NCBI GenBank assembly: GCA_951213105.1
Contig: OX578145.1
Location: forward strand, 10,383,110-10,447,109
DNA: 64,000 bases
Direction: 5' to 3'
From: Amaurobius ferox
Lineage: Eukaryota; Arthropoda; Arachnida; Araneae; Amaurobiidae
Numbering within the stretch: position 1 is the first letter of the stretch; the number at the start of each line of letters is the position of its first letter. A program made the translations under genes and the position numbers. Under the pieces are notes generated by a model. That model was not told where the DNA came from. It saw only the letters and a list, made by a program, of their open reading frames with translations, and searched no databases. Positions 1-64,000 of this stretch are shown here, one piece after another.

Positions 1-451
1 TATTTCGTTTTTTCAATGCGGATTCAATCCAAAACAAATTGGGTGATATTATTCATTTACATTCCCATATGTCCCACAGACAACAACATACTAATATTTC
101 ATTTTGATAAAGTCATTTTTACGGCAGTGATCATGCGAACGGACAGACAGACAGAAGGAATAAACAACGTCATAAACGCTTTTCAACTTTGTTGTAAAGT
201 GTTAAAAAAATGAAAAAAAAAAAAAAAAAACCATAGTAACAATCTGTCATGTTTATAGCTAGAAAAGGCAGGTGACCTTTTGACTCAAAGAATTATTTTG
301 TGCCTGAAGAGCAAAAATGCTCTAAATATATTTTATAGAGCATTTAAAGAGGATTGATAGACTATATGCGTTCTTGATGAGAAAAAAAAAACCCTCGAAA
401 TTATATACCATGCAAGGGATAAGGGAACAATTGAAAAAAACAAAATCTTAC
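1..451 (-). other. Start of Pax6/toy intron 4, with a family C fragment
   Basis: This is the intron downstream of exon 4. Bases 16-212 are a family C end in plus orientation, ending in the hairpin AACACTTT...AAAGTGTT type and an A-run. I see no further exon, and the homeodomain is not in this window. Confidence 0.7.
16..212 (+). mobile_element. Family C fragment, hairpin end
   Basis: It matches the last 200 bases of the longer family C copies (for example 59230-59450). It has the Asn-type phrase AATCCAAAACAAATTGGGTG, the CAGACAGA microsatellite and the terminal hairpin. It does not encode a protein. Confidence 0.75.
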
Positions 452-779
452 TCTTTTTCCCAGTTTCGCTGCTGCCGTTTATACCATTGCACATTCCGCC
501 GAGCCCAGCCGCCCCGACGGGCCCGGGCGTCGGGACCAGCCCTCCCGCGGCCACGGCCGCCGCGGCCAGACCTGCCGGAGAGCCTCCGTGGCCCATGCCG
601 GCCAGGTGCGAGGCCGCGCCCGTCGCATGGTACCAGGGCCACGGCTGCGCGCCGTTCAGGATGCGGAGTTTGTCGTAGACGAGCTCGGCCCCCGGCACCG
701 TCAGCTGGCCGTGGTGCTGCGCCTGCTGCTGCTCCTTTTGGGCGGCCAGGTTCCGGAGGACCCGGTTGATGGAGGAGAC
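452..779 (-). CDS. toy: Pax6/toy coding exon 4 (end of paired domain and start of linker)
   Basis: The acceptor is CCCCCCTGCAG before 779. The first codons read VSSINRVLRNLAAQKEQ, which completes the RED half of the paired domain exactly where exon 3 stops (phase 0 on both sides). After a short Gln/His run comes LVYDKLRILNG, the conserved block after the paired domain in Pax6 proteins, then PWPWYHATG and an Ala/Gly/Pro-rich linker. Two possible donors exist, both in phase 1. AATG|GTATAA would end the exon at 485, and AAAGA|GTAAGA would end it at 452. I chose the longer form because its donor is closer to consensus. The exon is very GC-rich against an AT-rich intron. The homeodomain exons must lie beyond the window edge. 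Confidence 0.9.
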
Positions 780-1962
780 CTGCAGGGGGGCGAGAAGAAG
801 ATGAATTAATTATCGGACGCATTCATCATGTTTATCATGCTGCAGTTCGGATAGAATCGAATAAGAGGATGCAATGAGGTTCAATGTCTTGTATCTGTTG
901 TGTGTAATTTGGTAGGCGTGATGTGTGGGAATGTGTCGATGAGATAATTATGCGTAGGAACGATGGAATCACGTCCTGTGCTGTAGGGCTAACCCATGGC
1001 CGAACGGTGACGGTAGGATTCACAGAGTCGTGAGAAGTCAAGCCACAGTTTAAGAGATCGAGCCTCGGTTAAAAAATATTGACAGACTGCGCGTGTTAGG
1101 TTTTAGCGGATTTCACAGTGTTGTGTGGATTTCTTCTAACTCACTAGTGCCTTTTCATCTAACGAACACTTAACGTCATTGAGGTGTTAGTTTCACCAGT
1201 AATTCATTTTCTCAGTAACTAATGTAACCATTTGACAAATAACTAGTTTTTCAGTAACTATCTTAACTATTTCGCAAATAACTTAATTTTTCCAGAAATT
1301 AATGTTGTTGTTACGCATGGCTTTATTGGAAATCAATCCATTACATAACGAGCATCTCACGGTGATACAAAGGTAGAAAATAATTAAATAAGCTAACTAA
1401 ACACAGGAATAGGACAAATTAATGAGAAATACTATAGCCATTAGCCGTTACTCATTTAGCGCCTCAGACGGCTTGAGGTTTCTCACGGACGAGAGTATCA
1501 TTGCCAGGAAGGCATTCATAGTAACATTAATACATTTAATATGAGGACATATTATTATATTTATACAATAAATATTGCAACTAATGTAATAATTCCAAAA
1601 GTAACTCATTCTTTTAGCCAGTAACTAATGAGTAGTTTATAGCTCTCCATAAAAATATACTTTAAAAACAGAATAAGGCAAAACTTCTATTGCTCTTATA
1701 TAAATTTATTTTTGTATACCTGGATTTTGATGTTACAAAATTAAATAATTTAACAAAATAATATCAGAGCATTCATCTAACAATCAATAAATACAATACA
1801 TATAATCTCTAATCCAACTAAAGTCGTAATTCTTTAAAAGTTAACCCTACAATAAGCATTAGTATAAACACACACACACACATGGACGTATGCGGGATTT
1901 TTTCCAGTGGGGTGCTAAAACCGGTTGCATTCAAAAATTTAGAGATCACGAACAACTTTTCA

Positions 1963-1965
<3 letters not shown>
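780..1965. other. Intron 3, first part, mostly unassigned
   Basis: No gene is visible. Between about 1190 and 1310 there are two to three degenerate direct repeats of about 40 bp built on CAGTAACTA and AATAACT, and a related phrase recurs near 1620. They may be the eroded ends of a transposon. A short (CA)n run lies at 1866-1882. Confidence 0.4.

Positions 1966-2038
<73 letters not shown>
1966..2038. repeat. (TA)n microsatellite
   Basis: About 73 bases of pure TA. It is followed by a sequence related to the 3' end of the Penelope-like family P1 (CTTAAAATTGTTAATCCAATG). Confidence 0.95.
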
Positions 2039-2040
<2 letters not shown>

Positions 2041-2280
2041 CTTAAAATTGTTAATCCAATGGTAGAATACACACACACACACACATATATATAAATTTTT
2101 TTCATAGATACTTTAGCTTACTAAAATATGAAGGATGCTATGCAAATATGATTAAATAATGAATTTAAAGTTATTAAGTAAATGGAATGAAAATGCAAAA
2201 TACATTTAATTTATTGCGCAAATGCAGCTTATAAATAAAATGATTGCAGCTTCTTTTCGTTCATTGGATTTTCAAACTAC

Positions 2281-2283
<3 letters not shown>

Positions 2284-2332
<49 letters not shown>
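2284..2332. repeat. (AT)n at a Penelope-like junction
   Basis: A TA run joins the 3'-end sequence of one P1 element (ATTGGATTTTCAAACT at 2263-2278) to the 5'-truncated coding part of the next one (from 2333). Confidence 0.9.
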
Positions 2333-2335
<3 letters not shown>

Positions 2336-2935
2336 TTTAATGTCAAAAACTTTCCTATGCTCTTGAACTTTGTGTTATACAACAATTATATTATCCAAGG
2401 TGATAACATTTATTTACAAACATCTGGTGTACCACAAGGTGGCTGTAGTATTAGTATACTCGCTAACTTATATCTTTATTATTATGAATGTCATTTTAAC
2501 TCTAATTCATATATTATATATAGATATGTTGACGACTTAATTTGTATTATCATTGATGATTCCTATCCAATTAATATTGATTTTTACCCATCTAACCTAG
2601 AATTAATTCCTAATGAACCTAGCGTTAGTCAAACTGTAATTTTTTTAGACCTAAATTTAGATACCTTCAATAATCATGTAATCACCAATCTATATGATAA
2701 AAAAGATTCTTACAACTTCACTATCATAAAGCTGCTATCATATCAATCTTGCAATTCTATTCAATTGTTTAGAAACATCATTTTAAACCAGCTCTTTCGA
2801 ATACATTGACTTTCTGATCCTCGGTTTCACTTTCTCCACATCAATAATCTTAAACGCATTTGTCAAAGTTACCAATATCCGGAAGTATTTGTAAATAGTA
2901 TTATTAATAATTTTAAATATACCACGTAATCATTT
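2333..2935 (+). pseudogene. Penelope-like reverse transcriptase fragment (P1a)
   Basis: The reading frame from the TA run to 2809 has PLE reverse-transcriptase motifs: GVPQGGCSISILANLYLYYY (RT4 region), YRYVDDLICI with the catalytic Asp pair (RT5), and FLDLNL (RT6). The N-terminal part up to RT3 is missing. The frame meets TGA at 2807-2809 where the related copies have a sense codon. The homologous C-terminal part (LSDPRFHFLHINNLK and onward) continues beyond it to about 2935. This is therefore a truncated copy with at least one nonsense mutation. No endonuclease domain is seen. Its closest relatives in the window are at 4736-5466 and 60029-61140. Confidence 0.8.
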
Positions 2936-3709
2936 TACACATGCATTATTTATCTTTGATTGGATAACTCATTTTTGAGAATTCACCCATTCTTATCACC
3001 TAACTTACCACTTGGCCTGAGTCTAATATTGTTTACTATTTTCGAATGACTATTTTCCACTTGTCCTGAGTCCTATACTGATTACTATTTTTGAAAGTCT
3101 CCATACATATTATGTATCGTTCACATGTATTCATTCCGGTGCCCACTCGCATTGACGAAGTGAGGTGAAATGCTCGGTCGCTTGTTCCACTTACACATGG
3201 TAACAATGCTTGTGAGTTCATATTTCTGTTCGAGGAGGTATTATCTTTCTGATTTGTAATTCAATTGATTTATTTTTCTCCTTCCACTAGCCAGTAGACA
3301 GTTCCAATGGTGTCTATAGTTAAATACTATCGCCATTGTCAGAAACTGGCTATTCTATCGGTTTTAATTCGAATTGTATGGTTGTCTTGATGAGAATGCA
3401 ATTTCGAACTAACCGCCATTTTTTGTGTAATTTCAATTGATTGTTCTCTATGTCTTAATCTTTTATCTTGAGCTAATTATTATTGCCTTTTCTCATTTTT
3501 GCCGTATTTTCTTTATATTTTTATTTATATTTATATACTTTTAATTTTGTATCCTAATATTCTTCTCATCCCCCTTTCCATTGTAGTGATATGTTACCTT
3601 CTATCCTTAGTCTTAGTCTATAGTTACTCATTTGTAACAGATATGCTCAAGATGGGTTTTTTTTGTACATTCAGTAGTTTATGCATAATTTTCGATTAAA
3701 ATCTTTCAA

Positions 3710-3714
<5 letters not shown>
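2936..3714 (+). other. Probable 3' region of the P1a Penelope-like element
   Basis: This AT-rich non-coding stretch lies between the P1a coding relic and the next TA run. At 3150-3180 it has TTGACGA followed by GTGAAATGC. These are the same core blocks as the hammerhead-like motif in the other P1 copies, but stem I does not pair convincingly here. Confidence 0.4.

Positions 3715-3803
<89 letters not shown>
3715..3803. repeat. (TA)n microsatellite at a Penelope-like end
   Basis: About 89 bases of TA. It lies exactly next to the 3' end of a minus-strand P1 element, whose end reads (on plus) ATAGTTTGAAAATAAAATCC. Confidence 0.95.
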
Positions 3804-3808
<5 letters not shown>

Positions 3809-4735
3809 TTTGAAAATAAAATCCAATGATAGAATAGACAGAAGTTGCGACTCAAAAATCCCCAACATTAAAAATTGCGTAACAAATAAAAAAGTATCAA
3901 ACAGAGAATCATCAATCAAGTGGAAAATAAAATGCAAACCTCTAGTTATCAAGCTGAAGATAAGCAACAAACATCAATGGAAAGAAATCGATATGAAATA
4001 AAATCCAAGCATGAAAGCTTTACACTTGGACAAGCCCTAGGCCTAAACAATGAATTGTGCATTTCGATAAAACTCTTCATCAAGTCCAAGTGTTTTATCA
4101 AAATGAACGCAAAATACATGTTTCTGATATCAGTGATAGATTATATCTATAAACGCTGTTAACTTGGACTACATGCATAAAGATTGAAAAATTATAAGAA
4201 ACAAGAATACATGATAAAACACTGCATACGTCTGATCCATTGGAGCCTTGAATAAAGAGATCAATGTTGTCAATCGCTAAAAATAAAAAGTTGAGAATTG
4301 CTGTTGCCAATCGTGAGAAATAATAATAGTCATGCGAAAAGACGATAAAAGGTGATATTCAACAGTAAAAGCTACAAAATAATGGGACAGCTGATAATAG
4401 AAAACATAGAGGCTAAATTATAAGGGGATGTAAATAGAGGGTAATGCTTATTCAAGAGAAAGTGGATGTCTGGCTAATATAAGATACTAAGGAGAGAATT
4501 TAAGTATATCCAACCATTCTATAAACTTTTTAACTATATTATTTACTAAATATACTGGATATTTATATAATTTGCTGGTCATTTTTAGCTTATTTAATAT
4601 GCATTGCATGGCATTTTTTATCTGATAATCTATAAATTCTAAAAAGTTGATTAAGTATAATATTTTTCAATTTGATACTATTAATGGAGTGTGAATCAAG
4701 TTTGAATAGTTCTCTAAATAATCTAATAAAAATTG
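3804..4735 (-). mobile_element. Penelope-like P1b, C-terminal coding relic and 3' untranslated region
   Basis: Read on the minus strand, 4735-4500 encodes the relic of the C-terminal block (NIILNQLFRIYRLSDKKCHA and then YKYPVYLVNNIVKKF) shared by all P1 copies. About 700 bp of 3' region follows, ending at the TA run. It is fused directly to an N-terminal part at 4736-5466, so RT2 to RT7 have been deleted. It contains the hammerhead-like motif at 4021-4093. Confidence 0.7.
4021..4093 (-). ncRNA. Type I hammerhead-like motif in Penelope-like 3' region
   Basis: On the minus strand, 4093-4084 and 4031-4022 form a perfect 10-bp stem I (ACACTTGGAC with GTCCAAGTGT). Between them are TTGATGA (4083-4077), one extra A, a 2-bp stem II with loop GTTTTA, GAAA (4065-4062) and a 3-bp stem III (A-T, T-A, G-C) with loop CACAATT. 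The predicted cleavage site is after T4049. The first core base is T where active hammerheads have C, so this copy is probably weak or dead. PLEs are known to carry type I hammerheads with minimal stem III. Confidence 0.5.
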
Positions 4736-5466
4736 TATATTGAATTTTTTACCGCATAATTATTTGAGGCTTTATCAACATATCTATCATATTTATCATC
4801 AAGTAATAACAAAAGATCTTTGTAAATCATTAATGAAATGTTTAAAATTATCAATATTATACATAGGTCTAAACGATTTAATACTACAAATAGTATTTTT
4901 AATAAATTTCAATAAAGTAAATTTCCATATATTAAATGCCTCTAAAAGCAGAGCATATTTAGAAGCTAATTTATAAATATATTTATCAAGGTCAAGATTT
5001 ATTGACTTTTAAAACTTTAAAAGAGTTATTACAAGATGGTAACCTGAATTTTGTACCAAATGACATTTCGTCTTTAAATATTGCTAAGTCTCCTGTAACT
5101 ATATGGCCCAAGTATGGATTTATATATTCAGCAAATTCGTCTACCTTACAAATACAATCATTATCTACATTTGACATGGAATCTTTATCTATAGAGAGAG
5201 ATTGTGAAATTTCATTGCAATTAAAGATACATCTACGAATCGGCTTGTATTTAAAAGTCTTAGTAACATTCAAATCCTCAATAGGCAATAAGTGTTTGAA
5301 TTTGTTAAATATAGACCCAAAATTTATAGACTTATAAATTGGATGTTTAAAAGATATCACACAATAAGAATTAGTAGACGCATTATTATGAAATTGATTA
5401 AGTTTTATTTTTAAATACTTTGATCTAGTAAAGAGCAAATCATGGAAAATATGATTAAAATATTCA
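4736..5466 (-). pseudogene. Penelope-like N-terminal and RT1 fragment (P1b)
   Basis: The minus-strand frame from the TA run down to 4992 reads a PLE N-terminal region. It includes a Cys-containing stretch (RRCIFNC and later CICK) and then GHIVTGDLAIF followed by GTKFRLPS. This is the conserved block that precedes the reverse transcriptase in PLEs. After a stop and a frameshift, 4985-4740 continues with LDKYIYKLASKYALLLEAF and the RT1 motif (YVDKASNNYA). The 5' end is cut at the TA run, and no GIY-YIG endonuclease is present. The cysteines might be the remains of a finger, but I cannot assign a PLE subclade. Confidence 0.65.
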
Positions 5467-5485
5467 TTTATATATATATATATAA
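5467..5485. repeat. Short (TA)n at a Penelope-like junction
   Basis: About 18 bases of TA separate the 3' end of one minus-strand P1 copy (5486 and higher) from the 5'-truncated start of the next (5466 and lower). Confidence 0.85.
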
Positions 5486-5703
5486 TAGTTTGAAAATCCA
5501 ATGATAGAATAGAGAACTTGCAACTCAAAAAACCCTAACTTTAAAATATGCCTACATAATAAAAAGAAGTATTAAATAGAGAATCATCAATCAAATGGAA
5601 AAAAGAATGCAAATTTCTAGTCATCAAGTTGAAGATAATCAACAAATATCAATAGAATGGAATCGATAATTAAAAAACAAATAAAATCCATGCATTAAAG
5701 CTA

Positions 5704-5775
5704 TACACGTGGATAAGCACTGGGCTTAAATAAATGAATTGTTCATTTTGAAAACCTCTTCGTCAAGTCCAAGTA
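5704..5775 (-). ncRNA. Decayed hammerhead-like motif in P1c
   Basis: This is the position equivalent to 4021-4093. TACTTGGAC and TTGACGA are kept, but GAAA has become CAAA and the 3' arm of stem I has mismatches. It is recognisable only by alignment with the other copy. Confidence 0.35.
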
Positions 5776-6271
5776 TTTAATCAAAATGAACACAAAATGT
5801 GTGTTTCTGATATTAAAGATAGATTATATCTATAAACTCTAATAACTTGGACAACACGCATAAAGATGGAAAAATTATAAGGGATAAAAGAATACCTGGA
5901 AAAAAAATTCTGCCTATGTCGTAACCAATGGAACCTAGAATGAAGAGAGTGTCGCCAATCGCAAAGGATAAAAGTAGAGATCTATTGTTGCCAACCGTGA
6001 GAAATAAATAACAGTAATGCGAATAGGCAATAAAAGGTGATATTCTACAGTAAGAGCTACATAATAAAAGGGCTTATAATATAATCGAAAACAGTGAGGC
6101 TAATGTTTAAAGGGATGTAAATACAATGTAATGTTAATACAAGAAAATGTTGATGTCTGGCTATTATAAGATACTATGAAGAGATTTCATGAATATTCAG
6201 CTAATCCAAACTTTTTAACTATACCATTTACTAAATATGCTGGATATTTATATAATGTGCTGGTAATTTTT

Positions 6272-6398
6272 ACTTTCCTTATATATATAATGTATAAGGA
6301 AAGTATTGTGACGGGGTCAAAAATTCGAATTCGAGTTTTCGACAGGAGAGCACGTTTCAAGCATCCCTGATCACGAATCAAACATTTTTGAGGTGATG

Positions 6399-6430
<32 letters not shown>

Positions 6431-7237
6431 TGTATGTGTGTGAAAGTATGTGTGGGTGTCATTGAGTCTGTGGAGACGATATCTCACGAACGAATGAAGC
6501 GATTCGAATGAAATTTGGTACAAAAATCACAATCCGTAAATACTGGAAGCTTATCGTTTTTAAACGCAATCGAATGTTCAGAACCCTCCTAAATTTTCGA
6601 GTGAAATTTTGAAAAAATCATCAAAAAATCAAAACTTTTAATAAAGTTACGCAAATAGACATCTCTTATGTAATTTTTCCTTAGAAAACAATTGACATGA
6701 ACTTTAGAACGCTAGCATGACCCGTTCTCGAGATATTGCACATTTTTCAAATAAATTTATCAAAAAATCCCATAAATTAAAAAAATATATTAACTGTTGA
6801 GAAACATGTTCACTTGTCATATGTGATATCCTGCGATAAATTGGGTGACATCATTCTCGTGGATCTAGCTCGTTCCATTCATGAGAAAAGATACTTTGAG
6901 TAATACTTTTGTATTTGAACGCCAATAGTCATTTATCTGGTATAAGAATATTTTATTTCTCCGTCCATAACGCTTGGTGAGATTTTGGCGATAAATTTGG
7001 CGGAATGTCGCCAACTTGGCGACTTTTTAAATGTTGCCAAATTAACGAAAATCTCGTCAAATAGATAAAAATGACGCTAAATCAATGAAAATAACGACTC
7101 ATTGAAGAAAATTCAATATCTTGGAAAGAATATAAGTATCTACTAGTATAAGAATATAACATTTTCTTTTAACTGTAAAAGTAGTAAATTCATTGCATTA
7201 TATAAGGAAAGTCATGTGTTGTCCACATCAGATTTTT
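6272..7237 (+). mobile_element. Family A element (A1), hairpin-ended, non-coding
   Basis: The left end is a hairpin with arms ACTTTCCTTATA and TATAAGGAAAGT (6273-6304). GTATTGTGACGGGG, TTCGAATTCGAG and a TC/GT microsatellite (6402-6443) follow. The interior holds CGCCAA/TTGGCG repeats near 7000-7050. The right end repeats TATAAGGAAAGT and ends in CATGTG...CACATCAG. The insertion splits a codon of the P1c element, and AAAAAT borders both sides. There is no open reading frame. Confidence 0.75.
6402..6443. repeat. (TC)n(TG)n microsatellite in family A
   Basis: TC repeats pass into TG repeats just inside the hairpin end. Other family A copies have a CA/TG run in the same place (29250-29280, 41995-42006). 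Confidence 0.9.
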
Positions 7238-7371
7238 AGATTATTTATATGCATAGCATGAAATTTTTTATCTGATAATCTATAAATTCTAAAAAGTGGA
7301 TTAAGTATAATATTTCTAAAACAATTGAATCGAGTTGCAGGAATTAAATGGTAATATTTTATTTAATGTTA

Positions 7372-8458
7372 AATGCATGAAACAGCTTCTTTCAGACAAA
7401 GAAAAGAAAAAAAAAATTGAGCAAAGTCACAAAGAGGATTCTGTGTTAGACGATGTTGCCTGTTGGGGTTGCTCTGTCTTAATGAGAGAGCGATGTCTCC
7501 ACAAAACCATTTGATGCTTTAAATAAATACGTAGTTTATGCTGTTATAAACAAAATATTTTAATTCCATTATTATTTTTTTTGCTGTTGTTAATAACGTT
7601 TATGGTGCTTTCGAAGATCTAATTATCAATTTTTATTTATTTATTTATTTTTTGCATAGTTTGACGCTTGTGTATTCTAAATTTCCATATAAACAACCTC
7701 CAATATCGAAGGTAATTTAAATTTCTGTTTTGATTTAGATATTATTGAACGACTTCATTTATTAAAAAAAAATGTTAACACTTCAAACTTTTAAAACGTA
7801 TTTTTCAATTTATTGTTATTGGTTAGGAATTTTGACCTTATATATTGGTTATCGATTTCGATAAATAGGCGTTTCTCACTGTAAAAATACCTCACTTATA
7901 ATAGATGTGTCACACTGTAAAGATGTGTCAATTTATTCCGAACCAGACAATCACTTTTTATCTGCAATCACCTATAATAGAAAAAATCGATTTTTTGGAG
8001 GTGTCGATTCTTCATAAATTCGAATCCATTTATTGCAGGGAGGGGGGGGGGGGGGGTCGTTTCTTGTTCATGCTGAAGACCAAAAGTGTCCAAGTGAAAG
8101 TGTTTAGCATCAAAGAAAAAGCCTTTTATTCTCGAGAGGTGAATAAAATATTTTATATAAGCCAATATATGATTTAATAAGCGCCTTTAAATAAATAAAT
8201 TGATAATTAAATCTTCGAAAGTATCATAAACGTTATTAACAACAGCAAAATTTAATAATAATAATAATGAAATTAACATATTTTGTTTGTAACAGCATAA
8301 ACTATTTATTTAAAGCATCAAATGGTTTTGGGGAAAGATTGCTTTCTTATTGAGTTAAGACAGAGCAACACCGCCTAGCACAGAATTGTTGTGAGTTTTC
8401 TGAGATTTTTTTTTTTTCCTTTTCCCTCGTCTGAAGGAAGCAATTTCATGCTTCTGAA
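7372..8458. mobile_element. Foldback element with long inverted repeats
   Basis: The arms at about 7372-7660 and 8190-8458 are inverted copies. Shared blocks include GCAGTTTATGCTGTT-type, AAAGCATCAAATGGTTTTG, AACAGAGCAAC-type and GTCTGAAGGAAGC. The spacer of about 530 bp has no gene and holds a G14 run at 8043-8056. No transposase is encoded. Confidence 0.6.
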
Positions 8459-8784
8459 ATAGGCTGATGCTTTTAATCAACTGTTTAATGTTTTTATTTC
8501 AAATAATTGGAATTTTTTTTTGAGGGGGAGCGGGGGGAGGGGGGAAAGAAGGTATCATTTTAAAACACAAATTTGCGTATTTTATTTATTCTAAATTTTT
8601 TAAACTAATATTCCTCCAAAATTTTGGCGTTTTTACCCCAATTACCAATATATTTAAAATTATAACACTCTATATCACAAAGTAAAAAACGTGACTTTGC
8701 GCACAAGAATCACAACGTAAAATGCAGCGAAAATAAAGATAAAAAAAAAAAAGTACATTTTCGAAAATCAAAGGATTTTCTTCT

Positions 8785-8955
8785 TCAGTGCAACAAGGTT
8801 GGACTAGGATGCCAAAATGATCGCAGACTAAGACGTTAAAACAGAAAATGGCTGAACGACAGAACCCAATATAGAATATCTGTCAGTCGACCATTTTTTG
8901 ATTGGCTGAGTCTGCGCCCATTTAGGCATTTTGGTCCAGGCTTGTTGCACCAAAA
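8785..8955. mobile_element. Small MITE-like inverted repeat
   Basis: About 45 bp at each end are inverted copies. GTGCAACAAGGTTGGAC with GCCAAAATG on the left matches CATTTTGG, GTCCAGGCTTGTTGCAC on the right. There is no coding sequence. Confidence 0.6.
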
Positions 8956-9162
8956 TCTATTAATTTCTGAAACATACATATGCGTTTATATCTTTATTTA
9001 TTCTGTATTTTACGCTAGAATGCAGTTCATTACCCTATATACCTGACTAAAAATATCTCACACAGGTAAATATAAAAACTTCGTTTTTGGAGGAAAGTAT
9101 TTTATTTATAACTCGTCATGAGCAGTTTCAAATGTTAAAACTTTTCTTTTTATATATACATA

Positions 9163-9290
9163 TATAGAAGCGAGGCTGCATATTGAACTCATTTAAACTA
9201 TCTTACAGCAATGGGATTATATATAGAGAGTAGCGAAGCTGCATATTGGACACGATTTTAACTATCTTGCATGGGATCGCATATATTTCA
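9163..9290. repeat. Two-unit direct repeat of about 65-70 bp
   Basis: Both units read TATATAGA, then AGCGA(A/G)GCTGCATATTG and AACTATCTT, then GGGAT. No function is evident. Confidence 0.55.
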
Positions 9291-9589
9291 ATAGACGCTA
9301 AAGGAAATTCCTTGCTGGCCATTTCGCTAAAAAATACCGGTTCCATTTTTTGAGGATCCGCCAAATTTTAATAGATTAAAATATTCTACTGGACTAAGCT
9401 ATGTACTAAACTTCAAGACCTTTAAGATGTAGGAAAGTGTGTTAAATATGCCATCGAAGAAGTTGAAACAGATAGACAACCATCAGTCCATGATGAATTC
9501 CATAAAAAATTTTTAATAAATATATTCAATAAAATATATTCACAATAAATAATCATATAATCACAATATATTTAAAAGTCTTATTCTGA

Positions 9590-9850
9590 AATTAGTAGAC
9601 ACTATTGCATTAATAGACACTTTAAAATTTTGAAAAAATATCATCAAAAAATCAGAACCTTCAATAATGTCAAGTAACTAACATTGTTTTATGTAAAACG
9701 ATTGACATAAATTTTAGAACGCTAACATGAACCGTTCTTGAGATATTGCACTTTGTTCAAAAAATTATCAAAAAAATTACATAAAAAAATGTACTAACTA
9801 TTTTGAAATAGGTTCAATTTTCATGCGATCCATTTTCAATTTCGGGTGTA
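9590..9850 (+). mobile_element. Family A fragment (A2)
   Basis: It keeps the family A interior phrases GAAAAAATATCATCAAAAAA and CGTTCTTGAGATATTGCAC. Both ends are missing. Confidence 0.6.
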
Positions 9851-10129
9851 TTTGACGAATAAACTCGTTTTAAAACCTTCTAAAACCCATTTCGGCGAAC
9901 TCTTACTCAAGAATAGTATCGCTCAGAAATTGGATGAGTGACTATAATATGTGAAAAAATATAACTTGGTAGAATTTTGTATATATCGTCCGACTAGGAA
10001 ATAACTTTATGAAAATCTTTGCTTTTGAATAATTTATTTCTCATGGAGAGAAATGCAAACTTAGCTGGACTGACCCGCTGCCAACACGAAAGTTTTCTTT
10101 CAAAACCATTTCAAATTTAAGCATACAAG

Positions 10130-11370
10130 AAAAATCAATCATGCATAAAGCATTGGTTATGAAACACTTTTCAACTGAAATGCAATTTTATTTAAACATC
10201 TTTAAAATGCGATACATTCAGCGGTGATATATTTTAACTTATCACAGTACTACAGTAATTCATTATATTTGAAAACTTCAAACTTCATAAAAAAAAATGA
10301 ACTTTATTCAAATGACGTCATCGAAATGCAAATCGTCTGGCTCTCTATGTAAAAGCATGTTTCATTCATACACTTTTATTTCAGACTTTTTTTTTTCTTT
10401 TCTTAGTGGCTAGACATTTGATATTTCATCATTCGCCTATACTCCGGCCAGAACCGTGCAACCTGTTAGCCGTCACATGACGTTGCCCCGGCGCACCAGT
10501 GGGGGTCGGTGCACACAGCGCCCAACGACACAACATCCATGCCTGAAGGTGGGACTCAAACCCACAACCCGGCAGCCGAACGATCGCTAGGAATCGCTTG
10601 CCTTGACCGTTCGACCACGGCGTTGGCTTTTCTATTCCAGACTCCAGAGTTATATAATTTTGCGTGAAAAAAAAAATTCAGCAATTTTTATACAAGTCAT
10701 CTTACAATCACTTGCATTCTGCATCCATTAAAATGAGTTTTCGTTTTAGAAATAATTAAAGTTGGATGATGGATTAAATTAAAAAATATTGTAATTACGT
10801 TGGTACAGAATATAGATACACAGAAAATACGCAAAAATAAAGCGGTTTTAGGACGGATGCAATACGCAATATAAATTTAAAAGAACTTTAAAAAACACGA
10901 TTTTTACACTAGGTAAAAAAATGAATGCCCTATTTTATTTTGAAGTGGATCACGTGATATCTTCATATAATATGGGTATCATTAATATTCTAATTTTTAT
11001 TTAAAAAACTACCGAGCCTATTTTGCTTAAATTTTTTTTATATATTTTATGGGATAATTTGAATATTTTCTAAAATTTTCGAAGCAATTTGTGAATATTA
11101 ACTTTGCTTAAAATATGTTTGAAAAATGAGGTCCCATAGGTTTGAATGTATTTTATTTTTTCAATCAACCCGGGTTCGATCCCAAACTAATTGGTTGATA
11201 TTATTCATTTACATTTCCATATGTCCCATAGGCCGTCTGAACAACATACTAAAATTTCATTTTGATAAAGTCATTTTTACGGCAGTTATCGTGCCAACGG
11301 ACAGCCAGACAGACAGAATGACCAACGTCATAAACACTTTTCAGCCATGTTGGAAAGTGTTAAGAATTTC
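10130..11370 (+). mobile_element. Family C element (C2), hairpin-ended, non-coding
   Basis: It starts near ATCAATCATGCATAAAGCAT with the inner inverted repeat AACACTTTTCAACT. It ends with the CAGACAGA run and AAAGTGTTAAG at about 11370. A tRNA-derived SINE is inserted at 10387-10628. The ORF at 11126-11479 is a chance frame across this repeat end. Confidence 0.75.
10387..10628 (-). mobile_element. tRNA-derived SINE inside family C
   Basis: The minus strand from 10628 reads GCCAACGCCGTGGTCGAACG (A-box region). Later it has GGGTTTGAGTCCCACC, a good Pol III B box. It ends in a T-rich (on plus) tail at 10387-10405. Flanks resembling TTTTATTYCAGAC on both sides look like a target duplication. The head differs from the SINE family at 58709. 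Confidence 0.65.
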
Positions 11371-11990
11371 TTTCTTTTACGACGAGAGGCGTTTTCTACC
11401 ATCTCTACAGCGCATACGTCCTTTTGCGTTTGGCATCAACAAACAGGAACCTTGTCGTTTTTCTGAAAATCTCGCGTGATGTCCACACCACACTGGTACT
11501 TCAGATCGTTATGACAACGGATCGCTGGCTTACAATAACACTGAAAGTAAGTTTGTGCGGCATTAACAGCCAGCCATCCCACATCGCGAGGAACATCAAC
11601 ACATAATTCGTACTCGCCCAGCGATCAAGGCTTGAATTATTTTCAAAGCGTTCCCGCTAACTTTTCACTCGGACGCGGTCTGGCATGAAATCGTGGTTCC
11701 CATGGCAACGTGGTTGCAACAGCCTAATGTTTGCCTGTCTCACTTTAACTCCTCTGTCTGGAAGAGAAATAGACCCAATCGAAATGTACAAACATTCTTT
11801 GATATTTTCTAGTTATTGAAATTGAGGTTTTCATACACACATATTTTTAATTCAGAAGCAACACCTTTATACATTGCCGTAAGAGATAGACGCTTCAAAG
11901 AGAATCCAAGTGCGGACATAAAATAATATTCAAAACATGTGACACGTTCAACGTATTATTTTACTTATATACAAAATAAAGACATTTAAT
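11371..11990. other. Higher-complexity intronic stretch
   Basis: About 11380-11760 is richer in GC than its surroundings, shows no match to the window's repeats, and has no convincing exon. It could be a regulatory region, but nothing in the sequence proves this. Confidence 0.3.
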
Positions 11991-12007
11991 TTTCATTCTA
12001 TCGGAAA

Positions 12008-12210
12008 ACGAGAAAGTATATCTGGAGTGAAATACCCCACAGGACTTTCTCATATATTCATATTATACATTGCTTAAGTCCACTCATATAAATGTATATT
12101 TTATCTAAATAAATGTATATTGACTTTCTCATATTATGTAATACAGTATAAAGAAAGTATTGCTTTCACGAAAATTTATGTTAGCAAATTAAGAGAATGG
12201 ATCAATCACT
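12008..12210 (+). mobile_element. Family B fragment with terminal hairpin
   Basis: ACTTTCTCATATTATG with CAGTATAAAGAAAGTATTG at 12123-12163 is the family B hairpin. The adjoining TTTCACGAAAATTTATG is the family's next block. Confidence 0.5.
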
Positions 12211-14145
12211 CATTAACAGAAAATCTACTCGTATATATTTAAAAATATTTAAGTATTTTCCGATGAAAGTTTTGGCATTTAAAAATGTTTTAATAGATCT
12301 CGTTATAGCCAAGTCCTACTGTATTTACTATTATCATACAGATTTTAACATCCCATAGACGATGATTCTATTTTGCTTCATCTCCAAATGATCACATTTT
12401 CGAGAAGTTTATTTTCCAGCCATCAGTCCCTCAATTGGCAGAGCGCTTTTCTCAGGATGAATGTTCCAGTCCATTGAGCAAAACTTAATACATTTTGTAA
12501 ATAAAAACTCATATATAATTTCTTATGGAAAACTCCCAGCATTTATAGCGTCACCAACACTACACCTTTGTAGGAAAAGTTCATCTCATTGCCCCAGTCA
12601 TTGTTACGTTGGGGATAGAGCTATTTTTCGTCATCACTCAATATTTTTATCAAAATAAATGTATACAGAAAAGTTATAATAAACTATCAGGAAATGTTTC
12701 ATACAATTTAATAAGTAATATTTAGGTAATTTTCATTTATTTGGGGAAAGGGGGTAGACTTTCTGTACAAAAGTGCAAATAGATTCTATAGTTAAAATTC
12801 AAAATTCTACAGTTAAAATTCAAAGTGTGTATAAAATGACCTTCTAACACCCTCTTCATTCTTATTGCATAAACACATCCCTTGTGTTAATAGCAGTTTC
12901 CACTATTAAATGCTGCCAAACAACTGGTATCGGGCTATGAAATCGGGTATAAATGTTCAATGAAAGGTAATGTCAAATAAAAAAAATGGCCGCAAAAAAA
13001 AAAAAAATGGCCCTTAGTATTAACTTAGGTGTAGATCTTAGTAACTTAGAGTGTAGATCATAGGCAGCGTCACGGGGGGCTGCTAGGGGTACTTCAGCAC
13101 CCCCATTATAAATTGCGCAAACACTCCCCTTTACAACTGCCCCATATTCCAACAATTTCCAAAGTCATTATTTTATTTATTTATTTTTTACGGATTTATA
13201 AATCTGAGATCAGATATTTTTGGGGTTTCTGGCTAGACCCATTTCCCAATGACTGTCCATGCTCAAAGCTTCAATAAAGAAATCTGTCGAGAACTCTCAT
13301 AAGAAGAATACAGAGACGCATCGCAGAAGAATACAGAGACGTTAGTACAGTGCCTAGAAGTAAGTTTCTTCTATAGTTTCGTATCGAGTTTAGCAGAACA
13401 TTGTCAATATTTCATGGGCGTCTGTACTAGCGCGTTCATAGTTTCCAAAAATTAAGACCATGGTTATATCATGCAGAAATCGGTGGATAAAATATAATGA
13501 ATTAAAGTTCTACAAGTAAACTATTTGTTGTTTTTAAACTATGCATGAGTTGCCCCTAATTGTAAAAGCCTGGCGCTGGCTGGTGTGGATATATTACACG
13601 CAGGGCCTATTTAAACGGTCCCCTATCACCCCCATAGAATATAATGTCTCCTTTAAAGGTGGAATTGCTCTTTGGGGTGCCACCCAGGTTGAGAACCAAT
13701 ATGCTTGGAAAAGCATATTAATTATTAAAAAAAAAAATTATGAGCATTCTATTAACAAAATGTATTTTGTAACATCAAAATATAACATCATTTATAGAGC
13801 GCTAACATACACCGTTCTTATGATACTATACTTTTTTGATGGAAAGCATTATTAAAAATTAAATATCCTCACTATTGTAAAATGGGATTATATCCTTAAT
13901 AAGTACTTCTAACTAGCAATGAACTGATCTCATTCGCTCAGGCGTTATCACTGAAATGACAGGTTATTAGGGGTTAGCTTAGGAATTACAATTTTTTATT
14001 TTTCAGCGCAAAAGTATTAAGCGATTTAGACGAAATCATACATTTGTATTTTAATTAGGAACTACAAGAGCCCATTGATTTTCAACTTGCTATTATTAAA
14101 AGAAGACTCCAGTGTTCACGTTCTTTATTGTAAAAAAATATATCT
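12211..14145. other. Intronic DNA, mostly unassigned
   Basis: No gene is seen. A short fragment of family A interior is recognisable near 13795-13835 (GAGCGCTAACATACACCGTTC). The open frames here lack any family motif. Confidence 0.4.
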
Positions 14146-15306
14146 GATGTCGGCAGCACACAACTTTCCTTATATAATGCAATGAATTTACTGAAGAGAT
14201 TCACGGCACAGTGTTTGTAACGTTAAATTGTACATTTGGCGCCTTTCCGGATGACAACATCTAAAACTATTTCGTACCCAATTATCCTATACTTTACGCA
14301 GCTCTAAATTAACAATTATCAATATTGATAGCATCCATAATAAGCAATATAGTCCACATATTTAAATATCGATTTGCTAACAATTTGGCAACATTTAAAA
14401 AAGTCGTCAAGTTGGCAATATGCCGCCAAAATTCTTCGTCAGAATTTCGCCAAGCGTTACAGACGGAGAAATAGGTTATTCTTAAGGTAGAATCTTATAT
14501 TATTTGCAAAATATTGTGTTTTAATCAATTAATTGTCATTTTCATAGATTTAACGTCATTCTTATCAATTTGGCGACATTTTCATCAATTTGGTAATATT
14601 TAAAAACTCGCCAAGTTGGCGATATTCCGCCAAATTCGTCGCCACAATTTCGTCAAGCATTATGATCGAAGAAATAGGTTATTCCTATGGCAAATAAACG
14701 ACTAATGGCATCCAAATACAAAACTATTACCCAAAGTATCTTCTCTCGTGAATGGAACGAGCTAGATCTACGAGAATGAGGATAATAAATTTATCGCATA
14801 ATATTATATATGAAAAGTGAACAGATTTCACAATAGTTAAAACTTTTTATGTGATTTTTTGATAAATGTATTTGAAAAATGTGCAATATCTCGAGAACGG
14901 TTCATGCTAGCGTTCTAACGTTTATGTCAATCGTTTTCTAATGAAACATTATCTAATAAATTATTATTTACGTAACTTTATTGAATGTTTTAATTTTTTG
15001 ATGATTTTTTAAAATTTTCATTTCAAAATTTAGGAGAGTTCTGAACATTCGACTGCATGTGAATACAATAGGTTTCCAGTATTCACGGATTGTGATTTTT
15101 GTACCAAATTTTGTTCGACTCGCTTGATTCGTTCATGAGATATCGTCTCCACAGACTCAATGACACACACAGAGACAGACATCACCTCAAAAGCGTTTGA
15201 TTCGTGTTCGGGGATGCTTGAAACGTGCTCTCCCGTCTAAAACCCGCATTCGAATTTTCAACCCTGTCACAATACTTTCCTTATATATGTACAATAAGGA
15301 AAGTAA
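14146..15306 (-). mobile_element. Family A element (A3)
   Basis: On plus it begins ATCTGATGTCGGCAGCACAC and ACTTTCCTTATATAATG. It passes through the TTGGCGAC-type repeats at 14560-14660 and CGTTCTAACGTTTATGTCAA. It ends in GTCACAATACTTTCC and the hairpin at 15272-15304, followed by AAAAAT. Confidence 0.75.
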
Positions 15307-15544
15307 AAATGCTTAAAATTTTTCGAATTCCAAATAGTGACACAATAAAATAAGGATGTTGCTCCTAGTGCAAAGATCGGTAAAAGTGGATCTGGGTTTA
15401 TCTTTACTGGATAACCAATAACAGCACTGGAAGCAACAAAACTTGTTAATTTGTAGTTGCATATACAAATACCTAAAACAACTTCACCGCATATTTCCCT
15501 GTCCTCTAGGGAAAACGACATTTACAGGCAACCATTGTTTTTAA

Positions 15545-16552
15545 TTTCCTTACATACGTAGTATAATCTAATAAGAAAAGTATTGTGACGGAGTCGAAAA
15601 TTCGAATTCGAGTTTTCGACGGGAGAGCACGTTTCAAGCATCCCTGAACACGAATCACACGTTTTTGAAGTAGTGTCTGTGTGTCAGTGAGTCTGTGGAG
15701 ACGATATCTCACGAACGAATGGAGCGATTCTAAAGAAATTTAGTAGAAAAATTACAATCCATAAATACTGGAAGCCTATTGTTTTATACACAATCGACTG
15801 TTCAGACCCCCCCCCCCCCTCCCTAAAATTTCGAGTGAAACTTTGAAAAAATCATCAAAAAATCGAAACCTTTAATAAGGTTACATAAATAATCATTACT
15901 TATGTAATTTTTCATTTGAATAGCATGAACCGTTCTCGAGATATTGCACATTTTTTATTTAAGATTCGGGTCGCTCGACCTTGGTTGGAATTTGGCAAAA
16001 AATCATCCATTTGGCGCTTTTTAACGAGTAATGGAAACTCCTCGAGTTGGGTTAAGAATTTCCAGAGTTATGTAGATTTTTCCAGAGATTTCCACAGAGG
16101 ATATATAAACTGGTCAGGTCACTATTCATTTGGGTGTTGCTGGAGTGATACAAGTGAGAGTAACTCGCCAATGCTTTGCAAATATAATCTTCCGTTTTCT
16201 GAAGGAGTTAAACATTTAATTTATGTTTTATTGTTCCTGACCTGACGGTTATTTTATAACATTGATAGATAACTAGAGAGAATTAGCCAATATTAACACA
16301 AGTCAGTCGAATACATTGGATTCATCATCGTGACTGATCTATTGTCAACTAAGGGGGGGGGGGGGAGAGTGAAGAATACTGGAGAAAGGAGAAAACAAAA
16401 CTCACAAAAAGTTATCTTTTTATTTGCTATAGATATATGTGTGTTTACATATATTTGCGCATTCTATATATTTGTTATTGTCCGTAAAATTGGAAATGGT
16501 TTGTTTGTAGGGAAAGTCACGTGCCGATGACATCAAGATTATCTTATTTTGT
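15545..16552 (+). mobile_element. Family A element (A4), interior replaced or interrupted
   Basis: It starts with the hairpin remnant and GTATTGTGACGGAG at 15587. The family interior holds up to about 15955 and it ends in GGGAAAGTCACGTGCCGATG. The middle (about 15955-16500) does not match other family A copies and may be a further insertion. It holds a C run at 15808-15820 and a G run at 16351-16365. Confidence 0.6.
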
Positions 16553-16599
16553 ACGTAGTAAAAAGGTTAACGCAATATTTTTTAATAATCGCGATATAC

Positions 16600-17225
16600 T
16601 AGAGCTCTGTCCCACCGCCGAAGTTCTCCACCAGAAGGTGTAGTGACAAGTAACGTTGATCTCCGCTTGCCGTTTGTCAATTTTCTCTGCCTTTATAGAC
16701 ACACAAAAAGGACGGCTAATTTCGCCGATACATATTTTTTGCGCATTCCCCGCAGTGTGCTACCGCCATCCTCGGCCCATTCTCCGCCTGACAGGCTTCC
16801 CTTTTCAAGCCATCCGCGGACCAAAAGATCTGCCAATTCCGGAATAAAAAAAAAGCCGCGCAATTTTCCACGTTCCGGCGGTTCAATGGCGACCCCTGGC
16901 GAATTTAATGAAAAGAAAACAAATTCGAACGACTCCCATCAACACTTCCACCGTCCCCCTTTTCTCTCTCCAATGTACACGTGACAGACATAAACCGAGA
17001 CGGAGGGGGCCCTCGTATTGAAACGTCGTGAGCGAGCCGGCCCCTGCAGAGTGTCAAACGGGCCCGATTCGGGACCCCGCAGGGACCACACGTGGGGCGC
17101 CCCGGAGAAGTGACCGTCATCGTCAGCTGCGGGAGGGAGACCTGACAGGTTGAGTCTGGGTTTGTTTTTTTTCCTCTGTTGGAAGCGGTTTCTTTCTTGC
17201 GTGGCTGTCTGTCTCTAGGCATGCT
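16600..17225. other. GC-richer unique island in intron 3
   Basis: About 600 bp of balanced composition lies between repeats. It contains no hairpin family or SINE sequence and no convincing exon with Pax6 homology. It stands out as a candidate cis-regulatory module of the gene. This is inference from composition only. Confidence 0.35.
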
Positions 17226-17639
17226 AACGACATCGGTATAAAAAGTGCGTAGAAAATCACGATGAAGATGTCACGATGAGTCATAATTTCTATTGAACCA
17301 TTTTTTACTCGGGATTCATTTTATTTAAGTAAAATATCGAATAATTTTTAAATAAAGTTACCTCTCGGATGGCAATGTTGTCGAACAAAAAGCCATGAGA
17401 TAAAATAAAAGTAAATATTACGATTTAAGCCGACAATTTTAGTGATTTTTTACGTTACGGAACATATAATTTTACTTGATTCCATTGTTTCTTTTGTAGC
17501 ACCCTATATCCTATATTTCTTAACTTCTTTGGTAAAGTAAAACTAAACACAATTTAAAATTTAAATAATTCACCATTGAAAAAAAAAATTAATTTAAGCG
17601 ATTCATTTGAATTAAATATTTAAAAAAATTAAATTTTTA

Positions 17640-18020
17640 AACGAGCATTTGTGACGTGCCAAACAGCTTTGCGAACTCCTACAGACGGGCTCTGAGAATA
17701 TGAACTTGGCCGTTGCAGCCTTATGCGGCCTCAGGTGAATTTCAAGGAAATTTAAAGCCGACTGCGCGGTAGGACTGGATTTGTCAGTCTCTATAGAATT
17801 CGCAAAATTGTGGCACGTAGCACGTTTTTTCGCATCCAGTGCAGTTACCGGCTATTCTATGCAGGCAGACGAGAGTATACCAAGAACGAAAGGGATCCAC
17901 GGATTTTGCTGCAATGAATGTTCGATCATAACACCTCTTATAAGATATTTTACCCGTCATGGACCTTCTGTGCAAGGTCCACCCGTGACGAAACAGTTCA
18001 CCCTTGTATGCCCTTGAACA
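17640..18020. other. Unique island in intron 3
   Basis: This is a second stretch of normal complexity, with open frames on both strands that show no known domain. I see no splice-bounded exon. It is possibly regulatory. Confidence 0.25.
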
Positions 18021-18659
18021 ACAACAGAGTACCAAAATAATTCAATCCAGTCCAATCAAAGAACCACAAACGTGACTTCTTCATTTAACCAAGAAATCAT
18101 CTTCATCCTACAGGACAGCTGGGTGCCTATTCGCTTCGTTTGAAATTAAGAACGTAATTAAGAATAGTTTTGAGTATAAGTTTATAAATTTGTTTTTAAA
18201 TTTTGATAAGCTGTTTCAACAAAAACAGCAAATAGGCTATACAAGAAAATGTTTTCATATTCTTTTATACTGTTTTCCTATGTATCCTATAAGTCACTCG
18301 CGTATAATAAGTAATTTAAGTTCATTATGTAAATTTCTGACTTCAAAGCCAAGTGGGAAATTCAAAAGAATAAAATTCTATATAATACAAAGGGGACAGG
18401 TTTTGAATTTTCGCCACTTGTGTTCAAGTAATATTGTACGTGCTATCTCAATAATTATTTTTTATAAATTTTCAAATTTCTAGCCCCCAGTTCGATTGGG
18501 TCGTCTTCATTTTTCTTGCAAATTTATCCATAGTAAAAAGCCCCTTCCCTTCATTATTCCCTAAAGAAGTGTACGAGTATAACGCAGGGACCTTCATAAC
18601 CGGGAATAGAGTTAACTAAGTCCTATATACAATGTAGGAATCAACGTTGAGTTTTGCGT

Positions 18660-19147
18660 CGTTTTCGTAATGGTCTTTGAATTTATTCACGCTGCGATTG
18701 AATAAGCTGAAAAATAAATAATCATTTTAGGTGTAAATTTCATTAAAAACCGAATGACACAAACTTTAAAATACTAGCATGAACCATTTTTGAGATTTTT
18801 TTTTTTTAATACAGAAATGACATAAAATGAATGTATTATCAAATAGGTTGACTTTTCATTTATGCAACACAGTATATAGACATCCTTCTCGTGAATCTAT
18901 CTCGCTCCATTCGCGAGAGAAGATATGTTTTGCAATAGTTTTTTATTGTGGAGATCAAGCATTCACCAATAGTCATTTATTTAACTCGATATTGGTTAAA
19001 TGTCAGTTTTATTCGCATGAGGATTTTGAATGGGGGTCATTTTATTTGGACTCAAAAGTTACTCAAAAGAGCCCAATTTCAAATAAAGTCTTTGCATTAT
19101 TGTTGGAAAAGTCATGTGCTACAGCATCAGATTTTTTTTTTATCTTG
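18660..19147 (+). mobile_element. Family A fragment (A5)
   Basis: It has the family phrases ACTAGCATGAACCATTTTTG and CTCGTGAATCTATCTCGCTC. The end is GTCATGTG...GCATCAGATTTT. The hAT element at 19156 starts a few bases after its end. Confidence 0.6.
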
Positions 19148-19522
19148 GTAATGATCAGTGGTTGAAAAAACTAATTTATTATTGTAGTGATCTACAACTA
19201 CATTATGACAAATGTAGTTAACTACAACTACTTTTTTTTAAAGTAGTGACTGCAAACTTCTTTTAAAACAGAGTCACTACATAACTACTTTTATAAGAAG
19301 AATTTTGCCACGGCTTCATTTTCATAAAATGTTGAGGATATGGATGTACTGTAGCCATTTAACATACTTATTCTGAATAATTAAAATTGACTGATCAACT
19401 TGCCAATCTTTACGCTTTTACCCACTTCTGAAAACGGTAAAATAAAATAAAAGTATAAACTTTAAAATCAAAGACAACCAAAAATAAGTTTTAAAGTCCT
19501 TTAATAAAATCTCAGTGTCAAA

Positions 19523-19538
19523 GCCACTGATGAAGGAC
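19523..19538 (+). ncRNA. 5' half of a split hammerhead unit
   Basis: GCCACTGATGAAGGAC matches stem I, core and half of stem II of the intact copy at 25319. The rest is missing here, and the 3' half appears at 20716. An inverted copy of the unit's tail lies just before it (19460-19515). Confidence 0.55.
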
Positions 19539-19554
19539 CCCTAACAGCATTTTT

Positions 19555-19905
19555 TTTTTTCACAGTGACGTAAGATTTACGTCACACTGTGACTTTGCAA
19601 CGTCACAGGACGTCGCAGTACGTCTCTGCAATGTCATATTGAGGTCACAGTGAAGTCATTTTGGTCATTTTCATGGTCGTTTATGACGTCGCATATTAAC
19701 TTGTTTGTGACGTCACATTGTAATTGCCATTGTAATGTCGTCACATTGTTACTTGTTAATTACATTGTGGAAACGTCACAGAATATAGTCACAATGAAGT
19801 TACAAAGTTACTAATACGTAACGTCGGCTAGAAGTCACAAATATGATGTCACATTGTGACCCAGGTGTCACGTAACTACAACGTCACTGTCACACATAAG
19901 ACTCC
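19555..19905. repeat. Degenerate GTCACA/TGACGTCA array
   Basis: In about 350 bp, GTCAC or its complement recurs more than twenty times at irregular spacing. Several full TGACGTCA-like palindromes are present (for example near 19710). The array lies inside the hAT element, between the hammerhead half and the THAP duplication. Confidence 0.7.
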
Positions 19906-20019
19906 TCTATATACGAGCTGACTCATCAAGCATATTGAAGCCCACTGTAGCTGGAAGCGCAGTCCATCAGCATTAGTTCTATTCGTATTTTCAATTTAAG
20001 AAGTATAATTGAAATAATT

Positions 20020-20181
20020 ATGGGTGGTTGTTCTGCACCGAACTGCTCCAACCATTCTAGAAAGGGTTTGAGGCTATTTCGCTTTCCTAGAAATGAAGAA
20101 AGAAGAAAACAATGGCTAATATATAATTGGATATCCGGTAATGGAGCATACTTTTGCGAGCTAAGTTCTACAATATTCTAA
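20020..20181 (+). pseudogene. THAP zinc-finger domain relic, copy 1
   Basis: The frame from ATG at 20020 runs 53 codons and begins MGGCSAPNCSNHSRKGLRLF. It goes on to RFPRNEERRKQWL. This is the N-terminal half of a THAP domain: two Cys of the C2CH finger, the FRFP motif and the conserved Trp. Near the end FCEL keeps the third Cys, but the expected His is replaced by Ser, and a stop follows. THAP domains bind DNA in P-element-type transposases and host THAP proteins. Nothing downstream encodes a catalytic domain, so this is probably a captured or eroded first exon. Confidence 0.7.
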
Positions 20182-20399
20182 TTGAAACTTCTTTTTTTAT
20201 ATAAAGTATTTATTTCAAACACTTATTTTATAATTTCCGTAACTGTGGTATGGAACCCTATGGGCTTCAATATGCTTGATAAGTCAGCCTGTAGTAGAGG
20301 AGCTCTAGTTCTGATTGAAGCCTACCATAGCTGGAAGCGCAATTCATTAGCATTAACTCTATTCTTATTTTCACTTTAGGAAGTATAATTAAAATAATT

Positions 20400-20495
20400 A
20401 TGGGTAGTTGTTCTGCGTCGAACTGCTCTAATCATTCTAGAAAGGGTTTTAGGCTATTTTGCTTTCCTAGAAACGAAGAAAGAAGAAAACAATGA
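20400..20495 (+). pseudogene. THAP zinc-finger domain relic, copy 2
   Basis: This is the second copy of the same exon, in the tandem duplicate. It starts MGSCSASNCSNHSRKGFRLF and reads FPRNEERRKQ. The conserved Trp codon TGG is then changed to TGA, ending the frame at 31 codons. The Arg before the FP motif has become Cys. Confidence 0.7.
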
Positions 20496-20715
20496 CTAAT
20501 TAATAATTGGATACCCGGTACTGGAGCATACTTCTGCGAGCTAAATTCTAGAATATTCTAATTGAAACTTCTTTTTTTATATAAAGTATTTATTTTAAAC
20601 ACTCATTTTACAATTTCTGTAACTATAGTATGGAACCGTATGGGCTTCAATATGCTTGATAAGTCAGCCTGTAGTAGAGGAGCTCTAGTCACACATGTGA
20701 CGATCTTTATTGTGA

Positions 20716-20830
20716 GGGACATTGTGATGCCCGAAAGCGCTTTGGCCGTGTCATTTTTGTACGTCGAGGAAATGAGATTTTATTAAAGGACTTTAAACCC
20801 TATTTTTGGTTGTCTTTGATTTTAAAGGTT
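20716..20830 (+). ncRNA. 3' half of a hammerhead unit and its tail
   Basis: GGACATTGTGATGCCCGAAA and GCGCTTTGGC match stem II, GAAA and stem III/I of the intact unit. The tail (TTTTTGTACGTCGAGG, then TTTTATTAAAGGACTTTAAA) follows. The CTGATGA core is missing. Confidence 0.6.
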
Positions 20831-21288
20831 AATTAAAATTAACGTGTATCCGTTTTATTTATTACAAGTATAAAATAAAATAAAAATAAGAACTATTTAT
20901 TTGAAAACATGTTTGTTCATTTTTAGTAGAATTTGTATCTCAAAATGGCAATCAGATAAGATGGATCTTTTGGGAAATAACACATCTGAATATATTCATA
21001 TAAAAAATCAACTTCATGAGACATTGACCTTCCTAACCCTGCAACCATTCATCGTACATTGTTGCGCAGAACACTCAATTTCATACAATTGAAGAAAGGG
21101 TGATCCCATGATATGTAGAATGACACCTTGTTTGTTTACTGAAGTAACGTTAAAAGTAGCGTCAAAACTCGACACAAACGAGTAATTTATTGTATGGCGC
21201 TACTCGTAAAAGTAGCGCGTTACACTACAAACTACGAGAAAAAGTCGTGACCACGGTAGTTTCGCTACTTTCGACCACTGGTAATGAT

Positions 21289-23611
21289 TATGATATAAGT
21301 GAAACTGCGCACTTTAGAATATGAATATATAAGAAAGTCGAGTAGAGCCTCAGATATTTTATCCATACTTTCACAATGTTACCCCAATTTGTTACTCTAA
21401 CCGGCCTCCCTCGCAAATTGTGAGCTTCCTACGTAATTGTGAGCTTTCTACAAACATTTATCTCGGGTTCTCTCCATATATGACCCTTTTTGTAAATGTT
21501 TCATGTCTTCTCTTTCCTTGGAATCAGGAGAAAAAAATCAGGGGGGAAAAAATTGGAATCAGAGTCCACCACTTGAATGGTGGCTACAAGATATGGTCTG
21601 TTGAGTAGTTTTTCACTTCAGTTCGGAATACGACCTAAAATCCGAATATTCCACGTAACGTGCTAAGCACTTTAGCGTGATATTTTGGCTTCTTTTGAAC
21701 GGTTTCTCCCTATGGGAGTTTTAAAATCGGAAATGGTAACCACAAACCGATGCATTAATTGTCACGCTAGGGCTCGAACTCACGACATTGAAGATGAGCG
21801 AGCATTGGTGAGGATTCATTTTACCTTACGATTTGTGTTTGAGATATCAAAGATGAGAGAAGAAACGCTAATTTCTTATAATCTGATAGACACTGTTAAA
21901 AATGAACGGCTTTGTACTATTAAAAATTCTGGACTATATCAATTACTCAAATTCCAAGAAAAAGTAACAAATTATGGAAATTGTTAACGGTATGCTTACT
22001 CTCTCATATTGTGTATCGTTTTTAGAAAAATTTCTAATTGTAGACTTTGAGGAATAAGCACGTTTTAAAACCCTCTGAGCATATTTCGAACACATTTAAA
22101 AATGTACGTGTGAGAGAAAGAGAAATGTGTACACAATAACTAAAGAACGAACATACATACTGACATCAATACGTAAGGGCATTTTGTTGAGAGAGAAAGG
22201 AAAAATAAACAAAGCAAATTAATAAAAACAATACAGCCTACTGTTGTTTCAAGGATACATTGAATCTCTTTCTTCAGTAGAAACTAGAGCAACAAACCCA
22301 AAGTCAAAAAATACGATTTTTGAGCCTCAGGTTTGTTGTTCTATCTTGCACTGAAGAAGGGGTTCTTAACCTATCCTTGAAACAGTTGTACATACACTGC
22401 ATTGTTTTAACTTGCACTTAATTACGTTGTTAAACATTTTTTCTTTACACCTTCTGACATGCAATTTTATGTGCAGATTCATTATGTGAAAACTAGAACT
22501 TAGATAGAATTTTGAGTCCTTCTCATGATTAGAATTATTAAGATTTTAAGAATTTTATATAGGGTTATTTCCTATGGAAAATAGTCTTAATGCCTGGAAT
22601 AAGGATGTCTCGGAAAGTCCTTAACACTACGATTTGCTGGCCCATTGACAAGTGTCGCAATTCAATTTGTGTATAACATCCGATCTCTTAGCAAGTATTG
22701 CCGCAAATTTGAGTTGCTCTATCTTGGTCAGATTTAACCGTAAAGAATGTAACATTTTTGAATTTTATTTACATGCTACTGTATGGAGAATTTTTCAGTC
22801 ACTGGAAATTTTTGGATTGAGAAACCGTATAAAGAATAAGAATTCATATTTTCCAGTCGAATGCTTTTCAATTTGAAACTGCTATACATAAAATGATTGT
22901 CTTCTTAGAAAAAATTTCGTAATTGGAATCCACGACTATAACAGTTGAGAAAATAACAGTCGAGTAAGAACTTTCCGGAAACACTGAAGGAGAAAATGAA
23001 TAATGTGAACTACGCTATGGATGTGAATGGAATCAAAGCAGTTTACACCCAATTCATGGATGTCAGCAAACTGTTGCCAACTTGAAAAAATAAACTTTTA
23101 AAAATATTTTACGATATAGTTAAAAAAGTAATAATAGATACAAAATATGAAAAGTTAGTTCCCCCCCCCCCCTCCCTTCTGATAATTGTGATACAAGCGG
23201 ATTAGAATCAGTTTTATTTTAAGGTAAAATGCAATATTGAAAACAAGAATAACATAGCTAAATCTAAAAGTTAACTCTAAAAATTTGTTAACGACACATT
23301 CCAGCATACTATAAATTACGTCATTCGGTTTTAAATAAAATCGTTTAAAAGAGTTATTTTAAAAACCAAAATAAAAGCTCGAAAAATTGTGGTTCGTTTT
23401 ACTGTCTTGACTTGATGACCCCGAAAATAAGAAGTATGTCGATTAAAATATCCATTTGAATTGCAAATATTTTCTAGAAATTCTGCAAAAAAGATTCACA
23501 AATACACAGACACCATTAGAAAAAAAAATTATTGAATGGTATTCATGGATGCTTAAAACGTGTCAATCCATCAAAAGTCGAAATTGTTTCGCCATTATAA
23601 TAATTAAACAA
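21289..23611. other. Intronic DNA without recognised features
   Basis: AT-rich, with a C run at 23161-23172. Open frames are short and lack motifs. A possible inverted pair around a Pol III-like GTTTC...CTTGAAACA phrase near 22240-22390 was too weak to annotate. Confidence 0.4.
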
Positions 23612-24626
23612 GATGGATCATGCATAATGCATTCATGATGAAACACTTTCCAACTAAATGCAATTTTATTTAAACATCTTAAAATGCCATATATTCAGTG
23701 GTGATATTTTTTAAATTATCACAGTACTACAATAATTTATTTTACTTAGAAACTTCATCAAAAAAGGCAATGCTATAAAAATGGCCTGCTTCTCTATATA
23801 AAATCAATGAATATTTCATTCCTATCACTTATATTCCAGACTCCAAAGCTCAATAAGTTTACGTAATAAAATTCAGCAATTCTTATACAACGCATCTTAC
23901 AATCGCTTGATGTATTTACATTCTCCATACGTTTCAATTAGGCTTTGTTGTAGAAATAATCATAATAATTTGAGTATTTCCTAAAATTTTCAAAGCAATT
24001 TGTGAATTTTAACTTCGCTAACCAAAGGCTTCAATGTATTGCATTTTTTCAACCAAAAATGTTCAATCCAAAACTAATTGGGTGATATTATTCTTTTACA
24101 TTCCCGTATGTCCCACAGATCGTCTCACAGGGTGAGTACACTTTCCCTTAAAAAAAAATTCAAGCACTTTTCAAAGATTTTCTAATTCAAGCACTTTTCA
24201 AGGATTTTCAAGTACCGTGTAATTTTTTTTTCAAGGTCGTCAATAAGCCTCTCATTATGAAGGTGTATGCGTTTCTGGGAGGAAAAATAAATAGCAAACA
24301 AATGTTATTGTTTATTGCTAAAGCCATTTAAAAAATTTTCGGGAAAAGTAGATCCACTAGGGAAATTTCCAGGGAAAGCAGAACGTCTTGGGGGAAAAAG
24401 CAATGCCACGGATTTGCGGAACATTTTCATCGCTGCCTTTTTCAAGCACTTTCAAGTACTTAACCAAACATATGAGAATTTTCAAGTACTTTCAAGGCCT
24501 TGAAAATGGTCAGATAAAATTCAAGTACTTTCTCGAGCATCTGTATGCACCCTGCTCTCAACAACATACTAAAATTTCATTTTGATAAAGTTATCTTTAC
24601 GGCAGTTATTGTGCGAACGGACAGAC
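23612..24626 (+). mobile_element. Family C element (C3), interrupted
   Basis: It begins GGATCATGCATAATGCATTC and AAACACTTTCCAACT. It is interrupted by family D at 24128-24554 and resumes with ACAACATACTAAAATTTCAT. It is cut by the start of the element at 24627. Confidence 0.7.
24128..24554. mobile_element. Family D element (D1), TIR-type
   Basis: The ends are CAGGGTGAGTACAC and GTATGCACCCTG. The interior has repeated TTCAAGTACTTTTCAAGG phrases. It is inserted in family C3, which resumes on the other side. There is no coding potential. Confidence 0.7.
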
Positions 24627-24687
24627 CAGAGTTACCACGTCTCAAGCAGAAAAGAAAATAAGGCCTTTTCAAGGCAATTTCTTTCTT

Positions 24688-24698
<11 letters not shown>

Positions 24699-24753
<55 letters not shown>
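24699..24753. repeat. (TA)n microsatellite in E1
   Basis: About 55 bases of TA replace the T-run found at the same place in E2. Confidence 0.9.
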
Positions 24754-24756
<3 letters not shown>

Positions 24757-25021
24757 TACTTAGAACTAATATAATCAAAGAAAATAAAATAAATATACAG
24801 TAGAGAGAGAAAAAAATGCAAGTATTATTAAGTAAGTATTTTTTTTAAAGAATATTAAATACATTCTTCTATAAACACCCTTTTAAATATATTTTTCTAT
24901 ACTAAACAGAAATAAGTAGTATGCATACAAGTTAACTAATTAAACTTTAACATCAAAGACATGCAAAAATAGGTTTAAAAGTCCTTTAATAAAATATTCT
25001 TTCCTCGACGTACAAAATTGC

Positions 25022-25067
25022 AAGGCCAAAGCGCTTTCGGGCATCACGATGTTTTTCATCAGTGGCT
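25022..25067 (-). ncRNA. Hammerhead ribozyme copy, inverted arm
   Basis: Minus strand: GCCACTGATGA, then a damaged 5' arm of stem II (AAACAT instead of GGGCAT), loop CGTG, ATGCCC, GAAAGCGCTT and TGGCC. The catalytic core is intact, but half of stem II cannot pair. Confidence 0.55.
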
Positions 25068-25069
25068 TC

Positions 25070-25114
25070 ACCACTGATAAATAACATTGTGATGCCCGAA
25101 AGTGCTTTGGCCGT
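25070..25114 (+). ncRNA. Hammerhead ribozyme copy with broken core
   Basis: CTGATAA replaces CTGATGA, losing the essential core G. Stem III is GTGC instead of GCGC. The rest of the unit follows in order. It is probably inactive. Confidence 0.55.
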
Positions 25115-25318
25115 GTAATTTTTGTACGTAGAGGAAAAGAGCTTTTATTAAAGGACTTTAAAATCTATTTTTGGTTATCTTTGATTTTAAGGTTTAAACA
25201 GAAATAATTAACACTTCTCCTTTTTAACACTTTACAACATAGTTGAAAAGTGTTTATGACTTCGTTCATTCTGTCTGATACTTTCCTTATACATTATACT
25301 ATGTATATAAGTGGTTTT

Positions 25319-25360
25319 GCCACTGATGAAGGGCATTGTGATGCCCGAAAGCGCTTTGGC
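25319..25360 (+). ncRNA. Hammerhead ribozyme, best copy
   Basis: Stem I is GCCA (25319-25322) with TGGC (25357-25360). The core is CTGATGA (25323-25329), followed by one unpaired A. Stem II is GGGCAT/ATGCCC with loop TGTG (25331-25346). GAAA (25347-25350) precedes the palindrome GCGC (25351-25354) and TT. Stem III cannot close on itself, but it would pair between two molecules, as in dimeric hammerheads of metazoan repeats. The predicted cleavage is between 25356 and 25357. The extra base after the core occurs in every copy here. All residues needed for catalysis are present. Activity is inferred, not shown. Confidence 0.72.
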
Positions 25361-25857
25361 CGTATAATTTTGTACGTCGAAGAAAAGTGATTTTATTAAA
25401 GGACTTTTAAACCTATTTTTGGATGTCTTTGATTTTAAAGTTTAAACTGAAATAATTAACACTTCTCCTTTTTAATACTTATACAACATAATTGAAAAGT
25501 GTTTATGACTTTATTCATTCTATCTGTCCGTCTGTCCGTGCGTTAGCACGATAACTGCCGTAAAAATGAGTTTATAAAAATGAAATTTTAGTATGTTGTT
25601 CAGACGCTCTGTGGGACCTATGGGAATATAAATGAATTCACCCAATTCGTTTTGGATTGAGCCCGGGTTGAAAAAATGAAATACATTGAACCCTATGGGA
25701 TCTAATTTTACAAACATTTTTTAAGCGAATTTAATATTCACAAATTGCTTCGGAAGTTTTAGGAAATATTCAAATTATCCCATAAAATATATAAAAAAAA
25801 TAATGTAGCAAAATATATTCAGTAGTCTTTTTAATAGAAATTAATAACTACATCCTT

Positions 25858-25955
25858 TATATGAAGAGATTACGTGACCATTATATGAAGATATCACGTG
25901 ACCATTATATGAAGAGATCGTGTGACCATTATACGAAGAGACCACGTGACCCACT
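25858..25955. repeat. CACGTGACCATTATATGAAGAGA minisatellite, four units
   Basis: About four units of 24-27 bp, each with a GTGAC(C) block followed by ATTATATGAAGA. In other family C copies the site is single (48290) or double (59003-59047), so it expanded inside this element. Confidence 0.8.
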
Positions 25956-26508
25956 TCAAAATAAAATATGGCATCCATCTTGTGTCAAAACAGTGATTTT
26001 TAAAATTCTTCTTAACTTATATTTAGTGTTGTATCCGTCCTAAAACCGCTTTATTTTTGCTTAATTTCTGTGTATTTGTATTCTAAAACAGCACAATTAC
26101 AAAATATTTGAGTTTAACTGATCCTCAAACTTTGATTATTTCTACAACGAAACCTAATTTTCGCTTATGGAGAATGTAAACAGATTAGGCTATAAGATGA
26201 GTTGTATAAGAATTGCTGCATTTCTTTAACGCAAAATTAATTTGTTCTGGAGTCTGCAATATAGATGATATGAATGAAACATTCATTGATTTTACGTAGA
26301 AAAGCAGACGATTTAATGTCAGATTTTTTCGATGAAGTTTTATGCATAGAGTTAAATTACTTTTACCTCCATGGTTTTAAGTTTTTAAGCAGAATAAATT
26401 ATTGTAGTACTGTGATGAATGAAATAATGTACTGTGATGAATGAAATAAATTATTGTTGTACTATGTATGAATGAAATATTTACTGCTTTTATACAGAAA
26501 GCCAGGTC

Positions 26509-26602
26509 GACCGTCCAAACAGCTGCTCATGTCCTAGAAACGAGTCGGACCATCGAGGTAGTATATTCTAACTCGTTGAGTCGGACGGTCTGGGTCTTCA
26601 AC
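26509..26602 (+). mobile_element. Truncated SINE fragment in C4
   Basis: CGACCGTCCAAACAG at the start and TCGGACGGTCTGGGTCTTCAAC at the end are pieces of the SINE tail. AGARAGCCAGGT occurs on both sides as a likely target duplication. Confidence 0.5.
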
Positions 26603-27145
26603 AGAGAGCCAGGTGATTTATATTTCGATGACGTCATTTGAATCAAGTTCGTTTTTTTTTTCCATGAAGTTTTAAACTTTCAAATATAATTAATTATTGC
26701 AGTATTTTGATAATTTTAAAAATATTACAACTGAATGTATAGCATTTTAGAGATCATAATCAATGGTTTATGCATGATTGATCTTTCTTATTCATTTATG
26801 TCCTCTATAGCTCAATTTCCTTTTCTGTGGCCTATCGGCGAAGGAATGGCGTAGCATGGAGACTCAGTCACTTACTGAAAGATGAGTCATGGTTTCCTCA
26901 CACACACAGTAATTATTTGCACAAATATTCAAGTTGGACAAAAAAAATAGATGAATTAAAAAATAGGGCCTTTTCAAGGTCTTTCAACAATAAATAAGGT
27001 CTTTCTAAGGGCCCTAAAAAACAAAATGAAAAATCAGGCCTTGCTAAGGGTTTCTCAAGGCTCGTGGAAACCCTGTAATAGTAATAATAATAATAATAAA
27101 AGAAGAAGAAGAAGAAAGTAATATTAAAAGTTAACATACACTTAC

Positions 27146-27492
27146 ACTGGGTATGTTGTCGTTGTTGCAGACGCCTTCGGACAATAACCTGTCTCTGATT
27201 TCCCAGGCAAATATGGAAGGGCACTCTCTCTTGTATTCCGATATTTTGGCCACAACATGGGGCGTCGCCACCCGGGGCTTGCTGCCCCCGATGGCCCTGG
27301 GCTTGATGGACCCCGTCTCGTAGTACCTGCCCAGTATCTTGGACACGCAGCCGTTCGAGACTTGGAGAATCCGAGAGATATCACAAGGCCGGGCCCCACT
27401 GTGGGCCAACTCCACGATCTTTTGCCGCGTGGAGTCGGGCAGGGGGCGGCCGTTCACGTATACTCCTCCCAGCTGATTGATTCCGCTGTGGC
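27146..27492 (-). CDS. toy: Pax6/toy coding exon 3 (paired domain, PAI subdomain and most of RED)
   Basis: This 347-nt exon encodes about 115 residues of a Pax paired domain, a sequence-specific DNA-binding domain of a nuclear transcription factor. The acceptor is CTTTTTTTAG before 27492 and the donor is AGT|GTAAGT at 27146/27145 (phase 0). Landmarks in order are [20 protein letters not shown] (beta hairpin), the [20 protein letters not shown] helices, [19 protein letters not shown] (recognition helix), [17 protein letters not shown] (linker), and [20 protein letters not shown] with VCNNDNIPS. In the recognition helix, Ile, Gln and Asn occupy the places that separate Pax6 from the Pax2/5/8 type. 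Asn in VNGRP and the GINQ, VYVNG and SIKPRA spellings point to toy rather than eyeless, which has Gly at that site. There are no stops or frameshifts, so it appears functional. Confidence 0.96.
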
Positions 27493-27639
27493 CTAAAAAA
27501 AGAGAACTACGATTACTTAGCTGCTTCATCTTTCTGATTTCTGTATTTTTCATAACATAAGTAATTAGGAAATAAAATGCATACTTAAGATATTTTTGAG
27601 GGCGGAGGGTGCAAGATATTTAAATATTTTAATACAATT

Positions 27640-28290
27640 TGATCCAGTAGATGCGATCGTACGTCCCAACCCCGTCCCAATTTTCGATTGATTCATTTAA
27701 AAAAAAAAAAAAATCAGGACCTTCTATAATTTTAAGTACATAATCATTTTATATGTAATTTTGTATTATAAAACGAGTTAAACAAACTATAGAAAGCTGT
27801 CTTGAACCGCTCTCGAGATGTTGCACGTTTTTCAAATAAATATATCTAAAAAATGACGTAGAATTTAAAAGTAGTAAGTGTCAGGAAATATATAACACTT
27901 TGAGATCAATTTGACGAACTTGCCGACTTATTTGGCGAATCGCCAACATAGCGACTTTTTGAAAAGTGTGCTAAATTAAAGAAAGTGCCGCCCAATTGGC
28001 AAACATTTACGCAAATAACATGAATTAATAATTAACATCTTTTCATATATGGACTGTATCGCTTAGACTGTATTGCTATCGATATTTCCAATTGTCAAGT
28101 TCATAAGTTAATTGGGTACTTCGAAGTAGTTTTACATGTTGTGATCGAGAAAAGAGACCAATGTCGGTGTGCTTTTCGACATTAACAGCATCGACGCCGT
28201 TTACTTTGTTCACTATTATTTCGCTCGAGAAAGTCATCGCGTTATGTAGGGAAAACCACGTGCTGACCACATCAGAATTTGTATTTAATT
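27640..28290 (+). mobile_element. Family A fragment (A6)
   Basis: It keeps CGCTCTCGAGATGTTGCACG and the GGCGAATCGCCAA block. Its end is CACGTGCTGACCACATCAG. The hairpin end is missing. Confidence 0.6.
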
Positions 28291-28344
28291 GGCGATCAGT
28301 AAATGAGTTGATAACTGAAATATTAATTAATATTCCAAGCAATA

Positions 28345-28488
28345 GCATATGTCTGAATTGGAATACTGTACACTGATAGCATATGTCTGAATTGGAATAC
28401 TGTACTTATATGTCTGAATTGGAATACTGTACAGACTATGTTTTGAAATAAAAATGTATGCAGACTATATGTTTTGAAATAAAAAAAA
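28345..28488. repeat. Short tandem repeats beside A7
   Basis: CATATGTCTGAATTGGAATA occurs three times. GCAGACTAT...TTTTGAAATAAA then occurs twice. This is probably slippage or duplication at the insertion flank. Confidence 0.75.
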
Positions 28489-28490
28489 TC

Positions 28491-29413
28491 TGATATAGGC
28501 AGCACATAACTTTTCTTATATAATGCAATGAATTGACTACTTTTACAGTAAAAAAATAGGTTATTCTTATAGTAGATACTTATATTCTTTCCAAGATATT
28601 GAATTTTCGTCAATGAGTCATCATTTTCATGGATTGAGCGTCATTTTTCTCCATTTGGCGAGATTATCGTTAATTTGGCAACGTTTAAAAAAGTCGCCAA
28701 GTTGGCGACGTTCCGTCAAATTCGTCGCCAAACGTTATGGATAGAGAAATAAATTATTCTTATAGAAGATAAATGACTATTGGCGTTCAAGTAAAAAAGT
28801 ATTACTCAAAGTATCTTTTCTCATGAATGGAATGAGCTAGATCCACGAGAATGATGTCACCCAATTTATTGCATCATATTACATATGAAAAATGAACATG
28901 TTTCTCAATAGGAAATATTTTTTTTATTTTATATGATTTTTTGATATTTTTTTTTAATGTGCAATATCTCGTGAACGGTTTACGCTAGCGTTCTAAAGTT
29001 TATGTCAATCGTTTATTAAGGAAAAATTACATAAGAAATGTTTATTTATGTAACTTTATTAAAGGTTTTGATTATTTGATGATTTTTATCAAAATTTCAC
29101 TCGAAAATTTAGGGGAGTTCTGAACATTCGATTGTGTTTAAAAACAATAGACTTTCAGTATTCAGGGATTGTAATCTTTGTACCAATTTTCATTCAAATC
29201 GCTCCATTCGTTCGCGAGATATCGTCTTCACAGACTCACTGACACACACACATACTTTTACACACACACACACACACACAGACATCACTTCAAAAATGTT
29301 CGATTCGTGATCAGGGATGCTTGAAACGTGCTCTCCCGTCGAAAACTCGAATTCGAATTTTCGACCCCGTCACAATACTTTCCTTATACATTATAATATG
29401 TATATAAGGAAAG
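28491..29413 (-). mobile_element. Family A element (A7), near complete
   Basis: It starts CTGATATAGGCAGCACATAA and ends with GTCACAATACTTTCC and the hairpin at 29377-29413. The CA microsatellite lies at 29250-29280. AAAAAT borders both ends. Confidence 0.8.
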
Positions 29414-30565
29414 TAAAAATATTGGTGCTTATAAATGGTTCCATAGTCTTTCGCAAAACCCCTTTTTCAGGAGTTTTTGAGGACGGTTCAGCATTTTTAA
29501 GGAGTTTTTCTAAAACACCAAAACCAAAAATAAAATCTGCCGAAGTTTGTCTTAAGAGCTCTTGGTTTTGTACCAGTTACACAAGACAACTCCAACCAAG
29601 AATTCCTTCTAATGACATTACGACGATCGTGCGCACACGCATGCGAAAAATTTATAAAGTGTTTGGAATTTTAACAGCATAATTTATTAAATATCAATAA
29701 ACATTACTGTGCATGAATGCATTAAAACTTGTGTAAAAATTAAATTAGTTTGTACACTGAAATAAGTGAAGCAATTTTTTTCACTTTAAGTACCTAGAAA
29801 TCCGTTAAAATTCTAGATTTTGGGGGGAAACAGCACTAAAATTGAATGAAATAAAATGTTAAAAGATTTTCATGATATATTTGCAAATTAAAAAAAATAA
29901 TAAATAAAATACGTAATTATTTCTTCTTTTTTTTTCGCAATTTTTACAAAAGGTCGCTAAATTTCGTGAATGTTTTTAATTTTTCTTCAAAAATTTGTAA
30001 ATGTCACGATTTTTATTATAGATGTTAAGACCGGCGATTGTTAAGCAAATATTACAATTTGCTATTTTTGCAAGAAAGCATTAAAAATTTTCTTTTCAAT
30101 AAAAATATTTTGTATAACATTATTTGTTCATAGTGATAGGAGCTGCAGTTAGCCAGGGGCCAGAAGGGGCTTAGCCCCCCCCCCCCCCCGATAAAAATGT
30201 TAAATTTTTAGTAGTGATGTGCAATTTCATATAATCCTTGATATTTTTTTATAAATTACTTCGTTTTAAAGATTTTTTAATTTAGCTCAATTTATGATTT
30301 AATGATCAATTTGTGATTTAATATTAATTTAATGATCCATGTATTTACATATTTCATTTAAAAATATTTTCAAATTATGACAATAGTATTTAGGATACTT
30401 TTGTATTATTGCGGGGTTCACTGTTATACATTATAGAGTCAAAAGCAACTGCTAAGTGGGTAAAGTTAATATTAAGTATTAACTTATATTAACTTTCAGA
30501 ATGTTACTACAAATTATTAACAGCTTTATAATTAATCAATGCTTACATTAAAATCAGTTGTAATT
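29414..30565. other. Intronic DNA without recognised genes
   Basis: AT-rich. CAGTTAGCCAGGGGCCAG followed by a C16 run lies at 30155-30189. GAGCCCCTCC-type sequence at 31375-31440 faces it inverted, so the two may be the eroded ends of one element of about 1.3 kb. Confidence 0.35.
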
Positions 30566-30567
30566 AT

Positions 30568-30599
<32 letters not shown>

Positions 30600-30625
30600 T
30601 AATATTATATATATATATATATAAT

Positions 30626-30672
<47 letters not shown>

Positions 30673-30713
30673 ATATTATATATATATATATATAATTATT
30701 ATTATTATATATA
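30566..30713. repeat. Complex (TA)n microsatellite with a higher-order duplication
   Basis: TA runs broken by TGTA, AATATTA and AATTATTA occur in the same order twice, so a block of about 75 bp was duplicated as a unit. Confidence 0.8.
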
Positions 30714-30972
30714 TGGGGAATCATTTGAAGATTATTCACGGTGACGACCTTTCGACATGTGAGTTGCTCTTTTTTGCAAATTCGTATATTTGTGCGCTAT
30801 ATTTTTCATGTTCATGTCTATGTGGTATTTTATATTTCATGTTTATGTGGTATTTTATGTTATATAATTGAATTTATCCTATTTGGTTTTTTTCTGTTAT
30901 TCCGTTGTTGGGCACAGATTGCATAATATTTTAACCACGTGTTTTTATGCAATCATAGAAACAACGGATTTT

Positions 30973-31022
30973 AGTATATCTGTCTAGAATGTGCCCCTGA
31001 AGACGTTTCTGGCAGATATACT
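30973..31022. other. Perfect 10-bp inverted repeat with 30-base loop
   Basis: AGTATATCTG and CAGATATACT flank a loop that contains CCCCTGAAGACG. No family match was found. A (TA)n run at 31186-31214 lies nearby. Confidence 0.4.
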
Positions 31023-31180
31023 ATTTTTTAATATATTTTCCTTGTCCTGGCCTCTCCGTGCTCTGCTTTTTCGGCCCTTCCTCGTTGCTTTTTGCTTTTC
31101 ACACACGCTTTTATTTTGCTCGCGGTTAGATACTGTGGTTACTGATTCACACTCTTGCACTTTAGTTTTTGTTATTTTAA

Positions 31181-31214
<34 letters not shown>

Positions 31215-31219
<5 letters not shown>

Positions 31220-31980
31220 TTGATGTATAGTAGCTATATGGATATTAATAATCAACTCTTAGCTTGCAAATATAAATATGCAATTATTTGTTAATAATTT
31301 ATATAATTGAAATATGCGTATAATAGTAACTATTATGGTTTATAAATGCTAATGCTTAATTGTGTTTTTGGTGAGCCCCTCCTTTAAGACGGTTGAGCCC
31401 TCCTATTCCTTCCAGCCCCTCTTCAATCTCGTCTCTGGCTACGACCCTGCCTGGTGTATCTATTGTCAGGTTTCCCTCGAACAGGTTCTGTAGCAAAAGT
31501 AAGGTTGGAAACCACTGATGTGGCGTACATTCTATTCCTGCCGAAATTCTGCTTCGTCGTTCTAAAATTCTTGATGAGGTCTTTCACTGTGAAATCGCTT
31601 GTATCCTCGACGTGAAAACGTTGGCGACGAAGCATAAGCTTTTCCCGATGTTGATTCTCTCATTAGCGCCCATTGTAACTACCAACCCCTTAATGAGAGT
31701 GAGGGGAGTTAAGGGGGCGCAATTCATTTCCTCGCAAGTACTAGCAAACACAAGGCATTGAAGAATACAAGTAGCTTCGTCAAGAGCAACGAGAAAGCCC
31801 ACAAATATGTTTCATTTATTGGGCAGTGACGAACTCTAGCAGATTTTAATGAGCGTCGATTTTCAGGATGCGTAGCATTGAGGCTATGAAATATTACGCT
31901 CAAACTGTTGCAAAAAATTAAAAATAAAACTTCTTTAAGTATAGTATTTAACGGATAAACTATGCCAATCGGTTACGGAA
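31215..31980. other. Intronic DNA, unassigned
   Basis: The minus-strand frames at 31423-31802 have no known motif. The stretch 31400-31800 is richer in GC and could be an old coding or transposon relic. Confidence 0.3.
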
Positions 31981-32264
31981 AAGGGTGAGACAGCCTAGTG
32001 GGTAGCGCGTAAGGATTGCCCTCGGACGATCCGAGTTCGATTTCCGGCTCTGCCCAAACTATTCCCGTGTTCACTCGGAGTACAGGTACGTTAAATAGGT
32101 AGATCCGTAAGTCCTGCCGAGAGTTGAATGGTAGGGAAAGGAGAGTACAGTCCCTGCAGTGCTGGTCCACTGGGTTCCGATCTAAATTGGGTGGCACTTC
32201 CCGGTCGTCCAAACAATTACCTTACGGCTTCGGGTAGGTCGAAAGGTCCTGGTCAAAAAAGAAG
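31981..32264 (+). mobile_element. tRNA-derived SINE (S2) with target duplication
   Basis: The head has GACAGCCTAGTGGGTAGCGC (A box region) and GAGTTCGATTTCCGG (B box). The body has GGGTTCCGATCTAAATTGGG. AATCGGTTACGGAA (31967-31980) and AATCGGTTTCGGAA (32265-32278) flank it. Confidence 0.8.
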
Positions 32265-32557
32265 AATCGGTTTCGGAAGCAAAAACAAAACCATGGTTAA
32301 AAAACAAAACTATAGGAGAAGCTCAGAGAGTACTAATCATCCCAAACGATTTTTCACATTTATATTGGTGTTATACGTTGCAACTGAAATTATAAGAGAC
32401 TTTAGCACTCTCTAAAGGAACTTCAACACACTCAAACAAAATATACTAGCTCCGCCTACGACCAAAACAACCACCTGAGTAAAAAAAAAATAGTCTGTCG
32501 ACAGAAAGTTTCTCGCGTGTTCCAGGTAATACGGCGTTGCCAACTAGAAATAATATA

Positions 32558-32679
32558 CTATGTTTGTAAAAATTGCAACACGATGAAGGAACCACCAGAA
32601 TTGGATGAAATTTATTCCACAAACGACCTGTATTGATACAAATAAACGATTAAATTTACACACACACACAAAAAAAAAA

Positions 32680-32713
<34 letters not shown>

Positions 32714-34072
32714 TTACATGTAGAAAATGAGTATTTGGTGAAGCCACTGTGCGCTACAATAAGTGCTTCTTTACGACATGCTATCGAATTAAACAGATTT
32801 TGAATTTGTACCTGAGGAAGAGCGTTCTAGATTGCTTCTACCCGAACCCAAAGTTCAGCTGCACTAGCTACGGGACGAGCTGTCATGAGTGAGACGCCGA
32901 CCAACGAAGTCCCAGACGTGTTCAATAGGTGACCTATCCGGTGAATAGACAGACCAAGGAAGAAGCTGTATCTATTGTGATGAAAAGAAGTCTTGAAGAT
33001 TCCTAGCAACATGCGGACGAGCGTTGTCCTGTTGAAATACAGCTCCATGAATACGTTGAAGGAAGGGTACGACTTGGAACTCTAAAACTTCTCTGATGTA
33101 TCCTCTTCTGTTGAGATTACCCACAATTCTTAGTAACTGAGATCGTCCAAGATACCCAATGGCGCTCCAGATCATCACGCTTGGCGTTCGTCCAGTATAA
33201 CGTTAGATAACGTACTCCGGAAGGTGGCGTTCACCACTATAGCATCTAATGTGGATGCGGCCATCTCAAACCCGAAATTAAAGCGGGATTCAGAGAAAAA
33301 GACAACTTGTTGCTAGTTGGCACGCCAATGTCTATGTTGATGAGCCCATTGCAGCCGCAGGCGTCGACGGTTTTGCGCCAGGGGAATCCTGTACAAAGGA
33401 ATTCTTGCAAGTAGTCCACGGTGCAGCAGAAGCCGACGAATTATTGGAGTAGACAATGACACACCTGTAGCAGTGCTCCAACGTTCTGCCAACTCTCGAG
33501 ATGAAGCTGTACGGTCGGTCCATCATTGCCATGCTGATGAGATGTCTATCATCCCGTGCTGGCTAACATCTTGTCATCCACTGCCGGATTTGCGACTCGT
33601 CCGGTTCTCTTCAGTCAACTGCTTCCACACTCGCATCACTCCGGCCACACAGAAAGCTACCATTAGCCTATGGGTTGGTCGTGTGGTCTGGGTTTTCTAC
33701 ACTCGCATCACTGTCATGGCATTGCGCTCCATACGAGCTGCTACTTCACGATAAGAAAATTCCCTTCACGAAGACCGATCATTCGCCCACGTTCAAACTC
33801 CGTAACTCTTTCATATGCCGCTTTCTGTCGTATAGAGACATAATAACTTCTTATGAAACGTTAACCGCTGCAGACAACCATAGACTATTTTCAACATCCT
33901 ACTTCACTTATACGGCTAAAACAGGAGTTCAGAATGCGCTGCTCAGTCCAAGCGTGCGTGGTGACTCTGAAATTCTAATCATTTACATAACACACCCTAA
34001 TTTGCATTTGCTGTAAGTTTCAGCTCAATCTCGTAATTCCTTCATAGTGTGGCAATTTTTACAAACGTGAGG
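32558..34072 (-). mobile_element. Tc1-like DNA transposon
   Basis: The ends are inverted: TATGTTTGTAAAAATTGCAA on the left, and the complement of TTGCCACACT-type sequence ending ACAAACGTGAG on the right, about 34 bp each with a few mismatches. The element is 1.5 kb, the usual size. It carries the transposase relic at 32760-33840. Confidence 0.75.
32760..33840 (-). pseudogene. Tc1-like transposase pseudogene
   Basis: Pieces in different minus-strand frames align in order to a Tc1 transposase. FERGRMIGLREGNF and ERNAMTVMRVW form the N-terminal HTH near 33800-33690. ESRFNFGFEMAA lies near 33280. GRSQLLRIVGNLNRRGYI and IFQQDNARPH-type (AVFQQDNARPHVARN, second catalytic Asp) lie at 33150-33010. 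YSPDRSPIEHVWDFVGRRL lies near 32960-32900. The Asp expected just before ESRF appears to be replaced, and there are at least two frameshifts. It is not functional. Confidence 0.8.
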
Positions 34073-34180
34073 TCAAAATAGAAAGGAAAGATATCAACTG
34101 CCGTATGTTCCATTTTCAGCAGCCTCGAATCTGAGAACTTTTTATCCGAGATCTCACACACACACAAAAAAAAATAATAA

Positions 34181-34211
<31 letters not shown>

Positions 34212-34337
34212 CATTAATGAATTGGAATCAACAAACATGTATTACGCCATATTTGAAACAAATTCGCATTCTAAATGTGTCTATCTCAAGTCATTCAAAC
34301 TGCAAGTCACTCAATTAGAATAGTTGGATTGCTGTAT

Positions 34338-34846
34338 ACAAGGTAGGATCAAAAAGTTCGGAGACTGTGCTGATATCTCCAACCCTGATTCGAGGAGAGG
34401 GGAACTATTTTACCGTGGCATAGAGGCACATCTGACGCAAGATGTGAAAGGGAAGAAGCTTTTCCAGACAATGCGTGTCAGTGAACTGTAGTCGTTCGCG
34501 TTCGTCGAAATTGGAAATGGTGTTTGAAGAACAACGTGAGAATATCAAATTTTGCCAGCGTTTGGGGAAATCGCAGACAGAAACATTGCACCTTTCCCCA
34601 AACGCTAGCAGAATTTGATATTCGCAAGTTGTTCTTCAAACACCATTTCCATTTTCTACGAATGCGAACGACTACAGTTCACTGATACGCATTGTCTGGG
34701 AAAACCCTGCACTGCGGATCTGCTTCTTCCTTTCCACATCTCAAGTCCCATGTCCCTCTACGCCACGGTAAAATAATCCCCCTCTCCTGCAATCAGGGTT
34801 GGAGATATTAGCACAGTCTCCGAACTTTTTTATCCTACCTTGTACA
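34338..34846. mobile_element. Palindromic mariner-like fragment
   Basis: Both ends read TACAAGGTAGGATCAAAAAG-like sequence followed by TTCGGAGACTGTGC, inverted. The two arms of about 235 bp are near-complete inverted copies meeting near 34595. Each arm holds the start of a mariner transposase. The plus arm reads MVFEEQRENIKFCQRLGKSQ from 34517. This is a head-to-head duplicated 5' end with no catalytic part. Confidence 0.7.
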
Positions 34847-34993
34847 TCCCTTTCATATCTTACCCGTTGTTGTTGTTGTTAAGACCCAAGCCGTCTGACC
34901 TACCAGAAAGGTGTAAGGTAACTGCATATCTTACCCGTTGTTGTTGTTGAGACCCAGACCGTCCGACCTACCAGAAAGGCATATCTTACCCGT

Positions 34994-35379
34994 TGTTGTT
35001 GTTGAGACCAGACCGTCTGACCTACCAGAAATTGTGTAAGGTAACCGTTTGGACGGCCGGGAAGTGCCACCCAATTTAGACCGGAACCCACTGGGGGAGG
35101 CATCCACAGGGACCGTACCCTCCTTCCCCTACCACCAACCTCTCGGAAGGACTTGTGGACTCACATGTTTAACATGATCGTACTCCGCATGAACAGTTTT
35201 GGCAGTTTTGGCAGCGTGAAAATCCAGCGCGCAAACCACCGGGCTACCACGCCCGAAAAATGCCAACAGCACGCGGTGTTCCCAGGTGGTCACCCACCCA
35301 AGTACTAACCGCGCCCGATGCTGCTGGACTTCGGTGATCTAACGAGAACCGGTGTTTTCAGCACGGTAAGGCCATTGGC
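34994..35379 (-). mobile_element. Chimeric 5S rRNA-SINE retrocopy
   Basis: Read on minus, a full-length 5S sequence (35379-35261) is followed by five T and then by the SINE. The SINE starts at its first base (CGGGCGTGGTAGCCC) and ends in (CAA)n near 34994. The target word flanks the whole unit, so it was inserted as one piece. The SINE part is the same family as 58709-58971. Confidence 0.8.
35261..35379 (-). rRNA. 5S rRNA-derived sequence (retropseudogene)
   Basis: About 119 nt match eukaryotic 5S rRNA end to end: GCCAATGGCC at the start, ACACCGGTTCTCGTTAGATC, GCATCGGGCGCGGTTAGTAC in the internal promoter, and GGGAACACCGCGTGCTGTTG at the end. A few substitutions (for example GTTAGA for GTCCGA and GTCCAGC for GTTAAGC) and its position in a retrocopy argue against a working gene. 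Confidence 0.85.
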
Positions 35380-35472
35380 ATGTATATCTTACCCGTTGAA
35401 ACCCAGACCGTCCGACCTACCAGAAAGGTGTAAGGTAACTGTTTGGACGGTCGGGAAGTATATCTTACCCGT

Positions 35473-36499
35473 GTAATATCTGCGGCAATCCTTATAAAAA
35501 TGTCGAACATGCGTGTAAGAATCGCGCAACACAAAACACTTAACTTTGTGGAACCGTGCAGCGTCCGCAATCTGTACTACACTATCTGGATGCCGGGGCG
35601 GGAAACGAGTCAATCCGGGGGGGGGGGGGATCCATTTAAAGAGGGCGCACCGCCCACTTGATGGATGCAGTTACAGTTAAAGAGGAGGGGGGTTAAAAAA
35701 AAATGAGAAGGAAAATTGAGTGGACAAAAAGAAAAAATAGAGATGTCAGAAATTCTTCGCCGTTGTTTCGAGATGACAGATAAGATGGGCCACGGCGGCT
35801 GTGAGCGTTGTAAACAACGTTTAGCGTTAGAAAGTCGTTTATTTTCGAAGCTTTGAGAGAATTTTTCTGCACATTGGGATATAGGAAATGTCTGCCTAGT
35901 GAGTTAATGACATTACTTTCAGAGACTTTTATTTTCGTTCGAATTTTGACTTTTTCTTTCTCCATTTTCGCCTGTTTTATTGTTATTTATACAACACTGG
36001 TTGAATTTAATTGAAAATGACGATTTTTCAAAATTTGGTAAACAGAGCACCCGATTGTCTGGATCCAGGTAATGCAAATAACGTTCGAAAGAATTTGAAG
36101 CGCTGCATTAACCTAGCGCCCATGCCAAACGAAGAACCTCTCTAAAAGACAGGTATTTGACATACCCTATCCCAAACAGTTCGATCCCTCTTTGCCTCCC
36201 ATGGACGCCAATATCCCACCCGTAAGCAAAAGGTTAAAGATTAACAAATTTTCATTTGTATGAAAACAATTACGAATTAGAGCTTTCTTGTAAGCTGATC
36301 TCACTGAAAAATTATACTTTATTGCTTAACTCGTTAGAGAAACAATGCGCTCCCTAGATAAAGTTTTTAATATCTTCAAAATGACGCGTGATAACTTCTA
36401 ATTTCTTTATTTTCATCTAAAACTATACTTGCAACGGTCTTTAAATGATAATATTTTTAAAAAATTAAGTAATTTACTAAAATTTATTTAAATTAACCG
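35473..36499. other. Intronic DNA, unassigned
   Basis: A G11 run lies at 35619-35629. No known gene or repeat family was recognised. Confidence 0.35.
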
Positions 36500-37165
36500 A
36501 CTCAACTCGACTTTCTCATGCCAGAATCCTTCTTTCAGTATTTTGATTCATTCATTTATTTTATTTTATTTCATTTTTTACAAATTTTACAAAAAAAATT
36601 TGAAAAATCGGTATTACGGGTCTTAATGATTAAAATTATAACGTGTAACCTTTCACTTCAAAGGGCTTGAAAACATCTCTCGATTGATATCATACTTGAC
36701 AATGTACCAATGAAAAGGGGGCTTTGTTCATGAAGGGGGGGGGGGGGAGGGGCTAATGACGTCACGAACAAAAAAATTGTATAGCGACTATTTTCCACAA
36801 CAATGATTGAAACTATTAAATCTCGTGATCACTGAACCATAAATAAACTCTTTTATGCATATTTATACCCGATTTTGTCCTATGCTGCCAAGTTTTTGCT
36901 CGAATTAAAAAAAATTCTATCAAGATTTTTTAACAACAAAGCCGTATATAAAGTTTTGTAAAAATCCATTAATATTTGTAGCCGCTATTATATGTACACA
37001 AGAAATCAACCGCATGCATACAAACAGACAGACATCACTCCAAATAGTGTAAACGTGTTCAGGAGGTCCTAAAACATATATTGACATCAAAATATCGAAT
37101 TCGAAAATTTTTGTGAAAACAATACTTTCTCTATACTAAATTGCATAGCATGAGAAAGTAGACAC
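36500..37165 (-). mobile_element. Family B element (B1)
   Basis: On plus it starts CTCAACTCGACTTTCTCATG and contains the G run (36736-36749). It ends with the hairpin CTTTCTCTATACTAAA...GCATGAGAAAG at 37124-37157. There is no coding sequence. Confidence 0.7.
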
Positions 37166-37880
37166 GAACATATAATGATACTTAATGAAATACTTAACTG
37201 TAATAAAATGGGATGCATAAGTATAACTGAAATGATTTACAAAATTTTGACTGTGTGTTTGATCGAAGTTGAACATTGTTGTATAAAGCGTAAAAAATCA
37301 AAATGATAAAATTGTTAACATATGTGTTTATCGTTACCGCTTCTTTTATATTTTTGGAGATGAATAAATTAACTCATCGACACAAAACATACTGTGAACT
37401 TCAGAAAATAAAAAAGCCTTTTAATAAAACATTTACGAACAGTAAAATAACACATTAAATCATTATGAAAAAATATATGAGTGCGATAAACTCCAATACT
37501 AAGATTGATTTTTTTTTTCTTTTTTAAATAAAAAGATTTTTTTTTTTAAAACTGCACAAATTCCAATTTCGTACTGCACAAATTGCGCGTTACTGCACAC
37601 ATACACACACACACATTTTTGTTTCCCAGTTCTCTGAAAAAGGGTGTGAAAATGCAGGACTTTTCTTACCCCAGTCGCTCTGCAAATGAAGGAGGGTGTC
37701 TCACGTTTACTGATTGACATAAGGGATTTGATCTGAATCGTTTGATTTATTTAGAGATACATCCTGCCCACAGGCACACATTTATTTAGAGATATATCCT
37801 GCATACATCATTGAAAAAATGGTTGAATCCTATTCGGAGATAATGCAGAGTCCACTTCAAAGATAAGAGCTTGCGATATC

Positions 37881-37952
37881 GTCCCAATAGTTCAACGAAA
37901 GAGCGTCGGCTGGTCAGTTCGGAGATCCAGGGTTCGATTCCCGGTTGGGGCA
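37881..37952 (+). tRNA. tRNA-like sequence, probably a pseudogene
   Basis: The 7-bp acceptor stem pairs (GTCCCAA with TTGGGGC, one G-T). The D arm is GTTC/GAGC, and the T arm has GGGTTCGATTCCC. The anticodon stem is poor, and its 8-base loop CTGGTCAG resembles an Asp type with an insertion. It lies 16 bases before a primer-binding-like site, so it may belong to a retroelement. Confidence 0.45.
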
Positions 37953-37968
37953 GCAAAGCTTTTTACAG

Positions 37969-37980
37969 TGGCGCCCGAAC
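37969..37980 (+). other. Primer-binding-site-like sequence
   Basis: TGGCGCCCGAAC follows TTTTTACA after one base. It matches the common LTR-element primer site complementary to the 3' end of tRNA-Lys. No downstream coding region supports it. Confidence 0.35.
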
Positions 37981-38370
37981 GAGTTAATCCTGTAGTAGTG
38001 CAAAGATGTCGGAAGTCTGAAAGTAACCCCAGTACAACTAGCACGGATTCAGTGGATTCGGAGATATGGAGCGCAGATTTCAAAGCAAGAGGATAACGAC
38101 CACGCAGGATACTCACCTGGGTAAAAATAGCAGGAGGTGGTCAATCAGATTCAGTTGCACGCCAACCTAACATTAGGGGGTGGAGAATGCAGAGTCCACC
38201 TCAAAGATAAGAGCTTGCAATATCGTCCCAATAGATCAACGGTAAAGCGTCGGCTGGCCAGTTTAATTCCGCAGCGAGGCGCTTTACAATATTCAAAACA
38301 AGCAAATTCACTTAAATCCAGAAGTATTACTTTTAATCTCCCACTTCAAATACTCTTACATATATGACAT

Positions 38371-39812
38371 ATAGGGTGTTTCAAAAACATTGCACGACTC
38401 AATATCTCGTGGACGATTCCAATTAATTAAAGTAAACTATCATCGTATCAAATGCGTGTCACCTTTCTGTGAAAAAGCGCGAAATGTGGCAAACGATTCA
38501 AATGCCCCAAAGACATCCTTCATTGAGATATCCTCCATTAAAGTTTTCGACAGATCGTTGGAGACTGTATAAAACTTTGCCATAAAAAATAAATACACGT
38601 GTAAGTTTTCAAACGGAAAAATTTTATCTAACGACATTCAATGTCATACAACCCCTAAAAACTGTGTTTGCGTGGAATCTTTCGGTCGAGTCAAAATGGT
38701 TTAAATCCTATAAATTTGACAATGTTTTACTATCTCATACTATGTGATATAGCATGGAGAAAGTATATATTCTTTCCGCGAAAATTTTCGAATTCGAGAT
38801 TTGGATGCCAACATATGTTTTAAGGACCTCCTGAACACGTATTGACTATCTTTGGAGTGATACCCGTTCTGTCCGTATGAGGCCGATTTTTTGTGTACAC
38901 GATAGCCATACATTTTAATGGACTTCCCCCCAAACTTCCGGCTTTGTTATCGAAAAAAATCTGGAACTAGATAAAAAAAAATTTAAATTCGAGCGAAAAC
39001 TTCGAAATGAATTCAAAAATTTTATTTTTCCAACATGGCAGCATAGGAAGCAATTGAAGATAATCGTGCATAAAATGGGTTATTTATGGCTCAATTATTT
39101 CAAAACTTTATAATTTCAATCATCGTTATGAAAAATAGTCACGATTCAATTTTTTTGTTCGTGACGCCATTAGCCCCTCACCTCGGGCGGGGGGGGGGGG
39201 GGGGGATACATTTTCAAGTACAGTATCAATGGAAATATTTTTTTCACGTCCTTTAATGAGAGGGATAACTTTCGACCTTCAACCTTCGACCTTCAAATTG
39301 TAATCCTTTGGACTCACGATACCGATTATTCAAATATTTTTTTGTAAAATTTGAAAAAAATAAATAAATAAAACTAATATAAGTTAACTACTCATTATTA
39401 ACTATTAAATATTAGTTACTAATATTTAGTAGTAGTTAACTATTAAATATTAGTTACTAATATAAGCTACTAATATAAGTTACTTCAAAATGGATTATGG
39501 TATGAAAAAGTCGAGTTGACCCACATTCCAATTAATTTACGGTCCATTTTGAATGTTAGGGAACCAGGTTTTATTTTTTTCCCGCCTCAAAAAATTTTAA
39601 AATAAATAAGGAACAATTTGCTAATGGGAGCTTCCTTTGAGAGGGCCCGTATGAAAAGTTAAATTTTGTGCGTTTTTATTAAAACGTATCACGTGACTAA
39701 AAGTGTCGTAGTCTGAAAATAGGTTTCATTTAAAACATTTCTTAAATTAGAGCCATGTGTCTGCCACCCATCGTTCAAGATTAGGTCGTGCAATATTTAT
39801 GAAACACTCTGT
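38371..39812. mobile_element. TIR element (mariner-type ends) holding a family B copy
   Basis: TAGGGTGTTTCAAAAACATT then GCACGAC on the left is matched, inverted, by GTCGTGCAAT and GAAACACTCTGTA on the right. Most of the 27 bases are identical and TA borders both ends. The interior contains family B (38722-39530). Confidence 0.6.
38722..39530 (+). mobile_element. Family B element (B2)
   Basis: The hairpin CTATCTCATACTATG...CATGGAGAAAG is followed by TTCGAATTCGAGATTTGG and CCTGAACACGTATTGAC. A G18 run lies at 39188-39205, and the far end is TATGAAAAAGTCGAGTTGAC. A stretch of TAGTTAACTA-type short repeats (39375-39480) is inserted near the end. Confidence 0.7.
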
Positions 39813-41357
39813 ATGGATATATTGTAAGGAAATTGAAATGTCAATTTATTTGCAATTGTGTTGAGCTGTGAGCTGAAAAACCCCAAAGTTTGGAGGCTGG
39901 GAAATATTTCTGGACGTAATGACATCGCATTGGAATTTTGATTTGTTTTGGATGGTTCTTCTCTTTCTTTATTTTTATATTACATTTATGAACCATCGAT
40001 ATAGACAACGAAAAAATAAATAAATAAATAAATATATTTTTATAAAATTATTAGAACAAATGACCCGTCGTCGCCCTGGTTCTAAATAACACCTGATACG
40101 TAAATAATTCTATTACAGATAATATCCATCCATTTCCGAAACGGTTGTTTTGAACAAAATTATTCCTGCGTTCCGTTGCCAATTGTACAATGCAATTTAA
40201 CAACTATACGTCACTGCTCTCCATAGCAAAACGCACACTTCCCCAGTTGTGACGTTATGATAACGAGAGAACTTTTCTGCCAGCACAACTTTTATAGACC
40301 CACTTTAAAATCCATTGAAAATTCAGTATATATATATATATTTTTTAAATTAACGGAATAATTTTTTATTAGAATAAAAATATCCTCTCCCTGCATTACA
40401 CAAACATATTCGTGCCCTGGACATTCATGCCAAAAATTAGTATCGTGTGTACCTTTAATTGGTCGATGCACTAAAATAAAAATCGAATGTCCTAAAATAC
40501 TTATATATCGATTTATTTCTAAACTTTTTTTTAAATAAACTTGGATTCTTATTTTAATTCAGCAATTAGAACATTTTTGCCTATGACCCCCCCCCCCCCT
40601 TCTCCAACACTAAAATAATAAATATATGAAAGCACCAATTGTCATTTGCACCAAATTTAAAATCCCTAGCTCAATAAATCTGGAGTTTAATAACATTTTG
40701 AACATAAAATTAAAACGAGGGGGGGGGGGGAATATTCCGTAAAAAATAATGCAGAAATTCAAATTTGCAATGTATTGTTGCACAGATTTCCCAAAAATGT
40801 TTTACTCAGAATAGTTACCCCCCCCCCCCCCTCCTCTCTCGATCCTTACTCTTAAATATGCTCATTCGAACCGGGGTCGAAGGTTGTAAATATTGTTTAC
40901 ATTGGCTAATTTTTAGCCAATTCAAATTAAGTTCTCTAACCAATTCATTTATGAATCTTATTACTCCATGGCACTACGATGAATGAAGCTCTTCTTCCAA
41001 TATCATAATGGTAAAAAATCCGTTTCATTTTTAAGAATACAAAATTTTGGTGATATACATACATATTTTAACTTTCCTCTGAACAAATTTCGACTCCTTT
41101 CAGAATACCGTGTGTTAACAAAAAGTAATAATCGATGGGAAAATGATCATATCATATCGGCATAAAACTTATATATCTATTGAGTAAAATATAAAAATTA
41201 GATGAAATTCCTTCTGATTTGCATAATTATGTCAAAAGTTATTTTTGACTTAATTTCGATAGCATTGTCCTCTAAAATAAGTAGTATTATTTATTTTACT
41301 ACAAGAAAGGTATAGAAAATTTATCTGATTGGAAGTTAAGTTTGAATCAAAAATTGT
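39813..41357. other. Intronic DNA, unassigned
   Basis: It holds C and G runs at 40587-40598, 40721-40731 and 40819-40832, and a short TA run at 40328-40341. No gene or known repeat was recognised. Confidence 0.4.
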
Positions 41358-42142
41358 AGAAAAACATGATGTGGGCAGCATACTTTCACTACATCAATGA
41401 TATTAATTTCCCCAAAGCGACAGAGATTATCAAATAAATTGAGCGTTATTCTCAAAAATATTGAATTTTCATCAATTTGACGTCATTACTGTTAATTAAA
41501 CGTTACTTTTGCTTACTTCACGTTCGCCAATTTGGCGACATTTTCAAACACCGCCACGTGAGCGATATTTCACAAAGTTCGTCGCCAAATTGTCTCTCAT
41601 GAATGGAATGAGCTAATCCACGGGAATGACATTAGTAAATTTGTTCCATAATATTGCATATGGAATATCAACGCATTTAATGATACTTCTTTTTTTTAAT
41701 GTTATGTAATTTTTTTACAAAATCATTTGAAAAATATGCAATATCTCGAGAACGGTTTATGTTTGCCTTCTAAAAAATTGTCAATCATTTTATAATTAAA
41801 CATTATGTATGAAATGACTATTTATTTTACATTACTGAAGATCCTGACTTTTTCATATATTTATTCAAAAATTGCGAGATCATCCAAACATTTGATAGTA
41901 TTTAAAATCAATAGAGTTTCAATGTTCTCAGATTGATCGCACCCAATTTCTTTCAAAACGCTTCATTCGCTCGTGAGATATCGCTTACGCAGACACACAC
42001 ACACACATTGCCTCAAAACCGTTCGATGCGAGTTCAAAGATGTTTGAGACGGACGTGCTCTTCCGTCGAAAACTCGAATTCGAATTTTGGACCCTTCACA
42101 ATACTTTTCTTATGCATTATACTATGTGTGTAAGGAAAGTAA
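41358..42142 (-). mobile_element. Family A element (A8), diverged
   Basis: It starts GATGTGGGCAGCATACTTTC and has CGCCAATTTGGCGAC at 41525. It ends with ACACACA, TTCGAATTTTGG and the hairpin at 42098-42139. Confidence 0.65.
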
Positions 42143-43074
42143 TAAAATCCGTTAATATACCTAATACCTTATTTTTACAAATCTTAAAAGGATGGATAAG
42201 TTGTTAACAAGATTAGTGATTGTCAATAGTCATTGTCAATAATATCCCTACAACAGTGGCGTACATGGCAATTTCTAATAAGAGTTACTGGGAATGATTA
42301 GTGGAACGAAAACAGATATATAACATTTATTTACAGCACTTTTATGGTTCTGGGAAATCTGATAAGGGGTATTAACACATCACTTTTGTGGTTCTTCTTC
42401 AAAACTTTCATGTGCACGTCACTGACCTATAGAGCATGGGCACGGGCGTCCATAAACAAGTTGCGTAGTAGAATGCGCAGAAGAGCATTATTTTTACCAT
42501 ACCTTGCAATGGTAAACGGACGATGATGGCCCATAAAAATTGAAACTAAACCCATTAAACGCTGAAATTTATCTGTGTGATGAACATAAGTTATTTAGAA
42601 TATTTGAATAACAGCAGATATTTAAAGATTTCACATGCTAAAGTGCACTTTAGGTGATTTTAAGTGAATGTACACTACTACTCATTTTTACCGTAGTCAC
42701 TCACTAGCGTTCTAAAGATGTATACATTGACTAGCCAATTCTACAATGTATATGCGAGCGAGAAGGGAAAGATACATGACGATTTTTCTTTAAAAAAAAT
42801 ACTCGTGTATGTATTTTCATTAAAGACAATATTTTATTTTCCGGTTAATTAAAAGATATTCATCAAAGAAGATAAATTTAGATATACCCTACTAAAATGA
42901 GAGATTAAGCGATTGTAAGTTTCTAAAGTAACCGTTTTTAATATACAGAAATAATGAAAATGTCCATACTGCCAAACGAACAAGTATTTTGTTTTGGAAA
43001 CGTAAGGGCAAAATGGTCCGGGTGACGTCACGTACCCATGCTCTATTGGCAAACAATGTATTCATTATTCTCAC
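42143..43074. other. Intron 2 next to exon 2
   Basis: It contains no recognised repeat family. 42400-42530 is slightly richer in GC. Being next to an exon and free of known repeats, it may hold splicing or regulatory signals. Confidence 0.3.
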
Positions 43075-43188
43075 CTTTATGGGGCATGGTGTAGGCTCCA
43101 AAGGCCGCAGCACCTCCTCCTGGCCGACCCACTATTGGCCACTCCAGTGAGGTGTCAGGCTGGGACGGAACGCACAAAATGTTGGCGG
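43075..43188 (-). CDS. toy: Pax6/toy coding exon 2 (pre-paired-domain leader, ends MPHKG)
   Basis: This 114-nt exon lies between a good acceptor (TTTTTTCTCACAG before 43188) and a good donor (AAAG|GTGAGAAT at 43075/43074). It encodes about 38 residues. They include ANILCVPSQPDTSLEWPIV, a Gly/Ala-rich stretch, and a final TMPHK plus the first base of a Gly codon. The G left over joins the GC that opens exon 3, giving MPHKG followed directly by HSGINQ. As I recall, many invertebrate Pax6 proteins have the same MPHKG ending just before the paired domain. The local base composition is clearly richer in GC than the flanking intron. Both splice phases fit their neighbours, which makes this exon well supported. 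Confidence 0.82.
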
Positions 43189-43350
43189 CTGTGAGAAAAA
43201 AAAGAACGCTATTAAATGACGAAAAAATGGAATGATACATAATAATAAGGGAACAAAAATACTTTATAGATTCAAACAATAAGTCAAGTTTAAGTTTATT
43301 ATCAAGTTCATTTTTGTTTAAAAAATAAGTAACTACAATGCATACATCTT

Positions 43351-43890
43351 ACAGGGTGAATACACTTTCCTTAAATAAAAATTTCAAGTACTTTTCAAAG
43401 ACTTTTAAAAGTACAGACAGACTTTACTGTACAGACTTACTGTACTTTTAACTGTATTTTACTGTACTTTCTACAGACTTTTCAAAGACTTTTAAAAGTA
43501 CTTTTAAAGACTTTCAAGTACTTTTCAAAGACCATGCCATTATTTTTCGAGGACATCATTTCTTTCGTATATTGAAGTTGTATTTCTGAAAGGAAAAATC
43601 ATAGCAAACTAACACTATTGTTTGATGTTGAAGCCGTTGATGTTGAAGTATTGTTTAGGAAAATTTCAGCGACAGCGTAATTATACTGGCGAAATTTCCA
43701 GAGAAAGCAGAACTTCTCAGAAAAAACACAATGCTGTGAATCTGCAGAACACTTTCAACCCTGCCTTTTTTCAAGTCCTTTCAAGGACCGAGCCAAGCAA
43801 ATGGGAATTTTCAGGTACTTTCAAGGCCTTGAAAATGCTAATCAAAAATTCAAGTACTTTCCCAATTTTCAAGCACCCGTATGCACCCTG
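43351..43890. mobile_element. Family D element (D2)
   Basis: The ends CAGGGTGAATACAC and GTATGCACCCTG match D1. The left part has an expanded array of ACTTTTCAAAGACTTT and TTTACTGTAC phrases (43380-43530). Confidence 0.75.
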
Positions 43891-44534
43891 GTATTATGAT
43901 GGCCCGAGGCGCACAAGCCCGTTGCTTTTAAAGCACGCCAATACAATGTACAGTACTAAAGAAGTGGTATCAACCGCGCACATAAAATATATAAAACCTC
44001 GAGATAAAACAATATTTAATAACCCACATTCGCTTGTAATACCCCGAATCGAAATCTTCCCTCCGCAGGCAAACCTGTTCCTGTTGCCATCTCCAAATCA
44101 GAAATTCCACGCGTTGACAAAATGTCAAGCTGCGATCTGATCGTCCGAGCTGATATTTTTTACGAAGGCGAGCTTTTCCTCTGTTCAGTTTTTATTTTTT
44201 CCTTCTTCCCTGGAAGAGGTAATCCTTTGGAAAAAGGAAAGTTTGGGACCGCACACGGAGACGACAGATAAACCGGACACTTCAAACAAGCTCCAAAAAA
44301 TGTTCTTTTTTTTTTATTCTTCTTCCAGTCAGTCTACCTCTTTTTAAAAGTCGACTATTTTATTTGGCTTGAGCGCGATGCTTTTTGACCTACGTGAACA
44401 GCGCGAATGGAAAATTGTTTCTGTTTCTTTTTAAGTTTGAAAATAAAAATTTATAAACAGTTCCGATTTTATAGGAACTGGACTTTTAACGCAGATAGAA
44501 CGGCACAGCACATAGATAAGAGCACTATTTTTAC
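43891..44534. other. Unique intron 1 stretch
   Basis: 43900-44280 is non-repetitive and moderately GC-rich, and it shows no exon homology. It is a candidate regulatory segment only by position and composition. Confidence 0.25.
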
Positions 44535-45245
44535 ATTCTCGTACCATGTAATATAATAAATAGTATTGAGAAAGAATTGTTTTCAGAAAAATTTCCAAAT
44601 TCAGGATTTTGATACCAAAATATGTTTCAGGACCTTTTGAACACGTTTTGACTATTTTTGGAGAGATGTCTGTCTGTCTGGTCCCCCACTGGGTTCCGGT
44701 CTAAATTGGGTGACACTTCCCAACCGTCCAAGCAGTTACCTTACACCTTTCTGGTGGGTCGGACGGTTTGGGTCTCAACAACAACTCTGTCGGTCTGGGC
44801 GTCGATTTCCTCCTGTGTGATAGTGGCCACACATATGGATGGATTTCATATCCTGCTCTGTTATCGAAAAATCTAGAACTAGATAAAAAAAATTTAATTT
44901 AAGCGAAAACGTCGAAACTCATTCGTAATGTTATATTTTTTAACATGACAGCATAGGACAAAACTTGACATAATTATTGATACAATCAAAGGAGGTTATT
45001 TATGACTCACTGTTAATCATTGCTGAGAAAAATAGTTAGCCCCCCCCCCCCCCCCGGACAGGTGTTGGCAAGTATTGTCAAGCAATCGAATTTTTTTTTA
45101 TTTCGAGTCCTTTAAAGTGAAGGGTAATACGCTATAATTGTAAGCATTTGAGAATTCACGATACCGATTTTACAAAATTTTTCGTATTAAATTTGAAAGA
45201 AAAAAAAAAAGATTATGGTATGAGAAGGTCGAGTTGAGCCACACT
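44535..45245 (+). mobile_element. Family B element (B3), with SINE tail insertion
   Basis: It starts with a hairpin remnant and GATTTTGATACCAAAATATG and holds a C17 run at 45039-45055. It ends TATGAGAAGGTCGAGTTGAG. A SINE tail is inserted at 44683-44790. Confidence 0.7.
44683..44790 (+). mobile_element. SINE tail fragment in B3
   Basis: CACTGGGTTCCGGTCTAAAT, then GGTCGGACGG and TCTCAACAACAAC, are the 3' end of the 58709 SINE. TCTGTC-type sequence on both sides fits a target duplication in the B microsatellite. Confidence 0.75.
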
Positions 45246-45351
45246 CAACTTAAGTAGAGTTAATTTTTCTTGCGGAATGTAATGAAATATTAAATTTTAG
45301 TGTTTAAATAAATTGCTCTGTTATTTTTTAATTATAATTATTATTGTACCG

Positions 45352-45507
45352 TTTTTTAACACTTTCCAACATAGTTATAAAGTGTCAATGACTTTGTTCA
45401 TTCTGTCTGTCTGTTTGTCCTGAAACTTTATATCCGGCTTCGTCATCAAAAAATATAGAACTAGATAGAATTTTTTGAAATTCGAGTGAAAACTTCGAAA
45501 TGGATTC

Positions 45508-45551
<44 letters not shown>

Positions 45552-45913
45552 AGGCAGCATAAGACAAAATGGGTCATAATCATGCATAAAAGGGACTATT
45601 TATAGCCCGCGGATCACGAGACTTGGTAGTTTCAATTATTGTTATGAAAAATATCCGCAATACAATTTTTGTGTTCGTGACGTCATTAGAGACCTCAGGG
45701 GGTGAGGGGCAGGTTGTCAAGTATGGTATCCATCTAATGATTTTTTCAAGCCCTTTAAACTGAAAGGTGTCACGTTTTAATTGTAATCATTTGGACCCAC
45801 GACACAGATTTTTCGGAATTTTACTTGTAAAATGAAGGGAGGTGTGTGTGTGTGGGGGGGGGGGGGGGCTACTTAAAAATGGATACTAATATGAGAAAGT
45901 CGAGTTGAGTCCC
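45352..45913 (+). mobile_element. Chimeric element: family C hairpin end on a family B body (B4)
   Basis: It begins with the family C hairpin (AACACTTTCCAACATAG...AAAGTGT) and CTGTCTGTCTG. The family B interior then starts directly (AAACTTTATATCCGGCTTCG). A G15 run lies at 45855-45869, and the B end GAGAAAGTCGAGTTGAG follows. Confidence 0.65.
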
Positions 45914-46127
45914 ACTAAATTTTTAAACTGAATAGGGTTTGGTTTAGATTGATACATTGAGAAATCAATTGTTCTATGAACATGTATCTACATTTTAAAG
46001 TGGATTTTGATATTTGGATTCACTATCAACATTCAGGCATATCCCCCCGTGGTCAGTCCTGGGAAGGGGTACTCACAAGAATCGAGTTGGGGGACGAGAT
46101 CCAGAGGGGGCCCGGAATCCCAATATT

Positions 46128-46560
46128 TTTTACTTTCTCATGCATTGTAATATAGTAATGAAGAAAGTATTGTTTACACGAAAAAAAATTCATTTCGAGA
46201 TTTGGATGCCAATATCTGTTTTAGGACCGAACACGTTTTGACTACTTTTCGAGTGATGTCCGGCTGTCTGGGGTCGATTTCTTGTGTGCCCGACAGCGGC
46301 CACGAATATTATTGGATTTTCACGAAACGTTATATCCGGATTTGTTATTTAAAAAAAAAAATCTTGAACTAGATAGAATTTTATTAAATTCAAACGAAAA
46401 TTTCAAAATTTTATACACGGAAGCATAAGACAAAATTTGACATAACCATGAAAAGGGGTTATTTATCAATGATTACGAGAGTTAACAGTTTCAATCACTG
46501 CCACGATACAATTTTTGCATTCGTGACGCTATTAGCCTCCCTTACCTCCCACCCCCACCC
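46128..46560 (+). mobile_element. Family B fragment (B5)
   Basis: The hairpin CTTTCTCATGCATTG...TGAAGAAAG at 46132-46168 is followed by GAGATTTGGATGCCAATATC and a truncated interior ending near a C-rich stretch. Confidence 0.65.
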
Positions 46561-46754
46561 CCGAGGTGTACATTGTCAAGGACCAAAAAGGTGTACACTG
46601 TCATTTGCAACAATAATACCAATTTTTCAAATAAATTCTTGAAGCACTTATCACACACGCGTTTTCCCCCAACTCGGGTAAAAATTGTTTAAATTGTTGA
46701 TTGTCCGAAAAATTGCCTGAAAAGTTCTTGAATGTGATACGGCCCTTACGGACC

Positions 46755-46868
46755 CACATATGTAACGTACCCGTACACGGCGACAGTTTGCGCAGAAGCA
46801 GAAATCGAAGTCGGGTCGTCCGAGTGCAATTCCCCGCTTGCTAACCCACTGGCTGTCGCACGCTAGTA
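46755..46868 (-). mobile_element. SINE head fragment (S4)
   Basis: The minus strand has GACAGCCAGTGGGTTAGCAA (A box region) and GACTTCGATTTCTGC (B box). It ends near GTGGGTCCGTAAGGG. It is related to 31981-32264. Confidence 0.65.
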
Positions 46869-47339
46869 ACCACTTCTGTAAAATAATCATCCAATTTAAT
46901 TTGATCCTGAAAATCTCAACTATGCTATCAGTGTATGCTATCAGTGATCTTCTTATCCTTCCTGTGCCACTATCGGTTTTATGTATGTTTTTGTGGATAA
47001 AAATGTATTTGTTTTATATACATCACCCGGACTTTCCTCGGGACAATAACCACTAAACGAGGAACTGTGTCGCCCTCACCATTTTAACGAGCTACATTAA
47101 TCTAGATACGCGCGGTCAATTTATTCACTCGAGTAATTCAATTTTTCTTTTTGAACGAGCCCCCCCCCCCCCTCCCCTCCCACACACACCTCCTCCCCTT
47201 TTTGAAAAGAATTTTTCAATTCTTTTAAAAGTGTGAAAGCGGAAAATATAAACAATAGCCCAAAAAATGAGCGGGGAAAAAAAAAGTAGAGAGAAAATAT
47301 AAAGAGAACGATAACTTCCAGGAGTTCAAAAAACAAAAC

Positions 47340-47640
47340 TACACAAATCCGAAGGCGCTGCTGCCTATGCATTCATTTTAACAGTCACCGGCGCAAGACA
47401 AGAGGCGTGGCTTAAGGAAATCCCCGGCAACGCCTTTCCAATCACACGCTCGGTTGACCTGACCAATGACCGATGAAGACAGAGAATGAGTGACAAGCGC
47501 GATCTGATAAAATACGATATCAATTCATTTCCGCCGCCGATTTTTTTTTTAATCGGCATCGGATCTATTGAAGCAGCATAGGGGGCATTGCTTAGGATTT
47601 GTGGGGATTTATTCAGCGTTTTTTCTCTTTTTTTTTTCTT
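47340..47640. other. GC-richer unique island in intron 1
   Basis: This balanced-composition stretch has GAGGCGTGGCTTAAGG and an AATCGGC...GCCGATT inverted pair (47530-47560). No exon or repeat match was found. It is a candidate regulatory module by composition only. Confidence 0.35.
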
Positions 47641-48116
47641 CCCCCTCTCCGCTTTTATTATTTTCTTTCTAAACCGTTGGATGTGGTTTTTAAACCAGAA
47701 TTCAAAATTCTTTTTTGGAGTTAATTTGTATTAAAAGCTCGATATTGTGTTAAGGCTGTTTTGAATTTGTTTTTCTTGCTCACAGCATATTGAATAACTA
47801 AATGAATAAAAAATTTACCTTGTATTTTCGATGCTGTAAAAAATAAATTAAGGGATTGAATTTTTATTTTATCCCCTTAGAATAATTTTGTTATATTTTA
47901 TTATTTATTTTTTTATGAAAGAAAAGTCTTCAGATAACCACCTGAATTTCACAAGAAAAAAACAACTTTTAAACTGCATAAAAAACTTAATTAGGTATTA
48001 AATTTCAAGAACTAGTCCAGTTATTCTAATCCAGAATCTGCTATTTATAATGAAATAATTTTTCATCAAAATATAGTTTAAATATATTTTCATTTTATGC
48101 TATAATTGTACGAAAA
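47641..48116. other. Intron 1, AT-rich, unassigned
   Basis: Nothing is recognised here beyond short T and A runs. Confidence 0.4.
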
Positions 48117-49010
48117 TTCAACCATTTTTTAAGCGAATTTAAAATTCACAAATTGCTTCGAAAGTTTTATGAAATATTCAAATTATCCCATAAAATATAT
48201 ATATAAAAAATTTTTCAGCAAAATGTATTCAGTAGTTTTTAAATAAAAATTAAAATAATAATTGCACCCTTTATATGAAGAGATCACGTGACCCACTTCA
48301 AAATAAAATATGGCATCCATCTTGTGTCAAAATCGTGATTTTTAAAGTTCTTTTTAATTCATATTGAGTGTTGTATCCGTCCTAAAACCGCTATATTTTT
48401 GCTGTAATTCTGTGCATCTACATACTGAAACAACGCAATTACAATATATTTGAGTTTAAATGATCATCCAACTTTGATTATTTCTACAACGAAGGGTAAT
48501 TTTCACTTATGGAGAATGTAAATACCAAAGAATAAGTTGTATAAGAATTGCTGCATTTCTTTAACGCAAAATTATTTAGCTCATGAACTCTGCAATATAG
48601 TTGATATGAATGAAACATTCATTGATTTTACACAGAGAACCAGACGCTTTTTTCGATGAAGTTTTAAGCACGGAGTGAAATTACTTGTACCTCCATGGTT
48701 TTAAGTTTTTAACTAAAATAAATTACTATAGTATTGTGATGAATGAAAGGAATGGAAAAAGTTTATGAATGAAATGCTGCTTTTATAGAGAGAGCCAGGC
48801 GTGTTATATTTCGATGACGTCATTTGAATAGAGTTCATTTGTTTTCGATGAAGTTTTAAGTTTTCAAATATAATAAATTAAGGTATTGTGATGATTTTAA
48901 AAATATTACCGAGGAATATGTCGCATTTTAGAGATGTTTATATAAAGTTGCACTGAAGTTGAAAAGTGTTTCATAATCAATACTTTATGTATGATTGATC
49001 TTTCTTGTTT
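48117..49010 (-). mobile_element. Family C element (C5), hairpin end missing
   Basis: It runs from AAGCGAATTTAAAATTCAC through ATATGAAGAGATCACGTGAC. It ends near GGAAAGTG-type GAAAAGTGTTTCATAATCAA and ATGATTGATCTTTCTTG. Confidence 0.75.
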
Positions 49011-49954
49011 CATTTGCTGTTTCCTGTTTTACTCTGTAAAGGGATTATAGAACTCAAAAAAGTGGGGAAAAAATTGATCCTATTCAACATTTTATATTTA
49101 ATAAAGTATGCATTATAAAAACACTCTTTGATTCCAGTAATAAATATATATTTTCTTTGAATGTACATTTTTTTAAACATAATATTTTAGAGAGTTTTAA
49201 ACAATAAGCCATTTGTAGAACAAAAAATGGGTATGACAGCTTACGACCAACATTACTCGGAAGATTTTGTATCCAAAATAAAAGTTTTTGTATCTATAAT
49301 TATACAGGAACCATTGCTTATTGTGAACCTAAATAAATTTGTATTTAAAGTACATTTCTATTGAACAAATCAATGTTGCACAAAACTTTAGAAATTCCAA
49401 CAACATAAGCTATTGTAAAATTGCAATAGGAAAACATGAAAATATTTAGACTCATTTTTTCGAGACTAACATACATTGTATAATCTGAAATTTTCATGGA
49501 AAAATAGTGAGAAGTTTCAAAATGAACGAGAACGCAATATCAAAAAGTCCCATTTTGAGGAAAATAACTTATAATATAAATGACTTTGTTATTTCTTAAT
49601 CTTTCATTTGCTTTTAGAACCTGAGACACTCCAAAAATTATAGTTTTTTATACGGATTGTTTTAAAATAGGCGGAAACGTTTAGGTTTCCTTAAATATAA
49701 ATATTTGAAAATTTTTGATTTTTTGAAGGTTTAACAATCTCTTACTCCTCAAAAGTCAAAATTGAAAAGATTTTATTTATTGAAAGATAAAATGATTATT
49801 TGGAAAGATTTTATTTATTGAATTGACCTCCTTCCAAAGCCTTGTGCATTGTGCCATCTCATTGCCATGCCATGGTTGTACATATTTTCTGTTTAGGACA
49901 AATAACTGTGTTTTGTGTTCTATTCCTGCTTTTAATCAGAAAATTAACTAGAAT
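49011..49954. other. Intron 1, AT-rich, unassigned
   Basis: No gene is seen. A short direct repeat TTGGAAAGATTTTATTTATTG-like lies at about 49755-49820. Confidence 0.35.
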
Positions 49955-50510
49955 GTGGCCCAATTCGACTTTCTCATACCAGAATCCATTTTTAAGTAAC
50001 TTGCAATTCTGAAGAAAGCTTTCAATTGATAACATACTAGATCATTCACCCCCCCCCCCCCCCCTGGAGGTAACTTGCCCTATCCTCTCGAGAGGATGCC
50101 AATGATGTTTGGAACACAAAAATCGTATTCCCTGCTTATTTTTCACAACACTGATTAAAATTATTAAGTTTCGTGATCATTGAGCCTTAAATAATCGCTT
50201 TTTATACATGATTATGTCAGATTTTGTCCTATGCTGCCACGTTAAGAAAATATAAAATCTCGAAGTTTTCGCTCAAATTTAAAAAAATTCTATCCAGTTT
50301 TGAGACTTTTTTCGTTAAAAAATTCAAAGATACAATTTCGTGAAAATCCGTTAATATATGTGGCGGCACAAAAAATCGGCCACAGACAGACATCACTCCA
50401 AAAAATTCGAAACGTGTTTAGGAGGTCTAAAATATATGCTGGCATTAGAATTTCGAAATCGAAAATTTTCATGAAAGCAATACTTTAACTGTGTATCAAA
50501 AAGTAAAAAT
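49955..50510 (-). mobile_element. Family B element (B6)
   Basis: On plus it starts CCCAATTCGACTTTCTCATA and holds a C17 run at 50048-50064. It ends GAAAATTTTCATGAAAGCAA. The last hairpin is lost. Confidence 0.7.
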
Positions 50511-51631
50511 GAATATCCTTGTTTATCACGTATATATCGTACATAGTTATCACGTATATAGTTATCACGTATATCATACGTTCTTGAGATATTGAACAAT
50601 TTACTTTTTGATGGGGAGCATGATATCTCCAAAGAGTCTAGTGATTACCATGTTCATTGCAATAGGTCACATAAAAAAGGGATGTACATTACTCAACTAA
50701 GAAGGAAGCAAACAGAATCGAAAAATTGTCTGTAATTTGATTGCTTCCTTCTTATTTTGGTAAATTTCATCGTGAAAAGCTGTATGCTGTTTTGACCTTC
50801 GAAACTGGTAGATACTTTTAATTTTATTATTATTATTATTATTTGCTGCCTTTAACGAAATTATTTGAATCTTATTCTTTTTACATCTTTTAAATACATT
50901 TTTTTAATACGCAGCATTTTAAGCTGTACGCATAAAAAGATGAAACGTTTAAAGAATTTCTATGCAATATTTTAAAGGAATTAATTAACCAACGAAATCT
51001 AATAAATAAAAGATGCGATTTTCTTGTATTCTGATACTAATTATGATAGTAGAACTAAATAGTCTTACACAACAAAATATGTTGTTTCTCGTTCTCTCTC
51101 TCTGTGTGTGTATAGCGAAAAATTTAGGCTTCAGACAGCAGCGAAATTGGGTACTGGGTTAACTAAACTGCAGGTACTCCAGATCTCAGTAGTAAGCATG
51201 AGGAAGTAGACGGAACAATAGAAGAGGTATGGCCGAGTCAATCAAATGACATCATCAAAGGGGCTTGGAATATGACGTCAAATTGGGTGTTGCGTGACGG
51301 ATGACATCGCACCCAGTTTTTCACGGCTAACTAGAAATACCGGTTCGGACGATGTAAAATCACGTGATCAATATAGTGTTATTGCTTTGATAAACATTCA
51401 CGGCGCAACCTTTGCACCCCTAATGTTACCATTTAAGTGTGTGGATCAAAAGGTACAAAATAATGGGGTGAGATGTGAAACTGTGATTTAGCGTCCAGCA
51501 TTTTTTCATGATCTGGATTAAACAGGGAGGAGTGAAGATGCCCATCAGTTAGTCGGTTCCTAAGGTTCCTTTTTTCAGGTTTCATGGTTGAAAACACTTG
51601 TCAGCATGAATATAGAATAAGAGAACGCGAA
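50511..51631. other. Intron 1, unassigned
   Basis: A three-fold TATCACGTATAT direct repeat lies at 50524-50576. A TGACATCA/TGACGTCA-rich patch lies at 51245-51310. No exon was found. Confidence 0.35.
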
Positions 51632-52246
51632 CAGAGTTCCCACACCTCAAGCAGAAAAAAAATAAGGCCTTTTCAAGGCAATTTTTTTTTTTTTTTATAT
51701 AAGACTACTTAGAACCTAGCAATCTAATCAAAGAAAAATGAAACAAATTCAAATATACATTAGAGGGAGAAAAAAATGCAAGTATTATTAAATAAGTATT
51801 TTTAAATAATATTAAGCCACTGATGACGGGCATCGTGATGCTCGAAAGCGCTTTGGCGTGTAATTTTGTGTGTCGAGGAAAATATATTTTATTAAAGGAT
51901 TTTTAAACCTATTTTTGGTTCTCTTTACTTTTAAAGTTTAAACAGAAATAATTAGCACTTTTCCTTTAACTTTCTCTCTCTTTTTTTTTCATTTATGTCC
52001 CCTAGCTCAATTTTCTTTTCTTTGGCGTAGCATGGAGACTCAGCCACTTACTGAAAGATGAGTCATGGGTTCGTCACCGCAATTATTTGCACAAATATTC
52101 AAGATGGACAAAAGAAATAGATGAATTAAAAAATAGGGCCTTTTTAAGGTCTTTCAACAAAAAATAAGACCTTTTTAAGGACCCTTAAAAACAAAATAAA
52201 AAATTCAGGCCTTTCTAAGGGTTTCTCAAGGTCCGTGGGAACCTTG
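51632..52246. mobile_element. Family E element (E2), short complete form with one hammerhead unit
   Basis: The ends are CAGAGTTCCCACACC and GGTCCGTGGGAACCTTG. AAGGCCTTTTCAAGGCAATT lies inside the left end and GGCCTTTCTAAGGGTTTCTC inside the right. One hammerhead unit (51816-51957) sits in the middle. It lacks the large nested insertion of E1. Confidence 0.75.
51816..51857 (+). ncRNA. Hammerhead ribozyme, second well-preserved copy
   Basis: Stem I is GCCA with TGGC, the core is CTGATGA (51820-51826), and one extra C follows. Stem II is GGGCAT/ATGCTC with one G-U pair and loop CGTG. GAAA (51844-51847), the GCGC palindrome and TT complete the fold. The predicted cleavage is after 51853. The conserved pairings in spite of base changes (loop and stem II) support selection or recent activity, but this is inferred. 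Confidence 0.7.
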
Positions 52247-54989
52247 TAATATAGGACTTTAAAGGATATAAAATATGTTGTAATTTTAAATATTATATAA
52301 TACTTCCATACAGTGTATTTGAATTTGCCTTGATAGAAGTATAGAAATTAATGTATTAATACTAAAACACAAGAAATAACAAAGAGATTTAAAATCTCGA
52401 ACATTTACGATAGCCTATGCTGTAGTTATGTTTTCTTGAAAACTCTTTCAGAACGGAAAGGTTTTAATCAGTACAATTCTAGGCTAAGTTGCTTCCAAAT
52501 TTTCACTTTTCTCGGATTTAACGACATTGAAACTATACTCGAGGAAAATATTAAATTGGGATTTCTCTGTAGATAGATGTTAATAAAAAGTTATTTTAAT
52601 GGTATTTTCAAATAACCACAAAACCATAGGACAAAAAATACGCCGCAAACAACAACAAAAAGAACTTCTAGATGTCACAAACCCTCATGCTAAATGATAA
52701 CCAGCCATATTTTTCATCGGACGCCCCCCCCCCCCTTTTCTACGACCTGCAACGTCTAATCGATCAAACGCCCGGGAGATGAGGTGGGGGTCGACAATCA
52801 CGACAGTGTGACACTCGAGGCCCAATTACCGGCCACAGGGAAAAATAAGTATAAAAAGAGGAAGATATATATAAAAAAAAAAATTCTTTTCTCCTTGCAA
52901 CAGATTATTATCTTCCCCCCCTCAAGCTTAATAAGGCTATGGAGAGAATCGTAAATATCAAGATAGAAATATTTTTCCTCCCCCTGAAAAGAGGGGTGAA
53001 GTTAGTATAAAAATGTGTTTTGCCTCGGGATGGATAGAACAATGACCTAACTCTCATTGTCTTTCACGTTCATTGATTCAAAAATGTAAGCATGTTGCAT
53101 AAACACGGTTTCTAATATTGAACTATGTATACAACAACTAGAATTAATACTATGTGAAGTAAAAGGATTTTTATTGAAAAGGAAAGAGAAAAAGAATTTG
53201 TATATGTGCCATTAGTTTTCTTCATATGTGTCATTTACAGCCGACGTCATCATGTACTTGTAACAAATGGTAAAATAATGAACAATCATCTCTACTGATT
53301 GGACAAGTAGGAATTTAATATTATATTAGCAGAAAATACTCGTTCTTCTTAATTATAAATCCTAGACATTTAACAAACGTACACATGCACCATTTAATAC
53401 TGAAAAGAAAAAAAAAATAGGTTGAAGATCTCTTAGTCCCTAAATAAATGCCTAAACATGTCTTCAAAAACCCAAGCTATAAAATTTGCTTTTGCCGTAA
53501 TAGACGAGAGTACTAACAAATTTGGGAATTTTGAAATGAATTCTTCTAGTTTTAGCAAGAAGTATTTATTTCCTTTTCTTCCCAACTTTGGTTTCAACTT
53601 TAGAAAAGTAATACGTTTACAATTCATTCTTGGCATTTGTTCCAACTGACACTGAAGTTAACATTGAAAACATCTATTCTGTCCAAGAAGCTTGATTCAG
53701 TCACATTCCCTGGAAATTAAGAGTGTCAATCAGGTTTAGACTGCTTAGGGACAATAGGATTTTTTATTTACAAAGGAAAGAAAAGGAGAGAAATATCACT
53801 CAATGAAATAATGTCCCAGTAAGATAAGTACCAGAAGCTGGGATTAAAGGCGCCGGGTGCTCTATGCTGAACAACTCCGCAGAGGAGAAATTCCTTTCAT
53901 CTCTTACCACTCTGCACACACCCATAGATTGGAATTCGGTATAGGGTCCGGTCGTCCGTCGGCGAGTTTGATCTTTAAATGGTTAACCACTGTGGGGGTG
54001 GTGTATGAATATGCAGTTATTGTACTTCATCCTGAGGCTTTTGGTTCTAATTTATTATTTTTGTGTCATGTATTTAAACACATGTGTTAATAAATATAAT
54101 GTAAAAAAAAAATTCTTAGGAAGGGTAAAAAATTTCAATAGCCGTCCACATGGACGGACTACAGATTTCCCGAACCTTGCACTTACTACCCTTGTAAAAA
54201 ATATCGTTATTTGATTTTCTATCTTTACTAGTACATCAAAACAAAGCCAAAGTTTTTTTTTTCTTTTACCCTATAAACGAAGTCATTGCACAGCTTTATA
54301 TCCTTCCACGAGACATAAATAGCTTTTCAGACTGGACTCGTATTTGAGAAACACACGTGTGATTGAAATGCCTGACCTTCAAAATGACCCTGCTTAATCC
54401 GCTTCGCCACTGAAAGAGGGGGAGGGGTGGGACGTCGGCATCTGTTCATGAGCCATCTTCCAAGAACTCCATCCCTCGCCCTTTGTATATACTACCGCTC
54501 TGCTAAAACATGTCGCTACTTGATTTTATATTTTTGCTTTGCTTTTCAATGTTTTAAACCCTTTTCATTTTATGCAAGTTTTATTTATTTTTAATGATGT
54601 GGGAATATTATTATTATTTTTAAATACTCACAAAGTAAATAAACATATTTAATCGGATTTCTATCGAATTAGCCCAAAACTGAACAACACGTTCACAATA
54701 AACCTAAGTTAATCAAAAAAAGTAATGTAAAATATAAATAAAAGTAATATAAAATGTAATAAAATTTATATAAAGCATGACTAAACCATGCCAGGTTCTA
54801 ACAACATACGTTGATATATGAGCAAAACTTTCGTGCATCCAAGCCTCCCCCCCTCCCCCGCCCCCCCGCAAAAATAAACAAATATAAGAACACACATGAA
54901 AGTTCAAGTATTGTCAACATCCACGGGAAAACCGGGTTTTAAGACGATTCCAAAATATATAGTCGAAGCAATTAGTCATTCAAATACGA
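52247..54989. other. Intron 1, mostly unassigned
   Basis: A C run lies at 52725-52735 and is followed by a unique, GC-richer 130-bp patch (52740-52870). C-rich tracts lie at 54845-54868. Frames at 53433-53649 open on both strands but carry no domain. Confidence 0.35.
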
Positions 54990-54999
54990 TTGTTCTTAC

Positions 55000-55320
55000 A
55001 AAGAATATTGCCCTCCCTGTCACAAGTCGGTTCATTTAGCCGGATATGAACTTCTTCCTTCGCGTTCCGTCCCACCCGCACCATCGTCACAACAGAAAGG
55101 GTTCAATCGGCAAATTTGTGATAAATTTATCGGGCCTAATTATTCACTCCAGCGGCTACCTGAGAGATGGGTACCCGGCGTTGCTCTTACTAATTGCCCG
55201 AGATGACTGCCGATAAGGGTAAGACTTTTTTTCTGGATAGCAGAACGAGAGTCGTCTTATCGGAGGAGGGAAAAAGTGACAGCACTGTGTCGGTGATAAG
55301 CGGACCAGAGGGAACAGACA
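55000..55320. other. GC-richer unique island in intron 1
   Basis: Non-repetitive sequence near the 5' end of the gene, including GGGCCTAATTATTCACTCC (a homeodomain-type TAATTA site). It has no exon features. It is a possible enhancer by position and composition. Confidence 0.35.
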
Positions 55321-55324
55321 CATT

Positions 55325-55328
<4 letters not shown>

Positions 55329-55358
<30 letters not shown>
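55329..55358. repeat. T30 homopolymer
   Basis: An uninterrupted T run. The surrounding frame (55194-55442) is open only because T and A runs lack stops. Confidence 0.95.
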
Positions 55359-55360
<2 letters not shown>

Positions 55361-55449
55361 CATCGGTTGGTTTGGGACAAACAAGAGAAATGCTCTTGTA
55401 AACAAACTTGCTCGAATCTACTTTGAAGTTCCCGACGGATGAAAATAAG

Positions 55450-55572
55450 TGGTAGACACTTTAAAATCAAAAACAACCAAAAAATAGGTTTAAGAGTATT
55501 TTATTAAAATCTCCTTTTTACGACGTACAAAATCACACGCTTTCGAGCACTATTATGCCCTTCATCAGCGGC
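55450..55572 (-). ncRNA. Hammerhead unit, minus strand, decayed
   Basis: Minus: GCCGCTGATGA, an extra A, GGGCAT, loop AATA, GTGCTC, GAAA and GCGTGTG. The unit tail (TTTTGTACGTCG and TTTTTTGG) follows down to 55450. Core and stem II are kept, while stem I and the stem III palindrome are damaged. Confidence 0.6.
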
Positions 55573-55904
55573 GAAGTGAAGACGAGGTGCGAACATGTGC
55601 TTAAATATAGGCCATAACCGCCCGGCAAAATTTACATATCAATCAATTTACGTTTTTATATTTTTAAATACGAGGCATTTAAAATATAATTTAATTATAA
55701 AATACTAATTACAATAATAGGAAAAGGTTCAAAAATTAAATGGTAACCGATAGGAATGTCGTCAAAAAACGAAATAAAGCAACAACTAAATTTTCAGAAA
55801 ATCATATAAAGGTTTAACACTTAGTGAGTCCAGAACGAGGCGCCAAGCATAACGCAGGGTCTGAACGGGATCAAAATTACAAATTGACTTGAGGTAAAAA
55901 TAAA
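55573..55904. other. Intron 1, unassigned
   Basis: AT-rich, with no gene or repeat recognised. Confidence 0.35.
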
Positions 55905-56560
55905 GAAGAAAGATCAATCATGCATAAAGCATTGATTATGAAACACTTTCCAACTGCAATGCAATTTTATTTAAGCATATCTAAAATGCGATACATTTAG
56001 CGATACTATTTTTAAAATTATCACAATATTCCATTAATTTATTATATTTGAAAACTTAAAACTTCATTGGAAAAAATTAACTTTATTCAAATGACGTCAT
56101 TGAAATGTAAATCACTTGGCTCTCTATGTAAAAGCTGTAAATATTTCATTCATACACTTTTATTCCTTTCCTTTCATTCATCATAATACTACAATAATTT
56201 ATTTTATTTAAAAACTTAAAACCATGGAGGTACAAGTAATTTAACCTTATGCTTAAAACTTCATCGAAAAAAATCGTCTGCTTCTCTATGTAAAATCAAT
56301 GAATATTGTATTCATGTCATCTATATTGCAGACTCCAGAGCTAAATAATTTTGCCTTAAAGAAATTCAGCAATTCTTATACAACTCATCCTACATCTTTA
56401 TGTGTTTACATTCTCTATAAGCGAAAATTATGCTTCATTGAAGAAATAATCAAAGTTGGATGATCATTTAAACTCAAATATATTGTAATTGCGTTGTTTC
56501 AAAATATACATGCATAGAAATTAAGCAAAAATAAAGCGGTTTTAGGATTCATGAAGTAAT
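55905..56560 (+). mobile_element. Family C fragment (C6)
   Basis: It runs from AAGATCAATCATGCATAAAG through GAAACACTTTCCAACT and the CATGGAGGTACAAGTAATTT block. It breaks off at GCGGTTTTAGGATTC. Confidence 0.75.
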
Positions 56561-57712
56561 ATATTACGGGGTTATTGCAGCTGATTAAAAGAAAAGTTTT
56601 ATCAAACATAGGTTAAAAATTACCGTTAGTAACGTATTACAATACAGGTTAATAACAGAAGAGAAGAGAATTTAAAAAAAAAGGCAATTTATCACAAGTT
56701 TCCCTGCACTTATCGACAAAAATCATCCCACTGAATAACAGTACAATCAAGTAAAGAAATGTAAATATAACAAAAAAAAACTAAAACTGTTGTCTAAAAT
56801 ATTCTAAAAATAAAAATACTTTGTTTAAAACAGTATATAAACGGTTAATTAGTTATTAACCAGTCTGTTAGTAACCAGTTTCAAAGTAAGAAGGTTATTG
56901 AGAATATTCAAATAAAGGCAACCTGTTTCACAAACAGTAGTATCATACACTAAACAGAAAACTGACAAGTAACACATGCACTGGTTTAGAAAAGAAATCA
57001 ATTATCTTGAAAGAAAAACAGAGCAGTTGAATAATAATAAAAAAAAAAAACTAATGACATTAAAATAAAACCTAGAAAACTACAATAAGAAATATCACAG
57101 TACAGAATATATATATAGAAATATTACAATACAGGCAAATATTACATTACATCCATTACTAATACAGAAAACAACCCGTTTCAAAAATCAAATTAGCTAC
57201 ATCAATCTGGGGGAGGGGGGATTAAAACGTTTTGTTTACAGGGTGTTTAAGATTAAATAAACACTTAGTTTGAAGAAATAATTTTATTGACAAAAGATTT
57301 ATTTAAGCAATTCTTGTTTTTTTTTTTTAAGTGAGCCAAAGAGGTCATTAATTGATCCCATTTTCAAAATGTTTGCCTTCCGTTACCACAACCCAGTTAA
57401 GTATTTCAAAAGTTATTCCCAGAGGAAGCGTTCGGTTAATGATTGAACAAACACCCCGTTCATATACAGTCTTAATCTTCTATTCCACGAAGTCACAAAA
57501 TTCCATCTCTAAACTCTGTTCATTGGAAACTTCGTCCAAAAGTCACGCATTTCAGTCTATCATTTTCTTAAACAATGAATAAGTCAGTTACTCAATTTTT
57601 GACAATGAGTTGCATAAGATTTCCAAATCGGGGGAAATGATAGTAATCATTAAATTATGCAAGTATAGAATGAAATTAAAATTTGAATTATGCAAATTGT
57701 ATATATACGTAC
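56561..57712. other. Intron 1 next to exon 1
   Basis: AT-rich, with repeated TTAAC and ACAGTA phrases. No known family or exon was found. TATA-type runs occur at 57110. Confidence 0.35.
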
Positions 57713-57773
57713 GTGAATTCATTTGAGCATAAGAGGAATAGTATTCGTAATTCATGTTACTTGTGTTATTCAT
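57713..57773 (-). CDS. toy: Pax6/toy coding exon 1 (start codon and leader)
   Basis: This is the probable first coding exon. It starts with ATG at 57773 and reads 20 codons, a Tyr/Ser/Asn-rich leader beginning MNNTSNMNYEYYSSYAQMNS. It then ends with one extra base at a strong donor, C|GTACGTAT, at 57713/57712. The phase (one base left over) matches the acceptor of exon 2 at 43188, which supplies two bases, so the junction codon is CCC (Pro). The leader itself has no recognisable domain, and leaders of Pax6 genes vary between species. The assignment therefore rests on strand, splice phase, donor quality and position upstream of exon 2. Two CCAAT boxes lie 160-210 bp upstream. A further non-coding 5' exon is possible. 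Confidence 0.55.
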
Positions 57774-58014
57774 GTTGAACAGAAATTATTTTCTCACAAT
57801 ACAAGGAACAACCGCACTTCACGCATCATAACAACGTCGAGTACTTCACACACTATACCAACTATGCGCACTCCACTAATGCTGGGATTCGTTTAAGCTC
57901 GACAACTTCGAAGATTTAGTTTACTGATACTGATTGGTCGTAGCCAGCAGTGTCGTAGGGAATATTCTGCCCCTCTATTGGCTTAATCGTTCCACTAATT
58001 CTCAGTATAGGAAA
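57774..58014 (-). promoter_or_regulatory. 5' leader and possible proximal promoter of the Pax6/toy gene
   Basis: This 240-bp stretch separates the start codon from the first repeat upstream (family C, from 58015). On the minus strand it holds two CCAAT boxes, at 57981-57977 and 57937-57933. The second is followed within a few bases by two TCAGTA stretches that resemble arthropod initiators. No TATA box is obvious. This is inference from motifs; the real transcription start could lie further upstream. Confidence 0.3.
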
Positions 58015-59455
58015 CAAGAAAGATCAATCATGCACAACGCATTGATTATGACACACTTTCCAACTTCAATGCAATTTCATTTAAACATCTCTAAAACGCG
58101 ATATATTCCTTGGTAATATTTTAAAAATTATCACAATACTACATTAATTTATTATATTTGAAAACTTCATCGAAAACAACTAAATTTTATTCAAATGACG
58201 CCATCGAAATATAACACGCCTGGCTCTCTCTATAAAAGCAACATTTTATTCATAAACATTTTTCCATTCATTTCATTTATCACAATACTATAATAATTTA
58301 TTTTATTTAAAAACTAAAGACCATGGAGGTACAAGGAATTAAACTCTATTCTTAAAACATATCGGAAAAAATCGTCCTACTCTCTGTAAAATCAATAAAT
58401 ATTTCATTCATATCAGTTATGCAGACTCCATGAGCTAAATAATTTTGCGTTAAAGAAATGTAGCAATTCTTAAACAACTCATTCTACATATTTTGCTGTT
58501 TACATTTTCCATAAGTGAAAAGTCGGTTTCGTTGTAGAAATAATCGAAGTTTGATGATCATTTAAACTCAAATATATTGTAATTGCATTGTTTCAGTATG
58601 TAGATGCACAGAATTTAAGAAAAATAAAGCGGTTTTAGGACAGATACAACACTCAATATGAATTAAAAAGAACTTTAAAAATCACGATTTTGACACAAGA
58701 TGGATGCCCGGGCGCGGTAGCCCATTGGTTAGCGCGCTGGAGTTGCACTCGGTAGGCCCGGGTTCGATTCCAGCCACTGCCAAAACTGCCGCCGTGTTCA
58801 CGCGGAGTACGATCACGTTAAACATGTGGGTCCGTAGGGGACGGAGGGTACGGTCCCTGTGGATGCCTCCCATACTGGGTTCCGGTCTAAATTGGGTGGC
58901 ACTTCCCGGCTGTCCAAACAGTTACCTTACACCTTTCTGGTAGGTTGGACGGTCTGGGTCTCAACAACAACAAGATGGATGCCATATTTTATTTTGAAGT
59001 GGGTCACGTGATCTCGTCGTACAATGGTCACGTGATCTCTTCATATAAAAGATGTAATTATTATTTTAATTTTTATTTAAAAAACTACTGAATATATTTT
59101 GCTGAAATTTTTTTTATATATTTTATGAGGTAATTTGAATATTTCCTATAACTTTCGAAGCAATTTGTAAATTTTAAACTCGCTTAAAAAATGTTTGAAA
59201 AATTAGGTCCCATAGGCTTCAATGTATTTCATTTTTTCAACCCGGGTTCAATCCAAAACTAATGGGGTGATATTATTCATTTATATTCTCATAGGTCCCA
59301 CAGACCATCTGAACAACATACTAAAATTTCATTTCGGTAAAGTCATTTTTACGGCAGTTATTCTGCTAACGGACAGACTGACAGACAGACAAGCAGACAG
59401 AATGAATGAACAAAGTCATAAACACTTTCAACTATGTTGTAAAGTGTTAAAAATG
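58015..59455 (+). mobile_element. Family C element (C7), near complete, upstream of the gene
   Basis: It starts AAAGATCAATCATGCACAAC and CACACTTTCCAACTTCAAT. It ends with (CAGA)n and the hairpin AACACTTTCAACTATG...TTGTAAAGTGTT. Without the SINE at 58709-58971 it is about 1.17 kb. It begins only about 240 bp upstream of the start codon of exon 1. Confidence 0.8.
58709..58971 (+). mobile_element. tRNA-derived SINE (S1), complete, with perfect target duplication
   Basis: The head has GGTAGCCCATTGGTTAGCGC (A box) and GGGTTCGATTCCAGCC (B box). The body has GGTTCCGGTCTAAATTGGG, and the tail is (CAA)n. AAGATGGATGCC flanks it perfectly at 58697-58708 and 58972-58983. This is the reference copy for the window's main SINE family. 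Confidence 0.88.
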
Positions 59456-59858
59456 GCATCCATTTTTTTCCCCAAAATCAAAATCGTGAATTTTAAAGTA
59501 CTTTTAAATTTACATTGAGTGTTGCATCCGTCCCAAAACCGCTTTATTTTTTGTATGTTTTCTGTGCATCTATATTCTGCGCCAACCCAATGACAATATT
59601 TTTTAGTTTAAATGATTATCTAACTTTGATTATTTCTACAATGAAACTTAATTTTAATGATTGCAAAATGTAAACAAACAATTGTATGATGAGTTGATAA
59701 GAATTACTAAAAGAATTGCTGAATTTTTTTACACAAAATGAACTATGAAGTCTCTAATAAAAGTATGTGAATGAAATATTCAGTACTTTTACTCAGAGAG
59801 CCGGGCGATTTATGTGGCGATGACGTCGTTTTAAAGATTATTTTTTCGATGAAGTTTT
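59456..59858 (-). mobile_element. Family C fragment (C8), inverted next to C7
   Basis: It runs from GGCATCCAT through GTGTTGCATCCGTCCCAAAA to CGATGAAGTTTTA, where the TA run starts. Confidence 0.65.
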
Positions 59859-59895
59859 ATATATATATATATATATATAATATATATATATATTT

Positions 59896-59965
<70 letters not shown>

Positions 59966-59969
59966 CATA

Positions 59970-60028
<59 letters not shown>
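59859..60028. repeat. Long interrupted (TA)n microsatellite
   Basis: About 170 bases of TA, interrupted by TTATAT and CATATA. It ends exactly at the 3' end of the P1d Penelope-like copy. Confidence 0.95.
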
Positions 60029-60031
<3 letters not shown>

Positions 60032-61140
60032 GAAGTTTGAAAATCCAATGAACGAAAAGTAAGAAGATGTAACACGATAACCCTAACTTTTTAAAAAACC
60101 CACAGAATAAAATATAATACAGCAAATCAACAATCAAATGGATAAAAAATACAAAACACAAGCTATCAAGTTACAGAAAATCAACAAAATTAAAAGGTAT
60201 GGAAACAAAAAAAGAAAAACTTAAACTGAATTCAACTATCTAACTGGCTTACAAAACAAAAATAAAAATCAACTAATCCTCAAGCAAATGGAAAAAAATA
60301 AATAAAATAAATATCGAATCAACATGTCAATGAAAAATATCATAATACAAAGGTATGGAATCGAAATAAGTATAACAAACGAAATCAAGCACAAACGCCA
60401 TACACGTGGACAAGGCTCTAAGCCTAAATCATGAATTGTTAACCTCTACAAAAATTTAATCATGACCAAGTTTTTTGTAGAAGCAAACACAACAATGTAT
60501 GTTTCTGAAGAAATAGATAGATTATATCTATACACTATTTCTACTTGGACGACATACATAAAAAAGGAATGAATAAAAAAGAAAAAATGAATACCTGGAC
60601 AAAGCACAGCGTATGTACAATCGAGTCGATACCGGGAACACTGATAGAAGAGACCAGTGTTGCCATTCGTAAAGAAAAAATAAAAAACCATTTACTGTTG
60701 CCATTCATAAGAATTGAAAAACAGTGAAGCGAAATGTTAAGAAAAAGTATTAATATACAAAAAGAGCTACTAAAAGGAGGGGCAAATAATAGTAATGCTG
60801 AAGTGGAAGAGAATGTAAAAAAAAAAAAAAATTAAAAAAAAATAAAAAAAATATATATATATATATATATACACAAGAGAATGGAGATGTCTGGCTAATA
60901 TAAGATACTATGAATAGAATTATATGATACTATGAAAAGAATTATAAAAATCCAGCTATTTTAAATTTTTTAACAATACTATTTACTAAATAAAAGGGAT
61001 ATTTATATAAATTGCAAGTAATTTTGAGATTATTGATATGCATAGCATGAAATTTTTTATCAGATAATCTATATATATATATATATTTGAAATATGTAAT
61101 AATAAAAATTATGTAATAATAATAATAAAAAAAAATCAAG
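60029..61140 (-). mobile_element. Penelope-like P1d, C-terminal relic and 3' region
   Basis: Minus strand: YRLSDKKFHAMHINNLK and YKYPFYLVNSIVKKF (61080-60960), then about 900 bp of 3' region ending in ATTGGATTTTCAAACTTC at the TA run. The hammerhead-like site (60405-60475) is too decayed to fold. The copy is 5'-truncated beside another short TA run (61070-61086). Confidence 0.75.
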
Positions 61141-61887
61141 CAATATTAACATCACCATAGAAGCAAATTCACGGCCATAATGCGATAAGAGAAGAGAACA
61201 GCACCAGCCCAAATTCGATGATTAGTCAGAGTTAAATTCCTCCTCAGGTCTGAGTATTTAGCTCTAACTAACCCAAATACATGCCTGTTTCAGATAGAGC
61301 AATAGTACATTACTATAAATACTCCAACCCAGACTACAGGCATCAAAAAATGAAAAAAGGATACATTAAGAAAATTTGCATTACCATGCGGCATGAACCC
61401 TTCTTCTTCCACCACGTGTATACACGATCAACCTCAACAGCTTAATTATCTAGAAGCACCGGAATGAACAAGTCGAAATTCTACCAGGGAGGTAGTACGA
61501 ACGTTCACAGTAATACTCTCAGACCCGTCCAGTGAGTCTAGGCTGGAGACTGGACAAGCAATTCAGAATATGAACATCCCAAATATGCAATCCTGAATAT
61601 GAACATGAATCAAAGATGAAAATTCCTACTAAACAAGTAATTCATAGGAAAACTGGATAAACGAGAATGCTACTATACACCATTATAAGGGCGCTCAAAT
61701 CGTAGTTTCAATACTGGCAAAAGTTACAATTTTTTTGCGAAAATAAAATTCAAAACATTAATGTTAATGCATCTTATTTTCCGATTTTTTGATTTTTCTA
61801 ATTTTTTTGACTTAGTTTATTATTTTTTATTTTTATTTATTTATATAATTAATAAATAATTATATATAATTTTTTTTTTAATGTATG
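61141..61887. other. Probable 3' region of the P2 Penelope-like element
   Basis: Non-coding, lying between the end of P2 coding and the P1d relic. No clear hammerhead was found. Confidence 0.35.
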
Positions 61888-63180
61888 TTAGCCACTATAA
61901 TTGGGAAAGTTTTCTAGGATGTTATCGAGTGAAACATGATACACTGAGTTGATAATTTTAATAACAAACTTGGGAGGATATGCATTATTAGTCACTGTAC
62001 TCAATAATTCCATAAAATACGCTAATTTATAATATTCATCACAAATTTTATTGATTCTAAGAGTCTGGTTTATTATAATATTTTTAAATACAGATATATG
62101 CAAACAAGAGTCAAAATGTTAAATTTTTGATATATTAAATTTAAAATCCTGTCTTTTATCATACAAGTTTATAACCATATTACAATTTTGTAAATTTAAA
62201 TTTAAATCTAAAAAGTTTGCAACATTTGAGTCATTATTACTTGCATTTAATTGTAAATTTTTTGGATAAAAGTTTAATACTATAGGGATATTATTTGGGG
62301 ATACACATAATATGTCATCTAAATATCTAAACATGTGCATATTATGCAAGCTTGGATTAATGTTTTTTTCATAGAAGAATAAATACAGATTAGCTAACAA
62401 TGATGAGGCACACACCCCTTGTGGGATACCAACTTGTTGTTTAAAGAAAGTACCGCCATGTTGAATATAATTCTCATAAAGAGTGAAATTAAGTAATTTT
62501 TTAAAGAGAAAGTTTGAATATTTTAGGTTGATATTATATTTTTCAAAAATTCCTAAAATAATTCTATACAGATCATCTATATTAATATTATTAAACAAAT
62601 CTTTGAAATCAAAGGTATAAATACTATGAATATTAGTAAGAGTTTTTAATTTCTTAACTAATTCAAAACTGTTTTTTACAATATGACAATTATTTGAGAT
62701 TTCATCTAACAAGGATACTTCATGTAATATCTTTAATAATTCCAGCATTAGTAATGTAAGAATTATGCCCACTGGTAATGGTTCGAAAAGCAACAGGGGA
62801 TTTATGAAACTTGGGTACTAAAACAATATATGGAGTGTTATTACAACTATTTTTTTTGTTTATATTTGGCTGAAATTCTATTGGATAAGATTTTAAGGTT
62901 AGTTTTATGTAAATTATAGATTTGATTAATAAGTAAGTGTGACTGAAGGATACTTTTATAGTAATATTTACAAATGATTGAGTAGTTACCACTTGCCTTA
63001 TCGACATATGTAATGACAAAATCATTTTGTATAAAAGGTAGCAAAGTTTCCGAAATTTCAAGAATTTGTAAACTATATTTTTTAACAAAGATTTGGTTTT
63101 GCTTGTTTGTGTACAGTAAAAATGCACAACTAAAAAATACCGAAAGTGATAGAAAATGAAGCATTTTATAAATTTTCATG
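61888..63180 (-). pseudogene. Penelope-like reverse transcriptase (P2), frameshifted
   Basis: Pieces in order on the minus strand cover most of a PLE reverse transcriptase. RT1 is FVITYVDKASGNYSIICKYY (about 63020). RT2 is YIVLVPKFHKSPVAFRTITS (62830-62780). RT3 is YTFDFKDLFNNI with the catalytic Asp. RT4 is VGIPQGVCASSLLANLYLF, and RT5 is FRYLDDILCV with the Asp pair. RT6 is NFLDLNL, and a C-terminal block starts VFKNIIINQTLRI. Two frameshifts and a stop (62119) break the frame, and the 5' end with any endonuclease is missing. It is a different family from P1: the proteins are similar only in the motifs. Confidence 0.85.
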
Positions 63181-63374
63181 CAATGTTTTGCGGGATCCTA
63201 ACTGCGCGCCGATGATCACAGATTGCATGGCCGCGCATGCAAATAGGGGGGGGGGGGGATAAATATCCCTACAAATATTTATCACGGGCCACAATCCATA
63301 CTTGATTTTATTCTTTATTCTCAATTTTTAATGTCTTCTGCTACCTAAAATATATATATATTGGAAGTCCGGAG

Positions 63375-64000
63375 TCGATTATTAATTCGAATTTTTCGTT
63401 GATCTGGAAGCTGAGACGGATAGAATAAGACCCAAACCAAGATTCTAGGTAATGTTTAAGTACTAAGTAATATTTATATTTTTTAATATTTCTTCGCATT
63501 GTTTATACTTCTCTTAATTCGCATTTTTTGAAATATTAAGTTTTTCCTTTGGTCTGGAAGCACAGATGGATCGATTGAGACTCAAACCAAGATTCTGGCT
63601 CGGGTGGAAGGACTCGATCATTAAGCGGAGCAGTGTTTCTTTCAGGAATACTTCCGGGAGGTGGCAAAGCCCCCCGGAAACGAGTATTATCCCCCCTTCC
63701 CTCTGGGAGACATTTTATGTTAACCTAGTTTCTATTTATGTGACACAGCATTTAGATATATTTATATAGGACAAATAGAAAACTTACTCCCCTAAAATTT
63801 CATTCGCACCCCCACCCCCCGGCCAAAATGTCCTGAAAGAAACACTGAAGCAGCGTGGTTTGGAGTGTTTTAATGATTTCCTCGCACCACTCTCCTGAAT
63901 TTAAATTTTTCAAAATTTTAGATTTTTCCCTTGCTCTCGAAGCTGAGACGGATCGAATGACATCAAAATCAAGATTCTAGCTATAGTGGAAGTGCTCAGT
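63375..64000. repeat. Satellite-like tandem array of about 155 bp, running off the window
   Basis: The phrase GAAGC(T/A)GAGACGGAT(C)GA-like followed by CAAACCAAGATTCT recurs at about 63405, 63560 and 63945. The first step is 155 bp. The second is 155 bp plus the inserted 217-bp element and its 8-bp duplication. Confidence 0.65.
63631..63847. mobile_element. Small hAT-type MITE with 17-bp perfect TIR
   Basis: CAGTGTTTCTTTCAGGA and TCCTGAAAGAAACACTG are perfect inverted ends. AAGCGGAG and AAGCAGCG flank it as an imperfect 8-bp target duplication. The 217-bp body is C/G-rich without coding. Confidence 0.8.

Follow-up and report, generated by a model that had tools for sequence, protein, structure and literature searches.

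A small hammerhead motif in the probable terminal repeat of a Penelope-like retroelement family of the spider Amaurobius ferox, found nested within DNA transposons

Penelope inserts, as described for Adineta vaga in excerpts of PMC3846280, carry an inverted pLTR, and their palindromic head-to-head junctions are explained there by self-priming. The same excerpts report solo pLTRs, a 31-bp tail that is optional on one pLTR, duplications of 8-10 bp, and TATA together with TCACT within the pLTR. Minimal type-I hammerheads that lie in pLTRs are dispersed by the thousands in animal genomes and are thought to act as dimers, according to excerpts of PMC7761336 and PMC6155905; Lunse, Weinberg & Breaker 2017 is the work cited for dimer cleavage. 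What hammerheads do in Penelope-like elements is called a mystery in the excerpt of PMC7761336, and hammerhead mutants of a lizard Penelope had no effect on insertion in vitro in that of PMC11167929. Animal retrozymes of ~170-400 nt are also known, and Penelope-like elements have been proposed as their movers (PMC7229834, in excerpt).

We analyzed a 64-kb stretch of the A. ferox genome (hereafter the window), which contains several copies of a dispersed 128-bp unit headed by a hammerhead motif. With a probability of about 80%, this unit is the pLTR of a family of Penelope-like retroelements, with a small type-I hammerhead at the putative transcript start. As judged from sequence, the unit would most likely be the 3'-terminal repeat of such an element. 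The family is most likely new, the small hammerhead belongs to a kind already known, and the DNA-transposon setting is unusual. This setting is most likely explained by nested transposons rather than by a new ribozyme system. The coordinates of the features are collected in Table 1.

Table 1. Hammerhead units, their carriers and associated features, in positions of the window.
Feature	Positions	Strand	Remarks
Hammerhead motif of copy A, intact	25319..25360	+	predicted cleavage 25356/25357
Unit A, pLTR arm (hammerhead + ~85-bp downstream part)	25319..25445	+	repeats unit B in tandem, period 248
Unit B	25071..25197	+	core disrupted to CTGATAA; stem II also disrupted
Unit C, head-to-head partner of B	24940..25066	-	core intact; 3/6 stem-II pairs lost
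3' tail extension, unit C only	24916..24939	-	~25 nt here, ~31 nt elsewhere
Left 13-bp direct repeat, target duplication of the B/C insert	24903..24915		TAAACAGAAATAA
Right 13-bp direct repeat	25195..25207		TAAACAGAAATAA; overlap with arm end up to 3 bp
Unit D	51816..51941	+	hammerhead 51816-51857 intact; left arm absent
TIR element K holding unit D	51632..52246	+	ends CAGAGTTCCCAC...GTGGGAACCTTG
Non-autonomous hAT element holding copy E	19156..21280	-	8-bp duplication ATCATTAC at 19148-19155 and 21281-21288
Copy E, inverted partner	19456..19513	-	hammerhead deleted
Copy E, first part of hammerhead	19523..19536	+	GCCACTGATGAAGG
Copy E, remaining hammerhead and downstream part	20713..20832	+	beyond ~1.18-kb insert
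Unit F, diverged subfamily	55458..55572	-	9-column deletion; cleavage site and stem I 3' strand gone
Upstream part of F pLTR	55573..55914	-	TATATTTAAG and TCACTTC just before hammerhead
Degraded coding remnant	56568..56636	-	YVTNGNF*PMFDKTFLLISCNNP; similar ones near pLTR in six other places

The motif of copy A reads GCCA-CTGATGA-A-GGGCAT-TGTG-ATGCCC-GAAA-GCGC-TTT-GGC, and the sequence and a descriptor scan agreed with an earlier note on this DNA that all hammerhead elements follow one another in order at 25319-25360. The descriptor comprised the core, a stem I of at least 4 bp, a stem II of at least 3 bp, and a stem III of at least 2 bp. On both strands of the window it matched at exactly two positions, 25319 and 51816, the latter being the second complete copy (copy D), and a looser form returned the same two matches. 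Copies A and D share a 4-bp stem I, a 6-bp stem II and a minimal but palindromic stem III (GCGC); the descriptor scan together with the genome copies bore out the earlier description of a dispersed unit of this type. The conserved core CUGANGA/GAAA, the A15.1-U16.1 pair and H17 were present in copies A and D and in the majority consensus, and the deviation from the hammerhead core consisted of one extra base, A or C, after A9. As had been noticed before, this base was shared by the copies that retain CTGATGA, which are five of five in the window (25319, 51816, 24940-25066, 19523, and 55572). The hammerhead of Chrysanthemum chlorotic mottle viroid also has an extra nucleotide in its core after CUGAUGA; this is a viroid, and its sequence is unrelated to the spider unit. 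The spider motif resembles the small hammerheads of Penelope-like elements (Cervera & de la Pena 2014; Lunse et al. 2017) in its type-I fold, its near-absent palindromic stem III, its pLTR location, its thousands of copies dispersed in an animal genome and the dimer mechanism expected of it, but differs from them, as far as they are known from citing text, in the extra base after CTGATGA.

Copies of the unit were found at all places named in the earlier note, namely at 51816, in decayed form at 25022, 25070, and 55533, and split at 19523/20716. Unit A is a tandem duplicate, with a period of 248 bp, of unit B together with its neighbour sequence. The insertion that splits the copy E hammerhead (19537-20712, ~1.18 kb) contains two direct copies of a 380-bp repeat. 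A 34-bp hairpin-like sequence, ATACTTTCCTTATACATTATACTATGTATATAAG, lies at 25278-25311 and also at 29375-29408, 42101-42134, 6278-6306, and 15549-15583; at the four latter places it follows (G/T)TCACA and therefore looks like part of another repeat.

Among 1000 dinucleotide-model shuffles, the descriptor matched 53 times, and ten of these matches scored as high as the real motifs; in all ten, the stem-III gap was longer than 6 nt. The two full hammerheads of the window count as one event, because both belong to one family. The chance of a strict match is ~1% per 64 kb, and a chance origin of a hammerhead-like motif is not negligible over the many repeat families of the genome. The covariance search suggested in the earlier note returned no significant hammerhead match in the window with Rfam release 15 at the gathering score, and none at E≤10 in 24800-25700, 25290-25380, or 51790-51880. 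Hammerheads with an extra base and a poor stem III may fall outside the Rfam models. RF00163 had no match in the genome itself either, which is uninformative because none of the 14 control genomes was matched. Exact pattern scans gave no matches in viral contigs and none in prokaryote genome contigs, and phage records contained no match.

The assembly of A. ferox (3.56 Gb, 276 contigs) was searched with three queries: the unit (30 loci), the tail plus arm (25 loci), and copy F (15 loci). A loose first look gave 2098, 3637, and 2743 candidates, respectively, of which 40 each were scored. The 70 fetched loci (numbered L001 and onward) correspond to 64 distinct places, to which three stretches were added. 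Both arms were present head-to-head at 25 of the 30 first loci, with one arm often shortened; the pair of C and B at 25 kb thus has the usual form. Where both arms were whole, the junction was the palindrome CAGTGGC-RAA-GCCACTG or a close variant. Direct repeats of the unit were confined, among these 30 loci, to L001 (the place of A and B in the window) and to L011/L024, which are a single place with a repeated palindrome. The break at L011 had been considered to coincide with the ribozyme cut; it lies 3 nt further on, and this idea was rejected. Neither two intact direct copies nor an array of intact hammerhead units occurred among the 30 loci. The hammerhead is of the dimer-type kind, as the earlier note had it, and could cut ~38 nt into its motif by dimerising through the GCGC palindrome. 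The units themselves mostly form head-to-head pairs and not direct dimers.

The tail-plus-arm and copy-F queries brought in insertions outside DNA-transposon carriers. From these 40 loci, we examined 27 insertions, comprising 12 of the 25 tail-plus-arm loci, chosen by their flanks, and all 15 copy-F loci. An exact repeat of at least 9 nt between the 3' flank and the upstream part was found at 14 of the 27. Six were accepted as target duplications of 9-14 bp because they were placed at the ends of the element: L059 (12 bp, ATCTGAAAAGAT), L065 (13 bp, TTAATGTAATACA), L067 (13 bp, TAATATAAATCAA), L050 (13 bp, TTAATAATAGGAG), L044 (11 bp exact, 14 by eye, TATTAGGAAAATAT), and L040 (9 bp, TTAACTATA). 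The other eight exact repeats, of 9-11 nt, were rejected (L036, L049, L060, L061, L062, L066, L070, and L071). When flanks and upstream parts were paired across different loci as a control, repeats of at least 12 nt appeared in 5/702 pairs, versus 4/27 in the real ones. In L059 (628/620), L065 (288/287), and L067 (360/363), the position of the duplication matched the limit of homology, which was found separately. In L040, L044, and L050, the duplication bordered the inverted partner at its distal end.

The 3' end of the inserts was fixed, either directly after the arm or after the optional tail of ~31 nt; at the six duplicated loci the offset was 0-2 nt (three) or 31-33 nt (three). Homology 5' of the hammerhead ended variably, at ~90 to 620 bp. 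Three pairs with longer shared upstream sequence were left out of this range: L058/L038 (~980 bp, family E), L060/L071 (~1380 bp), and L064/L068 (~1380 bp). Just 5' of the hammerhead, the inserts have TATAT(T/G)TAAGCAC...TTTTCACTTCGCC or a near variant, which is a TATA plus TCACT arrangement. We propose that transcription would start in the TCACTTC that directly precedes the hammerhead. In this model, the first cDNA strand would end at TCACTTC and could self-prime, which would give rise to the inverted partner.

The spider inserts thus share with Adineta vaga Penelope, as far as it is described in PMC3846280, the inverted head-to-head pLTRs, the palindromic junction, the optional tail, the TATA/TCACT arrangement, and solo pLTRs. 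Their target duplications are 9-14 bp compared with 8-10 bp there. In contrast to the inserts described in that source, many of the spider inserts consist of two inverted pLTRs without an ORF and were multiplied by DNA transposons, and no reverse transcriptase has so far been tied to the spider family. The position of the hammerhead also differs from that in the lizard Poseidon, where it lies at the pLTR-ORF border (excerpt of PMC11167929), whereas the spider hammerhead adjoins the palindromic 5' junction.

These inserts bear on two other readings of the unit. It could be a retrozyme, i.e., a small non-autonomous repeat whose multimeric transcripts would be self-cleaved, circularised, and reverse-transcribed by Penelope-like machinery. 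A dispersed non-coding unit of ~130-160 nt with a type-I hammerhead is what such a repeat would look like, and the animal retrozymes in PMC7229834, with their proposed Penelope-like movers, are likewise small and non-coding and carry type-I hammerheads. However, direct repeats were limited to the two places given above, one of them a local duplication that includes neighbour sequence, and the other copies are homologous to ~620 bp 5' of the hammerhead and have fixed 3' ends, like a long 5'-truncated element. Unlike the retrozymes of that source, the spider units showed no hammerhead-bordered tandem arrays among the 30 first loci, and they have long 5' extensions and inverted pairs. We consider the retrozyme reading improbable; the small circular-RNA repeat mentioned in the earlier note is most likely the terminal repeat of a Penelope-like element instead.

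The second reading, in which the palindrome belongs to an ordinary DNA transposon (MITE) and resembles a hammerhead by chance, draws on the many fetched copies that are palindromic and lie within TIR elements, on the decay of the motif without compensation and on the chance rate of the descriptor. It is very unlikely, since insertions outside the carriers are 5'-truncated, end with or without the tail and have duplications of 9-14 bp, and since a diverged subfamily has an altered loop II and H17 but retains the core and pairing. The truncated and tailed inserts also spoke against the idea that the unit is a MITE of its own.

The pLTR reading leaves the DNA-transposon setting to be described. 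The earlier note had placed the unit inside TIR elements of a hAT type and of a family E. The hAT element is real, as its 8-bp duplication is exact on either side, but family E is only a neighbour or a nested element, and the direct second carrier is K. Relatives of the hAT element, such as that at L020, are 0.9-1.3 kb long with CAGTG-type ends (CAGTGGTCGG...). Both hAT ends were visible at 9 of the 32 loci scanned, and all nine had an 8-bp duplication (five exact, three with 7/8 matching positions, and L020 with 6/8 by eye). K, the second element with inverted ends, also carries the palindrome found at 25 kb. Its target duplication, judged by eye, was 5/5 in L016 and 4/5 in L003 and L004, with none at copy D. 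The palindrome is bounded by the direct repeat TAAACAGAAATAA in K and by TACTTTTA (8-12 bp, within an AT-rich repeat) in hAT; because these direct repeats differ, the palindrome was inserted at least twice. The carriers hAT and K subsequently copied the inserted palindrome, and head-to-head pairs inside them were found in many copies of these carriers. Family E is a dispersed repeat of ~1.2 kb (25469-26506, 55906-56547, 48117-49015, 58012-58707, 59026-59456, 10127-10380, 10645-11366, and 1-212). In L038 and in copy F of the window it occupies an identical position immediately 5' of the pLTR, so that one composite copy was seemingly spread or family E has a target preference. Full-text literature searches returned no report of hammerheads inside DNA transposons at the level of titles and abstract beginnings, which does not prove their absence from the literature.

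Next, we considered the conservation of the hammerhead in 45 arms, after leaving out the arms that lack the hammerhead part. The hammerhead was not more conserved than its surroundings, with an identity of 0.925 compared with 0.957, or 0.951 compared with 0.961 when CpG was omitted. Ten of the 45 arms were fully intact, and copy D, which was misaligned in this set, would be the eleventh. The earlier note had named the loss of compensatory pairs among genome-wide copies as a refuting outcome. In a first alignment (35 of the 45 arms, with the L001 arms as window coordinates), none of the ten pairs had changed on both sides; 91.3% of the pairings were kept, and all 500 shuffles paired at least as well. 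A second alignment held 24 mostly independent insertions, namely 23 of 29 rows plus L002, with five cleavage-side deletions and L059 excluded. Here, one of ten pairs had changed on both sides (three cells), and 92.2% of the cells paired in the 23 distinct rows. The observed values were reached by 30/500 shuffles for the covariation score, 68/500 for the cells, and 412/500 for the pairs, and sliding the alignment by -2 as a control gave three two-sided pairs compared with the one real pair. The covariation support is therefore weak.

Compared with the main subfamily, that of copy F mostly has AATA instead of NGTG in loop II and A instead of U at H17. Pair 18-23 is U-A in the main subfamily and U-G or C-G in the F subfamily, which mostly retains the core, stem I, GCGC, and the other stem-II pairs. 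Co-folding of copy A gave a dimer that resembles a double hammerhead, with a 10-bp intermolecular helix (AAAGCGCUUU) that includes core bases; the best co-fold of copy D and of the consensus differed from this dimer. In its natural 135-nt context, the best fold of copy A held the 5' strand of stem I in an upstream hairpin, whereas copy D, which is without the left arm, kept stems I and II.

The hammerhead might alternatively have been kept because it functions for the hAT or K carriers, e.g., by cutting carrier transcripts. The large number of loose candidates and the 10/45 fully intact arms would fit such a function. In contrast, neither compensation nor excess conservation was seen, and the inverted partner can mask the hammerhead, as in the fold of copy A. 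This renders a function in the carriers extremely unlikely. The hammerhead in the carrier copies is decaying without compensatory change.

A deletion of the cleavage side was common to five of the 15 F-like loci (L058, which is copy F of the window, L060, L061, L062, and L064), and the 3' flanks of these five loci differed. One common deletion combined with differing flanks indicates that a source without the cleavage side kept inserting, and, because it did, cleavage would not be needed for insertion. This lineage agrees with the in-vitro result for the lizard Penelope, as given in the excerpt of PMC11167929. The putative hammerhead was probably functional in the source elements, yet dispensable for insertion.

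At seven places (L049, L006, L059, L060, L058, L061, and L062), a coding remnant of ~55 aa was found close to the pLTR. Its best form, FTKHARDVKNGKLATVLAQYVINDNFHPMFDKTFLISCNNPRNILLYES, was found 3' of the unit in L049, and a broken form lay 5' of the unit there. By eye, the remnant looks like the C-terminal part of a GIY-YIG endonuclease; it matched no family in Pfam, no solved structure, and no entry of a protein database. None of the fetched loci had a reverse transcriptase joined to the unit. The window itself contains two RVT_1 remnants, at 2210-2809 (+) and 62119-63175 (-), which are ~43% alike and of which the first is below the Pfam cut-off; a third ORF, at 4992-5534 (-), had no Pfam match. 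The two RVT_1 pieces were considered as the mover and rejected, as tblastn against 32 and then 73 loci and stretches returned nothing. The reverse transcriptase query had no relative in viral contigs.

Other features of the window were recorded alongside. A paired-box exon is located at 27131-27619 (-; Pfam PAX, E 3.7e-68), and 333-809 (-) resembles, by eye, the end of a Pax6/eyeless paired box; these stretches place the window in or near a Pax6-like gene. A 5S rRNA match (103 bits) lies at 35261-35379 (-) and a weak tRNA match at 37881-37952 (+). At L031 (reverse strand), a ~400-bp tandem repeat by the pLTR (3342-4120) is 88% identical to window positions 34992-35459; as these span the 5S rRNA match, the repeat is possibly 5S-related.

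Taken further, the pLTR reading leads to a tentative one, which we hold as a possibility somewhat short of even odds: the ribozyme-bearing end of a retroelement became cargo of DNA transposons, so that self-masked head-to-head pairs would be numerous in hAT, whereas the hammerhead of the parent Penelope-like family would sit at the 5' end of the transcript and be dispensable. The duplicated independent insertions, the two subfamilies that keep the hammerhead, the lineage with the deleted cleavage side, and the promoter-like stretch make both the 5'-end role and the dispensability testable in one genome. If the cargo reading is true, the spider would offer natural lineages with and without the ribozyme in which the role of the Penelope hammerhead could be tested. 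The family also shows how ribozyme motifs can multiply by riding DNA transposons without staying functional, which calls for caution with genomic ribozyme counts.
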